This document shows, piece by piece, positions 1 through 64,000 of a DNA stretch of 64,000 nt. The stretch is taken from the NCBI GenBank assembly GCA_963971425.1, contig OZ020524.1:20885022-20949021 (forward strand). The letters are read 5' to 3'. A model generated the notes under the pieces. It searched no databases and was not told the DNA's origin. It worked only from the letters and a program-made list of their open reading frames with translations. Both the position numbers and the translations under genes were made by a program. This stretch comes from Bryoerythrophyllum caledonicum. Its lineage: Eukaryota > Streptophyta > Bryopsida > Pottiales > Pottiaceae. The first letter of the stretch is position 1. Every line of letters starts with the position of its first letter.

Positions 1-1202
1 ATTCCCGTGAAATGAGTTTGTAGATTTTTGTGTCAAAATGTACCCAAAGCATAGATGTCATTTTGCTTAATCTAGTACACTCGTAGATTCTCACAAGCCA
101 TAAAAGTTCATCGCCCTTAAAGGCTTTACATAGACTTGTGGGACAAATAAATTGGGACCAAAACCATACAACTCTTGCTTCAAAAACTTTGCAACATAAT
201 TTTCGTGCACAGAGGTGACTTATGGACTAAGAGATCACATGAGGGTTTCACGCGTGGACCGTGGACTGAATTATGTCAAGAGGCCAAGTTTTGGAGTTGA
301 AAAAAATATTAAAATATGTAATTTGCGGAGTTTGGATCCTTGTAGTGTGAAAGCCTGAGGAACCGAGTTGAGAGGCTAAGACCCATACCATTTGGCCAAT
401 TCCAAGTCAAGTTTTACTTCTTAAGGGTCTTACTTTTATGAAATTTTCCTCTCTCGCATTCACTAGCCATGGAATCTACAAGGAAACACATTATTGGTAA
501 AAAAAAAATCAAGAAAATGGTCAAAATGCTCATTACTCAAAAAATTCCAGCATAAGCACCGGCAAATAAAAAAATTAGGTAAAAACATTTAGTTGAAAAT
601 TTGAATTAATAATTTAGGTAAAAAAAGTTGATTACTAAGTTGGATTAAAATTTGGGTAAAGAATTTGGATAAAATGTTGCAGGGTAAAATAAGTTATTGT
701 TTTAATCTAATGGTTGAGACCTTGTCAAATCTCAATATTTTAATAAAAAAAATGTTTGGCCCTCGGCAAGAGTTTGGTCTGAACAAGAATAGAAATCCAA
801 ACTTCTCTCAAGGGACCGAATTCTTGGTGCCGAAACCTCCAAAAAGTGTTGCCTTGTAGGCATTTTAGACGCCCTTGACCTCTCGACCTTTGGTCTGTGT
901 GTGAAAGCCGAGAGGCCGACCAAGGCTGATTTTGAGGCTCTAGACCAATCGAATTGCAAGTAGCACTTGGCCTCTCCATCCTTGGTCCGCACATGAAACC
1001 CCCCTCAATGTTGTTCTCCCCAAAAACAACTCACACTTTCTTTAATATATGTAGATTTGAGTTAAGAGATTACTGGATTCTTCCTCATCTAATAACTATT
1101 GAGTGTGAAAAAACATTAATACTATGAACGAAACAAGAAAAATGTCATTCAAACTTAAAGGAATTTAGAAATAATTCACCATGTAGGATGTAGGATGCTT
1201 TA
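1..1202. other. AT-rich intergenic DNA, no gene seen
   Basis: The sequence is AT-rich with many homopolymer runs. Short open frames are below 100 codons, overlap on both strands and show no recognisable motif. I see no supported gene. Confidence 0.5.
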
Positions 1203-1340
1203 GGGGCGGTTTACACTACGGACCAAGAACTCGTCCCATGCACCTCTAAAATTTGTGATTGGCCAATCGAGTTGATGGAGTCAATCACAGATTTTAGAGG
1301 TACATGGGACGAATTCTTGATCCGTAGTGTAAACCGCTCC
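1203..1340. mobile_element. Tourist/PIF-Harbinger-like MITE (138 bp)
   Basis: The whole element is a near-perfect inverted repeat. The left end reads GGGGCGGTTTACACTACGGA and the right end is its reverse complement with few changes. The inner arms (for example CCTCTAAAATTTGTGATTG against CAATCACAGATTTTAGAGG) continue the pairing, leaving about 20 bp of loop. TTA lies directly outside both ends (1200-1202 and 1341-1343), as expected of a PIF/Harbinger target duplication. There is no coding capacity. Confidence 0.75.
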
Positions 1341-2396
1341 TTAAACTAGAGAATGATCAATAACAGTCAACTTGCACCATGTTTGTGTACTTGGATGCAA
1401 AATCGTAGCTCCACTATATATGACTTCATTTTTATGGCCTAAAAATTAAAGTATGTGGTATAGAGATAAGTGCAAATTGTATTGCAATCGTGGACTCGTA
1501 AAGAAACATAAGAAAAAAAATTGAATGTTGTTCTTGACACTACAAATGACTAAACATTTTAAGGCATTCTTTTCCTTTATCTGAAGTTGGATTCAAACTT
1601 GTCATCGAAAAAAGTTTAAGAAAATTGTGATTTTCAATCAATGAGGCTTCATATGTCCAAATTATCTCTAACAAGAATTCCACAAGTTTATGTAGCTAAG
1701 AATTTTATATCTTGTTTCCACTCACAATTAAAAAACTTTAGAAGTTGGATAATGTCTTCTCAAAAGCACTTTCATCTCTAAAGCACCAGTTGTCCAAAAT
1801 TGGCTTTTTACAATGTCAATTCTGAGTGTGGTTTTTGATAATCTTTTCAAGTATGGGCTATTGTAAAATTTTGTGGATATAGAACTTTTTTCTCCATTAA
1901 AAATTGATGGAAAATAAATATTCATGCAATTTACTTAATTACCCAAAAAAAATTGAGATTTTGTATACAAGTAACTAAAATTACTTCTATTAGTTTTATT
2001 TATAAAAATCTATAGTGAAAAATCTTCCTATCAAGAGGAGTAAAAGTTTTCAAGCACCATGAAACTTTCATTCTTCCATACTATGAACACAAAATTTTGA
2101 GATTTAGCTCCTTTTTCCTTTTTTTGTCTACTTTAAGAGTACATTATTTTATGTTCAATCTAGATTTTAAAAGAAAGTGTATCATGTGTAATTTGTTTGA
2201 CCTTTTTATCTTGTAAAATTGTTTCGGATGTGCTAAAAACCTTTAATACACATAAGTGCTTTAGGACAAGTCCCTTACATAACATGGATTGTGTTGTAAA
2301 TAGTGGCAACTTTGAATACAATACAAATTTCATTTCTAAAAAAAAATAGGGAGTTGACCTTGTCAAACCAGGGTGCAAAAAGACTATTTAACTTGC
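1341..2396. other. AT-rich intergenic DNA, nothing recognised
   Basis: Only short, low-complexity open frames occur. I see no motif, RNA gene or repeat that can be supported. Confidence 0.4.
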
Positions 2397-2508
2397 TTTA
2401 ACGCTGTAAGGACAATGACCAAATGTGGTCCTCACCCGTCATAGATTTTGTCAGCATAATATATGACATGTGAGGACTAGATTTGGCCATTGTTCTTAAA
2501 AGGTTAAA
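2397..2508. mobile_element. Short MITE-like inverted repeat
   Basis: About 45 bp at the left (starting TTTAACGCTGTAAGGACAAT) pairs imperfectly with the right end (ending TTGTTCTTAAAAGGTTAAA), with shared blocks around CAATG-CCAAAT and AGTCCTCA. It has the size and form of a non-autonomous DNA transposon. The flanks (TTGC / TGCT) give no clear duplication, so the superfamily is unknown. Confidence 0.5.
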
Positions 2509-4724
2509 TGCTACGGGTATAATCTTCCAATCCATGTAGTAAAATTATAAACAATTTGATGCTTTCTTCTCATAGTATATAACAAAATCCTATGGTTAGA
2601 AGTGGAATGAAATCAATATTTGTAGATGTGTTATATTGAAGTTCTATTTTCCAAAACATAGTCATGGTCCTTTAGGGGTTGAATAGCAACATCATAATCA
2701 TAAATATTTTATTACTTGTACAACAACTTCTCAAAGAAAAATTGAATATTTGAACTTTGAAAATTAACAAATGATCTAAAAATTCAAATATAAAATTTCC
2801 CACAAGGATAAATACTCTGGTGAATGATTTTTGTTCAACTATTGAAAGTTTGAGAAATTTGAAAAAAAAGGTTGATTTCAAAATAGTAAAAATAAATTTT
2901 TGCAAACCAACTTGTATTTAGTGTTCTAATAATCAACCCCTAAAGGACCATGACAATGTTCTCCAAAACCACTCTAGAATTGCCCCTCTAAGATGAGATG
3001 TTATGAAACCATTCAAACATCTTTTAACTAGTTTCAATTGTAGGATGTTTTAAGTTAAGTACTATAAAAAGACGTTCAAAAACATTTTGTAAACTTGATC
3101 GTGCGGATAAAAAATTGCGTGCATTTGCATTGTGCAGTGTAGTTTTTTTCTCCCATGTGTGGACATGATCATTGTACTTTGACTCAAAATAAAGGCATGT
3201 CTTTTTGTTACACATTGCATAAACTTTATGGAAATATGTTCTACCATGTGTTAGGTCATTGCATGCTAAACATCACAAATAATCAAAGGATTTATGACAA
3301 GGAAAAAGGCCTTGAAATGACTAGAGTAGAGAATGTGGCCATGCCATTAGCAAAGCTATGTATATTTTTAATTAAATAATAATAGTCTAATTTCAAATTG
3401 AACGTTGGATGAAAGAAAAATACAATAAAATAAATAAAGAATTCACAATTTCTATGCATTATAAAGTAAAATCAATGAGGCATGGCGGGAGTTTCATTTC
3501 ACTACTGTGTGCCAAAAAGTACTATTCATTCTATAATACCCTACCTAGGTGCCCAAAAGTCTTGCTTTTGATGTTTAAAGTGCCATAATTATTTCTCTAT
3601 TAAAAAATAAAAATGAAATACCCCCTTGCAGCTTATCACAAATTTGATTTTAAATACTTATAGGAAAATGAAATATTCAAATTTAGGTTTTTCCCCAACC
3701 GGCTCAAATTTCATTTTTGTCTCCCGAACCGGCACTCAATCTTTTAGGGATTAAAGAAGATGAATTTATTATCATTGGATAGAATATTATTGAATCATGG
3801 TGCAACTCACAATACCAAGTAATGTTCTGCAATTTCCAATAAAAATTTGAGCTTCAAAATTTCAAATTAAGGTGAACTAGAATAAATAAAGTGGGTGGTT
3901 ATGCCAATCATTATTGAAACATATACAGTGAATATCTGGACTTCATGATATGAACCCAAATTTGAAGACCTGTAAAATGTCTCCAGGAGTCACTTCGCCA
4001 TTAATGACACGTGTCAAGAAGAGACACCCCAACTTTCCATTTTTCAGTAAATTATTAAAATTCACAGTTTTTAAATGATTTTTTAATGTGAATCTTGGCG
4101 GATATTGAGGATGCCCATGCATGTCAATCATTTGTAACACTGTCCTTGGAAATGATTTGGCACGCATTTTCTGTAGGTTAGTGCATGACTCTTTTGTGAT
4201 TACAAGGTTTGATTATTGATGTGAGAAGTAATGTTATAATCTACTTGTTGCCTTCACTTGTTCACGTACAACGTTCATTTGCAATAGGGACATGGACTTT
4301 GTCTCCTTAAGTCCATGCAATCAGTGTATGCTACAATTAGTGTGTGCTAAGTCGTAGTTTAGGACTGTTCAATGTAGCATGGAATCTTCACATTGAGAAA
4401 GAATCATTTGGAAGGGTTTACCACCTCGTAAAATACACACATGATGAAATCTCAATTTAACCATTTGTTGATGATATTCTACATCCTGCCAAATTTATAT
4501 GCGATTCTATTGGGCAGCATTTGAAAACCATGTGTTTGTATACGTTTTAAACTGAAGGGTAGTACTTTATAGTGTAAACTCGGGTATCATGATTCTCTTA
4601 GAAAATGAGCTCTATTCAAGTTTCTTGGAAGTGGAGTTGAGTCTATGGCAAAAATTTTAAACTCTTGAATTTTGACCTTGTCTCTCATTTTCTTTTGGTA
4701 GCATGGCTTTCATATACATAAAAT
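2509..4724. other. AT-rich intergenic DNA with two TTAA-family termini
   Basis: Two inverted copies of a terminal motif occur here. One ends GGTCCTTTAGGGGTTGA (about 2666-2682) and the other begins TCAACCCCTAAAGGACC (about 2933). They match the ends of the TTAA-flanked elements at 41441 and 19287, but point away from each other, so they look like ends of two elements whose partners are lost. No gene is supported. Confidence 0.4.
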
Positions 4725-5578
4725 GTAACCCTTAAAGGACATTTTGCCCCTCGAATGACTTTTGAGAGTTTTAGCAAGCTCATAAATATAATATATATAG
4801 CATTTTCTAAAATTAGACATTGGAATTCTAGAAAGCTTTGATGAGGTATTTTTTTATTTTTGGTTTTTGGATTTATTGGGAAGAAGTCATGTGCTTCAAT
4901 CATTAGAAGCTAGACTTTGGAAATGCTAGGCAAGGCACTGGAAAACTTAATAGTACAATTTTTTGAGGCGGGCCATAGCAAAGAAAAGTCTAGAGGGAAA
5001 ACCATGCAATGTTTGTAATTAGAATGCATAGAAAGGACATTGAAATTAAGAGCTTTTGTTTTGTTATTGTCAAAATATTATTATCCCTTGGTAGAAGAAA
5101 GCATGATGACTTCGTATACCATTTGGAACTTCATTTATTTAAATAAAAAAGTAAAAGTGCTATGCTAAGGGAATCACCCCTTGTTTATCCCTAGACATTA
5201 CACAAATCTTTTATTTATTCTGAACCCTTCCATTACTTGCAATTTTTGGCATGCAATGACCTAACAGAGGGTAGACCATAGTTCCATAGTTTTTTTTGCA
5301 ATGTGCAATGGAAAATTATACCATTATTTTGAGTCAATGTATGGTGACCCTATGCGGGCATGATAGTGAATATCAATATTGCACCCTTCACATGCATGTA
5401 TCTTACAATCCGCCTTGTCAAAGTTTACAAATACTTTGGAGTATCTTCTTGTAGTTCTGAAATTACATATGCTAAAGTTGCAAATAGAAAAAAAGTGTTA
5501 GTCTTATGATATCTCATATTGAGGAGGCAGTTTTGGAGTGGTTTTGGTGAAATGTAGGAACGGTTTTTGAGGGGTTAA
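4725..5578. mobile_element. Candidate TTAA-flanked DNA element, decayed copy
   Basis: The left end reads GTAA then CCCTTAAAGGAC. The right end reads GAGGGG then TTAA. The reverse complement of the right terminus (CCCCTCAAAAACC, then an AAAACCACTCCAAAACTGCC block) resembles the left terminus of the element at 41441. About 850 bp in length, no transposase ORF. Only the ends support the family link; the interior is too diverged to align by eye. Confidence 0.4.
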
Positions 5579-6549
5579 AAATTACAATGTAGGCCTAGTT
5601 GATGTTGTAGGCAAAGCAGCTTCTGTACCCACAGAGATTTATCTGAAACCTAAATAAGCTATGATATCCGTCACCAACCCATGCACCACAAAGAAGTTGC
5701 TAATTGCACAATCAAGTGCTCGGTGCATGGATGGAATGTTTTGAGATGCTCGCTACGCACGTGGGCTACATACCTGTTCAATTGCCACTCTCTGTGAATC
5801 AAATAATTAGTTTACGTGTATCAAAACAGGAGAAGAACATACTTCAATGAAAGGAATATCCATCAAAAACAAACTCAATGGACACAAACAAATACATGTA
5901 TTTTTAAAAAATTCAAAATAATTGATTCTGTTTTTGTTTTTTGACCTGTATATAAATAATTATTTTGGGAATACTTATTTCTATGGTGGTACAAAAGATA
6001 TCACAACATTTCACATTGCCCAACCAATTTTATATCATTTAAAAACAGTTTCCAAATTCTAGGTATGAAAGCAGACAAATATCCCATTCATGATGCTCTT
6101 GAGTGCGACGTCATAATAAGGGTCCAAGCATGGCATGTCTTCAAACACAAACGCCCCATGATCACCCCAAGCATTCCCATCACTGGTCACCCTCCACCAC
6201 AAAAGCACTGTACGCACAGTTTGGTTTGGCAACAAAATAATTCTTTGAATATCTCTCGAACACTACTTTTTGGAAAAAAAATGAAATGAATAAGAATGAG
6301 TAATTTTTTTTGTGTAAAATAAAAATGAGTAAATAACAAATTCTCCTAAAACATCCTGAAACGGACATTAATCCTTAAAAATAGAAATAGAAATAAAAAA
6401 TGATGAAAAAGGAAATGAAAATTTGCTTTTTGTATTTCCATCACCCAACCAAACTTGTGCTTTGCATTCCGTAGCTTTTAACATTCTAAGGGAGAAGTTG
6501 CACATTCCATGCCATTGCCATGCTACCTCTCTTTGTAGCATAATAAGGT
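5579..6549. other. AT-rich intergenic DNA
   Basis: No gene, RNA or repeat is supported. Short frames here lack coding character. Confidence 0.4.
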
Positions 6550-7050
6550 TATCCTTTCATGACCGATGATACCGCAGGCGGTGTAACGAAAGGCTACATA
6601 TACCACCCCAAATCTAAGAAGCACGCAATTGGGTCCCTGGTCGGGTTTGGGTCGCCTACCTGCCACCCCAATGTAACCACACGTAACTTACGCATACTAC
6701 CACACCACATCCACAAAAGGCATCATCGCCGGCCACGACAAGAACCACTCTCCACGTCAGCACACGCTCACACGCCACGTTGGACGTCCCGCCACGCCAC
6801 CTCAGCACACTCCCTACGCCACGTCGGACGCGAGGCCCACATCTACCCCACTCCTAGATCTCCGATTAGGGTTAGACTCCCTCTCTCTCTCGCTGTCCCT
6901 CGCTCGAGGTGAAGCTGGCTATGGCCCCGGACGCGCAGGGCCCGCGACGAACTGCACCATCGCCAGACAGCGCAGCATCGCCCTTCCGATCGAACGTGCT
7001 TTCGCACGCCCGTAGAATGGAAGCGAGGCGACTACTCTAGCTTTCTCTCC

Positions 7051-7082
<32 letters not shown>

Positions 7083-8386
7083 CGCGTGTGTGTCCCTTGA
7101 TCTCCTTCCCTTCCACCGCGACCTTTTCCTGTCAACCGTGTGAGCTCAGGGCCTTTTTTCGTTGGTTGATTCTACGCCTGATTGGACACTTCGTAGTAGA
7201 GATTGGGAGGGAGTTAGTAGGAGAGAGAATACTTCTTGGTTTGGGTTGTTGATGAAGTTGGAGTTTGAGAGAGGAGTAGTGCTAGTGAGGAGGCCATAGA
7301 GCTACTAGTTGGAGTTGGTGGTTTGGTTTAGCGTGAGGGAGTTAAGGTGGTGAGTGTGGTGAGGAAAGCTTTATTGGTTTCTTGTGACCGTTTTATGCAA
7401 CTTTGGGTTCAGTTTTTGGATCTGGGATTAGGAAGGAGAGTGGGAGAGAGAAGAGAATTCTGTGGACTTGGTGTTTGGGGAGTGAAGTTTGGAAAGCTGA
7501 GTTGAGCTTCGTTTGCGTGGAGTTTTTCTATCGGTTCTTATTGTTCGGAGAGCTCATGTAGGTTGACTGTTTCTTCCTGTTGTAACCCATAAGTCGGGAG
7601 GATGTGTGTTTTCAGTTACTCAGAAGCTGTGGCCGATAGAGTTACCTTAGGGTGAGTGCTGCTGCATCGGAGACCTGTTCCGTAGTTGTAGACTTGCAAT
7701 CGAAGCTGTCGATGGGTTATGAAGCTCTTTTCACTCATCGCTGTGGTCCTGGTTGTGATAAGAATTGGTTGCGGGGTTCGTTTTTATATTTTTATATTTT
7801 TAGCCGACAGTCCAGCTGTTAAGTGTATTTTATAATTTGAACACATCGGTGCATGTGTAGTCCAATTTCCGGTTGCTAACTGTAGTCTTTTTGGCATTGA
7901 AGTGCCAAAAAGTCTACATTCTGTAGGAATTCTCGACCTCAAAAGCATAGGGTCTGACTTAAATTCAGACCCTATTCATTCGCCGAATGTGGCTTGTTCA
8001 AGTGATGCGGTGCCTTTCAGCTCAGTCAGTTTTGAAGTAATTCTCTTCTGCTTGGAATTATTGATTATTTATTCATGGTGTGTATTAACAGTTAATGGTG
8101 GCTTTTTCTTTATCTTCCAGGGAACCACTGTAATCACATGTGGATTGGGAGTGACGAAGTTGCAAAGTTGATGCAGCCATCATGACTGAACCATGCACTG
8201 TTTTGGACTCAAAGATGAGCCAGGAACCTGACAGAAGGCCCCATAATCACAAGGATAGAACACAGTTTCACCAATTTGCCAACAAATTCTATGAGCTCAT
8301 TTGAATAGACATTGACTGCCATTTCGAGTTTGGAGTTGGTGTGGATAACTTAGTCAGCGATTAGAGATGCTCCCGAAGGAGGGTAC
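6550..8386 (+). promoter_or_regulatory. Probable promoter and 5' UTR of the DENN-domain gene
   Basis: Base composition changes sharply from AT-rich to GC-richer at about 6550 and stays so up to the start codon at 8387. The stretch contains a pyrimidine/CG tract (about 7040-7094), purine-rich transcribed-looking DNA, and an acceptor-like TTTATCTTCCAG just before 8121, suggesting a spliced leader. The exact transcription start is not determinable, and the open frames here are short and overlapping. The region may also hold upstream ATGs. Confidence 0.45.
7040..7094. repeat. Compound microsatellite (CT)n(CG)n(GT)n
   Basis: A run of CT dinucleotides passes into about nine CG dinucleotides and then GTGTGTGT. 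It lies in the presumed promoter or 5' UTR of the DENN gene. The alternating purine-pyrimidine part could adopt Z-DNA; that is inference only. Confidence 0.85.
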
Positions 8387-11300
8387 ATGCAGAGGTTTGG
8401 GCATCTAGGAGAGGGACTGATGAAGTATGTGATGGCGGAGGAGGAACAGAGCCATGTGGGCCATGAGCCTGAGAAGCAGCGGCATTCCTCGCTCTTTACC
8501 CAGACGACAGCGGAGGAGGCGCGCCTTGCCGTTGAAGCGGCGGCGGCTGTGAGGCCTCCTCCTTCCATCGTCATCTCTGCCAAGCATCAGCAGAGCTCCA
8601 CCAGTTTCCTCAAGCTCAAGAAGAGCTTCCAGAAGGCTCTCAAGTGGCCCAACAATCACAAGGATAGAACACAGAGGAACTTGTTCAACCCGGAGGTGCT
8701 CACACGCCAGAAGCGCCAATGGAGCGAGTCACAAATGCGAGCTTTGGTGAGTGGTCTTGCAATTGTAGGAGCTCTTGTAGCGCTCATTTTGTGGATTGCT
8801 GACTGCATTGTGGTGTGCAGGAAAGGAAGCATCCAATGAAGGAGCCTTCGTCTTTCTTTGAGCATTTTGTAGTGGTTGGCTTGCGACCACACTCGGACGT
8901 GCAATCTATAGAAGCTGCTTTTGCCAAGAAGAAGCTGTGCCAACGTGATGGAGAGAAAACAGGAGTAGATTCTGGCAATCATAAAGCTCCTACTCTAGAA
9001 CCTGAGGTAGCAGCAGCAGCAACTGTGACCATGTCTTTTCTGCAATTGGAGAAGAATCATTCGTTTTAATGTGATGTGATGTGCTGGTTCCTTTTTCAGG
9101 TCTTATTCAAGTATCCGCTTAGCAAGAGACTTCCCATGAGAAGCAGTGAGCTGCCCCACTTTTGCTTTCCTTCGGGAGTTGAGGTGCGTCTTAACATGCC
9201 TCAGTTGACTTATGTAATTGAGCTATACAGAAGTGTGGATGCCGATTTTTCATTGCTTTGTTCCCTTTCTTGAACTTTTTTGTTACAGCTTCATTTTATT
9301 TCTTGTGTCTTTGGATGTTATGCAGACATTTGTTGGTGAATGGGCTGTCATTATACTAATTTTGGTGAAATGCAGGCTCGAGTTATGGAGCGGACTCCAT
9401 CCATGAGCGAACTGAATGATATTATGTACAGCCAGGTATGTAATAACATTCGAGCAAAAAAGTTGCTGATATACTGAAGTCTGACGGTCTTGCACATAAT
9501 CTTACTTTGGAAGTGTTTTATTTTTGTTTCTCAGAGCCATCAAAACCGCGATGATCATTCATTTGTGTTTCTTATCAAGGTTAGTAATATCTTGCTCCTC
9601 ATGTCCTCTACATTATTCTCTTTCATTGAGGTTGTGATCCCCTGGTGACGATTGCTCAGTTTCAGCATTTTGGTGTGGTTATTTTTTCTCAGGTCGCAGA
9701 CAACGCAACACTTTACGGTGTCTGTGTATTTGTACCCGAAATGGTGCAAAGGGCTCCAGCCTTCCTGTCAATGAACTCAGAATTGTCTCCACGGCGGTTC
9801 CCTCGTGGGCGTTATTTAATCTCTGCTCCTCGTTGCTACTGCCTTCTCACAAGGCTGCCTTACTTCGACCTCCATTTTGAAGTTCTCAACAGGTGGGTGA
9901 TTCTCAACAGTTCTCAACAGGTCTTGTTGAGATTCATCTCACTCTCAGAAATAAACCCTAAACAAGACCTCTTGGTTGACAAGAAAAAGTTGATGGTTTA
10001 AACACCTTAAGAATTGGTGCTTTTGTTACCTGGTCAAAATCGAATCTAATTCTTACATGGTCATTATCAGACCTGCTTGTTAGCTGGTCATAATCTAATC
10101 TGCGTGTTACATGGTCATAATCTGCTTGTTACATGGTTAAAGATCTAATCTGCTTGTTAGCTGGTCGTGATTTGATCTGCTTGTTACCTGAATTATTATA
10201 ACCTGGTCATAAATTCATCTTTTTGTTACCTGGTCACAACTTAATCTGCTTGTGTGCATTTCCTATTTCTTTCCTCAACAGCATTATTGCACAGGAGCGA
10301 CTGGACCGCATCACAGAGTGCGTGAAGGAGTTGAGTCTCGTAGAACAAGTGCCATCCATGGTGAAGGTCAGCAGCAAGAACCACAGTGTCCGGCAGAGCT
10401 CCCCCTCGCCCGACGACCCCGACGGCTGGATGGACAGCGCCATCCCCGTCCACAGTGTCTTGGGCGCCGCGGCGGCCGCAGCTGGGTTTATTTCTGAGAG
10501 TGAGATGAACTCCTTTGCTTCCCGAGGCTCAGGCCGTATGTCCCCAGACACGACCTCGGAATGTGTGTCGCCGCAGCCGTTCTCTCCACGAGCAGAGCTT
10601 CATCGTCTCTCTAACGTTGAGAATGGAACAGAAAACGGCTTTAGAGGAGACATGGAGGTGCGTTTCTCTTCACAAGAGGGGTAATTTTATTGACACTTCT
10701 GTAAAGTCACCCAAAATTTCAGTAAGATTCTGGTTTTTTAAATTTATAATACTAGTGTTCTCCTAATCTTACTAGCTATTAGATCAATGGAAGAGCTTGG
10801 TGGTGTCTCAACTAGAATCTTTACCTAAGTATGGAAAAACTTGGTTGCCTCTAAACTTAAGTTGGAAATAGTTTAAGTGGCCTTTGAGAGTGAAGGAGGA
10901 GTGGTCCTGTCCGTTATTTGTGAGGTCAACGAAAGTTTGAATAAGATACCCGTTCTTTGATTTGTTCACTTTTAACAGCTATTAGATACGGAAGAGCTTG
11001 GTGGTCTCTAAACTCTAGTTAGAACTAGTTTTAGCTGCCTTTGAGAGGTCATCTTTTACCATGGATTTTATCCGCCTTTTTTCTCCGTGACCTGATTATT
11101 GGAATTTAGAGCCAATTTCGGTCCTGACTTTTATTACCTAGACTAAGAAAAGAAGTCAAAACTCACGGTATCTTTGCTTCGCTCTACAAATAACTCTAGA
11201 GAGGGGCTTGAGAATATTGTAGATTGCTCCAAGTAATGTGGCCTTTGCCTTTATTTAGGGTAGAATATGGCTTTAATGCATTACTTAATCCTGCAGGTGC

Positions 11301-14300
11301 ATCCAGAAGAGATGATAGAAGTGACATCAAAGCTCTCCAACGGCGATGTGACCACTCCTCTAACAAGTGCACGATTGGAAAGAGCAGATGACATGGGGTC
11401 CAGCTCAAGCCTGGGCACGCTCCAGGCGCAATCTAGTGGCAGAGGGCATGAACGAGTGGACAGCTTTGAATCAGTGTACAGGTATGTGAGTTGGAGTAAT
11501 TTTTCAGCTTTGTAATAACATCAGAGTTACACGAAACTAAATTCGATTTATGTGTGACCAGTGGCTTCAATGCTGATTCACTTCGGAGCAACGATTCTGA
11601 TGATGAGCATGACGATGATACTTCGCCTTCTGGACAGGAAGACAATTATGGAGCGAAAGCCGTCCTTGATTGGGCTGAGGTGTGTGTATTCTTATCTCAT
11701 GGAATTCATAAGATTCTTAGCAAGACACTAGAGTTATTTGTAATGTCATCCGAAGTTTCAGTAAGATATCCCCTCTTTGGTTTATCATACTCCTTATTCT
11801 TCACTCTGTATCGTTAGAAGAGCTCGGTGGTCTATAGACCCAAGTCAAAGTAAATTTTAGCCGTCTTTGAGAGTGAAGAAAGAGCTAGTATGGGATACAA
11901 TAAATATCAGTCGCCTTTCTCTCCTTAGAGCTAATTTTAGTTTAGTTGAGAATCATTTAGAGGTGACTTAAATGATTAGAGGAGGTTCTTGTCATGTTGA
12001 AACTTTGATGGGTGCTTCTTCAAATGAATACAGGGATTCTTGAAACCTTTTGCATGGAATCATGTCTGACTTGAAAACGTTGGAATTCGTGCATCAGGCC
12101 AACAAGAATGACTCCTTGCGTGTGGTGGTTGGTTATCACCAGCTCCGTATTCCCAATCCAGGCGAAACAATTCGCTTCCAGCCGTTAGAACACTTGACGA
12201 CCATAACCTTCACCCGAGGCGGCCAGGCGATGCCTAGCTTCGAGAATGGAGTGCTGGAGTTGAAGCATTGTAAAAGCAATTTGGAGGTCGCCGAGGTTGT
12301 TATTTCGTACATTATTTTGAGAGTCTGGTACAGGTTAAAGAATTTTATTCTTTTCATGTTCCATGTTATAATTCTGAAAGGTGCCATTCCTTTCCATACT
12401 GTTTCTGCAGCTGTTTCTATGCATACTTCATCCACAGGGTTCTAGGATCTTAATATGAAGTAATCAAACTAAATGTTCTTTTGGTTCAGGCCCGAGCTGC
12501 AGCAATGGCTGCAGAAGAATGTGACGCTTTAGCTGTTTGGTCGGTGGCTACAATTTGCAGAGAACTTTCCCTTCAGAACGTAAGATAGCCCTATGCCCCC
12601 CCCACCCCCCGCTTTTTTTTCTTTCTCTTTCTGCTAATCACTGGCAATCCCTTTACCTATTATTTGGGTGGGTGATGATGCCAGGTGCTAGCTATGCTTT
12701 CGTGTACTTTATTGGAGAAGCAGATGGTGGTCATCTGTCCTAACCTGGTTAGTACATCTTATTCTGATCATTCGATATCTGTTTCTGGTAAATGCTTAGA
12801 ATCTAGTCCAAGGCCTGTACGGGACCATAGAGTACCTTAGTTAGGCATTTAATGAAAAAGGAACTTAATGTACTAGTGAGTATTTTCTTTTCTTCAGGCA
12901 GCTCATGTCAATGTTATCAGAATCATCCAAAATTTGGAGGACTCATGGCTCTTTTTTCCTTTCATGGCAGGGCGTTCTGTCTGCGGTGGTTTTGGCCATG
13001 AAGCCCATGATTCGACCCTACGTATGGCAATGCCTGCTTCTTCCTGTGAGTCATTTGAGATTCACTAAAGACTATGATTCTTTTCACTTCGCTATGTTGC
13101 ATCTTTACGTTTGTTAGGTGTATTCCTTTAGGGCATCAGCAAGGTCACAAGCCACCCTATAAATCAACTCGTCCCATTAATTCCAAGAGTCGAAGGGACA
13201 ATGTCTACTCATTCAATGATGATCTTTTTGTTTACAAAATCGTAGCCTTTCGAAGTAGGTCAACCTGCTAATAATTGTGCTTTTTGTCCATTTCAGGTTC
13301 TTCCTAACAAGATGCTGGACTTTCTCGATGCTCCAGTGCCTTACATTGTGAGGACACTACCCTCTGACTTAGAACTGTCAAATGACCTGATTGAGCTCTT
13401 CTATTCTTCATCGGTAGCATCACCCTGGCCTTTGAGTTGTGAGAGAACGGGGTTATGGAATGCACATCCTGATATGATCTGAGTACTATTTTCAAGTGAA
13501 AAATATTATGCGAGCTTACCTCTGTCTCTGTTGCAGGTTGGCGTACAGAACAAATCCTTTGAGGTTCAATCGAAGGTGGCAAATCTAGTCCGTGTCAATG
13601 TGTTGAAGAATAAGGTGAGTCTCTCAGTTCTAGAATTCAACGGGAAGTTCATATTGGATTGTGAACCAAACTTTGATGATTTTCTCTCTAGCTTCTCAAG
13701 GTTTGAGTGAAAAATGATAATCCAGGTATCCATGTCTTCGATTCCGACGCTTCCTGAGTACAACAAACTTGTATCCGAGCTGGAACCGTTCCACTCGCAG
13801 TTGGCAGCCGCGGGTGGCTCTGCTCGGAGACATCCAGTTCATCACACCAATGAGGCTCAGGTGTGTTCCATTCTTTGTAGAGTGAGACAAGGATTCTATG
13901 AATTTTGGCGTCTATTCTCATTTTAAATGATTAGAATGCGCCCGAAATTGCTCTCAATGAATCTATAATAAGCTCGACGAGGAAAAATGCGGCTAAGATC
14001 CACGTTACAACATGACCTCCTTTTTCCTACTCAAAGGCGTCTAAACCACCTCTCACTTGAGTTTAGTGACTGCCAAGCTTTTCCATGATTCTAGTTGAGA
14101 TACCACCAAGCTCTTTCATTGACCTAATATCTAGTAGTATTATTACCAGTTAAGATGGGTGTCTTATTCAAACCTAACAGATTACTAAATTCTTCAAAAT
14201 TACTAGTTCATATTTCTTAATTCTTCTGACCATCCAGTGTGGATTTAGAAAACCATTCGATCAGGAAATGTAGGCCAAGTAGACAAAACTGATGTTGGGT

Positions 14301-14966
14301 AGTTCTTTGTTTGCAGGCCAGTGCAGTGGAAGGTTTTCTTCAAGTACTGCAAAAGTACTGTACTGAAGTACTGTGTAAAAATCTGCGGTCTCATACCATC
14401 ACCAATGTGCAATCCAATAACGATAAGGTGAGGGACTTCGGATTTGACTCCATGTATAATCGGGAGCTTGTTCTGCACTAAAAATGATGGATTTGACTTT
14501 TTGACCGCAAATGCGATTACATACCAATTATATATCATGACTGTTTGCTGTTCTCTGGAATTTTCTCAGGTGTCATTGCTTCTAAAGGACAGCTTCATTG
14601 ATTCGTTTTCTTCACGTGAGCAAGCATTTATTAAGGTACTTCGGTTTTATTTTTTCTGCATTTAATCAGTGTATGTGATCCTTTTGGAAACTGCCTCTGG
14701 ATTGATAAAGTCCATCTTTATTATGTATTTGTCGATGAAGTCACCCAAATTTTGCACCCCTCTTGATTTATTGTACTATCCGTTTATTATTCTTTTTGGT
14801 TTTCTGTTCCCCTCCTCTCTGCGTTTTGGACCTAAGTAATGAAAGTTATGTTTGATTTTTGGGGAGCTGACAAACTTTCTGTGTTTTGGGGGTGCAGCTT
14901 TTTGCAGATACCCAATTATTTTCTGTATACACAGACGCCGTACTGTCAAGTTACCAAAACAGTTGA
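8387..14966 (+). CDS. DENN (AEX-3) domain protein, 19 coding exons
   Basis: Exons by GT-AG and phase: 8387-8746, 8821-9006, 9100-9183, 9376-9435, 9535-9579, 9693-9892, 10282-10657, 11297-11481, 11562-11679, 12098-12295, 12490-12579, 12685-12747, 12971-13045, 13297-13347, 13537-13614, 13726-13860, 14317-14427, 14570-14635, 14898-14966; all phases agree, giving 849 aa. The uDENN part is in exons 3-6 (VLFKYPLSKRLPMR, VADNATLYGVCVFV). The cDENN core is in exons 11-14 (LAVWSVATICRELSL, CTLLEKQMVVICPNL, MLDFLDAPVPYI), followed by a dDENN-like tail. A low-complexity acidic/Ser-rich linker (about residues 310-535) separates them. DENN proteins are typically Rab guanine-nucleotide exchange factors in membrane traffic; which Rab is unknown. 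Length fits plant single-DENN proteins. The exon 2 donor (GTAGCA) is weak. No breaks seen. Confidence 0.88.
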
Positions 14967-15652
14967 GCCCCAACGCTGTACACTAACTACCCTCCATTCA
15001 CATTCATCCTAATCCTCGGAATGGCCCGCGCCATTTTTTATACTTTTGATCTTCTTTCAACACCACGGCTGAGAGCACCTGTAGTAGTTGAGTGGCATAA
15101 TTCACCCGTCAAGTAAACGAGGGTGTGAGGAAGCAGGTACACTAGTGCATATAGTTGAAAACAGACGGCACCACCGGATAGAAGACTGGACATGCTGGTT
15201 GTAGATAGAAATGAGCGGTAATTCTTTGTCATGCAAGCATGTCTCGGTATCTTTCCTTCAGATCACATGCAATTAGGGTCATGTGATTATTGTGGCTTCC
15301 TTCGGTACTGTAACAAGCAATATGGTTACAAATGTTTTGTCTCTCGGTGGAGGTGTCCTCTTTTGGTAAACTATTTAAGGAGAATAGGAAAAGTAAATGA
15401 CTATTTCTTTCATTTTTGAAGTGGCATAATAGAATATTTTTCATTTATGATAAGCTGGGAGAGAAGGAAGTGATTTGGAAGTGTGGCAGATGATAGTGAA
15501 GTACCTCGACCTTGACCAACTTCCTTCAACAGGTGAGGAGAATATACGAGAAAGACAGTGACAACGTGTAGATAAGAGCTGGCATTTCCAGGTGTTTCAA
15601 ATTAAAGATAACCGTACACTTTTAAGTATACTGCACAACTAGGTTATCTTCT
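14967..15652. other. Shared 3' region between convergent host genes
   Basis: This 686-bp gap lies between the stop codons of the DENN gene (+) and the PRPP synthetase gene (-). It must hold both 3' UTRs and polyadenylation signals. No further gene is supported. Confidence 0.55.
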
Positions 15653-18249
15653 CTAGATGTGAAGTGCAACTGCAATTGAGCCCGCCAGGCTGAGAACCTC
15701 AAAAGGCTGTATCCCTCTCACGTCTTTCACCGTGGCGGCACATGAGTCAGTCAACCAAAAGTGTGCAAACCCATGAGCTGCGCCCTCTGCCAGTACCAGG
15801 AAACTTATCAGCTAACAGCAAAGGACTTTATCAAATCCAGGTCTAACAAGACTGTAACATGTGGCTAAGGTCTAAGTAGACTGTTATATGATTAGTTGAT
15901 ATGTCACATGCCCTATGATTCGTTAGCAAAACTGTGTGAAAGCTGAGAGTACCTCCGTTGTCGTGTATGAATCGCTCCCATGATCTCTTTGGGAAAACTC
16001 CATGAGTAACATAGGCACTCACTTTGGTTGCCCCCATGGCAGCCAAAAGCTTCTGCAGTGTGCCAAATGATTGCTCAATTAGAGAAGGTCTTAAAAATGA
16101 GGCACCTTCCAAATAGGGATAGAATCGAAGTGACTAACCTGGCACTCAATCAAGGTGCCTCCAGACTGCACCAAGTCGTCTACAATTACAACATGGCGCC
16201 CAGCTGGGTCTCCCTCCTTCAGCTTCACAATCCGGTTGTTGCCGTCTCTGACCTTCGTGCATATAACCTGCGCATTTCCAGGCACTTCGTAAGCAACTGG
16301 TCAAAGCATAGGTTTATGAGACACGAAGGTACAATGAAGTAACTGTGAGATACCATAGGGAAGTGCTGCAGTTGCTTGTAGAATCGCTTCCAAGCACCCT
16401 CGTCTGGAAATGCGATGGTGACATTGTTGGAGTCTGGAAGCTGGTGGAGCCGGTGCTTGAGTAATGGGATTCCACTCTCGAAGCATGGCAGCACATTGTC
16501 GCCGAAGTAAAATCGTTCCTGGAAAAATAAAACATGCTCGTGTGGTTTGAGGAATCCGGAAAATAGAATCCAGCAAATGTACCAGAGACACGAGTAAAGT
16601 CATCCAAAGTTTCAAAAAACAATCTCCTCTTTCAATTTTTTTTACTACACTTTCCTCACTCTAAATGGGTATTATACCAGTAGGCGAGCTATTTGGTCTC
16701 TAGACTCGAGTCAAAAGTAGATCTAGCCGTCTTTGAGAGAGGAAAAAGACTTAGCATCAGACACCATGAATATTTTCAGCCATGCTCACAATTGAGCTGA
16801 TTTTCGATACCAGGAACTATTCAGAGTCATTTTTTTCATTTTTCAAGGTGAAAAAGAGGAGACATCTTGCTCAAACTACAGGTGACTTTATGAAACAACC
16901 ACAGAAAATGAGGTTGCATCCCACGATACTCACCTGAAGCGCATGGATGTCGAAGATAACGAGGCTGGTTGGTCCGCCCCTAGAGATGGGAATGTTGGAG
17001 AGAATCCTCGCAAGAGTGAACGCAGTTGCAATGTCGCCTTCATCTTCCATTCGCTCCAAGGTCCCAGTGGGGAAGAACGGCAACACCAGAGTAAAGGACG
17101 AAACAAACATGCGAGGCAAGGCGTAGATAATGGAGAGCTGCTCAAAAATGACCGCCGGTGAGCTGAACGACGCCAGAAAGGCCACATGCTGACCTCGAAT
17201 TCCGTGCGCATTCGGCACAAAAAGGTTCGGAAATCCATCAGCAAACGTCCTGTTTCATCATCCTCAAATAAATCAAACACCATGCCAAAAACGCTTCCAA
17301 AACATTCCCCCATCGATAAACCTGACATCATCCTCACAAAACAGAAAACTCAAACACCATGTCAAAATGCAAAACTTGTAAAGAACATGATAAAAACATT
17401 CCCCCATCTGAGAGACTTAATATCATCCTCAAACAACACAAAACCGAAACATATTATGCCATAGACGTTTTCCAATTGCAAAACTTGTCAAAACCATCAT
17501 CAAAACATAACCCCATCTGTTAGACTTCACATCGTCCTCAAAGAACATACAACCGAAACACCATGCCATCATTCTAAAACAGACTTCCAAATTGCAATAC
17601 TTCATAAAACCAATTTATCATCAAGTCGTTCAAACATACTTCCATGTGATAGACTTGAGCTCAATAGAGTCGGTCTCGGCAGCAATACGCCGTGCAAGCT
17701 CTTCCGTCTCGTCACAATAGAATAGATACACCTGCAACCAACTCAAAAGCCCTAGCATCCTCAGAATCATGATTGTCTTGTCCGCATTGTGTTTTAGCAA
17801 GCGCACCAATGAAACGGGAACCCTAACCCTAACAGTACAATATGAGAAGGAATTTGCCACACCTGTTTCTTGTTAGGTCGGTCGGTGAGGCTGCAGACGT
17901 CGCCGTTGAGCTCGTTGGCATCGACGCCGGAGCCGATCAAGGAGGCGCTAAGCGGAATAGTGGAGATCCCGGCGTAGATATCAGTGGTGGCCGGGCCGGG
18001 CGCGGACGCCTCCGCGTCGGCGGCCGCGGCGTTCGCGACCGCAGCCACTTCATGAGCCTGCACCTGCGGCATGATGGCGGAGCACGAAACAAACCGGGAG
18101 GAGACCCGGACAGTGGGAGCGGCAGCAGCGAGAAGAGGAGGCGCACGCCGGGCCGGGAGGAAGGGGCTTCTCAAAAAGATGGAGAAGGAGGCCAGGGATG
18201 CCATGCGGAGCAGAACCGCGATGTCATGGCCAACGCTCCTCCGCTTCAC
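15653..18249 (-). CDS. Ribose-phosphate pyrophosphokinase, plant class II type
   Basis: The product makes PRPP from ribose-5-phosphate and ATP, feeding nucleotide, His and Trp synthesis. Exons (minus): 18249-17863, 17731-17640, 17249-16934, 16518-16354, 16267-16139, 16052-15953, 15786-15653; phases agree, giving 440 aa. Exon 5 carries the PRPP-binding loop [13 protein letters not shown] (residues 346-358). Conserved plant PRS3/PRS4-type blocks are present: [65 protein letters not shown]. This class is known to be phosphate-independent. The first about 60 residues are Arg/Ser/Ala-rich with few acidic residues, like an organelle transit peptide; Met16 (18204) is an alternative start. The gene looks intact and converges on the DENN gene. 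Confidence 0.92.
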
Positions 18250-18252
18250 TCC

Positions 18253-18339
18253 CAGCCACCAAAAACCCTAGATCAACAGCCACCAAAAACCCTAGATCAA
18301 CAGCCACCAAAAACCCTAGATCAACAGCCACCAAAACCC
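18253..18339 (-). promoter_or_regulatory. 24-bp tandem repeat with telo-boxes upstream of PRPP synthetase
   Basis: About 3.6 copies of a 24-bp unit lie immediately upstream of the start at 18249. Each contains AAACCCTA, the plant telo-box core, read as TAGGGTTT on the gene strand. Telo-boxes near the start are known in plant genes for translation and nucleotide metabolism, usually with site II elements. That they act here is inference. A further ACCCTAACCCTAAC block lies in intron 1 at 17822-17835. Confidence 0.6.
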
Positions 18340-18379
18340 TCGTCAAACAAACCAACACAAAGGAAAGCACGAGAATGAC

Positions 18380-19286
18380 CGAATTTGCTGCGAATTCTAA
18401 GAACGCGAAATCCTAGAAGATTGTGAAGTGGTTATATTCTCCCTCAAGATTTTATTTATTTAATTTATCGATTAGTAAGCAAGATAAATAGAGTTTTTGA
18501 CAGAACTCAGTTGATGCTTGGTTGCACAAAGACGTGTACTCTGCGGTTCCGACGGTGGAATTTTAATGAACAAGTTTCTAGAGGAAAGGTCGGCTTTGAT
18601 CATAGCAAAGAAATAACCAACAAGGTATATATTATTCAAGAAAAAGCAGACAAATGTGCAAGTCAGCTTCATCTTGTCTGGTACACTTGAAGATAGACTT
18701 CTCACATGCACCATAGAAATACAACCTTTCATCACTACATCACACTGGTTAGATCTTGAACTCTTGAAATCAGTCCCATTCCTCGCCACTTGTCAAAGAG
18801 TTCATTACATATGCATATGACCTGAACACACATTGTTGATTACATGGGCCTGTCGTTCACAAATGAAAACAGGTGATTGGATATCTAGAAGGATATGTTG
18901 TTAGGCTCATGGAGAAGGCAATGATAATATTCCAAGGGCTACATGAGAAGATGATCGAACTTACTGGTATTCGCATCCAATGCATAAACCTGCCATGGGT
19001 TAACACGAGCACCTACTGGTAAACTTCCCTACAACAACAAAAGCACATACAGAGAGAAGATGACCCTGGGTTTAGGGTTGCTCAGAACTCAGTCTTCTCT
19101 GCGAGCCCATTTAGAAATTGTGGTAGTTTAGGAGTAACATCGTACATTAAATATTCATCGAAACTATTCATCAAGATTATTCATCAAGAAATATTCATTA
19201 GAAATATTCATCAAAAGTAAAAAGTCATAGCGCTTATAAAGAGTATTTTCCTAAATTAGTAATAACATAGTACATTTAGTTGTATG
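18380..19286. other. Intergenic, possible remnant exons on the minus strand
   Basis: A 105-codon minus frame (18789-18472) and splice-like signals (acceptor TTGTTGTAG at about 19030, donor GTAAGT near 18965, acceptor before 18822) suggest a transcribed minus-strand region. No frame gives a recognisable protein. It could be a 3' UTR or a gene remnant. Confidence 0.25.
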
Positions 19287-20234
19287 TTATCCCCTAAATT
19301 TCTTTGACAATTTCACACCAAAAACACTTAAAAACTGCTTGTTTTAATGCAATGAGTAAGGTAGAAACGAAAAAAATTACTTCTAGTTTTGACCGTAGGA
19401 TCTCAATCAAGACTTATTAAGTGACTTACATACAAAATTTCATAAAGTTTGACCCCACTAATTGTAAGATTATAGTGTTTGAAATAGAGAATAGGGTCCA
19501 TTTTCTTCCCTGCTTTTAGTAGGCCAGCGGACTTTGACTTCACTTGGTGTCAAATCTTTGCACTACACAAGGTCTAAATTCATTTCCATTATGTTAAGCA
19601 TGATATTAGTTCCTTGAACACCAATTTTTAGAGGTGTAGATAGGGTGTAGCATATTCAAAAAAATTGTGCAAGGAATGCAGGTTCAAAATTGTCAATTTG
19701 CATTATATTTTTTTGTGAACTCAATATGTTTTAGGATGAGAATCGGAATGGTCAATAAGAAGGTTTACACCGCATAATGTTGCGGAAAAAATTAAATGCA
19801 AAAAATATGAAGATCTTTATTTTTATTTGAAAAAGAAGAAGTTTTTTGGTACCTTGCCTGACAATGTCCGATAATGTGTGAAAATGCTTGACTTGGATTT
19901 ATATGCATCTTTTCACTATATACAAAAGATTTTTTTGACAATATGAAAAGAAATAATATTATTTTCTACTATTGAAAATCTCACATTCAATGAAGTGTCC
20001 TATCAAAAGTTTTTGGAGTTTTGCGACCTGCCCACTCTCCCCATTTGAACTTCAAAACCCTGTAACTTTTTCATTAAATGTCGGATTTAGGAAAAAACTG
20101 GAATCACACAAAGCTTTTGGTAATGTCCATCTACAGTAAAAACTTCAAAGAAAAATGTTATAAATTGACACCATAGGAACCTGCCCAAACCTTCAAGAGT
20201 TCCCCGAGGGGACTCTTGGAAATTTAGGGGTTAA
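19287..20234. mobile_element. TTAA-family non-autonomous DNA element
   Basis: The ends read TTAT then CCCCTAAATTTC, and GAAATTTAGGGG then TTAA, so the terminal inverted repeats are about 14 bp. The interior aligns over much of its length with the element at 41441-42372: both contain ACTTTGACTTCACTT, ACAAGGTCTAAAT, ACCAATTTTTAGAGGT and GTGTGAAAATG blocks in the same order. There is no transposase ORF. TTAA target and CCC-starting ends are piggyBac traits, but the superfamily assignment is inference. Confidence 0.65.
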
Positions 20235-22156
20235 GTGTAGTGGTACTTCATGATTTGAAAGCGTTGTAACTTTTTACTTTTGATGGATATTTTTACTAAA
20301 AGTCCAACTACATGTACTATTAAAGAGGGTCATCAAATTTGACGGTGCTTGGTAAAATATTCATTGAGGATAAAAACTTATAGCTATTATGAGTTATATA
20401 ATGTGCCTACATTAAACATATACTTTAGAGTATTGTGATATTTTTGTACTTTAAGTAAAGCTTAACACTATGTAACAATGTTTTATCATAGGAATTTTAC
20501 TTTTGGATGTCTATAAAGCGGGTTTAGACCACTTTAAAAACCTTTTCATTTTTTTGTACCTGGAAGGAGAATATACTTGGTCCAAATATATATTATTGTT
20601 TGCGCTTTTATAGTACAGTTTTACTTTCACTTTGCTTTTGCTTTGACTTTCCTCTTTATGTGTCATTTGTGTGCTTGAGGTGGCAAATCATCTAGTTTGC
20701 TAGTCTTGGGCACTAGTGCCACTACGAATCTAGTTATTAGTTAGTGAAATGTGAAGGAGGGAGAGTTTTTGTTTAAGGTATACAAGTTAGGGTACTCTAA
20801 GTTCTCCTTGTGTTTTGTGTCTTTTAATGATAACACAATCTATATTAACATTGATTTTCTACACATGTGTATAGTCTTATACCATGGCCAAGCATAAAAC
20901 CCTTGACCCTTAAAAGAGAGAGCCAATGACCGTGGCATCAATCCCAATTTCCATACTACTATGTGCCCTAATTTTTCATTAGATATAAGTGGAATTTTTT
21001 TTATTTCATTTTTCAGAGATGAGATCACACATTGTATTGTTTTTTTTCACAAAAAATCACAATTTTTTGGTGAAAATTTTGAATTTATTGTGATTATTTG
21101 AAGTAAAAGTGAAGAAAATTCATATCAAATACAAAGTATGCTGAAAATTTCTGAAAATTTCACCAAAGGTATACATTATAGGGACAAAAGTTGTGGTGTA
21201 ATTGAAACTTTTGTGTTTAGTTAAAATTAGGAAATCGGTCAACCATGGTTATAGGCCCAAGTTCAAATCGCAGTAACTTATTCAATTCCATGTATCTTTC
21301 AAATTTTCAAATTTGAATGGAAACAAAAATTTATAAACTTCATTTCACAGTCAGACTCAAAATCAAAAAATATCATTTAGATGGCTCAAATTCAGATTTA
21401 GAGCTAGAGCGAGAAGTTTATGAAATTCACTACATTGAGATCTATGTCACAAACTTTTTCTTCTTTAGATATTACATGATTACCTAAATAAGGCAAGTGT
21501 TATCATCATCTAATATTTACACATTCAATGAACTTTCTACAAAAAGAATTGGATGAAAAATGACCATTCACAACAATAATCATTCTCAAAATGTCATTCA
21601 AGAAGCCACTTTTTGGCTGCTTCAACGTTCAAAGGTTAAGGAACAAATAATCTTTGCACTTTCAAGATCATTTTCTTTCAATCCGTACAACCATCCCCTG
21701 CCAGAAGCCCTGAACCCAAACATCACCATACAATTCATAGAATTTACTTATTGCAACAACAAATTTTCACCAGACACAATTGAACAAAAGATAAACAAAT
21801 ACGAACCTCTTTGGAACAAAATCAGCACTCAAGGCTAGAAAGTTGACCTGTTTGTGATAATTACGGCCGGCGCCTAAGCCACCTTTTTATATTCCTTCCA
21901 TGAAATCCATTGTAGACACATTAGAAATCCCAAAAACCTCCATTAGAAACACTTTAAAAAATATCAACATCATTGCTATCCATTATGAAATGTCTATTCT
22001 TCTCCATAGAAGGAGACTAGAAAACAACCAACCCCTATCCGACTCACATAACCCATTAAAAAAGGCCTTGTAAAATGGCTCATTTTGAGCTCATTTATCC
22101 TGTAGTGTCTGTCCTTGAGAGGGGGATGTAGTTCCATACTCCTAATTTTTTGTCCA
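20235..22156. other. AT-rich intergenic DNA, no gene seen
   Basis: Short frames only (a 92-codon plus frame at 21560-21838 has no recognisable motif). I see no RNA gene or clear repeat here. Confidence 0.4.
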
Positions 22157-22241
22157 GTGGGCATCGCTTAAGTGGTGGAACTATTAGACACTTTATTCAC
22201 GCCGGCCTCTTTCTAGAGACCGGTGATAATCTTCTTCTTCT
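22157..22241 (+). repeat. Short dispersed repeat, second copy of the 62254 retroposon-like unit
   Basis: It shares with 62254-62331 the blocks GTGGGCAT, GTGGTGGAAC/AGTAGTGGAAC, AGACACTTTATTCAC, a CCGG-containing hairpin, and a CTTCTTCTTCTTCG end. No flanking duplication is visible for this copy. Confidence 0.55.
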
Positions 22242-22706
22242 TCGTTTTCTTCAATCTGTACGATCAAAATTCACAAAGTTTTTACCATCATCTCATTCAA
22301 GTTTAGAAGGAGATCCTATGGTGACGTTCCCAAGTTGTTCATCTTGGCAAAATTTTTTCGATAGAGTAGAAATTCCTCTAAAATGCCTTGTTTCTTTAGG
22401 AATTAAGTTGGATTTTTGAGTACTCCAACGTTTTGAGTGGGGATGTTTGAGGTTTGAGATTGGTTTAGGGTATGAGTAGTGCTTCCAAAATAAATTGCTC
22501 TGTTGCACCAAAACTTATTTGGTTTTTAAGTGATAAAAATGTAATTCGTCTAGTGGTGTCATTTGAAGTGAGGCAAGGGTACCATGAGCTTTAACTTTAT
22601 TTTTCATTTGCAACTATTGAATGAACTTTGATGAACATAATCATTGCAAGAGTTGAAATGAACTTGAGATGAAAATGTAGTTTGCATAAATTGTGATACT
22701 TCCCAA
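22242..22706. other. Unclassified intergenic DNA
   Basis: No gene or repeat supported. A plus-strand frame that runs through the repeat above ends at 22419 and shows no known motif. Confidence 0.35.
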
Positions 22707-22935
22707 TTGCTCAACAAGTCGCTCAATTTGGGCCCCAAGTGCTCTACTTGGAGGTCCCAAGTTGCTCAACTAGGGCCCCAAGTGCTTTACTTGGGGGTCC
22801 CAAGTAGCTCAACTAGGGCCCCAAGTGCTCTACTTGGAGGTCCCAAGTTGCTCAACTCAAACCCCGAGTGCTTTACTTGAGGTCCCCAAGTCACTCAACT
22901 AGGGCCCTAAGTACTCTAATTAGAGGCCCAAAGTG
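22707..22935. repeat. Minisatellite, about 43-bp unit, five diverged copies
   Basis: The unit runs from GGGCCCCAAGTGCT through ACTTGGAGGTCCCAAGT to TGCTCAACTA. Inside each unit CCAAGTGCTCTACTTGG is itself a short hairpin. Divergence increases toward the right end. It borders a stretch of unclassified minus-strand frames. Confidence 0.8.
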
Positions 22936-23899
22936 GCTGAAAGGCTCCTGGTGCGCGCTTAGAGAGAGGGGAAGGGGGCATATGCGCCTTCATTGAGGGA
23001 GGCAGGGGCCCTAGGGAAGAGAGGCGCGCGACTGGAGGGGATGCCTGCATGTCTGGAGGGGGAGTGTAGTCATTGGGATGCATAATTGCACAATAGCCAA
23101 ATTGATATGAAGGTTCCTCGCTTCCCAAATCCACGTTATCTCATGTTCCTCGGATTCTATTGCCAGTGATTCCGCATGTTCCCCTTGAACCACTAAAGTT
23201 GCAAGGGGTCTAATCTGTAGTCGATGAAAAGACCACAATTATATGTTTTTTGATCAATTACTTGTAATCATTGGTAATGCTATAAACTCATGTACATTTC
23301 AATAGAACCATAAAAAATGAAGAAACTTTGAAAAACTCACCAAGGAGGTGTGCATCTTGCGCCGTAATCCTGGAGCATTCCACAATGTCCACTATATCAG
23401 TTAGGAAAACAACGTCGGCAGAAAACACATCATAAAATTCTACCCTCTATGCTTGGTATCCCAAAATGCCTAGGCCCAACACAACAAAAGCATTATAATA
23501 GTAGAAGGAGCCTAAATAGTATTAAAGTTCCTCATACCCCATGAAAGAGAGACTACGTGATAAGATGCTACAACACAAAGATGAGTACCTTCCTCTCCAA
23601 ACTTCCTACATATATAATTGAAAAGTTGTTCCACTCCTTGTCGTCTTGTCTTATCACGTACATTGCTAGCAACTATGTCTCTAATGGGAGGTTGTTGTCT
23701 TTGTCCAAGTAATCCTTGTCCAACCATGCATCATTCTCGACTTTGTTATCTTTGTTTCTATTTCCTGCCTCAACATCAACGTCGACAATGTTTTCTCCTC
23801 CAAATGTTGTCGCTTCAAAAGGAAAAAAAACCACCTCTAGCCACTTCATCAACGCCGTCACGATTATTCTCTCCACTGCTATTTGGGCCTCTCGCAAGG
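22936..23899 (-). other. Unclassified remnant coding-like frames
   Basis: Several minus-strand frames of 70-75 codons (23134-22916, 23238-23011, 23727-23512, 23897-23673) have better amino-acid character than the surroundings, for example a block reading QLFNYICRKFGEEGTHLC. I do not recognise the family. It may be a decayed transposon gene. The right edge is cut by the LTR fragment starting at 23900. Confidence 0.3.
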
Positions 23900-24105
23900 T
23901 GTCGTAGTACGTGTTGGCAAGTATTCACATCTTAACACAAAAGATATCCTAAGGTATTTATTTCCACGGAGAATCCTCAAGAATTACAATGACTAACAAC
24001 AAGCCTATATCTATACAATGCTAAAAATACCACAATAGATACATAAAAAGAAAGAAAAGAAAGGTTTAGACCACAAGGTCTCAATGCTAACTACACCAAC
24101 CACCT
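23900..24105. mobile_element. Fragment of an LTR-type element (fossil)
   Basis: The left 170-200 bp match the left end of the unit at 35727: TGTCGTAGTACGTGTTGGCA, then ATTCACATCTTAACACAAA, then GAGAATC and ACGACTAACAAC-like blocks. Only this terminal part is present. It abuts the truncated ParB-like exon of transposon copy 1. It is a broken relic. Confidence 0.65.
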
Positions 24106-24714
24106 TTGTTAGCATTTTGGACTCCAGGAACTGGAAATTGCCTCAGTCACTGGCATAGTCTTACCTTTGTTGTTTCCCAAAGCCACGTAAAACACACCGT
24201 GGCCTTCCATATACCCTATGCTAACAAAATGAGCACCCAGTCCCATCACATCATTCTTCAAATAAGGACGGACAACCGGTAAGGAAATCATTCTGCAAAG
24301 TGATATATTCAACTTTGATTTGGCCTTAGGTTTAAAACGGAGTCTCTCCAAAACCAGGTTCGTGTTTACAGACTCCTTCATGACTAATTCATCCATCTCC
24401 TTTCCTAGCTCGTCAGCTGTCATTGGCTTCCCCTTATCGTCAATGTCCTCCACGTCAGGTACTTCCATCTCTTCCATTGGAAGTTATGGAAAATATCCAG
24501 GATGACACATTAGAAAATGCCAAATTGAGTGAGAGAAACAATCAAACTTTTAACAATACCTTCATTCTCGATTTCAAGATGAGGGGAGCCAGTCTCCTCA
24601 TTGACGGGAAACTCTGATAACATCTCTGAAAGAAAAATGTCAATGTAAACATTATCAAATATGTTTTGAAAAAATATCATCATTCACTATTTCTATGACA
24701 AACAATCCTGAAAC

Positions 24715-24840
24715 ACACAAGCCTTCGGGGGGTGCCCACAGTGGCACCTCCCCGGAGATGACGTTGTCCCTAGGGGCAGCGCCACCTCCGGGGAGGTGTC
24801 GCTGCCGACACCCCTTCGAGGGAGCACCTCCCCTCCAAAG
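24715..24840. repeat. GC-rich hairpin repeats in an intron of copy 1
   Basis: Overlapping inverted repeats (GGCACCTCCCCGGAG against CTCCGGGGAGGTG, and GTCGCTGCCGACACCCC nearby) lie between exons of the copy 1 minus-strand gene. The GC content is far above the flanks. It parallels the different hairpin repeats in the introns of copies 2 and 3. Confidence 0.6.
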
Positions 24841-25079
24841 GCAAAGCGCCAAGACCGAAATGCCACATTGTAAGTCACTAAAAACACCACAAAATGAAGG
24901 TTCAACTGAGTAAAAAATTGAGACGCTTACCCTCCATAATAAGTCCACTCGCGTTAGTGAGAGCTTCACTCACGTTGCCGTCGACGCTGTCCTCAGCTGC
25001 AGCGGAAACACATTTTTTCAAATCCCACATACACTACCTTGGTGTTATAGTGATACTGATCTTACACAATCTCAAACCT

Positions 25080-25780
25080 CCCCGCACTCTCTCTTGACAA
25101 GGTCTCGACTACTCCTTGAACTTTGATTCAATCTTCCTCCCTTAGACACCGACTGTCCCGACTACTGCCTTTCCCCAAACTCTCTTCGAACTCTACCTCA
25201 AATACCTCCTCAGCCCTAACTCTCTACTCCATACTACCCCTCTTCCCGATTTCTCCTTCACGCTACTGTCCACTCTCCGATCTCTCCTTCACCCTAATGT
25301 CCCACTCACAATACTCTCCCTCTTCCTACTGTCTACAAACACATCCTCCCAACCACTTCAAACCCTAATCCTATGACAACTCTATCGACCTATCCCAACC
25401 CTTTCCTCTCTTCACAAACTCTCTCCCAAACTCCCCCTCCCCACAGACCTGTCCCGACTCGATCGACTTGTCCCGACTCCCTCTCCCCACAGACCTGTCC
25501 CGAACTCCCCTCCCCCTCCAACTCTGTCGACCTGTCCCGAATTCCCCCTCCCCACAGACCCTCTCCCTGAACTCTCTCACTCCGTTTTCAACCTCTCCAG
25601 GAACCCTCCCTCCCTCTCTCCAGGAACCCGAACTCTCTCCCTCTCTCTGAACTCTCCCTTTCACTACTGTCCCAAGCACCAAACTCTCCCTCCCCCTACT
25701 GTCCATTTCCCCGAACTCCTCCTCCCCAACTTTTCCTCTCCCTGAACTCTACCTCTCCCTTACTCAGCCTAGCATTCCCT
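25080..25780. repeat. Pyrimidine-rich low-complexity tract
   Basis: About 700 bp of CT-rich DNA has irregular repeats of CCTGTCCCGA, CTCTCCCT and CCCCACAG. Long plus and minus frames here come from composition, not coding. It lies in intron 1 of the copy 1 minus-strand gene. Confidence 0.7.
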
Positions 25781-26343
25781 GCCAAAAGTGGACCATTTAA
25801 AAAAATATGGCCGCGCTCTAGAGTTGAGGGTTGTTAGTGGTTACTTAGAATTCTCCAAGTCTGGGCAAAAGAGGAAGTACTATAAGTAGGGACCCCTGAA
25901 CGAGAGAATTGGAGATAGAAGGGGCCTCGGGTATCAAGTCCTTGATACGGAGTGGCCGCCGTTAGAAAATGTGAAGTTCTATCAAGATCACCTAATTCAA
26001 ACATCTCGGAACTCTAATCTCAAGCTCCATTGACAACGACGTTGTCCGACAATGAGGACTCACCAATTTCACACTCAGTTGCACATCCCCTATCCGAGCT
26101 CTTCTCGACATCTTCTCCAGGGTCCATTTCTTCAAAGTGATGCTCTGTAATATTCGGCAGCTCGAGACTACTCCGACTAGACATAACTGGACTGCTCAGT
26201 ATTTCATCATCAAAATTCAGAACCCTTGTGGTCTCGCCAGCATCGACATCCCTAGGCTTCAACTTCTTCTCCCTCATTTGCCTACTCCTCTTCAACATCT
26301 TAGCATCACTGAAGTACAAAGCTTTTCTCTTTCTTCTCTTCAT

Positions 26344-26920
26344 GATTTGTGATTTTAAATTTTCCCGTGCGTTCAAGTACTCTTTTATTCCACAATTTAT
26401 TATGATTCTAGATGAGTGAGATGATTTTGTAAAATATTATTTGATCTTTCTCTCCTTAAATTTGTTCTGAATTAGATATGATTCTTTATATACACAAATC
26501 AGCTCACATTTCTAGCACCTTCATTGTGACATCCGCGGAACACTCCTATTTTTCAATTCAAACACTTTAGAATTCCCTGACATTGTGGCTCCATCAGTAG
26601 GCATACTAGTTTGAAATTATGTTAAAGATGGCTCCTAAAAGACTGAGCAGTCATACATTCTTATTAGAGTCAAACTTTATCATGGACTCGGGGGGGAAAC
26701 CCTATCATCAACTTCTTTAGACTTACATTATTGAAGACTGACGGCTGCAATGTGCCCAGTTTATAGTGCATTATTTGACGCGGTTTCGCGAGTAAGAAAA
26801 TGGTCTCCATGGTCCTTCCGTGAAACCCAGAGTATATATGTTCCTACCAAACTCACTTGAATCCCCTCTCTATTCTTTGTCAACACATTGTATTATTTTC
26901 TTACTTCAACCTCTCTGAAA
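26344..26920. promoter_or_regulatory. Bidirectional promoter region of copy 1
   Basis: This is the gap between the divergent starts of the ParB-like gene (-) and the transposase (+). TATATAT at 26833-26839 lies about 85 bp before the transposase ATG. A TTATATAC motif near 26485 could serve the minus gene. The same arrangement and spacing occur in copies 2 and 3. Confidence 0.5.
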
Positions 26921-29900
26921 ATGGCAGCTTTTGAGGATGAGCTTAGTAGTTGTGTCCTGCTTTGAGGAGATGGATAAGTTGTACCAGTTTCTTTTTTGGT
27001 AGGTGACACTGGCTTTGCTTCTCTGAGTGGTAGTCGTCTAGCATTGAGATTCAAGATCGGTGAGGGGACAGTTCACATCGACCAAGAAGTATTCGATCCT
27101 CTCACTGGTGAGATTACGCATTCAGTTGCACAAATTAGTAGTGTCAGCGGAGTGGACGAAATGTGGTTGCTTAGAGCGGATAAATACCGAGTGTACGGCA
27201 AAACTGATAGCAGCAGTGGAACAACATCACCTTCATTGACACCTCGTTTATCATCAATTGCTACTGGGGTCACATCCCTACTTTCAAAGGTAAAAATAGA
27301 GCCAGGTATTGATACCGTCCATGTTTTGAGTGACGACTCAGATAGTGAGTGCATCCCATTGACTCCTGTCAATTGTTCATCTCCATCAACCCCGCTAGTT
27401 CCTCCTCCTCTTTCTTTGCCTCCTTTCGTGGCTACCGTTTAGAGATCTAACCCCCCTCAGTCTCCCTCTGTCCAAACGTCAAATAGTATAGTGGACTGTC
27501 TGCAGAATTTAAGTACTCGTCGTGGATCAAAGTTTGTCCTTAGTAAACTTGATTTCAACACCATCACTGTAGAAAAAGTTGACTATCTGCCACCTACTTT
27601 TGATGGTGACATTGTATTTGAACTTCCTTTGCTTGGCAACTTTCCTCGTTCTAAGGCTGGCCACCTCTACGGTATGGATAAGAAACACGACGGTCATGCT
27701 TGGACTTGTACCGTCACTTCTCACATCAAGTATGAACATCAACTAACATTTTGGATGTCTTCTTGCTTAGGACACCTTAGGTGCACTAACCCTCGATGCA
27801 GCTATCTTCGTCGACCCAATCGAGCTTCCCCTTTCAATGAAACAGAATGGGCGGCTCGTATCCTGGAATATCCGCCTTCAAGTTCAACTGTACTCTGTGC
27901 AATCTGTCACCTTCCACCTACATGTATAGATAGTTGTATGGCAAAGGTCTATTACGTAGTTGGGCCAAGTAATATGTCCCGTGCTTGTGTTCATTTGGGA
28001 TCTCATCGTCATCTAGTGAAGAATGGAATTTGCAGAAACACAACCGCAAAATTTAAGGCCTTGATAGGAGAACAGGTTGAACGGACTCCCTCTGCCACAA
28101 ACTCCTCCATCATCTTTGAAGCAAGTAAGGAGTTCCTTGGAGAGTTGCTCCTCTGTCCTGACGGTGTCTCTCAGAAGACCTTTGGGTTAGAAAAACTTGT
28201 CCCAGTCTTGGATAAGGTCAAGCAGATGTCATCCTCTAGTCTCCCCAATGAAGTGACGACTTTCCGTTACCAGCATCGATTTGGTGTCATGGATAGTATT
28301 ACTAAACTTAGAGGCTCTAGCAAATGGGCTTTCGTCCAGGAGAACCGCTTCTGAGGTCAAGATGCAGACGCCGACAAGGTCTTCATCTTCAAGATGGGAG
28401 AGATTGGACCCGGTAGTGGCATTGATTTAGTGTGCCGAATGCAGCCTCGAGGTGATTTGGAAGACTCTTGGATAATGTTCGACCATGTGAAGCGCATCAA
28501 GGGATGGACGACTATGGCATCTCATGTGTATGATTCTACATTTTGCCGTGTAATGACTATTGCCGTTTGTGACATGTAATCCGAGGATACCGCTGCACAA
28601 TAAGTATTCTGGAACAATTTGAATGCAGTGGCGGCTAAGCATGACATGGCAAATGTGAATTTCAAAGGATTTATGGCTGACAGCGCACATGCAAATTGGA
28701 AGGCTATTCGAATTACTTACGGAAGTAGTGACGCCTCCATCCGAATGGACAACCAAGAAAGGACCTGTCTCTTTTACTAAATCCAATCACTTGAGAAGCA
28801 CACCAATGCTAACATCAAGGCAAACCTTCAAGACCAGCACCGGCAGCTCTGCAAACAATATAAGAGTTCCACAACTATGGATGAGGCTCAGACGAAGTAC
28901 CTGGCGATTCGATCATGGTGGTTATCTTCTAGAGCAACTACGGATGATGGGCTTGTTCGACTAGACTTATGGCTCGCCTTTTGACATTTCCGCTACCGTC
29001 AGTGGGGGGGCTTCATGGATCATGTAAGCTAACTACACTTCGTATTACAATTTTCTCCTGTCTTTGTTGATGCTAGGAGTGCACTTTCTTAGTGATGGTT
29101 CTGTTCTTGGCTTTCTAGGCTTTATCGGAGTCGGAAATGGCTGAGATGCCTTCATGCAATCTAACGGAGACCGTCCACAATAAGTGATTGCAACAATCTG
29201 GCAAGAGAGGAAACGACTTGTACGTGGCAACCGTGGATGATATGGTTTGCGCCTTCATGCAAGTTGTGGCCTATTATGGATTTTTGAAGGGTGAGAAGGT
29301 TGGAACCGGGCCAGGAAAAGAAGAACTTCGACTTCGTGCGGCCCAGAGAACCGCGCATCGGTCTGGTAATTCAAAAGTGTTCCACGAAGCGTTTAGCAAC
29401 ATGCCTGGCGCTTCCCTTTTCTACATCCGCGATCCTCATCTTGAAGGTGAGGAAGTCTTTGTTACAGTGAAAAGAAAGGTGGATCAATCGCCTGGTTGCG
29501 AATTCGACTCTCACCGACTCGACAAAATCAGTATCTCACGCCCTCGTGTCCACACTAGGCGGAAGAATCTAGAATTTGTAGACCTTTCGACCAATAGTAA
29601 TGTCGTGTATCCGACTGAAAAACTTGATGCAACACGAGTCCTGCCTTCTACTAGTCCACCATCTTCCTTCTGAGTACTTCACCCCAAGGCAGTACTAGAA
29701 TCAGATTGCGATGAAGGACAATGGCACATTGCTAGACTTCCTAAAACCTCTGCGAAAGCGTATTTTGCCCTTCAGGCCATCACAAGGAAGAAGTGTGTTG
29801 CTAAGATCGTACAAGACGGAAAAAGTACTACCGCCTCGACTTACACAGGTATGATGGACAGCTACAAGAAGAACCGGATCGAGAAGATGCAGTTCTTCTT

Positions 29901-30570
29901 TTGTAATGACGACATTGAGCATTGCGCGAAAGGCAGTCGAAGGAAGTGGGTATTGTCTAAACCTGAAATCCCAGATGTATGGCCCGTCAAGATGGGCACG
30001 AATCTATCCAGTAAGGAAATATCAGATCTTCCAAACGTTGGATTTTGCCTCGCTGAGCGCTTAGAGTTGTCCCCAAGGAAGTTGTTCTTTGACGTTTCCG
30101 CCCCTGTGGATTTGGAGGAATATCCTCCGCCCATAAACCCATCAGAGCATCCCACAAAGAGGTACGGAAAGAATATCCGTCGAAACCCACAGGCACCAAC
30201 TACAAAACATCATAACAGCTGCGCCTCTGCACTATCGGTGGTTGGCAAGATTCGCAAGATTCTTATGGTGCCGCGACCAGCTCTAGGATGCATTCTGAGC
30301 TTGGAGTCCAGAAGTATTTCCAAGGTCTCCACGTATTTGGTTTCAATTGGTCAGTTCCCAAGTTGTAATTGCCCATCCTTCAAAGACATGTCGAACAAGT
30401 CGCTTGGCAAACGCGGACAGTGGACGTATTGTAAGCACCTCTACTTTATCCTCAACATTGTCTGCGGTTTAGATCCCGATGTTGATGTGTTTATGCATGC
30501 TCCTAGTTTTAGCTGGAATGAGACCAAACAAGTCATTCAGGTTTTGCTTCTTAAGCAGTACATTGCGTAG
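26921..30570 (+). pseudogene. MULE-like transposase, copy 1 (decayed)
   Basis: Two exons, 26921-29023 and 29119-30570, align end to end with the copy 3 transposase: 701+484 codons against 705+482. The reading frame is preserved throughout; decay is by roughly nine in-frame stops, several replacing Trp or Gln codons. Shared blocks include FDPLTGEITHSVAQ, the GMDKKHDGHAWT stretch, the Cys/His cluster, HVYDSTFCRVMTIAVCDM, KGFMADSAHANW, and the C-terminal SWIM pattern (PSCNCPSFKDM..YCKH). The SUMO-like VKIE and VHVLSDDSD motifs are kept. Confidence 0.82.
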
Positions 30571-31156
30571 GTATCTACAATGGCATTTCTTCAATGTATT
30601 ACATTCGCTTATGTTATTAAAAAACGATGTGACTCCAAAAGCCACCGCTCTGCATCTGAAATTGGCAGATATTTTTGTACAGCGCTTCCTCACCCATATC
30701 TAATCAAATCAATAGCAACAAATGTTCGAGAGCAAAAAAAGTACCTAGTAATTTATTATATACTAAACCGAATACTACTAGACGTAGTCCGAGAACTATA
30801 AGGGCATAGCATAAGATGTCATAAACCCTGTACTAGAAGTGAAAATCTTCTTTAATGTGAAATTTCATTGCAATTCTTCCCATCATTTGTACGTTCACTT
30901 TGAACTGGTCATCCGTCGCCAGTTTCAATGACTCCCACCGTACATGGAATTACATCCTTCTATGTCTTTTCCTAGGTTTTAGCAACCTCTTTTCACGGCA
31001 ATAGGAGCCACTTTTAAAACTAAATTTAGAAATTATATATTAATCCTTAATTTTTTCTAAAAAACTCCCTGTAAAAATTTATATTTTTTGGCTCTAGGCT
31101 CACGGCTCACGGCTCACCGCTCTAGGCACACAAAATAGCAATCCCCACCCTTTTGG

Positions 31157-31393
31157 AGAGGCGTGAATTGGTAATACAATATTGTATTGAGTTCTTCAAA
31201 TGAGAAGAGTGATGTTCTCTTCACAGTTTTGTGACTTTCCTATTTTATATTTTAAACAACAGTAGAAACTACAAGGACAACTAAATATAAAACACGAACT
31301 TCACTACAGTCCTCAAAAAAAAGGGGGCAACTAATCTAGTATAATAAAAAAAAAGGAAGGACATAGTTTGGATATATAGATACATTTTACCTC
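31157..31393. other. AT-rich DNA between two transposon remnants
   Basis: No gene is supported. It follows the right end of copy 1 and precedes the CACTA remnant. Confidence 0.4.
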
Positions 31394-32330
31394 CTAATAT
31401 GGCAAGTCAAACAAAGCTAACTTCCTCTTAACACCGTGTTGCTTGACCGGGTCATCTTGTGCATGTATTACTCTCCCATTGTCTAACCAATTATTCCATT
31501 GCTCTCGAGCCTCCCTTATTTGAACACCTGCGATGTGAGGCAAAGCTTGCCAATGTTCATCTACTCCACAAAAAGAATTCATGTTGTTTCTCATCCAATG
31601 GGATGGAGGTAAGTAACGTCGGTGTTGGTAATCCCACATGTTTTTTTGGAGAAAGGTGGATTTGCGTGTAATGTTGTTTGGACCGCAATATACGCAAGCC
31701 TTATAACCTTGTGTTACCACACTAGCCACTATCCCATATGCGAGGTAATCATGTATTGTGAATAACAACATTGCCCTCACAATATGGACCGCAGACGCAT
31801 CATCTCGCGACACAATTATAATACAAACCCCCTCGACGCCACAATTTCTTGAACTGATGTAGTAGTGGATGTAAATAAATATCAAAGTGTTCTCCTCTAA
31901 CGCTTTTCTTTCCAAGTATGATAAGAGAAAGCATTACAACATTCTTCTTCAATGTACGCCACAGTGCTATATTATAATTCAAAAGAATAATTGGCCATAC
32001 GGAATACGTGCTATGTTTGTCTAAGAATGGATTAATACCATGAGTCTCTAAAGCAAACCGTAGGTTCCTCGCGTCATACGCAAAATCCAAATACAATTCA
32101 ACTATATAATTCCAAGTGGGGGAATCAACTACTCTACCCATCTTGTCGTTCTAAGCATGTTTTGAAGGTGCTCGTCACACATCGAAGAATAAAGGCGTCT
32201 TCATCTTCAGTGGACTCTATCTCATGCTCTTGCACATGCTAATTAGCCAATAGTTCTCCATGACTTCATATAATCAGTTTGTCCCACTCATCGTCCGATT
32301 CATCGTTTGGATATCCTTGGAAATGAAAAT
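31394..32330 (-). pseudogene. CACTA (En/Spm) Tnp2-type transposase fragment
   Basis: The minus-strand translation matches the Tnp2 transposase family (PF02992). The first frame (32141-31870) has SPTWNYIVELYLDFAYDARN, GINPFLDKHSTYSVWPIIL and a YNIALW block. The second (31860-31394) has LLFTIHDYLAYGIV, VTQGYKACVYCG and HRRYLPPSHWMR. The two frames meet near 31865, so there is at least one frameshift. Further upstream, to about 32330, an acidic block with stops may be the preceding part. Only the middle of the transposase is present and no CACTA terminus is visible. Confidence 0.8.
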
Positions 32331-33535
32331 TATGGTTAATGGTAGAGTAATGATGCACACATGATGATTACATGATGCTTTTTCATAGCAATAAGGTTCA
32401 CTCAACAAACAATGATTATACCTAGGTTCAATAATATTGGGAGGGACAAACATGATATGTTATGCGGCCAACGACCAAGTTCCACGTATTGTTGTTATGT
32501 TCATAGGGAACATGCATGTAATAAGAGGTTAAAAACAAAATGTGGACGTGACGTAATTCAGTTTGAGGTGAAAGAATTGTACCGGTGTGCTGCCATAGTT
32601 AGTAGAGTGACGTCCAAACGAATTTACTTTGTCCAGATATTCAAGGACAAAGTTGACACTGAACCCCATCTGCAAACCCCAATTGCAAAGGTTATAGGGA
32701 CATATAATCTTCAGAGTGGAAGACAGAGGTTCCCGTCCCATTGTTCCTTGATTCCCTAGGACACTTCTTGTGCTCAGAGTATGTATTTTCTTGCTTTGAT
32801 CTGGCGTGGGTCTGAAAGCGATAGTGTGGGAGCGTCTGCCATGCTCTCTATATTTTGAAAAGAACAACACAGAGAGGGGGTAGGTGATGTCTGGAAAGAT
32901 TGTGATACAAGTGAAATTGTTTTAGTATAGAATAGTTGTACAGACATCGCTGATTAGAAATATTGATTCCTTATTAGGTTAAAGATTCCTATGCAATACC
33001 AAAATATAAAGTAGAACTATATGTAACGTTGGGACAAGGAAGTTATGATTTGATCCAAAAGAACCAAGTACCTAGCAATTTACCAGTACTCTATAAAGTG
33101 GAGAATTGTTGGTTATAGTCTTGGTTGAGTACAAGAATTCACATCAACTTGTTTATGCACATCGAAGCTCTTCGGTTTCCAATTCTCCTGCAACCATCCA
33201 GTAATTGGTAATTAACAAGGAACAACAGAAATGGAAAGACGTTACTAGAATATTAAGCTCATAAATTATGCAAAACATACATAGGATTCAATATTTTAGT
33301 TTGTTTGAAAACCAATTTTTGAAACTAGCACGGAGACCTTCATTAAGTAATGTGTGTCAGCACAAATGACAAAGTTGTACCATGAATTTAAAAAAAAATT
33401 AGTTAGTTAGTTGGAGGAATTAAACTTAGATTATAATTAAGTTTGGAATTTAGGATTGAATAGTGTTAGTTCCTAGTCAAGATTAGGAAAAGTGAAACTA
33501 AGGCTTACTAACAAATCTTCAAAACAAATAAAATA
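32331..33535. other. Unclassified intergenic DNA
   Basis: A 115-codon plus frame (32412-32759) has no recognised motif. I see no other gene or structured repeat. Confidence 0.35.
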
Positions 33536-35160
33536 AGCCTTAGCCCAAGCTCAAGCCCAAGCCGAGACCCAAGTCGAGCCTGAGCCGAGACCCGAGCCAA
33601 GCCTGAGCCGAGACCCAAGCCAAGTCCAAACCGAGCCCAAGCCCGAGCCTGAGCCCTAGTCCGAGCCCTAGACTACCGAGGAGCACGGCAAGGATCACCA
33701 GGGCGAGGATCTGCACGACAAGGATCACCACGGCGAGGATCAACACGACAAGGATCACCAGGGCGAGGATCACCAGGCATGGATCAGCACGGCAATGATC
33801 ACTACCGCAAGGAGCACGACAAGGATCACCACTGCGAGGAGCACGACGAGGATCACCACCACGAGGAACACAACAAGGATCAACACAAAGAGGGTCACCG
33901 TGAGTACGGCGAGGATGTCCACCTCCTCCGCGGGAGTGAAGAAGACCACAAGAACAGAGGCCGGAACCGGAGCAGGAAAGGGCGAAGGCATATCAAAAGG
34001 AAAATGCTCACCAAGACGGCAAAATGGCAACTAGACCCTCCTCAAATCTGGCAACCTCCATGGTGAAAGAGATCTCACCTATCATTCCCAAGGATCCTCT
34101 TGAACTCACCGAGTTCAAGGAGGATCTCCTACGGATGGGTTGTCTTTCTTACTTGATATCTATTGGGATTTTTGTGTGGAGTCAACCGTGCAGGAGATAC
34201 AACATGACCCATTGCCTGAACCGGAGGGAGATAGCATCTAGGCTTGCCCATATGACTGGACCATGGGAAGGTGGCAGGAGGTGTATGGTTTTCTACAACA
34301 AGGAGCACGGTGGACAAGTCTGAAGAAAGAGGAGTACGGTAAGGGACGCTTCAGCACCAAGGACGCCAAGTATGGCTATGCCTTGGAGGAGTGCCTAGAT
34401 CTTAGAGCCAAATGGGTCTTTGCGTTCCTCGTACCAATCCTATACCCTGAAAAATCTACACGGCTCACGATCACCCTTGCTAACACCTTGTATGGTTCCT
34501 ATCTTGGAGAGAAGATGGTTAACTAGGCAGTTATTGTAAAAGATGTGGTGATTAGGTTTAGAAAGAGCGTCAACAACACCAAGCGCTCACCCATCTGCTC
34601 CTTTCTGATCCACCTCTACCACCACTACAAAGAGACCACCCATGAAGAGGCAGTGGCGTATGGAACTCAACTTATCATGAAAAAATTTGAGGAAACGGAG
34701 TCAGACCCGAAGCCCGGGTCGGAAGAGGATTATAGCTCATTAGAGTCAGGAGAAGCAGTGCACCACTTCCGAAGCGTCAGCAGCTAGGGAAGGGAGAAGC
34801 ACCGTCCAAGCCGACTAGAGCCACTATCCGCATAGCAGCCACTGGACTAGCTCAGCTTGGAGGTACAGCTTTTCGTGTATCCGAGCTGTTGGAGGCTCTT
34901 TGTGTATATGTGAACGACGTCGATAAGACTATAGGACATGTGAGCAGTCTTGTGGGCAACCCACCTTGCCAAGGACTGGTCGTCGCGGTCAAAGAGAAGA
35001 TAGGAGGAACATGTGACCTTGGTATTCTAGAACAGAAGGTGAACCGTCTCACTGTTGATATGGTAAAGATGAAGAGTCAAGCATTGGTTTACAAGTGTAC
35101 TGTGTAACAACAGGTACTGTGAGTCAAGCACTAGTTTCAAAGCGTACTGTGTAGTGCTCT
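33536..35160 (+). mobile_element. Fossil copy of the LTR-associated 653-aa ORF unit, plus orientation
   Basis: A repeat-rich head (33540-34020) is followed by a diverged plus-strand copy of the protein encoded at 39126-37165 on the other strand. Shared blocks include DPLELTEFKEDLLRMGCLS, FAFLVPILYPEKSTRLTI, LANTLYGSYLGEKMVN and SPICSFLIHLYHHYKETT. It is broken, with several interruptions, and truncated. No bounding terminal repeats are visible. Confidence 0.7.
33540..34000. repeat. Short tandem repeats (AAGCCCGAGCC-like, then GAGGATCACCACGAC-like)
   Basis: Two adjoining imperfect arrays occur: about 33540-33665 with an 11-12 bp AAGCCGAGCC-type unit, and about 33670-33930 with a 15-bp AAGGATCACCAC-type unit. 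Open frames here, rich in His/Asp/Glu or Leu/Val, are products of the repeats. Confidence 0.75.
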
Positions 35161-35443
35161 AGAATGTGTACATGAAGAGAACTAGCGTATCGGACATGCA
35201 TTGGCGGTGGCGACTTTTGTCTGTTTGCATTTTTTCAAGGGCGGTCAATATGTTTTTAAATAGTACGGTAGAGTCTTTGGTGTGAGAGTGCTTAGTATTA
35301 GTGACTTGTACAAAATTTTGAGTCTGAGTTTAGCAAGTAGTACTTGCATGTCTCTATAGTAGAATGGAATCTTTTGATGGAATTAACATTAGTGGAATAT
35401 AAATTATGTTCATGATATATACGGAAAATTAAAGAGACGGTGT
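35161..35443. other. Intergenic DNA left of transposon copy 2
   Basis: No gene or structured repeat is supported. Confidence 0.4.
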
Positions 35444-35953
35444 GGGGAATGCTATTCTGTGAGCAATGAGCGGTGGGCGGTGAGCAGTGAGCGGTGAACA
35501 GTGAGCAGTGCGTAGAAAAAAATAAAAATTGCAGTATGTTGTTCGGATTTATAAAAAAATTAGCAATTCATGAGTAATAGGAGTGCCTATGACGGTGAAT
35601 TCTTATTCACTACGGAAAAATAGAACTTATAAACAGAGGATGAATTTAAGTATAAAAGTAATGAACTTGGTTTTAGGATTTAAGAAGTTACCCTATGACC
35701 GTAGACCAGAATTACTAGGGTATAAGTGTCGTAGTACGTGTTGGCAACTATTCACATCTTAACACAAAGATACCCTTAAGGTAATCGTTCCCACAGAGAA
35801 TCACCGAGAACTACAACGACTAACAACTTATCTATATGAACACCATGTTAACTATATCACAATAATAACATCAAAGGAAAGAAAGGAAGAGGGTTAGATT
35901 ACACCGCTTGAGCGTTTATCTACAGCCACCATCCCGCTCTCCGTACGAGGGCT

Positions 35954-36135
35954 CTCCCCGGGTAGGGACCTACCTCGCCCGAAGGTAGGGGCCTTCGAGT
36001 AAGGACCTACCTCGTCGGAAGGTAGGGACCTTCGGGTAAGGACTTACCTCGTCGGAAGGTAGGGACCTTCGGGTAAGGACCTACCTCGTCAGAAGGTAGG
36101 GACCTTTGGGTAAGGACCTACCTCGACTTAGTCTC
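35954..36135. repeat. 37-bp tandem repeat, about five copies
   Basis: The unit reads GGGTAAGGACCTACCTCGTC then GGAAGGTAGGGACCTTC. The two halves of each unit partly pair (GGTAGG / CCTACC), so each can fold. It lies in the left part of the LTR-type unit. Confidence 0.85.
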
Positions 36136-36589
36136 GGTTAAGGAAGGGGGGGGGTTATCTTTATAGCTATACACACTATGGACATCCGGGGTACACAAGT
36201 ACCCGGGTATAGATTATATCACCACGGATGGTAGTCCGTGGACTTGTAGAGATTTAAGTGGTTGACACAAGTAACAGCTACTCTACCTCCCATTCTCTCC
36301 TTCTAACTCTACTCACTCTTTGGATGGTTATGGTCTCACCGAGATCTCCCCGAAGGGTGTTAGACCCGTGTTTCCAAGGCTGGAAGCGGCGTAATGTAAG
36401 TGAGCAAGGGGCCTACCCGCCCACTATCCGTCCTCCTCCCAGTCTCCCTCCACCTCCGATGCAGCTGGAGGTGGGATGTTTCAGGGAGTGACATGAGTCT
36501 TCACAACCGACACCAACTGGTACGCCGGAAGGTCACTCAAGACTCACTTATGACCCTCATACATCCGTCACTCCCCCCTCGTCCTTCCC

Positions 36590-36780
36590 TAGACATGTAT
36601 AATCTCACCTGTTATTCCCATCCACCCAACTAATCTACTTGATGGAACAAGGAAACGACTGTAACAGTTAGAGTTGGAGTCATGCCCTTACAAACTATCT
36701 TCTCACCTCACCTGTTATTCCCACCCACCCGGACTAATCTACTTTGATGGAACAAGGAAACAGTGATTAGATAGTTAGTA
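36590..36780. repeat. Local direct duplication of about 55 bp
   Basis: CACCTGTTATTCCCA with a following CACCC..ACTAATCTACTT..GATGGAACAAGGAAAC block occurs at about 36607 and again at about 36710, with small changes. It is inside the LTR-type unit. Confidence 0.7.
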
Positions 36781-37164
36781 TGGACTCGAGGAGTGGACTA
36801 CTTGAAATGGCACTCACAATCATGTATGCAATCCGAGCTCTCCAACCATCGAAGGTCTTCTCAGAGCATAGGTTTAGAATTAAACTGAAAGCAAATACAC
36901 ACATCAAGCAGTGAAGAGGGAAGCCATGAGACTCCTCTCTTATACTGCCACAGACTCAAACAAGAGTCCAAACTCAAACGATACCATCTAACTAAAAGGC
37001 GGCGCATTAACAACACTTGGCGGCGGTGGCTACCACTCCACTCGACGTGCACCGTCAGAGGTCACTTATTACACAAAACCCAAGGCAAAACCAAGTCAAA
37101 ACCCAAAGTCAACGCGGGGCCTAGTCCGCGAATGAACAATGACCTATCCACTAAGATTCTGACC

Positions 37165-39126
37165 CTACTTCCGGGTCAACTCCTCAAGTTTTCTCTTCTC
37201 TTCCCTCCTCTTCCGCTTCTTCGAACTCTTGCTGGAAGTCGGGTGCGCCGTAGCCTTCGCGAGTGTCACAAGTGGTGATAACAGATCCGCAGATGAAGAG
37301 GGTGCCGATCGGGCCATGGATGCCCGAGGCAAGGCCTCCATCGAAGTTATGGAGGCATCCGGACCACCCGGAGTGAGTAGCACGGAAGTCGTGCTTCGGT
37401 GGGGCTCGATTCGGGGCGGAAGGGTCGGTGTGAGACTCGGAGTCCCAGTGAAGACCTCCGGCTGTACTGGAAGGTGCAAGTAGGCCGAACTCTCACTCGT
37501 GGTCTTCCCAAAAGGAGACATGCCCGGCAAAGGCGTAGCCGTCGGTGTAGCGCGGACGGGGTCTCCAAGGGAAAATTGGTGAAGGAGGGTCGTGCGCGGA
37601 GGTTCCATCATGGCATCCAAGCTATCCTTCCTTCCACTCTGTACTTGCGTGGTGAGATTTGAAGGGGAAGGACGAGCGAGAACTCCCAAATGGGGAATTC
37701 GAGAAGGCGGGACAGGACTATCGAGATCAATCACTCCCTTCCCTTTCGGGGTTCCTTGGTCACCCGAATCTTGCTTCTCCGAGTCCTTTTCAGAACCCGA
37801 GTCACCATCCTTGTCCGAATCTTCCACAAACTTGGGTAGGATATGGGTGAGGTTGCTTACCAACAACCTCATGTTGGCATAAGCCTCCTCGATCTTCACA
37901 GTTTGCTCCATCATGAAGGCAATCACCTTCTTGCTGGAAATGTGGCCGTCCCTCTCCAATCTCGCATCAAACATCTTCGCCTTCATCACCGCCTCAGCCG
38001 GGACGTGTAACGCCTCCTCCACTTGTCGTAACGCCGAGGTCGAGGCATTGGCTTGGAGGAGAGCCTCCTTGCAACTCCTTTCGGCCTCCAACGCTCGGCT
38101 CTTCATCTTGGTCACCTCCAAAGTGAGTCGGTTCTCCTTTTGTTCCATAAGGCGGAGGTCACCGAGTCCTCCCATCTTCTCTTTGGCTGCTGCAACCAGT
38201 CCTTGGTGAGGGGTATTGCCGAGAAGACTACCCAACTGACCCAAGGTCTTATCTACATCATCCACATACACTCGAAGAGCCTCCACCAACTCGGAGGCAC
38301 GGTAAGACTTCCCTCCAAGTTGAGCTAATCCCGTAGCGGTTTCCCGGGCAGCAGCTCGAGTTCGGGTGGAAGGTGCTCCTCCACGACTCGGTTGTTGGCG
38401 CTTGGGGGGTGGGGGTGCTTCGCCCTCTGACTGCGACGAGCTACTCCCTCCTTCTGATCCGGGTTCGGACTCCGATTCCGTTCCGTCGAACTTCTTCATC
38501 ATCAGTTGTGTGCCATACGCCATGGCCTCCTCTGGAGTGGTCTCCTTGAAGTGGTGATAGAGGTGGATGAGGTAAGGGCAAATGGGAGAACGCCTTGTGC
38601 TATTGACGCTCTTCGTCAACCTCATCACTACCTCCTTCATAATAAGAGCCCAATTCACCATTCGCTCTCCCAAATAAGCACCATACAAGGTGTTAGCCAT
38701 AGTGATCGTGACTCGGGTGGACTTCTCCGGGTGCAAGATGGGTACGAGGAACGCGAACACTCTCTTCGCCCGAGGGTCTTGGCAATCTTGCACTGCATAG
38801 CCATTCTTGGCATCCTTGGTACCAAAGAGTCCCTTTGCGTACTCCTCCTTCTTCAAACTCGTGAAACCCGCCCCCTGTCGCGGAAAACCGTACACCTCTT
38901 GCCACCTTCCCATGGTCCAACGGTCCGGGCAAGCTCGTATGCTACTCTCCTCAGGCTCTGGTAGCGGGTCTTGTCGTAGCTCCTGTACCGTGGAATCCAC
39001 ACAAAAACTCCAATAGAAGTCGAGGAGCGAGAGACAACCCATCCGAAGAAGATCCTCCTTTAACTCCGTGAGTTCAAGTGGATCCCTTGGAAGGACGGGT
39101 GAGATGGCTCTTGTAGTGGAGGCCAT
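37165..39126 (-). CDS. 653-aa ORF of the LTR-type unit, plant transposon protein-like
   Basis: This is a continuous frame of 653 codons on the minus strand. The first about 210 residues (DPLELTELKEDLLRMGCLSL, FAFLVPILHPEKSTRVTI, MANTLYGAYLGERMVNWALI, SPICPYLIHLYHHFKETTPE) are those shared with the copy at 34 kb. Their pattern recalls the putative plant transposon protein domain found in plant mobile elements; that match is by memory only. The middle is likely coiled coil (Glu/Lys/Ala-rich, about 280-420). The C-terminal end is a basic KKRKRREEKRK nuclear-localisation-like tail. It looks whole. Its role is unknown; it shows no polymerase, integrase or DDE motif. Confidence 0.6.
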   Translation of the reverse strand: MASTTRAISPVLPRDPLELTELKEDLLRMGCLSLLDFYWSFCVDSTVQELRQDPLPEPEESSIRACPDRWTMGRWQEVYGFPRQGAGFTSLKKEEYAKGLFGTKDAKNGYAVQDCQDPRAKRVFAFLVPILHPEKSTRVTITMANTLYGAYLGERMVNWALIMKEVVMRLTKSVNSTRRSPICPYLIHLYHHFKETTPEEAMAYGTQLMMKKFDGTESESEPGSEGGSSSSQSEGEAPPPPKRQQPSRGGAPSTRTRAAARETATGLAQLGGKSYRASELVEALRVYVDDVDKTLGQLGSLLGNTPHQGLVAAAKEKMGGLGDLRLMEQKENRLTLEVTKMKSRALEAERSCKEALLQANASTSALRQVEEALHVPAEAVMKAKMFDARLERDGHISSKKVIAFMMEQTVKIEEAYANMRLLVSNLTHILPKFVEDSDKDGDSGSEKDSEKQDSGDQGTPKGKGVIDLDSPVPPSRIPHLGVLARPSPSNLTTQVQSGRKDSLDAMMEPPRTTLLHQFSLGDPVRATPTATPLPGMSPFGKTTSESSAYLHLPVQPEVFTGTPSLTPTLPPRIEPHRSTTSVLLTPGGPDASITSMEALPRASMARSAPSSSADLLSPLVTLAKATAHPTSSKSSKKRKRREEKRKLEELTRK

Positions 39127-40800
39127 GGTGAATCTGGCGTGGACCTCCTCCCTCGGCTGTGTGTACTCGGGCCTACCCGTGGGGTGTGAGTGTGCTCGGG
39201 CCTACCCGTGGGTGTGAGTGTGCTCGGACCTACTCGTGGGGTGTGAGTATGCTTACACTGCTGGCCTTGGTCGTGATGCTCCTCCCCGGCTGCTGGCCTT
39301 GCCCCTCGTGTTTGTTAATCGTGATGCTCCTCCACGGCTGGTCTTGCTCCTCGTGAGATACTGCTGGTGTTGATCGTCGCCTCCTCCTGCTCGGAGCTAC
39401 CTCCCCTGTCCAGCTCGGAGCTACCTGTCCAGCTCGGAGCTACCTGTCCAGCTCGGAGCTACCTCTCTAGTCCAGCTCGGAGCTACTCGTGAGGTGTGAG
39501 TGTGCTCAGACCTACCCGAGGGGTGTGAGTGTGCTCGGACCTACTCGTGGGGTGTGAGTATGCTTACACTGCTGGCCTGGGTCGTGATGCTCCTCCCCGG
39601 CTGCTGGCCTTGCCCCTCATGTTTGTTAATCGTGACGCTCCTCCACGGCTGGTCTTGCTCCTCGTGAGATACTGCTGGTGTTGATCGTGATGCTCCTCCC
39701 CGACTGCTGGCCTTGCCCCTCGTGGGATACTGCTGGTGTTGATCGTCGCCTAGTCCAGCTCGGAGCTACCTCTCTAGTCCAGCTCGGAGCTACCTCTCTA
39801 GTCCAGCTCGGAGCTACCCGTGAGGTGTGAGTGTGCTCGGACCTACTCGTGGGGTGTGAGTATGCTTACATTGCTGGCCTTGATCCTCATCTTGTTGATC
39901 GTGATGCTCCCCCACGGCTGGCCTTGATCGTGATGCTCCTCGTGGAATCCTCCAATGCTGGTGTGGACCTCCCCCCTCGGTTGTGTGTACTCGGGCCTAC
40001 CCGTGGGGTGTGAGTGTGCTCGGACCTACTCGTGGGGTGTGAGTATGCTTACACTGCTGGCCTTGGTCCTCGTCTTGTTGATCGTGATGCTCCCCCCACG
40101 GCTGGCTTTGATTGTGATGCTCCTCGTGGGATCCTCCAATGCTGGTGTGGACCTCCTCCCTCGGCTGTGTGTACTCGGGCCTCCCCGTGGGTGTGAGTGT
40201 GCTCGGACCTACCCGAGGGGTGTGAGTATGCTTTACACTGCTGGCCTTGGTCCTCGTCTTGTTGATCGTGATGCTCCCCCACGGCTGGCCTCGATCGTGA
40301 TGCTCCTCTTGGGATCCTCCAATGCTGGTGTGGACCTCCTCCCTCGGCTGTGTGTACTCGGGCCTCCCCGTGGGTGTGAGTGTGCTCGGACCTACCCGAG
40401 GGGTGTGAGTGTGCTCGGACCTACTCGTGGGGTGTGAGTATGCTTACACTGCTGGCCTTGGTCGTGATGCTCCTCCCCGGCTGCTGGCCTTGCCCCTCGT
40501 GTTTGTTAATCGTGACGCTCCTCCCCGGCTGCTGGCCTTGCCCCTCGTGTTTGTTAATCGTGACACTCCTCCACGGCTGGTCTTGCTCCTCGTGTTGTTA
40601 ATCGTGATGCTCCTCCACGGCTGGTCTTGCTCCTCGTGAGATACTGCTGGTGTTGATAGTGGTGCTCCTCCCCGACTGCTGGCCTTGCCCCTCGTGGGAT
40701 ACTGCTGGTGTTGATCGTCGCCTAGTCCAGCTCGGAGCTACCTCTCTAGTCCAGCTCGGAGCTACCTCCCATGTCCAGCTCGGAGCTACCTAAGCCGCTT
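39127..40800. repeat. Complex minisatellite of interleaved units
   Basis: Long stretches repeat a few modules in varying order: GTGTGAGTGTGCTCGGACCT, GGGGTGTGAGTATGCTTACA, CTGCTGGCCTTG, CTCCTCCACGGCTGGTCTTG and AGTCCAGCTCGGAGCTACCT. Long plus frames with Cys/Thr/Pro-rich repeats come from this array and are not credited as genes. It lies upstream of the 653-codon frame inside the LTR-type unit. Confidence 0.85.
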
Positions 40801-41440
40801 GCTTTGTGTGGTATAGAGCTCTCCCATGACCGGTTCCTTATACTAGGGCCGTGGGGGGTTTCCTTGCCGTTGCCGGTGGGGCTTCCTTGCCGGTGCCGGT
40901 TGAGCTTCCTTGTCGGTACCGTTGGATCTTTCTTGGGGTAAGCCCCCCCCCGAGCTCTCGGTCCACCTGTTTGACAAGGGTGTTAGGATCCGGTATTAAT
41001 CCACAACTTGTCCCTTTTTGTACTTCCCTAGGATCCTATTCCTTTCCTATCTTAATTCTCCCTAAGAGCCACTACTAGGTGGCTACTAACTTCTAAACTT
41101 AATAAGGTGGTACGGTGATACCCTTCCTAAGCACTAATTAAAAAAAATTTAAAAGTTGGGGTACGACAATAAGTAAAACAATGTGAGAAATTAGAAAAAT
41201 TGTGAGTATTTTTCAAGACATGAAATAACCGGATAACCGTGGAAATTTGGCAGCAGTAGAGGCCTATATCCGTGTGAATTTGAGAGTGGAACAACCGGTA
41301 TAATTATGAATGATATGTATTAGTGAAGTGAGTATCTATGGGGAATGGGAGTGGTATAGCTTCCGTAGACAATTTGCACTAATATCCATGAAAGCAATAT
41401 GAATTGGCTGGTTCATGCATACGTTTAATTGTATGACTCT

Positions 41441-42372
41441 TTAACCCCTAAAGGACCACGACCACTTTCGCTCTAAAACCTGTCCAAAACTGCCACTGCC
41501 AAAAAGAGACATGAAAATCACATTTTCAAGTGAATTTCGGATTTCCAACCATAAGATCTTAAAATAGACTTCAATATAAACATGCCATAAGATTTTGGTT
41601 GCAAACCACCGCACAGATTGATATACCTTAGCGTTTAAAGTCAAAACAATGGTTCATTTTCTTTCCTGCGTTGAGTAGATCAGCAGACTTTGACTTCACT
41701 TTGTATCAAATTTTTGCATTGTACAAGGTCTAAATCTTTTACCATTGTCTTAAGCATGATGTTATTTTCCAACTCACCAATTTTTAGAGGTAAAAAAGGG
41801 GTGTAGCAAATTCAAAACAAGTGTGCAAGGAGTGGAGGTCCAGAAATTGCCATTTCACGTTATATTTTTTGTGAACTACGTATGTATTCGAATGATAATC
41901 CAAATGGTCAATAAGAAGGTTTTCACCACATATAGTTGTTGAAAAATTATAAAGTGAAAAATATGAAGATCTCTAGGTTTTATGTAGAAAAGACGAATGT
42001 TTTTTCCCCCGTTGCCCAACAATGTGTGAAAATGTTTGACTTGTAATAAAATGCCTTTTTACACTAAAGACAAGATTTTCTTTCAAAAATTTAGGAAGAA
42101 GGAAATATTCTTTATATGTGTGAAAAATCTCAATGTCAATAGAAACTTTTGTCAAAATTTTAAGAGGTGCCCGAAGTCCCCACTTTTGGCTTTAAGTGGT
42201 ACTAACTTTCAAACCACAAATCCAAAAAATAAAATAAAAATATCTCCACAAAGTTCTTATCAGAGGCTATCTTGTATAAAATTTTTAATAAAAATGGATT
42301 TTTTTTCAAATTGTAGGTACATGCCCAAAATCCAATTTGACCATGGAGGGACATTTGGTCCTTAGGGGTTAA
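41441..42372. mobile_element. TTAA-flanked non-autonomous DNA element (piggyBac-like ends)
   Basis: The left end is TTAA then CCCCTAAAGGACCA, and the right end is TTTGGTCCTTAGGGG then TTAA. This gives terminal inverted repeats of about 14 bp inside a duplicated TTAA. It is 924 bp between the TTAAs. The interior matches 19287-20234 in order. There is no transposase frame. It is inserted in the 3' flank of the copy 2 ParB/methyltransferase gene. Confidence 0.7.
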
Positions 42373-45300
42373 TTATATTTGAAAATCGTAGCAAATATAA
42401 CAGAGGTAACGGCAAAAAAGATTTCATTAACAAATAAGCTAAAAGACGATGTTGAGCTCAATTGTAGTCGGATTTAGTATAACAAAACACAATTGAACTT
42501 GAATTTAGAAGTATAACAAAAGACAACTACTCCATGTCATCTGAACTATCCTCGCTATGAATTCCTTCGTGTGCCTCAACATCTAGGTATTTAGAAACAC
42601 CCTTGTGATAATTCCGGTGGTGATACCGAGGTCGTGGAGATCTTAGCTTGGACATCATTGTTGCCGCTGGTTCAACGTAAACTGAAAGAGTGAATGTAAG
42701 CGGTAGAGATGGCGGTAAGGGCCGCAACTTAAAAGGAATACAAGAAGTCTGCTCAACTCTGCAAAAGTAAGAGAAAATGAATGAAATGCCTAAACTTCAA
42801 ATAAAGCACATATTAATGTTGATTGAGAAAATAACATAATTAATTCGAAAACTTACTCACATAAAGGAATGCAGTTGCTCTTTTGTTTCTTCAGAGGCGC
42901 TTCCCCTGGCATACGTCGGACAACTTTTCTCTTTGGCAATATTGGGACGGTGGGTGACTTGGGAATGAGTGGTGCCAGGAGAGATTGAAAAATCGCCGAG
43001 TCTTCTTCAAAAGCCACTATGTGTCGACCAAGTGACTGACAAGCGCAAATGGCGGGTACTATAAAAAAGAAAGAAATGGCAAATGATGCTTTAGTCCTTC
43101 ATGAAGAAGAAAATAGTAAATGAAAGTTTAAATTTATGTGGAAGAAATGCTCACCGGTGGAGGCATTCCAATCAAGAACAATGTCCTCAATTGAAGTAAG
43201 CGATTCAATCATTGACTTTAAGAAATCATCAAATTTCTCTCAAGGGCCCCGCCAAGGTGATTCTCCACGCAAATGCTGAGTTGAAGCATTTATCGGATTG
43301 AATAATATGTCAAGCTTGAAGCTCCTCCAATGGAACGCTAACACGGAATCCCGAGACATCAATAGTATCTCGTACAAATAATTGGACACAAAAGCGCGTG
43401 CCCTGAAGCAAAGTATAATTATCTTTAGTGTAAATTTCCCGAAAATTCATGATATTGATACTGTATACATCAACAATAGCAAATAAATTTTATATAATCA
43501 AAAGATATAATTACCGTGGGAGAAGGATCCCGAGGTAAAGCAAGAGGGAGCTCGTTTAAAGCCCACCAATCGTTTAGTAACTTCAAATCGCATATTACTG
43601 CACATTCTTCAATCTCCAATTGCAAATCTTGGTCGTTGGCATGAAACAGAAGCAATGCTGCATTGTCATGGAGATAATTGTCAGCAAACTCAAATATTGT
43701 ATCAATGTACTCCTCCGGCCTAACATTCCACGCAGGAATGGCCGAATTAGGAACAGAGATCCCTAGAACGGGCAAATTCTCTGGAATGTCGGCAATTATA
43801 AGATCCAATCCAGAGTGCTTGTAAGTTTCACTTGAAACTTGCCGTGATCGATCTGCTCCAACCTGGAAAGCAATTGAGTTAAGAAATTAGAAATAATGTT
43901 TTACACTAATTTCAACAAACAAAAGTGATAAAAATAAATCATACCTTTGATATGAATTCATGAAGACGAGTCCAAGGCTGAGATGGACCACCGGGATGAG
44001 AAAGAGACTGCATGAGGGAAAATAGAGAGCAATTCATAATTAAGGACTTTGAAGAGACAATATGAATTGGTGCAACGGATGACTCTGATTGTTGAAATTG
44101 ACGTTGTTTGCGTTGGTGAACTTCCATGCGTGTAACTTCAATAAGATTGGATCCTGCAGCTTGAGAAGATGCCATGACCGGCGATGAATTCCAAGCAAAT
44201 TCATTATCTCTGGTCACATCTGTTTGGTTTGGTAGCACAGAGACATTGACAACTGCCCTTGCTGCAAGGGCAGTAGCTATAGCCTCCTCAATCTCAGCCT
44301 TCTTAGTTGCCTCCGCCTTCTGAGCCACTTGAATCTCCAACTTTGCCTTCTCAGCCTTGGTCAAGCGCTTCTTTTTGTTTGAAGTCTCGTCCTGGACAAC
44401 TATTGGCGGCAGACATGACTGCTCGTGTTCAAAATCCTCGCCCTCAAGATTAGTTGAAACATTGAGGGACGTAGAACCACAAAGACTACTGTAAAGCTCT
44501 AATTCCTCGTCTGGAATGAAGTTAGAGCTACATTCAAGGTACCATCCACCACCCTGTAGAAGTGGGATGGAGTACTTCTCCTGCTGAATATTTGTGAAAA
44601 TACATAGATCCAAAGAAGATTGAATCCATGGAGATAGGAAAGCAGGGCATGAGACAACTCCAAGCGCATTTTTAGGCATCAATTCCCTAATAATGTACCT
44701 AAATGAACAGAGTACAACGTGATAAGAAATGAGTGAATGAATTAGAAATGTTTAAAGAGGCACAAATTGAAGAAATTACATGAAAAATACCTGTAGAATA
44801 GACGTTTGATGAGAAGGTCACCTTCCAGTAAATCATCGAAGTTTGATCCCTTCAGAAATGGTGGCTTAACACTTGGATAGACAATATGCATGAATGCCTT
44901 CTCCCACAAAATTATACGCCATTTCTCAATATAGTTCGACGGACGCATAATCTCCGGAGAGGCGTTCCAGTCCAGAGTGAATGCGCCCGACTTACAAAGA
45001 TTCTCGAATTCAACTATGAAGCTATCTTCAAGCTGAATATTGTAAAAAATTATTAATAAACAATGAAAAATATGTGATCAGAAAATAACAACAAATGAAT
45101 AACTGAATCACATGTGCCCAAAATGATGCACGATTCAGGAATAAATCAAGTGTGGTGTCTTTGAAACGTGCACTTGGAAACCGATAGGAAGATCGAATAA
45201 AAGCTGGAGAATTCCACTAATGCAACCACCTTGCTTTGAAAAGTGGCCCAACATTAGAGGTTGTGACCTTCTGCAACCTCTCGATTGTCATTTCAATTGT

Positions 45301-46935
45301 TTTGAATTGATTGAAATGATTGTTGATCTACAAGAAGAAAATTCTAATGAATATGATGAAAAATAATCAACAAAAGAATTATCAAATTGTCTAAACAATC
45401 ATTGAAAAGAAAGTAAGATAATAAGGAAAAAAATACCTCTTCAAAAAATCCTTCGCCGTGCTTTGGATTTGCAACAGAAAGATATTTGTGAAAATCTTTG
45501 TTTTTTATGGATTTCACCATCGATGCTTCAGCAACATTCATAACTCTCCACACACCTACTGCCGTTCTCTCCTGTGCAGGCGTGGTTCTTTCGTATTCGA
45601 TGGCGGCTTCGTCAGCAACTCGAGCGAGGTCTTGCTGCAATAAACAATATTGTTTAAGACATATAAATTTGATATTTTCATATTGTTATTTATTCTTTGA
45701 ACAAAAATATAAATTCATAAGTGATACAAAAATTCAAAGTACATCTTGAGAAAGCACTTACCCGGTATAAGAAGGATATGAATACATCAATAGTCAAAGG
45801 ATACCAAGCTGCATGCGACTATCTAACTTTAACACAAGACTTGAATTCTGTGGAGGTCAGAAGTTCCTTGAAGTCTTCAAGCTTGAGGGACCCATAATAT
45901 TGAATGCGTTGCAACCTTGCAGGAAGCTTGACCTTTACATGGTTATTCTGAGTTGACCTGCATATTTACAATCAAATACGTCAATCCAAACTCAGAGATA
46001 ATAGAAGATAATTAATAATCAAGCTATCAATGGAAAATCAAATATGGCTGGATGGTAATACCAATTTACATCGTGCATACAATTAAGCAGAACCGAGATC
46101 TGCCCTTTTGGATTGAACACAACACTGGAAACCGAGTAATGCTAGGATTTGTCATTTGGGTGAACGTCATTAATATAGCGCCACCATGCATTATATCTGT
46201 GGTTTCCATCCCACACAAAAAACATTTTTCCTTTGAAATATGCATACTCTGGATTTGAACCCAAAAACTCCTCAAATTTCTCATTGGCAGATTGCCAATC
46301 AGAATTCCAGCTTTCCTTGATCTCCGGAGACACATCACGGGTTAACTCAGCATCGTCAAACAAAGAAATATAAAAAGAATGATCACCGTCAATGTATCCG
46401 CCTTCAAATTGCATTTCAAGGACGCATACATCAACCACCTGCACAGGACAAACATGTGGCAATGGAACCATCCTGCAAAAAGGTACGTAATGAGGGCCTT
46501 TGATGACGCGCATATTTTCAAGGACAGTCACAAAATTTGATTTCTGGTGAAGTCGTCGTGCCCTCTCTCCATCTTGAACATTGACCAAACCACTTGGGCA
46601 TTTTGGAGAATCATCTTCAGAATCAAATGAAGAAACGTCCTGTATTTTAAATTTACATATTAAAGTATTCAATAATTGATATCACGTGCGACAACATTAC
46701 TAAATGCAAAGAGTTGCTAATGCCACTAAATCTTGAAAAATAACTAATGTCTAAAACAAATGATTAACAAACCTGAATTTCTGGGTTGAGAGGGCCTTCT
46801 TTGGTGTCTTGAGTTGTGTTGACCTCTGAAGAAACTTCCGCATTAATCTGAAAAACAATGCACATACTTTTGAGAATGATAAGGCATATGATATACATTA
46901 TGTATATCATAAACTCTAAACCAATAACCATAAAT

Positions 46936-46960
46936 CATAAACCCTAAACCCTAAACCATA
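46936..46960. repeat. Short interstitial telomere-type repeat
   Basis: About 2.5 units of AAACCCT occur in an intron of the copy 2 minus-strand gene. It is short and probably incidental. Confidence 0.6.
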
Positions 46961-47214
46961 GGTATTTGAACAAGTTACTATAAATTAGAATACAAATTAC
47001 GTAAAATCTTAAGTCAATAATGAGGTCATTGTTGATTTCATTAAAGCCATTGTCGAATTCATTAAAGCTATTGTCAACAAAGACTACATTAGATCAGAAT
47101 AAAAATTTAAGCATAGCCTCTTTGAACAAGCCTTTGTCCACAAAGACTATTCACCTACTTCTTAATTGTCAATTTTCAATTAGTTTAATGAATCACAATT
47201 GAGCAAAAAGAGTA

Positions 47215-47455
47215 CCTTCGTCCACGAAGCCTTCTCACAACATTCAAATTTTCAAAAGCAACTATAGTTTGACAGCATCACAAGAGACTTTGTCCACGAA
47301 GCCTTATCACAACATTCAAATGTTCAAAATCAACTTTAGTTTGACAGCATCACAAAAGGCTTCGTCCACGAAGCCTTATCACAACATTCAAATGTTCAAA
47401 TGTTCAAAATCAACTTTAGTTTGACAGCATCACAAGAGACTTCGTCCACAAAGCT
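47215..47455. repeat. 72-bp tandem repeat with GGCTTCGTCCACGAAGCC hairpin
   Basis: There are about three copies of a 72-bp unit, each starting with a near-perfect palindrome (GGCTTCGT-CC-ACGAAGCC). Looser copies of the palindrome (TTCGTTGACGAA, TTCATTGACGAAGC) continue to about 47945 and recur at 61070-61230. All lie in introns of the copy 2 minus-strand gene. Confidence 0.8.
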
Positions 47456-48133
47456 TTCATTCATTAATTCACACTCCGAACAAGAATTCATATTTGGACA
47501 ATGAAACCACATTAAATCAAACAAAAACAAGCTTTTCAATCCATCACATGTTGAATTAAAGAGTTCAACCATACCATAGGTTGAGATGATCCCTTGATAA
47601 TGCCAATATCGCCAACATCTATGGTACCTACTCCTCTTGGTATGCTCTACCACATGCACACAACAATTTAGAATCCACGTTCGCAGAAGTTCTCAGCTCA
47701 CAAAGACATAACATCAAAAGTTGCAAATGTATAAATGAGGCTTCGTCAATGAAGTCTTATTAGACATGCATGACAGCTCATACCCATGTTCTAGCACAAA
47801 AACATCCTTCATTGACGAAGCTTCATGGCTCAAACTCTAGTGGTACTAGAAGAACATTCAGATGTACTCAAAGAACATGCTTCGTTGACGAATCATAACA
47901 ATTTGCCTCAACATGCTTCGTTGATGAACCATCGTACTCAAACTTGTTGTTGATTCATTCACAAAATTTTTAAACTTGTTGCTGATAAATTTTCATACTT
48001 GCTGTTGTTCGTTCATAAAATTCAGAGATCTTCATGTGTCGTACAAACATGATTTGTTATGACATCGTTCATAAAATCATTTTTTCATTATTTTTTAGAA
48101 CATCTCATTACTGCGATTTTATGAACGACGTCG

Positions 48134-48143
48134 TAGAAAAAAT
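48134..48143. repeat. Left target-site duplication of copy 3
   Basis: TAGAAAAAAT occurs directly left of the GGGGATTGC end and again at 60725-60734 directly right of the other end. The next base (G) is also shared, so 10 or 11 bp. The 9-11 bp length is typical of Mutator-like elements. Confidence 0.8.
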
Positions 48144-48210
48144 GGGGATTGCTATCTTGCGTGCGGTGAGCGGTGAGCGGTGAGCGGTGAGCTGTGAGCT
48201 GTGAGCGGTA
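48144..48210 (+). repeat. Left TIR and subterminal repeats of copy 3
   Basis: GGGGATTGCTATCTTGCG is followed by several GGTGAGC/GCTGTGA heptamer-like repeats. It pairs with 60640-60724. Confidence 0.85.
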
Positions 48211-48896
48211 AAAAAAAAGTAAATACGGAATAAGAAATTCAAAAAGTAAAAAAAAAAGTGAATTTTTTTACGAAGTAGACCTATATCCGTGAGAAAATAC
48301 AGTTTTTCTACTGAAAACTGAGGACCCATGGCCGAGGATAGTAGTGAAAGACTTTCAGGGTATCAACGAGTATCAACTGCAATCAGGGTATAAACGGGTA
48401 TGTAAAAGACACTACTATATCTAATTGCCTAGCACATGAGCTTAATTGTAGTTCAGTAATTGTGATAATTGTAGTGAAAAATTAATTAAGATGGAGAATG
48501 GATGTAAAAGAAAAAACAACTGCCGCATTTAAAAAGGAAGGAGAAAGGTACAGTAGAGACGATACACCATGCATGAGTCTCAAAATTGCACGGTCCTATG
48601 CATAAGAACTGCATGAACTATCCGGAGAAGACAATAATACTACGCGTTCCTCGACTGCCTCTAAGTCTAGGAAACCTTCAGCACGGATATCGGAAGAGGA
48701 GGAACTAGAAGCGGTTGAGAGAGACAAAACAGTAGCAAGAAGTACAGCCGCATCCTCCGCATAAGATGGCAGTAGAAAACTTCTATTTGGAGAGGTGGCC
48801 ACTGCAATCAAGCTGCAAACATAGAAGCAAAGGCACATCAGAGAATGAAGAAGATGTTCAAATCAATGAAGAATAACACCGAAATGACTTACTTAC

Positions 48897-51800
48897 TTAG
48901 TCTATTCCTCTTTGCGACCTTCGGATGGGAGCTTCGTCATCTAGAGAGTGCTGAACATTGGCACTGGGACCAGCGGTCGGTCGTGGAGTCTTAGGTGTGA
49001 ACAAGGGCCTCAACAACGTGTCAAAGATGGCTTTATCTCCTTCAAAGGCCACCAGATGCCGTCCGATGGAACGACAAGCGCGAATAGAATTTCCTGGAAT
49101 AAAACAGATGGTCAGAGCAAAAGAGGAAACTAAAATTGAACTTCAAAGTATTAAAAGCAACACCATACCAGTGGAAGCAAAGGCATCAACGATGACATCT
49201 TCCGGCTTGGTTAATCCTTGAAAAAGAATCAAGAAGAAGAGCACACTTCTTTCTCGCCCTCCACGCCAAGGAATAGACCCTCTCATGGATTGTGAATCCT
49301 TGTCAGTATGATTAACTATTACGTCCGTCTCTTCAAGGCTCCAATCCGTTGGAGGAAGCTCGAGATTCGAATTGAATTGAAACGTGTCCACTGGATTCGA
49401 GACCCGCACGAAGAGAAAAACTCTGAAACGCCGGGTCTGAGAAAACAAAAACAAATACAACGTGGAAGATAAAATTAACATACTGGATGAAAGAATGAAG
49501 GGACTGCGCAAATGACACGAACTGGAAGATAAAGACAAACCTTCATGGAAGAACTGATAGGCGAGGCCAGCGGCATCTCATTCATACCCCACCACTCTCG
49601 AAGAAGTTTGAAGTCGTAGCATGCAGCATATGATCGAACATCAGAGCGTACACTGATGTTCTCAGGAGAAACCACAAGCACGGATCCAGTGTCATGAAGA
49701 AAGGCGTCGCAGAATTCAAAGAAAGATTCAACCGACTTCTCACTATAGACATTCCAAGGAGGAATGTCATTTGTATCACGAGAGATTGAAGGCACGTAGA
49801 GCCCGTCTGGAAAGTCAGCAAACATTAAGTTAAAGCCACGATGAGCGCACGTGGTGCTTCGCGCCTCGTTTGCGGACCCACTCACAACCTATACACGCAG
49901 TGAAAGGAAGTTAGAACAATGTAAACAGATTTAGCGGAAACAGTTGGTAAAACAGCAAGGAAGTACTTATAGATTTTGACTCAAGATTTGAAAGACGCTC
50001 TCAATATACTGCTTGGTACAGCAATGCCGGTGACGGCAGTGGGCTCTAAGGAGTGCAGAAAAAATCGAGTGAAAACAAATATACTACCAAGACGAAGCAA
50101 AGTAAATACCTTTTGCATGAATTGGTTCAAGCGAGCAAAGGCGGGGTGATTCTTTCCGCCATTCATGACATCGTGGATTGAGAGATTCTCAATCCGGATT
50201 CCAACCGGAACTGTGGCAGATGTCGGTGAAATCGAATCTGGAATAGCCTTTCTCTTCAGCAAAGGGGCAGAGGGCTCGGAATGGAGAGAAGGCTGCATCG
50301 TGACATCCGGAGCTGGATCGTGAACTGGTGACGAGCTTGAAGGAGACTCCTCCTCAACGAGTACCATCGGTGCAGGCGCTTGGACCTCAATTACGTCAGC
50401 ATCGTCGAAGGGAGATTCAACGGCCTGCTTCCCCTTGCTCGCCTTCCTCCTCACTCTCGTCATTACAGCAGGCGTTGGGGGTCGGCTACCTCCACTCTCA
50501 ATACCCTTCAACTCAGGCTCAATTGAATTACGCAAATCAAGATCAAAAGAGGGAGGTCTCTTGATTGGGCAGTCCAGATACCACCCGCATCGCTCCCAGT
50601 GCGCTTGCCCCCACATAGCCTTGATCCCCTTCGACATCATGCAGTTTTGATTGTCCTTGTCCAAATAACCAGCAAGAATAGGAGGAGGACGAGCCATCGC
50701 CCTGCAAGGAATTAGAACATTCTTAATGTACCTATAGACCGTACGGCGAACAGCTTCAGCCAAACCGAATTGCCGTTTAGGTGCATAATTCTTGTGAACT
50801 CCCTTGGGCTCCTTGAACTCCCTGTAGAATGCAGTGTCCCAAAGTTGAATTCGATTCTCTTCAATATAATCATCAATCCTAGGAATTGCTGGACCGTTCA
50901 AAGGCTCGTAGTTAACTTCCACCGACAAATCCGATATCGCATCGCCAAACAGTTGACTTCCTTCAGAAGATAGCTGCAAAGATATAATCATTCACCGTAT
51001 CAGTATCTCATGAAGAAATAAACAATCTTCTCGCAACAAGTAAATACTCCAGTTCCAATACCTGCGCCCACCATGTAGCACGGTGAAGCCAGTCTGGAAA
51101 TTCACTGTCTGGAAAACGAATCTTCGGAAATCGCAGTGCCTCGCGGAGGGGGCCATCCCGATTCCAGCGCTCGAGCCACTTAACCTTCATTTCAGCCTCC
51201 ATAGCTGACGTTGCAATCATGTGGAGCTTCTCCTGGGTCATCTCCGAATCCTCGTCGTGAGACTCGTAATGTTTCTTCACCTCTTCCAGAAAGCGGGGAG
51301 TGTGCTTCGGATCCGCCGTGGGAAGCTGCTTCCGCAGCTCAGAACTGCAATGCAGTTTTGTTCTCTTAACAGCCTTGGAAACGAAATCAAGGGCATTCGA
51401 TGAGGTCCAATCAGCAGGATTTGGAAAACGCTCCGAAACCTTTACTTGAGCCTGTGCTGCAGCATCTCCAATCTCTTGCTGCAACCACAGCGCAAGTGCA
51501 TTGATAAGAATTATTCTAAACAAAACTCGGTGGTACTAGATCATTAAGGAGTATGCAGTGCACATAACCAAAATCTGGATCATGACCATATGAGAAAAGG
51601 CTGTACCTGGTAAAGAATGGAGCACAACGATGGCTCAGAGAGAGTATACCAGGTACGTTTCGCAGACTTCTGTTTACTATCAGCTGCTTCAAGTTCCTTC
51701 TGGGATACAAGGTTCTCGAAAAACTTTAAAGGTTGAGAACCGATACCCTGAACACGATAAAGTTTATGGACAAGGTTTGTAGTCACATGCGATTTCTGAT

Positions 51801-54800
51801 TCCTCCTGTGGACATAAAATATGATGTCAATACAGGAAACACTACAAAAAATATATGCTTGAATAGCTGTTTATTTAAAATAGGCTTACCAATTGACCTG
51901 ATGAAGTGCAGTCAGTAGGGTCGCTACATTTCCTTGAACGTCGAGTAGTACTGACTCAACTGCTACATGCCATAGTGGGTCATCGGAATGATCTCGGTCG
52001 ATAATTGGTCGCCATGCCTGCAACCGGTGGTTGCCATCCCAAACATGAAACATTCTTCCGGAAAGAAAGCGAAGGTCTTCATCAGCCTGAAGGACGTTCT
52101 CAAATGCAGCATTCGCCTCAGCCCAACCACTGTTCCAGGTAGAAGTAATCTCCTCAGTGACATCAACAGTATTTCCTACATCATTCTGAAGCGCAACGTA
52201 GAATACTCCAGCTCCCTCCATGTACCCATTCTTCACAAAGTGCGAGGCCAACGACATGACATCGTTTCTAAGAAATGGCCTGACAATCGGAAGGGCAATC
52301 ATCCTACAGAGGGGGATTTGGAGCCGAGATTTCGACCGCGGCTGAAAGCGAAGCTTGTCAAGGAGAGCATTGGTATTGACCGATTCCCTGACAACGAGGT
52401 CATTCATCTGCTTGCCAAGGTCAGCCATAGATTCTGGGGACGTCTTATCGGCTTCGTCCTCATCTTCTTGCTGATCAATATCTGCAGTGAAGGTCACACA
52501 CTCAAAACAAGCAACTCACAAACCATGAAAATAGAATAATTATAATGATGAAACATACCATCCGGTTGAGTCAACCGATCCTCTTCATCTGATGCGTCTT
52601 CATGATGACCACTGTTGCGTTCACAGTTCTCCATATCTGCGTCTGCAAACTCAATTAACAACAATGAATTTCAACGAATATTGACATAACAAATAAAGGA
52701 CAGACATCGACCTCATGTAGACAGCAGTGCCGTTGCCGGCAGTGGAACTGCGAGGCATTTCTCAACAGAGTGACCGGCTTCAGAGTGATGACGGCAGCGA
52801 CATAAATAATTAGAGAAAAACCAATCCTGGAGCAATGCCGTTGACGGCAATGCCCAAGATTGTGCTCGATTAGAATTGCAGCACCAAGAACTTCATTGGC
52901 ACTGCCGTCAACGGGAGGGCTTCGGTGATGGAAAGAAAAAAAAATGAACTGACCACTTCACGAGCACTGCCGTTGCCGGCAGTGCTCCAATGAAGTCTGA
53001 TCTAAAAAATGTCAACCATATCTCGAGCACTGCCATTGCCGGCAGTGCTCCAATGAAGCCTGATCTAAAAAAATGTCAACCATATCACGAGCACAGCCGT
53101 TGCCGGCAGTGCTCGTGGAGTGGTCTGAATTACTATTTCAGTTTGCTGAATCGAAGCACTGCCGTTGCCGGCAGTGCTCATGAATTGCTTGGTGAGAATT
53201 GCGACACCTGGCACTTCATGAGCACTTTCGGCTACGGCAGTGCTTCGATTCAGCAAACTGAAATAGAAATTCAGACCACTCCACGAGCACTGCCGGCAAC
53301 GGCAGTGCTTTGAACAAAGCAGGTAATCATAAATAGCAAATCAGATCACAAGCATTGCCGCTGCCGGCAGTGCTATTGTAGTGCTAGGTGAGATTTCTGA
53401 CACCAGCCACTTCATGCACAGAGCCGGCAAAGGCAGTGCTGCGAAAGTGGAAAGTAAAGAGAATATTGACCACTCCAAGAGCACTGCCGGCAACGCCATT
53501 GCTCTCATTAGAGCAAGTATAAAAAAAAACAAATTATTTCTTGAGCTCTGCCGTTGCCGGCGCTTCGAATGAGGAAAGATTAAAATATAATGACCCCTGT
53601 ACAAGTACTGCCGGCAACGGCAATGCATGAAACAAAGCAAGTTTTAAAAATTATCAAATCATTTGGTTAGCACTGCCGTTGCCGGCAGTGCTCTTGATGT
53701 GCTCGGTGTGATTTGTGAAACCCGGCACTTCATGAGCACTGCCGGCAACGGCAGTGCTTCGAAGGAGGAAAGATTGAAATAAAATGACCCCCGTAATAGT
53801 ACTGCCGGCAACGGCATGCTTGAAACAGAGCAAGTTTAAAAAGACAACAAATCATTTCTTGAGCACTACCGTTGCCGGCATAGCTCATGAACTGCTCGGT
53901 GTAATTTGTGACACCGGGCACTTTATGAGCCCTGCAGGCAACGGCAGTGCTTCAAAGGAGGATAGATTAAAATAAAATGACCCCTGAACAAGTACTGCCG
54001 GCAACCGCATTCCATGAAACAAAGCAAGTTCTTTCTGTCAGCAAATCATCCCGTCAGCACAGCCATTGCCGGCAAAGCTCATGAACTGCTCGGTGAAATT
54101 TGTGACACAGGGCACTTCATGAGCTTTGCCGGCAACGGCTGTGCATTCAACAGACCAAGTTTTTAAAATAGAAAATCATTTCAAGAGCATTGCCGTTGCC
54201 GGCACTGCTCATAAAGTGCTCGGTTAAAATTGTGACACCGGGAACTTCATGGACACGGCCGGCAACGGCAGTGCTTCGTAGAAAGAAAGATGAAAAAATA
54301 TACCGACCACTCCTTGAGCACTGCCGGCAACGGCAGTGCTTTAAACAGTTCAAGTGATAAATTATCGCAGATCAGATCACGAGCACTGCCGCAGCCGGCA
54401 GTGCTCATGTAGTGGTCGATGAGATTTGTGACAACGGGCACTTCCATGGCACTGCCGGCAGCGGCAGTGCATCGAAAAAGCAAAGTTTAAAAAAAGACCA
54501 ACAACTCCGACTGCATTGCCGTTGCCGGCAATGCATCGTACAGAGCAATTTCTAAAAAAAAGCAATCCACTTCACGAGCACTGCCGTTGCCGGCATTGCT
54601 TCGAAGAAGGCCAGTACTTAGATATGCGGTGATGAGGTCGGTGTCATCACAGACACCGGCTATCTTGGGTAGCACTGCCGCCAACGGCAGCGCGGCATGG
54701 ACGCCCGTGACACCACCATCACGATCCTACAGCTTAGATTTTTCGAGATTGAAAAACCCTAACCTAGACGTACTTTTCATATTCACCAATGTGTATTGGA

Positions 54801-55658
54801 CTTACCTTCCGCGCTGCAATCTGTTGTAGCGTTGCTCATCGATATCGCCATGTCCTCAATGTCCCTTTCCTCGCACTTGTCTTGCCCTGCACACAGACAC
54901 GCACAACTGTTTAGAATCGGATTTGTAGATTGTCTTCTCTGCATTGTAATATCAGTCTAACTCGCAATCTGACCCTGACATCGGAGAAATCTACGCAGAC
55001 AACAAGGATCATAATACCCTCGCACAGCTCGATGGACCTTCGACGCAAAGACCAGCGAGAAATACGATTGATGTGTGTTAACCTAGAAGTGGCCGCCTGT
55101 GGGTTTAGTGCGCATACCCTCGCGAAGCAATGTCGAAATTCCTCCGTGAGGGGGGAACTGATCACTACCTATACCATCCGCTGTACACTCAGCCTTTCAT
55201 AGCCAACCTAAACCTAGGTGCTAATTGAGTGCAAGAAAGAGTGAAATTGACAATACAACTTATCACTCCATCGACATTGCTTTTAGGCACGAATGATACT
55301 AATTCTCTATAGACCATGATAATTGAAGTAATGATTCACCCAACAAAGAACTAGATAATGACTTCTAAGAAATACCTGAATCGGGGTCCTGCGCTGCAAT
55401 TCCATCCAAATGAATTCCACTGGTTTCCAGATGTTTAATCTCTGCAAATAGACGGCTTTCAGGAATTGATATCAAACACTCCTTACTGGCGAAAGTCTCT
55501 TCTGCATCTAAAGCGCAATCCTCTTGAAACTGCAGTGTTTTTTGAGTCATTCCACAATCCCCCTCAATCAGTTTTGATACCTTCCTCCTCATCTCTCTAG
55601 TTCTTCTCAAAGTTCTAATGGAACTGAAGTAGAGTTGTGACTTTCTTCTTTTTTTCAT
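48897..55658 (-). CDS. ParB-like + permuted DNA amino-methyltransferase-like protein (copy 3)
   Basis: Ten exons with agreeing phases and no stop: 55658-55376, 54886-54806, 52642-52559, 52481-51890, 51805-51607, 51478-51062, 50973-50110, 49888-49541, 49436-49169, 49093-48897; 1,110 aa. The N-terminus is basic (MKKRRKSQLYFSS). ParB-like region about 205-345: PLCRMIALPIVRPFLRND, then GYMEGAGVFYVAL, with DGNHR at about 298-302. The methyltransferase-like region starts with a motif IV position FNLMFADFPDG (about 859-869) and ends with motif I, VIVDAFASTG (1037-1046), then GRHLVAFEGD (1056-1065). This IV-before-I order is that of beta/gamma-type DNA N4/N6 methyltransferases. The usual DPPY is ADFPD here, so activity is uncertain. 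A Ser/Pro-rich linker lies at about 660-790. A possible extra C-terminal exon (about 48823-48599) is not included. It diverges from the transposase gene. Confidence 0.8.
52720..54695. repeat. Hairpin array, about 30 units at about 64-65-bp spacing, in intron 2 of the ParB/methyltransferase gene
   Basis: A hairpin of the form GCACTGCCG - TTGC or GCAA - CGGCAGTGC recurs about 30 times. Sampled positions are 52965, 53026, 53090, 53154, 53220, 53286, 53351, 53416, 53479, 53545, 53605, 53670, 53733, 53798, 53862, 53928, 53992, 54056, 54120, 54184, 54252, 54317, 54381, 54448, 54514 and 54576. The roughly 42-bp intervals are not unique: they fall into a few diverged classes (for example ones with GCTCGGTG..TTTGTGACACCGGGCAC, and ones with GAGGAAAGATTAAAAT). 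Loop orientation varies along the array. The intron is 2,163 bp and the array fills most of it. Confidence 0.9.
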
Positions 55659-56260
55659 TCTTCACCACATTCACTCGGTTTGATCCCGACCTCTATGTTT
55701 CCAGTATATATGCACGCTCCATTTAATTTCTCTTCCTTATTACCTGCCCTGGAGTGGCATTTAGTTCTGTGGCTGCTGCTATATTTAATGGCCAGCCCTG
55801 GTCCAAGCATGATCAATTTATCGACTCAGACAAACTATTCTAGGCCGTCAATTTACTAACAGATAACAGGTAAATTCCTTAAAGTAAGCCGCCATATATA
55901 TATCTTTGTGCAGATTCGCTGCCAACAGAATATCTTTCTTGATCATGATTTTGATTGAACGAAATCTAAACCACCCTAATTCTTAAGAATATTGGACATA
56001 CTGTCTTAGTTGATACTTACTTTTCCGCCCATGCCTGCACATTAACGACAAGTAATAAATAGTGCTGTCAACTTGCTTTTCTCTCTCATAAAGTGAAGAG
56101 ATCTTTATTGCCCTCATTTTTACTTTCCCGGATAAATTAAATTTCATCTATATATGTGCTAACTTTGTTCTTTACGTTAACCTCTCAAATCACGATAACT
56201 TAGCGCATGTTGTTGAGTTTTGCCTCCCCTCTCCCTTTATTGATTTCTTAATGCTCTGCA
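55659..56260. promoter_or_regulatory. Bidirectional promoter region of copy 3
   Basis: This 602-bp gap lies between divergent start codons. TATATAT at 55705-55711 is about 50 bp upstream of the minus-strand start, and TATATATG at 56149-56156 is about 105 bp upstream of the transposase ATG. The corresponding gaps in copies 1 and 2 are of similar size. Confidence 0.55.
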
Positions 56261-59200
56261 ATGGTTTCTTTGGGTCAGTTCCCCGATACTGTAGTTGTTC
56301 ATGGAGACTCCACAGGAGTCCCTATATGTTTTGCTGTTGCAGATGACGGATTGGCCATGATTAGTGGAGTTAGATTAAGTCAGCGATTTCGAATTCAGGA
56401 GGGGTCACTTCATATTGACAAGGAAGAGTTTGATCCAGATACTGGAGAGCTCACGCACACTGTCGCTCAGGCAACTATTTCCCTTGATCACGGAAGTGTA
56501 TGGTCGCTTAAGTCTGGAAGGTATCGAGTGTACGGTGTGAAGGACAGTCTTGAGAGAGTCCCTTGTAGTTCCTTGACCCCAAAGCAATCGACGACCGCAA
56601 CCCAAGTTACACCGTTGCTTCAGAATGTTAAACTAGAGCCTCCTAAGAGCGTAGTGCACTTGCTTAGTGATGACTCTGATTGTGATTCTCCAAAAGTTCC
56701 GGCTTCCAGGACGCCTGTGGACGGTTCATCATTCCTTTGTAATACTGCACCTGCCCTGTCCAATGCTGCTGCTCCTAGTAATTCTGGGCCTCCCCTTACC
56801 CCCTCAGCCCCTATTAGCATTGTGGACTGCTTGCGAAGTGTGACTACTAGGTCCCGATCCAAATCACTCTTAAGCAAAGTCGACTTTAATTCTATTAGAA
56901 TTGAGAAGGTTGACTATTTGCCTGTCTCTTTCGATGGAGACGTTATATACGAACTTCCAGTTCTAGAAAGGGGATCTCAATCAACGCAGGCCGGATTGTT
57001 GCATGGTATGGATAAAAAACACGATGGACATGCGTGGACAAGGACAGTGACAACTCATGTTGCAAATGACTCAAACCTTACGTTTAGGATGTCTTCGTGT
57101 CTGGGACATCTTCGGTGCGATAATCCAAACTGTGACTTCCTAAAGAGAGAGCATAGGGCTTCCCTTTTAAATGAAACCGAGTGGGAGGGAACTTCGTCCT
57201 CAGTGTTTCGAGTGAGTGAGGACCCTCCAGCAAGTTCGACTGTTGTTTGCAGACTATGTAGAGTTCCTCCGTCTTGTCATAGTACTTGCGCAGCCAAAAT
57301 TTACTATGTTATCGGACCGGAGAGTATGACTAGGGGATGTGTGCATCTTGGTAACCACTTGCACCCCGTTAAGTTAGGGAACTGTAGAGTTTCCTCCACA
57401 AAGCTTAAGCAACTTATCGGGGAACAAGTGGAGAGGACACCCTCAGCTACTAACTCAGCCATCATTCTTGAGGCCAGCAAGGAATTCCTTGGAGAACAGT
57501 TACTGGGCCCGGACGGGGTTCAGCAGAAGCCCCTTCATATGGAGGAACTAGTTCCGGTGTTAGAAAAGTTCGAACAGATGTCATCGGCGAGCATTCGAAA
57601 TGACGTCTCTTCATTCAGGTACCTGCGTAGGTTTGGTGTCATGGACAGCATCACGAAACTCAGAGGTTTGAGCAAATGGGCCTTCGTTCAAGAAAATAGG
57701 TTTCCAGGTCAGGGGGCGGACTCTGACAAGGTGTTCGTATTCAAAATGTCCGAGATTGGTCCTGCTAGCGGGGTTGATTTGGTGAAACGAATGCAGCGAG
57801 GAGGAGACTTAGAAGAATGTTGGATCATGTTTGATCATGTGAAGCGAGTGAAGGGTTGGACAACTATGGGTTGCCATGTTTACGATTCTACGTACTGTCG
57901 AGTGCTGACCATTGCGGTTTGCGATATGCAGTCTGAAGATGTGGCAGCGCAAACAGTTTTTTGGAAAAATTTGAATGCAGTTGCTTTTCGTCACGATATT
58001 ACCACTGTAAACTTCAAGGGATTCATGGCAGACAGCGCGCAGGCAAATTGGAACGCGGTGCGGACTGTTTATGGCTCCGGCGATTCCGCTATCCCGATGG
58101 AAAATCGCGAAAGAACCTGCCTTTTCCATTGGACACAATCACTGGAGAAACATACAAAGGCGGATATAAGAGCAGACCTCCAAGAACAACATCGTCAACT
58201 TTGCAAATAGTACAAGAACGCAAAGTCCATGGAGGAGGCCGAGGCAAAGTATTTGGCGATCAAAGCTTGGTGGCTATCATCTGGGGCATCCACAAATGAG
58301 GGTGTGGTGCGGCTGGACTTGTGGCTTGCGTTCTGGCACTTTCGGTACCGTCAGTGGGGAGGTTTTATGGTATCGGTACGTAACTTTTCTAGACCGTATT
58401 TTGTTTGGTTTTCTGGCTGGCGTACCTTAGAACACACCTCATTTTGTAGTTGTGATCCATAATAAGTCTGCCGTTGCCGGCAGACCTAGATAGTGGGTCC
58501 TCCTTGTCGCTTTTATATTTGGTTATGATTCAGCCGTTCGTGGCACAATCATCAAACATCGTTTTATTTCTGTGAATCTTTTAAAATCATTATCCTATTT
58601 GAACCTTCCTCTTTTTTCAGGCGTTGTCCGATTCCGAATTAGCAGAAATGCCTTCTTGCAATTTAGCTGAAACTGTGCACAACAAGTGGTTGCAACAGTC
58701 TGGGAAACGTGGAAATGATTTGTATGTGGCCACTGTTGATGACATGGTTCGCGCTTTCTTGCAAGTCGTGTCATGTTATCAATACTTGAAAGGTGAGCGA
58801 CCAGGAATGGGTCCTGGGAAAGAAGAACTTCGCCTTCGAGTCGCTCAACGCACAGCTCATCGCTCCGGAAACTCTAAGGCATTTCTTGAAGCGCTCTCCG
58901 ATTTGCCAGGAGCTGCTGAGTTCTGCACGAGGCCCCCGCATTTGGAAGGCGAAGAGGAGTTCTTATCTCTGAAACGAAAGGCAGATATTCCTCCAGGTTC
59001 AGAGTTTGACTCCCATCGTCCGGACAGAATTAGTGTATCCCGCCCTAGGGTGAGGACCCGTGCGTCAGAGAAGAATACTCTCTATGTTGCGGATGAGGAT
59101 ATTGACTTTCCAGGCGGTTCCCAGAAGGATGTAAGTGTTCCTCCGAAGATGGCAAGAGCATCTTTTCGAGTTCCTCATGTTAAAGCAGTCATGGAAACAT

Positions 59201-60066
59201 CTTGTGACGAAAGGGAATGGCATATTTCAAGGCTTCCGAAAACATCAGCAAAGAAATGTTTTGCTCTTCAGTCTCTTACTGGGAAGAAGTGTGTCGCTCG
59301 CATTGTCCAGGACAATAAAAGTACTGCAGCACCAACATACACAGGAATGATGAAAAATTATAAGAAGAAAACGTTGGTCAAGATGCAGTTTTTTTATTGT
59401 TCTGATGACATCCATCGTTGTGTATTGGGAAGTAGAAGGGAGTGGGTGGTTTCTAAGCCTGCAGTACCTGATGTGTGGCCCGTAAAAGCTGGTACCTCTC
59501 TAACAAAGGCAGAGATTCTATCCTTAGAGGAGGCCGGTTTCCGACTTCCAGAGCGAGTGATGCTTTCCCCTCGGAAACTGTTTACTGAGGATGGTTCAAC
59601 ACTTGATTTGTCTTCATTTTCCACCCCGGCAAACCCTGACGAACATCCAAAGCTCAGATTTGGCAAGAACATTCGTCGCAATCCGAAGGCCCCGACAACG
59701 AAACATCAGAATACGTGCGCATCCGCTCTTTCAATTGTTGGGAAAGTTTTGCAGGTTTGTATGATTCCTGCCCCAGCGTTTGGATGCGTTCTCTCCTTCC
59801 AATCAAAAAACATTTCACAAGTATCTGTCTACATGATATCAATCAGCCAGTTTCCAAGTTGTAGCTGTCCGTTCTTCAAGGAAATGTGCAACAAGTCCCT
59901 TGGCAAGCGCCCTCAGTATTCGAACTGTAAACATCTGTACTTTATATTTACCATACTATGTGGGTTGGATCCGGAATTGGATGCATTTATGCACGCCCCT
60001 AGTTTTAGCTTCAATGAGATAAGACGTGTTTTGCAGCTATTGCTCATGAAGCAAGCTAGTGTTTAG
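56261..60066 (+). CDS. MULE-like DDE transposase with SWIM motif, copy 3 (one in-frame stop)
   Basis: Two exons, 56261-58375 and 58621-60066, in phase, 1,186 codons. Codon 650 is TAG where copy 1 has Gln; otherwise open. Layout: an N-terminal 100-residue domain; a linker with VKLE (123-126) and VVHLLSDDSD (131-140); a Cys/His cluster (about 280-367: HLRCDNPNCDF, CRLCRVPPSCHSTC, RGCVHLGNHLH) resembling WRKY/FLYWCH-type DNA-binding folds; then the DDE core with HVYDSTYCRVLTIAVCDM (D542 likely), KGFMADSAQANW (D591) and the C-x2-H motif CLFHW (620-624). The SWIM pattern CxC-x19-CxH is at 1119-1143. Known role of the family: cut-and-paste transposition. The third acidic residue is not assigned. 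Confidence 0.8.
58376..58620 (+). other. Transposase intron with a single hairpin
   Basis: This is the GT-AG intron of the copy 3 transposase. It contains GTCTGCCGTTGCCGGCAGAC (about 58467-58486), the same hairpin core as the array in the other gene's intron. The matching copy 1 intron (29024-29118) lacks it. Confidence 0.7.
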
Positions 60067-60639
60067 TGAAGCATTGGACTAGGTGGACATTGTACGTATT
60101 TCTATCAGTACAAAAGGATGGTGAGACTACAGGGCCACCATCATGATATGAAAAGACCACTTTAGTCAACATTTCGTACTCTGCATCGTTTTTAGTCAAT
60201 TTGTCTTTATTTCATATTGTCTTCAACCTTACTATCATATATTGCATACTTTGTACAGTTTTCGTTTTTGGTATTTTTTTTTTTTTGGAGCTTTGGCCCA
60301 AGACTTATCATACTAGCAACATCTCCACATGCTGGGACGTGGATGATTTTTTTTCACCACTTCATCCAACTGTAACCCTCTTGAATATTGGTATGCACAC
60401 CATGATCCAGGTAGTTTAGGTTCCTCTCACACCGTGCTTAGTACTAATTTTCACCAGCATTCTTAATTTACACGGTAATAGGTGTTTGATTACAAACCTT
60501 GTTTCCTTTGCTCTGCATTCGCATCCACGGTCATAGGTGCCTTTCTATGCACTATTTTTACCCTATACCGCATTTTGCAACATAAAAAAAACCCTACTTT
60601 TTGAAAAAAAGTTAAACTTTACTCAAAAATTTTGCTCAC
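60067..60639. other. 3' flank of the copy 3 transposase
   Basis: No gene is supported. It holds the 3' UTR of the transposase and leads into the right terminal repeats. Confidence 0.4.
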
Positions 60640-60724
60640 TGCTCACCGATTGCTGCTCATTGCTCACTGCTCACGTGTCAACGCTCACCGCTCACATGCC
60701 ACCGCACGCAAGATAGCTTCGTCC
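60640..60724 (-). repeat. Right TIR and subterminal repeats of copy 3
   Basis: GCTCACTGCTCACCG-type repeats are followed by CCACCGCACGCAAGATAGC and TTCGTCC. The target duplication TAGAAAAAAT follows at 60725. Confidence 0.85.
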
Positions 60725-61069
60725 TAGAAAAAATGATTTATGTTAAACATGATTTTTTATGACGAGAATGGTGCAGTGATGTGCTACAAATCATTAGATG
60801 CCAAACCCGCGTGTTGAGTTTGAACTGAAATTTGGTCTTCACTTGGCTCAAGTCATCTCAGAATCTGGTAAAAAAAAGTGCACAAATGCTTACCTTGTTG
60901 CTTGAGAAGGAGTCAGTGGTTGCCGCTAAAGGAGATGAGCACGCCATATCGTCCAATCCAGCAACAATTCCTCCACTAAATGTGACCTGCCACACCAACA
61001 CAACAAATTAGATTCAAAGAAAACAATAAAAAAATTTCACTCACTAAAAAGGTTTTGTTAGATCACGAA

Positions 61070-61230
61070 GCCAAAGCTTGATGATCAGAAAGCCTAAGGT
61101 TCGTGATCCACGAAGTTAAGTCACACGAAGCCAAAGTTCTGGACCGTTAAGGACGTAAGTTCGTGGAGTTCTCGATGCGCAAAGAAGAGGGTGAGTAACA
61201 AGCTTCATCGACGAAGCCTTAGTTGACAGC
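61070..61230. repeat. Scattered CTTCG..CGAAG hairpin repeats in a copy 2 intron
   Basis: Repeated GATCACGAAGCCAAAG / CACGAAGCCAAAG blocks and GCTTCATCGACGAAGCC occur here. They match the palindromes at 47215-47945, on the other side of the copy 3 insertion. Confidence 0.55.
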
Positions 61231-62253
61231 ACGAACTAGTTGTCACTTCTGAAGATAGTATGTGCCCTCAGGCTAAAAATAGCTTTGACACCTCATCATG
61301 TGCGTCCACGTTGAGGATGTGGACCCATTCTTCCCAAATAGGTGCAAAGTCAGCGCGCAACTTAAGCGCGTATCTGGAGATACTACCAAAACAAGGCATC
61401 CTGGAGATGTCTAAATCCTAGCATCCTGGAGATGCTGCCGCAGATCCTGTAAATGCTGCCGCAATTGGTGGCACGTTCATGAGTTCATGTGGGCATGATC
61501 ATGTGCGCGCACAGCTGTGAGGTTCTATATCTAGAACCACCACCGCCACCAACGACCAACGCCATCATATATCAACCAGCCACTCGAACAAGACAACCAT
61601 CTGACCCCTCGCCACCACATGCCATCCCCGAATTCTTCTCGCGACACTAAACCACCCCCCGGTTGTTACAAGACTTTCCGCTTCGTGATCAGTTATGCAC
61701 CAGGATCAGCATGTCTAACTTCAATAAAGCTTCCAAGTCAATATCCAATCTATCCAGTCCTAACTTCGACGTCTAGTTCCGAGTTAATACCTAGCTGCAA
61801 ACGTCCACTCCAGTCCTAACTTCAACGTCCAGTTCTGCACTTATCCACATGTATGTGGTGGACACTGCTCATAAACCGTGCATGGTGACCCATGCTCATG
61901 CACAGCTTCCATTCGCTTCCTTCCCATCAATTCCTTTTCGCCAGTACACTAAACACTGAATATAGTATAGAGGGATTATTGATGTAGATCACCCACACTA
62001 ATTTCCATCAAAGCATGTGCATGCCAAGTTCCGATTGGGTATTTGTTCTCAAGCAAGTGTGTGTCAGTCAACAAATACAGCAATTTCCCTTCAAAAATTT
62101 CACTAAAATTTACCCCCCCGGGTAGACGTCGAGACGTTAAGAAAAACTTTACCAAAACTAGTGGTGAACCCGATTGACACCTCATAGGTTTGTGTTACAT
62201 TGGATAGACAACTTGGGATTGCGGGGGACATTATCTATGTCTTCGTACCGGAT
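61231..62253. other. Intron DNA of the copy 2 gene, nothing further recognised
   Basis: Between exons at 60986 and 62620 of the copy 2 minus-strand gene. It contains short direct repeats (CATCCTGGAGATG and AATGCTGCCGCA at about 61400-61460). No gene is supported. Confidence 0.4.
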
Positions 62254-62331
62254 CCTGTGGGCATGGTCTTAGTAGTGGAACGAACAGACACTTTATTCAC
62301 ACCGGTCCCCTTCGGGAACCGGCGTTCTTCT
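62254..62331 (+). mobile_element. 78-bp retroposon-like insert with 14-bp target duplication
   Basis: TCTTCGTACCGGAT occurs directly before (62240-62253) and after (62332-62345) the insert. The body begins CCTGTGGGCATGGTCTTAGT, with an AGTAGTGG stretch resembling a pol III box A, then a CACCGGTCCCCTTCGGGAACCGG hairpin-type block and a CTT-rich end. A related copy lies at 22157. tRNA-derived SINE or retroposed small RNA are both possible; I do not recognise the parent. Confidence 0.6.
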
Positions 62332-63156
62332 TCTTCGTACCGGATATCATTACCAAGGTGATGGAAATTGAGGTCCGAGTATTATATTAGTGGAGTTGGT
62401 TTTTAAACAATTCTCATTAAGTGTATTGACTAAAATTGACGAGGATGATGGATTTTGAAGTATGCTATCATAGCTTTCTTCAAAATTGCATCAGTCCTAC
62501 ATGACAACAAGAATATAAATGCAATATGAAATACCACTACAGGTTATTATAATCTCAGGACATGTAGACAAAACTCCACGACGTAGACTAAACTCATAAT
62601 GGTATAGTTCAAAGCATACTTTCTGGTTTGGAATCACAGTCTCCACCGCTTCTGGAGTTAATTGTGCCTTCGCTAGTGATGGGGTTGATTCCTCAATATC
62701 CTCCGTAATTGCATCAGTTCCTCCTCTTTCCTTGCCCTTCTACACACACATTAGTATCAAAAATTAGATGAAAGTATAGGAACAATGAAGATGAAGTTAG
62801 CTAGGTCAGCATATCATTGTTACATAAACTCTTGCAAAGACATTCAGAAATTGACGTAAACATAACTATAAACTACTTTAACTAAAAAGTCTTACAATTG
62901 AATCTCCTTCATTGTCAAGAACAAGGTGTTGTTCTCCATCTCTATCACGTTGTCTTAGATAATATGACAACACCCTTGTAGTATCAGAAATGTCAGTGTC
63001 AGAAATATTTGCCTTTCTCCTTCCCATCCTTGCCCTCTGCAATTGCTTACAACTTGAAAACAAGATGCCTTGCCTCGTACGCTTCTTCTTCCTCTCACTT
63101 TCTATAACTAGACAATCCGTCGTAGTTTCCTCATTCCAACCTAATGACAATTCCAT

Positions 63157-63830
63157 AAACCCAGGCGTACAAATAAATTTGAAAACCTCTCTTTTAAGGT
63201 TGTGCAGACAACTTTGAAAGATGCTTCTTAATTGAATTTAGAAGTTTCCAACTCATTATTGCTATATTAATTTGTATACAACTTGGCAGAAATATGATAG
63301 CTTCCTCTCTGTCAACCGCCGCCATTCACTTCAATAATTATTCACATTTTATTTATAACTTACATATTTATGAGTTGTTTGTCACTAATTGTTATTTTGG
63401 ATTCATTGTCGTCATTCTAATGCCTGATAATAACCAGTCACTTTAATTCATGAACATGATGGATTGCCAACCTTTCAATCTTATTCCAATCATACAGTGC
63501 AGTCAGAGTGCAATTATACACCGTGAATTGTGCCTTCGTCTATTCTTTAAAAGTTTCTCTAATTGCATCTATCCGCTGTCATTCACTTTCAAGAATAGGA
63601 CATGCAAAAATACGGAATCTCAACGTTTTCTTTTTCATGTATGGCTATTATGTTAAAGGAATTTTATTCTTGGATTACTCCCAAAATTTACTTCTAGTAA
63701 ATAATTTACATTTGTCCCTGTTAGAAGTTTTTGTTTGTGCAAGTACTTAATCTTTTGTGCCTCTGCTAAACTCCCTCTTTTGTATCGGTTTCATTTTGTC
63801 TTTGTGAGGTTGCAATTTACTTAGACTACA
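63157..63830. promoter_or_regulatory. Bidirectional promoter region of copy 2
   Basis: This gap lies between the minus-strand gene start (63156) and the transposase start (63831), 674 bp. It keeps the divergent layout of copies 1 and 3. Frames in this gap have no recognisable motif. Confidence 0.4.
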
Positions 63831-64000
63831 GTGGCCTTCATTCGTGCTGATTTGCATTCTGTGCCAGTTACATTTCCATTGGGTGAAGATGGTCATGCCA
63901 TGGTCACTTCCACGACTCTAGGTCTGAGGTTTCAATTTTGTGAAGAGTCTGTCTTTGTGGAAGAAGTGGTTTTTGACATTACAACGGGACAAGTCTCGCA
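63831..64000 (+). pseudogene. MULE-like transposase of copy 2, N-terminal end only
   Basis: The frame from 63831 reads VAFIRADLHSVPVTFPLGED, then GHAMVTSTTTLGLRFQF and VVFDITTGQVS. It aligns with the first 65 residues of the copy 3 transposase (VPICFAVADDGLAM, RLSQRFRI, EEFDPDTGELTH). The position of the start codon is GTG, where copies 1 and 3 have ATG. The gene continues beyond the window. Confidence 0.65.

What the first reader, a model, noticed from the sequence alone, without database searches (positions are those of the whole stretch)
48144..60724. A MULE-like plant transposon that carries a ParB-like/DNA methyltransferase-like gene head-to-head with its transposase
Copy 3 has TIRs, a 10-bp target duplication, a DDE/SWIM transposase and a divergent 10-exon gene that is open over 1,110 codons. 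Its product joins a ParB-like domain (DGNHR) to a permuted DNA amino-methyltransferase fold ending in VIVDAFASTG...GRHLVAFEGD. The same gene pair, in the same divergent layout, is present in two other diverged copies here, so it is element cargo and not a chance neighbour. I do not recall a described plant DNA transposon with this cargo. A possible role is marking or binding element DNA (self-methylation, anti-silencing, or end recognition); this is inference.
Basis: partly seen in the sequence, partly recalled or inferred. Interest (0 to 1): 0.92.

Follow-up and report, generated by a model that had tools for sequence, protein, structure and literature searches.

The report
Plant transposon with disarmed methylase gene
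A plant jumping gene carries, back to back with its own transposase, a second gene whose protein looks like a bacterial-virus DNA methylase that seems to have lost its catalytic motif, and an intron of that gene holds an array of DNA palindromes that could be the protein's binding sites.

Summary
The element is real: 48144-60724 has inverted ends, a perfect 10-bp target duplication, a SWIM/DDE-like transposase and a divergent 10-exon gene (g2) open for 1,110 codons. It apparently lies inside an intron of an older copy's g2. The head-to-head pair recurs in both diverged copies (g2 60% identical over 110 aa in copy 1, 31% overall in copy 2), so g2 is element cargo.

The g2 C-terminus is homologous to beta-class N6/N4 DNA methyltransferases (hhalign P 7.8e-6), but the position aligned to motif IV (DPPY) reads DFPD/DIPE, so catalysis is doubtful. 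ParB rests on a GxxR box and domain order; profile tests were inconclusive and structure prediction failed.

Precedent exists: a 2025 Ectocarpus paper reports a 1,104-aa ParB-methyltransferase gene opposite a Sola1 transposase and cites green and red algal cases. New here: a MULE-like plant element, the degenerate motif, and 25 palindromes (mostly ~65 bp apart) in g2 intron 2, with unrelated palindromes in the other copies.

I favour a VANC-like self-recognition/anti-silencing factor over self-methylation; binding is inferred.

The parts
48134..48143 (.). left target-site duplication TAGAAAAAAT
   Evidence: identical to 60725-60734
60725..60734 (.). right target-site duplication TAGAAAAAAT
48144..48206 (+). 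left terminal inverted repeat with GTGAGCN heptamer run
   Evidence: 56-nt arms 84% complementary (I10); outer end set by the TSD
60662..60724 (-). right terminal inverted repeat
48897..55658 (-). g2: 10-exon ParB-like / degenerate methyltransferase gene, 1,110 aa (exons 55658-55376, 54886-54806, 52642-52559, 52481-51890, 51805-51607, 51478-51062, 50973-50110, 49888-49541, 49436-49169, 49093-48897)
   Evidence: GT..AG at all nine introns, open frame
51890..52481 (-). g2 exon 4: ParB-like region with DGNHR
   Evidence: motif; conserved in copy 2, N-terminal part in copy 1; profile tests inconclusive
48897..49888 (-). g2 exons 8-10: methyltransferase-like domain; ADFPDG at the position aligned to motif IV, DAFASTG at motif I
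52643..54805 (.). g2 intron 2: array of 25 near-palindromic 22-bp sites, mostly ~65 bp apart
50021..50042 (.). single copy of the palindrome in g2 intron 7
58466..58485 (.). single related palindrome in the transposase intron
56261..58375 (+). transposase exon 1, one in-frame stop at 58208-58210; exon end read by eye
58621..60066 (+). transposase exon 2: catalytic-E-like motif (SCNLAETVHNKW) and SWIM-like CxCx19CxH; exon start read by eye
   Evidence: PF04434 E 0.21 only
26954..30558 (+). copy 1 transposase, 61-64% aa identity, many stops
24121..26343 (-). copy 1 g2, exons 1-4, truncated; exons 2 and 3 by eye
31126..31146 (-). copy 1 right terminal repeat
42880..46657 (-). copy 2 g2, exons 4-10 equivalents, four in-frame stops
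60735..63100 (-). copy 2 g2, 5' exons, separated from the rest by copy 3
   Evidence: exon 1 hit 62962-63093; other exons by eye
63813..63998 (+). copy 2 transposase start, runs off the window
   Evidence: (34% aa, E 0.036)
47215..47930 (.). copy 2 intron-2 palindromes GCTTCGTNNACGAAGC, 8 sites
24727..24806 (.). copy 1 intron-2 palindromes, 2 sites

Best explanation
A cut-and-paste, MULE-like plant transposon carries a second gene descended from a prokaryote/phage-type ParB-methyltransferase fusion. Shown: element boundaries, the gene pair, its conservation in three diverged copies, methyltransferase homology of the C-terminal half-domain, and palindromic DNA in g2 intron 2 (strong in copy 3, a few sites in copy 1, mixed in copy 2). 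Less firmly shown: a non-canonical motif IV position in both alignable copies and the ParB-like domain. Inferred: the protein no longer methylates but binds its own element through the ParB-like and methylase-like parts, at the intronic palindromes, and so marks the element for de-silencing or for its transposase. It would thus work like the VANC proteins of VANDAL MULEs, with protein and target repeats changing together between element families.
For: TIR/TSD. Pair in three copies. Copy 1 versus 3: transposase pN 0.234 and 0.225 with pS 0.853 and 0.826 for its two exons; g2 exon 4 (110 codons) pN 0.274, pS 0.887, so both genes were kept by selection. Methyltransferase, copy 3: PDB 5hfj/5hek E 0.0025, NCBIfam CcrM 0.0072, PF01555 0.014 below cut-off, PHROG 0.014. 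hhalign of copies 2+3 against 81 phage/viral ParB-MTase fusions P 7.8e-6, versus 0.16 and 0.26 for the two one-side-reversed controls. Motif IV position ADFPDG / ADIPEN in copies 3 and 2. Palindromes: 17 in copy 3 intron 2 versus shuffle mean 1.17 (0 of 200 reach it); copy 1 intron 2, 2 versus 0.10 (0 of 200); 9 of 10 GCTTCGTNNACGAAGC matches lie in copy 2. VANC targets are tandem repeats in noncoding DNA that differ between related elements (PMC5735166, PMC10398659, passages).
Against: No binding or expression data. ParB profile tests inconclusive or negative. In the Pfam and NCBIfam scans only copy 3 matched a methyltransferase, copy 2 did not (1 of 2 members each); copy 2 scores just 2.4 bits against the viral profile. 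The N-terminal half of the methyltransferase region alone is marginal (P 0.031; 2 of 60 column shuffles score as high), so the motif IV register is not certain. Copy 2 intron 2 is not enriched by the general palindrome count (1 versus 0.42; 76 of 200 shuffles reach it), and part of its array is one 72-bp tandem repeat. The best-scoring single palindrome of the regions compared lies outside the elements, in 1-19000 (score 13). The array's strong RNA hairpin offers another function.
Confidence: 0.5

Rival explanations
1. g2 is an active N6-adenine or N4-cytosine methylase that self-marks the element, as proposed for the algal proteins.
For: Methyltransferase homology; the Ectocarpus authors predict N4mC or 6mA for their protein (PMC12477816, passage).
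Against: The motif IV position is D-F-P-D and D-I-P-E in two copies only 31% identical overall, and motif I is FASTG / NASTx rather than FxGxG. The register of motif IV is of low confidence, so this is not conclusive.
Confidence: 0.17
2. g2 is a transposition cofactor that binds element ends or holds the transposase-DNA complex, comparable to mudrB or mutB; the intron array is unrelated.
For: Second ORFs with such roles are known in MULEs (PMC6446971, passages); a basic N-terminus is kept in all three copies.
Against: Nothing direct. The intron palindrome was not found at the TIRs, which would be expected only if both served one protein.
Confidence: 0.2
3. The intron-2 array acts as RNA: its transcript folds into long hairpins that feed or decoy the host's small-RNA pathway.
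For: 53085-53315 on the g2 strand: -191 kcal/mol against a shuffle mean of -71.2, z -26.5, 0 of 200 shuffles (the only segment folded).
Against: The conserved unit is a 22-bp site with more variable flanks at near-constant spacing (with ascertainment bias), which fits protein binding at least as well; no small-RNA data.
Confidence: 0.1

Closest known systems
ParB-methyltransferase accessory gene of Ectocarpus Sola1-1_Ec32 (PMC12477816, passages; green and red algal cases cited there, not read)
   Same: Protein of about 1,100 aa (1,104 versus 1,110) described as ParB-like plus N4/N6 methyltransferase, transcribed opposite to the transposase in a DNA transposon.
   Different: Sola1 element in a brown alga versus a MULE-like element with 10-bp TSD in a plant; ours has a non-canonical motif IV position and intronic palindromes. 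Whether theirs shares these was not seen; direct sequence comparison was not possible.
VANC anti-silencing system of VANDAL MULEs (PMC5735166, PMC10398659, passages)
   Same: MULE with an extra protein; repeat arrays in noncoding element DNA that differ between related elements.
   Different: VANC homology not tested; palindromic 22-bp sites in an intron rather than 8-9-bp motifs; anti-silencing untested here.
Phage/prophage ParB-N6_N4 methyltransferase fusions (e.g. Streptococcus phage EJ-1 ORF37)
   Same: Order: ParB-like, linker, motif IV, motif I at the C-terminus.
   Different: About 400 aa, encoded by one uninterrupted frame, DPPY intact in the four read in full.
DNMT-carrying retrotransposons of dinoflagellates and charophytes (PMC5890265, listing and start of abstract only)
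   Same: Transposon carrying a DNA methyltransferase-type gene.
   Different: C5-cytosine enzymes in retrotransposons.

Membership tests
MULE (Mutator-like elements) | target duplication of 8-11 bp (PMC6446971, passage) | tested here: met
   10 bp, identical
MULE (Mutator-like elements) | terminal inverted repeats (most groups) | tested here: met
   a matching right end on copy 1
MULE (Mutator-like elements) | DDE transposase recognisable as MULE | tested here: inconclusive
   motif order read by eye: D (MFDHV), D (FMADSA) 66 aa on, CxxH, E (SCNLAET); no transposase profile hit in Pfam; AF2 pLDDT 42.1, best fold match E 1.2 and meaningless
MULE (Mutator-like elements) | SWIM zinc finger (many groups) | tested here: inconclusive
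   CxCx19CxH conserved in copies 1 and 3; PF04434 E 0.21, below cut-off, for exon 2 alone and not listed for the whole protein
KDZ / Zisupton | 8-bp target duplication (recalled) | tested here: not met
   10 bp; no KDZ profile hit
Sola1 | 4-bp target duplication (recalled) | tested here: not met
   10 bp
Beta-class N6/N4 DNA methyltransferase (PF01555) | homology over the SAM-binding half with motif I | tested here: met
   hhalign C-half Prob 94, P 1.3e-7; (below Pfam cut-off)
Beta-class N6/N4 DNA methyltransferase (PF01555) | catalytic motif IV (D/N/S)PP(Y/F/W) (recalled) | tested here: not met
   ADFPDG and ADIPEN at the aligned position; register of low confidence
ParB/Srx fold | Box II GxxR (PMC12704722, passage) | tested here: met
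   DGNHR in copies 2 and 3
ParB/Srx fold | profile or fold similarity to ParB | tested here: inconclusive
   no Pfam ParB hit (DUF1015 E 0.16 in 1 of 3 members); no hmmsearch match; hhalign 0 of 60 shuffles above real for one ParB set, 22 of 60 for the other; AF2 failed
Transposon ParB-MTase accessory proteins of algae | sequence homology to those proteins | not testable with these tools
   their sequences are not in any collection offered
VANC | VANC protein homology | not tested
   no VANC sequence at hand; analogy only
VANC | tandem target motifs in noncoding element DNA | tested here: inconclusive
   arrays found, binding not shown

The most novel reading that the evidence does not exclude
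A phage-type ParB-methylase was captured by a plant MULE, lost its catalytic motif and became a sequence-specific self-recognition factor. Its parS-like palindromic sites lie in its own gene's second intron, and site and protein have diverged together in each element lineage: an anti-silencing or self-marking system like VANC, evolved independently from different parts.
Probability: 0.22. Interest if true: 0.85.

Novelty: new variant of a known kind. Interest (0 to 1): 0.6.

Why it matters
ParB-methylase cargo is reported in a brown algal Sola1 element, with green and red algal cases cited (PMC12477816). A MULE-like plant element with cargo of the same description suggests repeated or very old recruitment across unrelated transposases. 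A conserved version with a non-canonical catalytic motif and copy-specific palindromes makes a direct test possible: is this protein a DNA-binding self-recognition factor rather than a methylase?

Tried and rejected
Structure prediction of g2 exon 4 (3 rows) and of the transposase core (2 rows) gave pLDDT 35.6 and 42.1; the one fold search made, on the transposase core, has no match below E 1.2. Relatives of g2 or its exon 4 in viral contigs and prokaryotic genomes, and of the transposase in viral contigs: 0 confirmed; these scans start from a few short peptide patterns. The best-covered phage tblastn row (L004) has no methylase domain, and 0 viral contigs held a relative of it. No ParB was found in three phage records, which gave no usable set. 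Left end of copy 1 not found. Rfam: 0 matches at gathering scores. PDB search with a host exon: 0. Catalytic chemistry from D-x-P-D/E was considered and thought unlikely from general knowledge of the DPPY motif (recalled).

Dropped rows: 3 of the 80 viral loci were lost because an ORF with DPPY and DxFxGxG was demanded, so the count 81 of 81 with DPPY is circular for 77 of them; rows with under 60 letters in the ParB part were also left out there, number not printed. Of 591 confirmed viral relatives 80 were kept by the tool. In some searches the phage ZS04 protein was left out of the fusion profile (it is cut by the fetched stretch and shows no DPPY). Reversed-versus-reversed hhalign rows score high as they must and are no control. 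The g2 exon 1 row used a wrong frame and is not used.
Full report
The element. The TIR core occurs without mismatch only at 48151-48166 and, inverted, at 60702-60717; the arms are 84% complementary over 56 nt. Outside them lie identical 10-bp sequences TAGAAAAAAT. The ends continue inward as GTGAGCN heptamers. Copy 1 has a matching right end at 31126-31146, and an orphan left end sits at 35444, 79% identical to the copy 3 left end over 85 bp.

Nesting. Copy 2's g2 occupies 42880-46657, its first exon hits 62962-63093 and a transposase start hits 63813-63998. The last two hits are weak in the window search (E 0.044, 0.036), but pairwise against copies 1 and 3 each scores above all 1000 shuffles. 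An exon-like stretch at about 60985-60894 resembles g2 exon 2 of copy 3 (by eye). The copy 2 exon model is by homology and by eye.

The gene pair. g2 in copy 3 has ten exons, all nine introns GT..AG, 1,110 aa. Copy 1 keeps exons 1-4 and is cut at 24121; copy 2 has four in-frame stops. Copy 3's own transposase has one stop, 58208-58210, in a stretch conserved in copy 1. Between copies 1 and 3 synonymous differences are saturated (pS 0.83-0.89) while pN is 0.22-0.27 for both transposase exons and for 110 codons of g2 exon 4. For copies 2 and 3, exon 4 has pN 0.467, pS 0.755 and exon 8 dN/dS 0.47. Both genes look to have been under purifying selection.

Transposase class. Motifs fit a MULE: D..D (66 aa apart), CxxH, E, then CxCx19CxH (read by eye), with a 10-bp duplication within the 8-11 bp of MULEs (PMC6446971, passages). 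No Pfam transposase profile matched, and SWIM reached only E 0.21 for exon 2 alone. I call it MULE-like. KDZ/Zisupton also has a SWIM finger, but its duplication is 8 bp (both recalled).

Methyltransferase. Four libraries point to the same C-terminal stretch of copy 3: PHROGs, PDB 5hfj/5hek, deposited as an adenine-specific DNA methyltransferase, PF01555 below cut-off and NCBIfam CcrM. Copy 2 matched none in the Pfam and NCBIfam scans. Of 40 phage tblastn rows listed (113 records matched), 31 are annotated as methylases, best E 0.003; the 8 best-covered rows are hypothetical proteins and the one checked has no methylase domain. Against a viral profile copy 3 scores 9.7 and copy 2 2.4 bits on the same profile stretch, each above its 500 shuffles. 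hhalign of both copies against 81 phage/viral fusions gives P 7.8e-6, C-half alone 1.3e-7, N-half alone 0.031 with 2 of 60 shuffles as high. In both the whole-domain and the N-half alignment ADFPDG falls on TDPPYNV. Copy 2 has ADIPEN. Loss of the aromatic residue and one proline in both copies suggests an old loss of the canonical active site; METTL14 is a known analogue of a disarmed methylase partner (recalled).

ParB. DGNHR carries the GxxR of Box II (PMC12704722, passages), and the order ParB, methylase is that of phage fusions. Four such fusions were read in full here, all with DPPY, and a fifth (ZS04) is cut off by the fetched stretch and shows no DPPY. The same paper lists PF01555 among domains more frequent in phage ParB fusions. 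But Pfam gave no ParB hit, phage tblastn only noise, hmmsearch none, and hhalign was 0 of 60 or 22 of 60 shuffles above the real score depending on the ParB set. I treat ParB as likely but unproven.

The palindromes. GCACTGCCGNNGCCGGCAGTGC with up to 3 mismatches has 40 strand-wise matches at 26 sites, all in copy 3: 25 in g2 intron 2 and one in intron 7; none of the 26 falls in an exon. Of the 24 steps between the 25 intron-2 sites, 18 are 63-67 bp, 4 are near a multiple (124-194) and 2 are 94 and 108 bp; orientations are mixed, and the site is more conserved than its flanks (sites were chosen by the motif, which inflates this). A general palindrome count gives 17 in copy 3 intron 2 against a shuffle mean of 1.17, and 2 against 0.10 in copy 1 intron 2 (0 of 200 shuffles each). 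Copy 2 intron 2 is not enriched by that count (1 against 0.42; 76 of 200). Controls: copy 3 intron 1 and its other g2 introns 0; copy 3 transposase intron 1 (13 of 200 reach it); other copy 2 introns 2 (27 of 200); copy 1 intron 1 2 (5 of 200); 1-19000 10 (3 of 20 reach it) but with the best single palindrome of all regions compared, score 13; 30600-42500 5 (6 of 20). GCTTCGTNNACGAAGC has 8 of its 10 window matches in copy 2 intron 2 and one more in a neighbouring copy 2 intron; 0 of 100 shuffles of the window reach 10. The three palindromes look unrelated in sequence. A minisatellite at 22715-22938 also contains a palindrome. The one array segment folded as RNA folds extremely well, so an RNA role is a live rival.

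What is known. VANC proteins of VANDAL MULEs bind short motifs in noncoding tandem repeats that differ between related elements (PMC5735166, PMC10398659, passages). [quoted passage not shown] of its two sources one is not held and one was not looked up. Bacterial ParB-methylase fusions are described in PMC5512222 (passages). Searches for a MULE or land-plant case: 0 papers; 8 of 8 listed; 15 of 911 listed; 13 of 13; 10 of 16; 2 of 2; 8 of 693; 12 of 51. No listed title or abstract start showed one, and the MULE survey PMC6446971 has no word beginning with 'ParB' or 'methyl'. Four of these lists were capped and most subscription journals are not held, so absence from print is not shown.

Host. 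The species is unknown.

Verdict. It is a new variant of a known kind; the apparently disarmed methylase and the copy-specific palindromes are the parts worth testing.

Noticed in passing
15843-18267 (-): Exons resembling a ribose-phosphate pyrophosphokinase gene (PF13793 E 0.00021, below cut-off, in 1 of 3 pieces tested); useful for naming the host.
   Followed up: partly
31397-31933 (-): Fragment of a CACTA-type transposase (Transposase_21, E 3e-13).
   Followed up: no
35444-35526: Orphan left end of a related element (79% to the copy 3 left end); may be the left end of copy 2, with later insertions between.
   Followed up: partly
37168-39201 (-): 678-aa open frame without a significant Pfam match, similar over 1 kb (75%) to an inverted stretch at 34072-35087; perhaps a retroelement gag.
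   Followed up: no
19495-19881 and 41651-42039: Dispersed repeat pair, 79% identical, same orientation, near the truncated sides of copies 1 and 2.
   Followed up: no
53085-53315: Intron segment whose transcript would form a near-perfect long hairpin (z -26.5).
   Followed up: partly
39817-40415: 183-bp tandem repeat, 3.3 copies, next to other short tandem repeats.
   Followed up: no
42528-42750 (-) and 48596-48862 (-): Open stretches just downstream of the g2 stop in copies 2 and 3, possibly an extra 3' exon or UTR.
   Followed up: no
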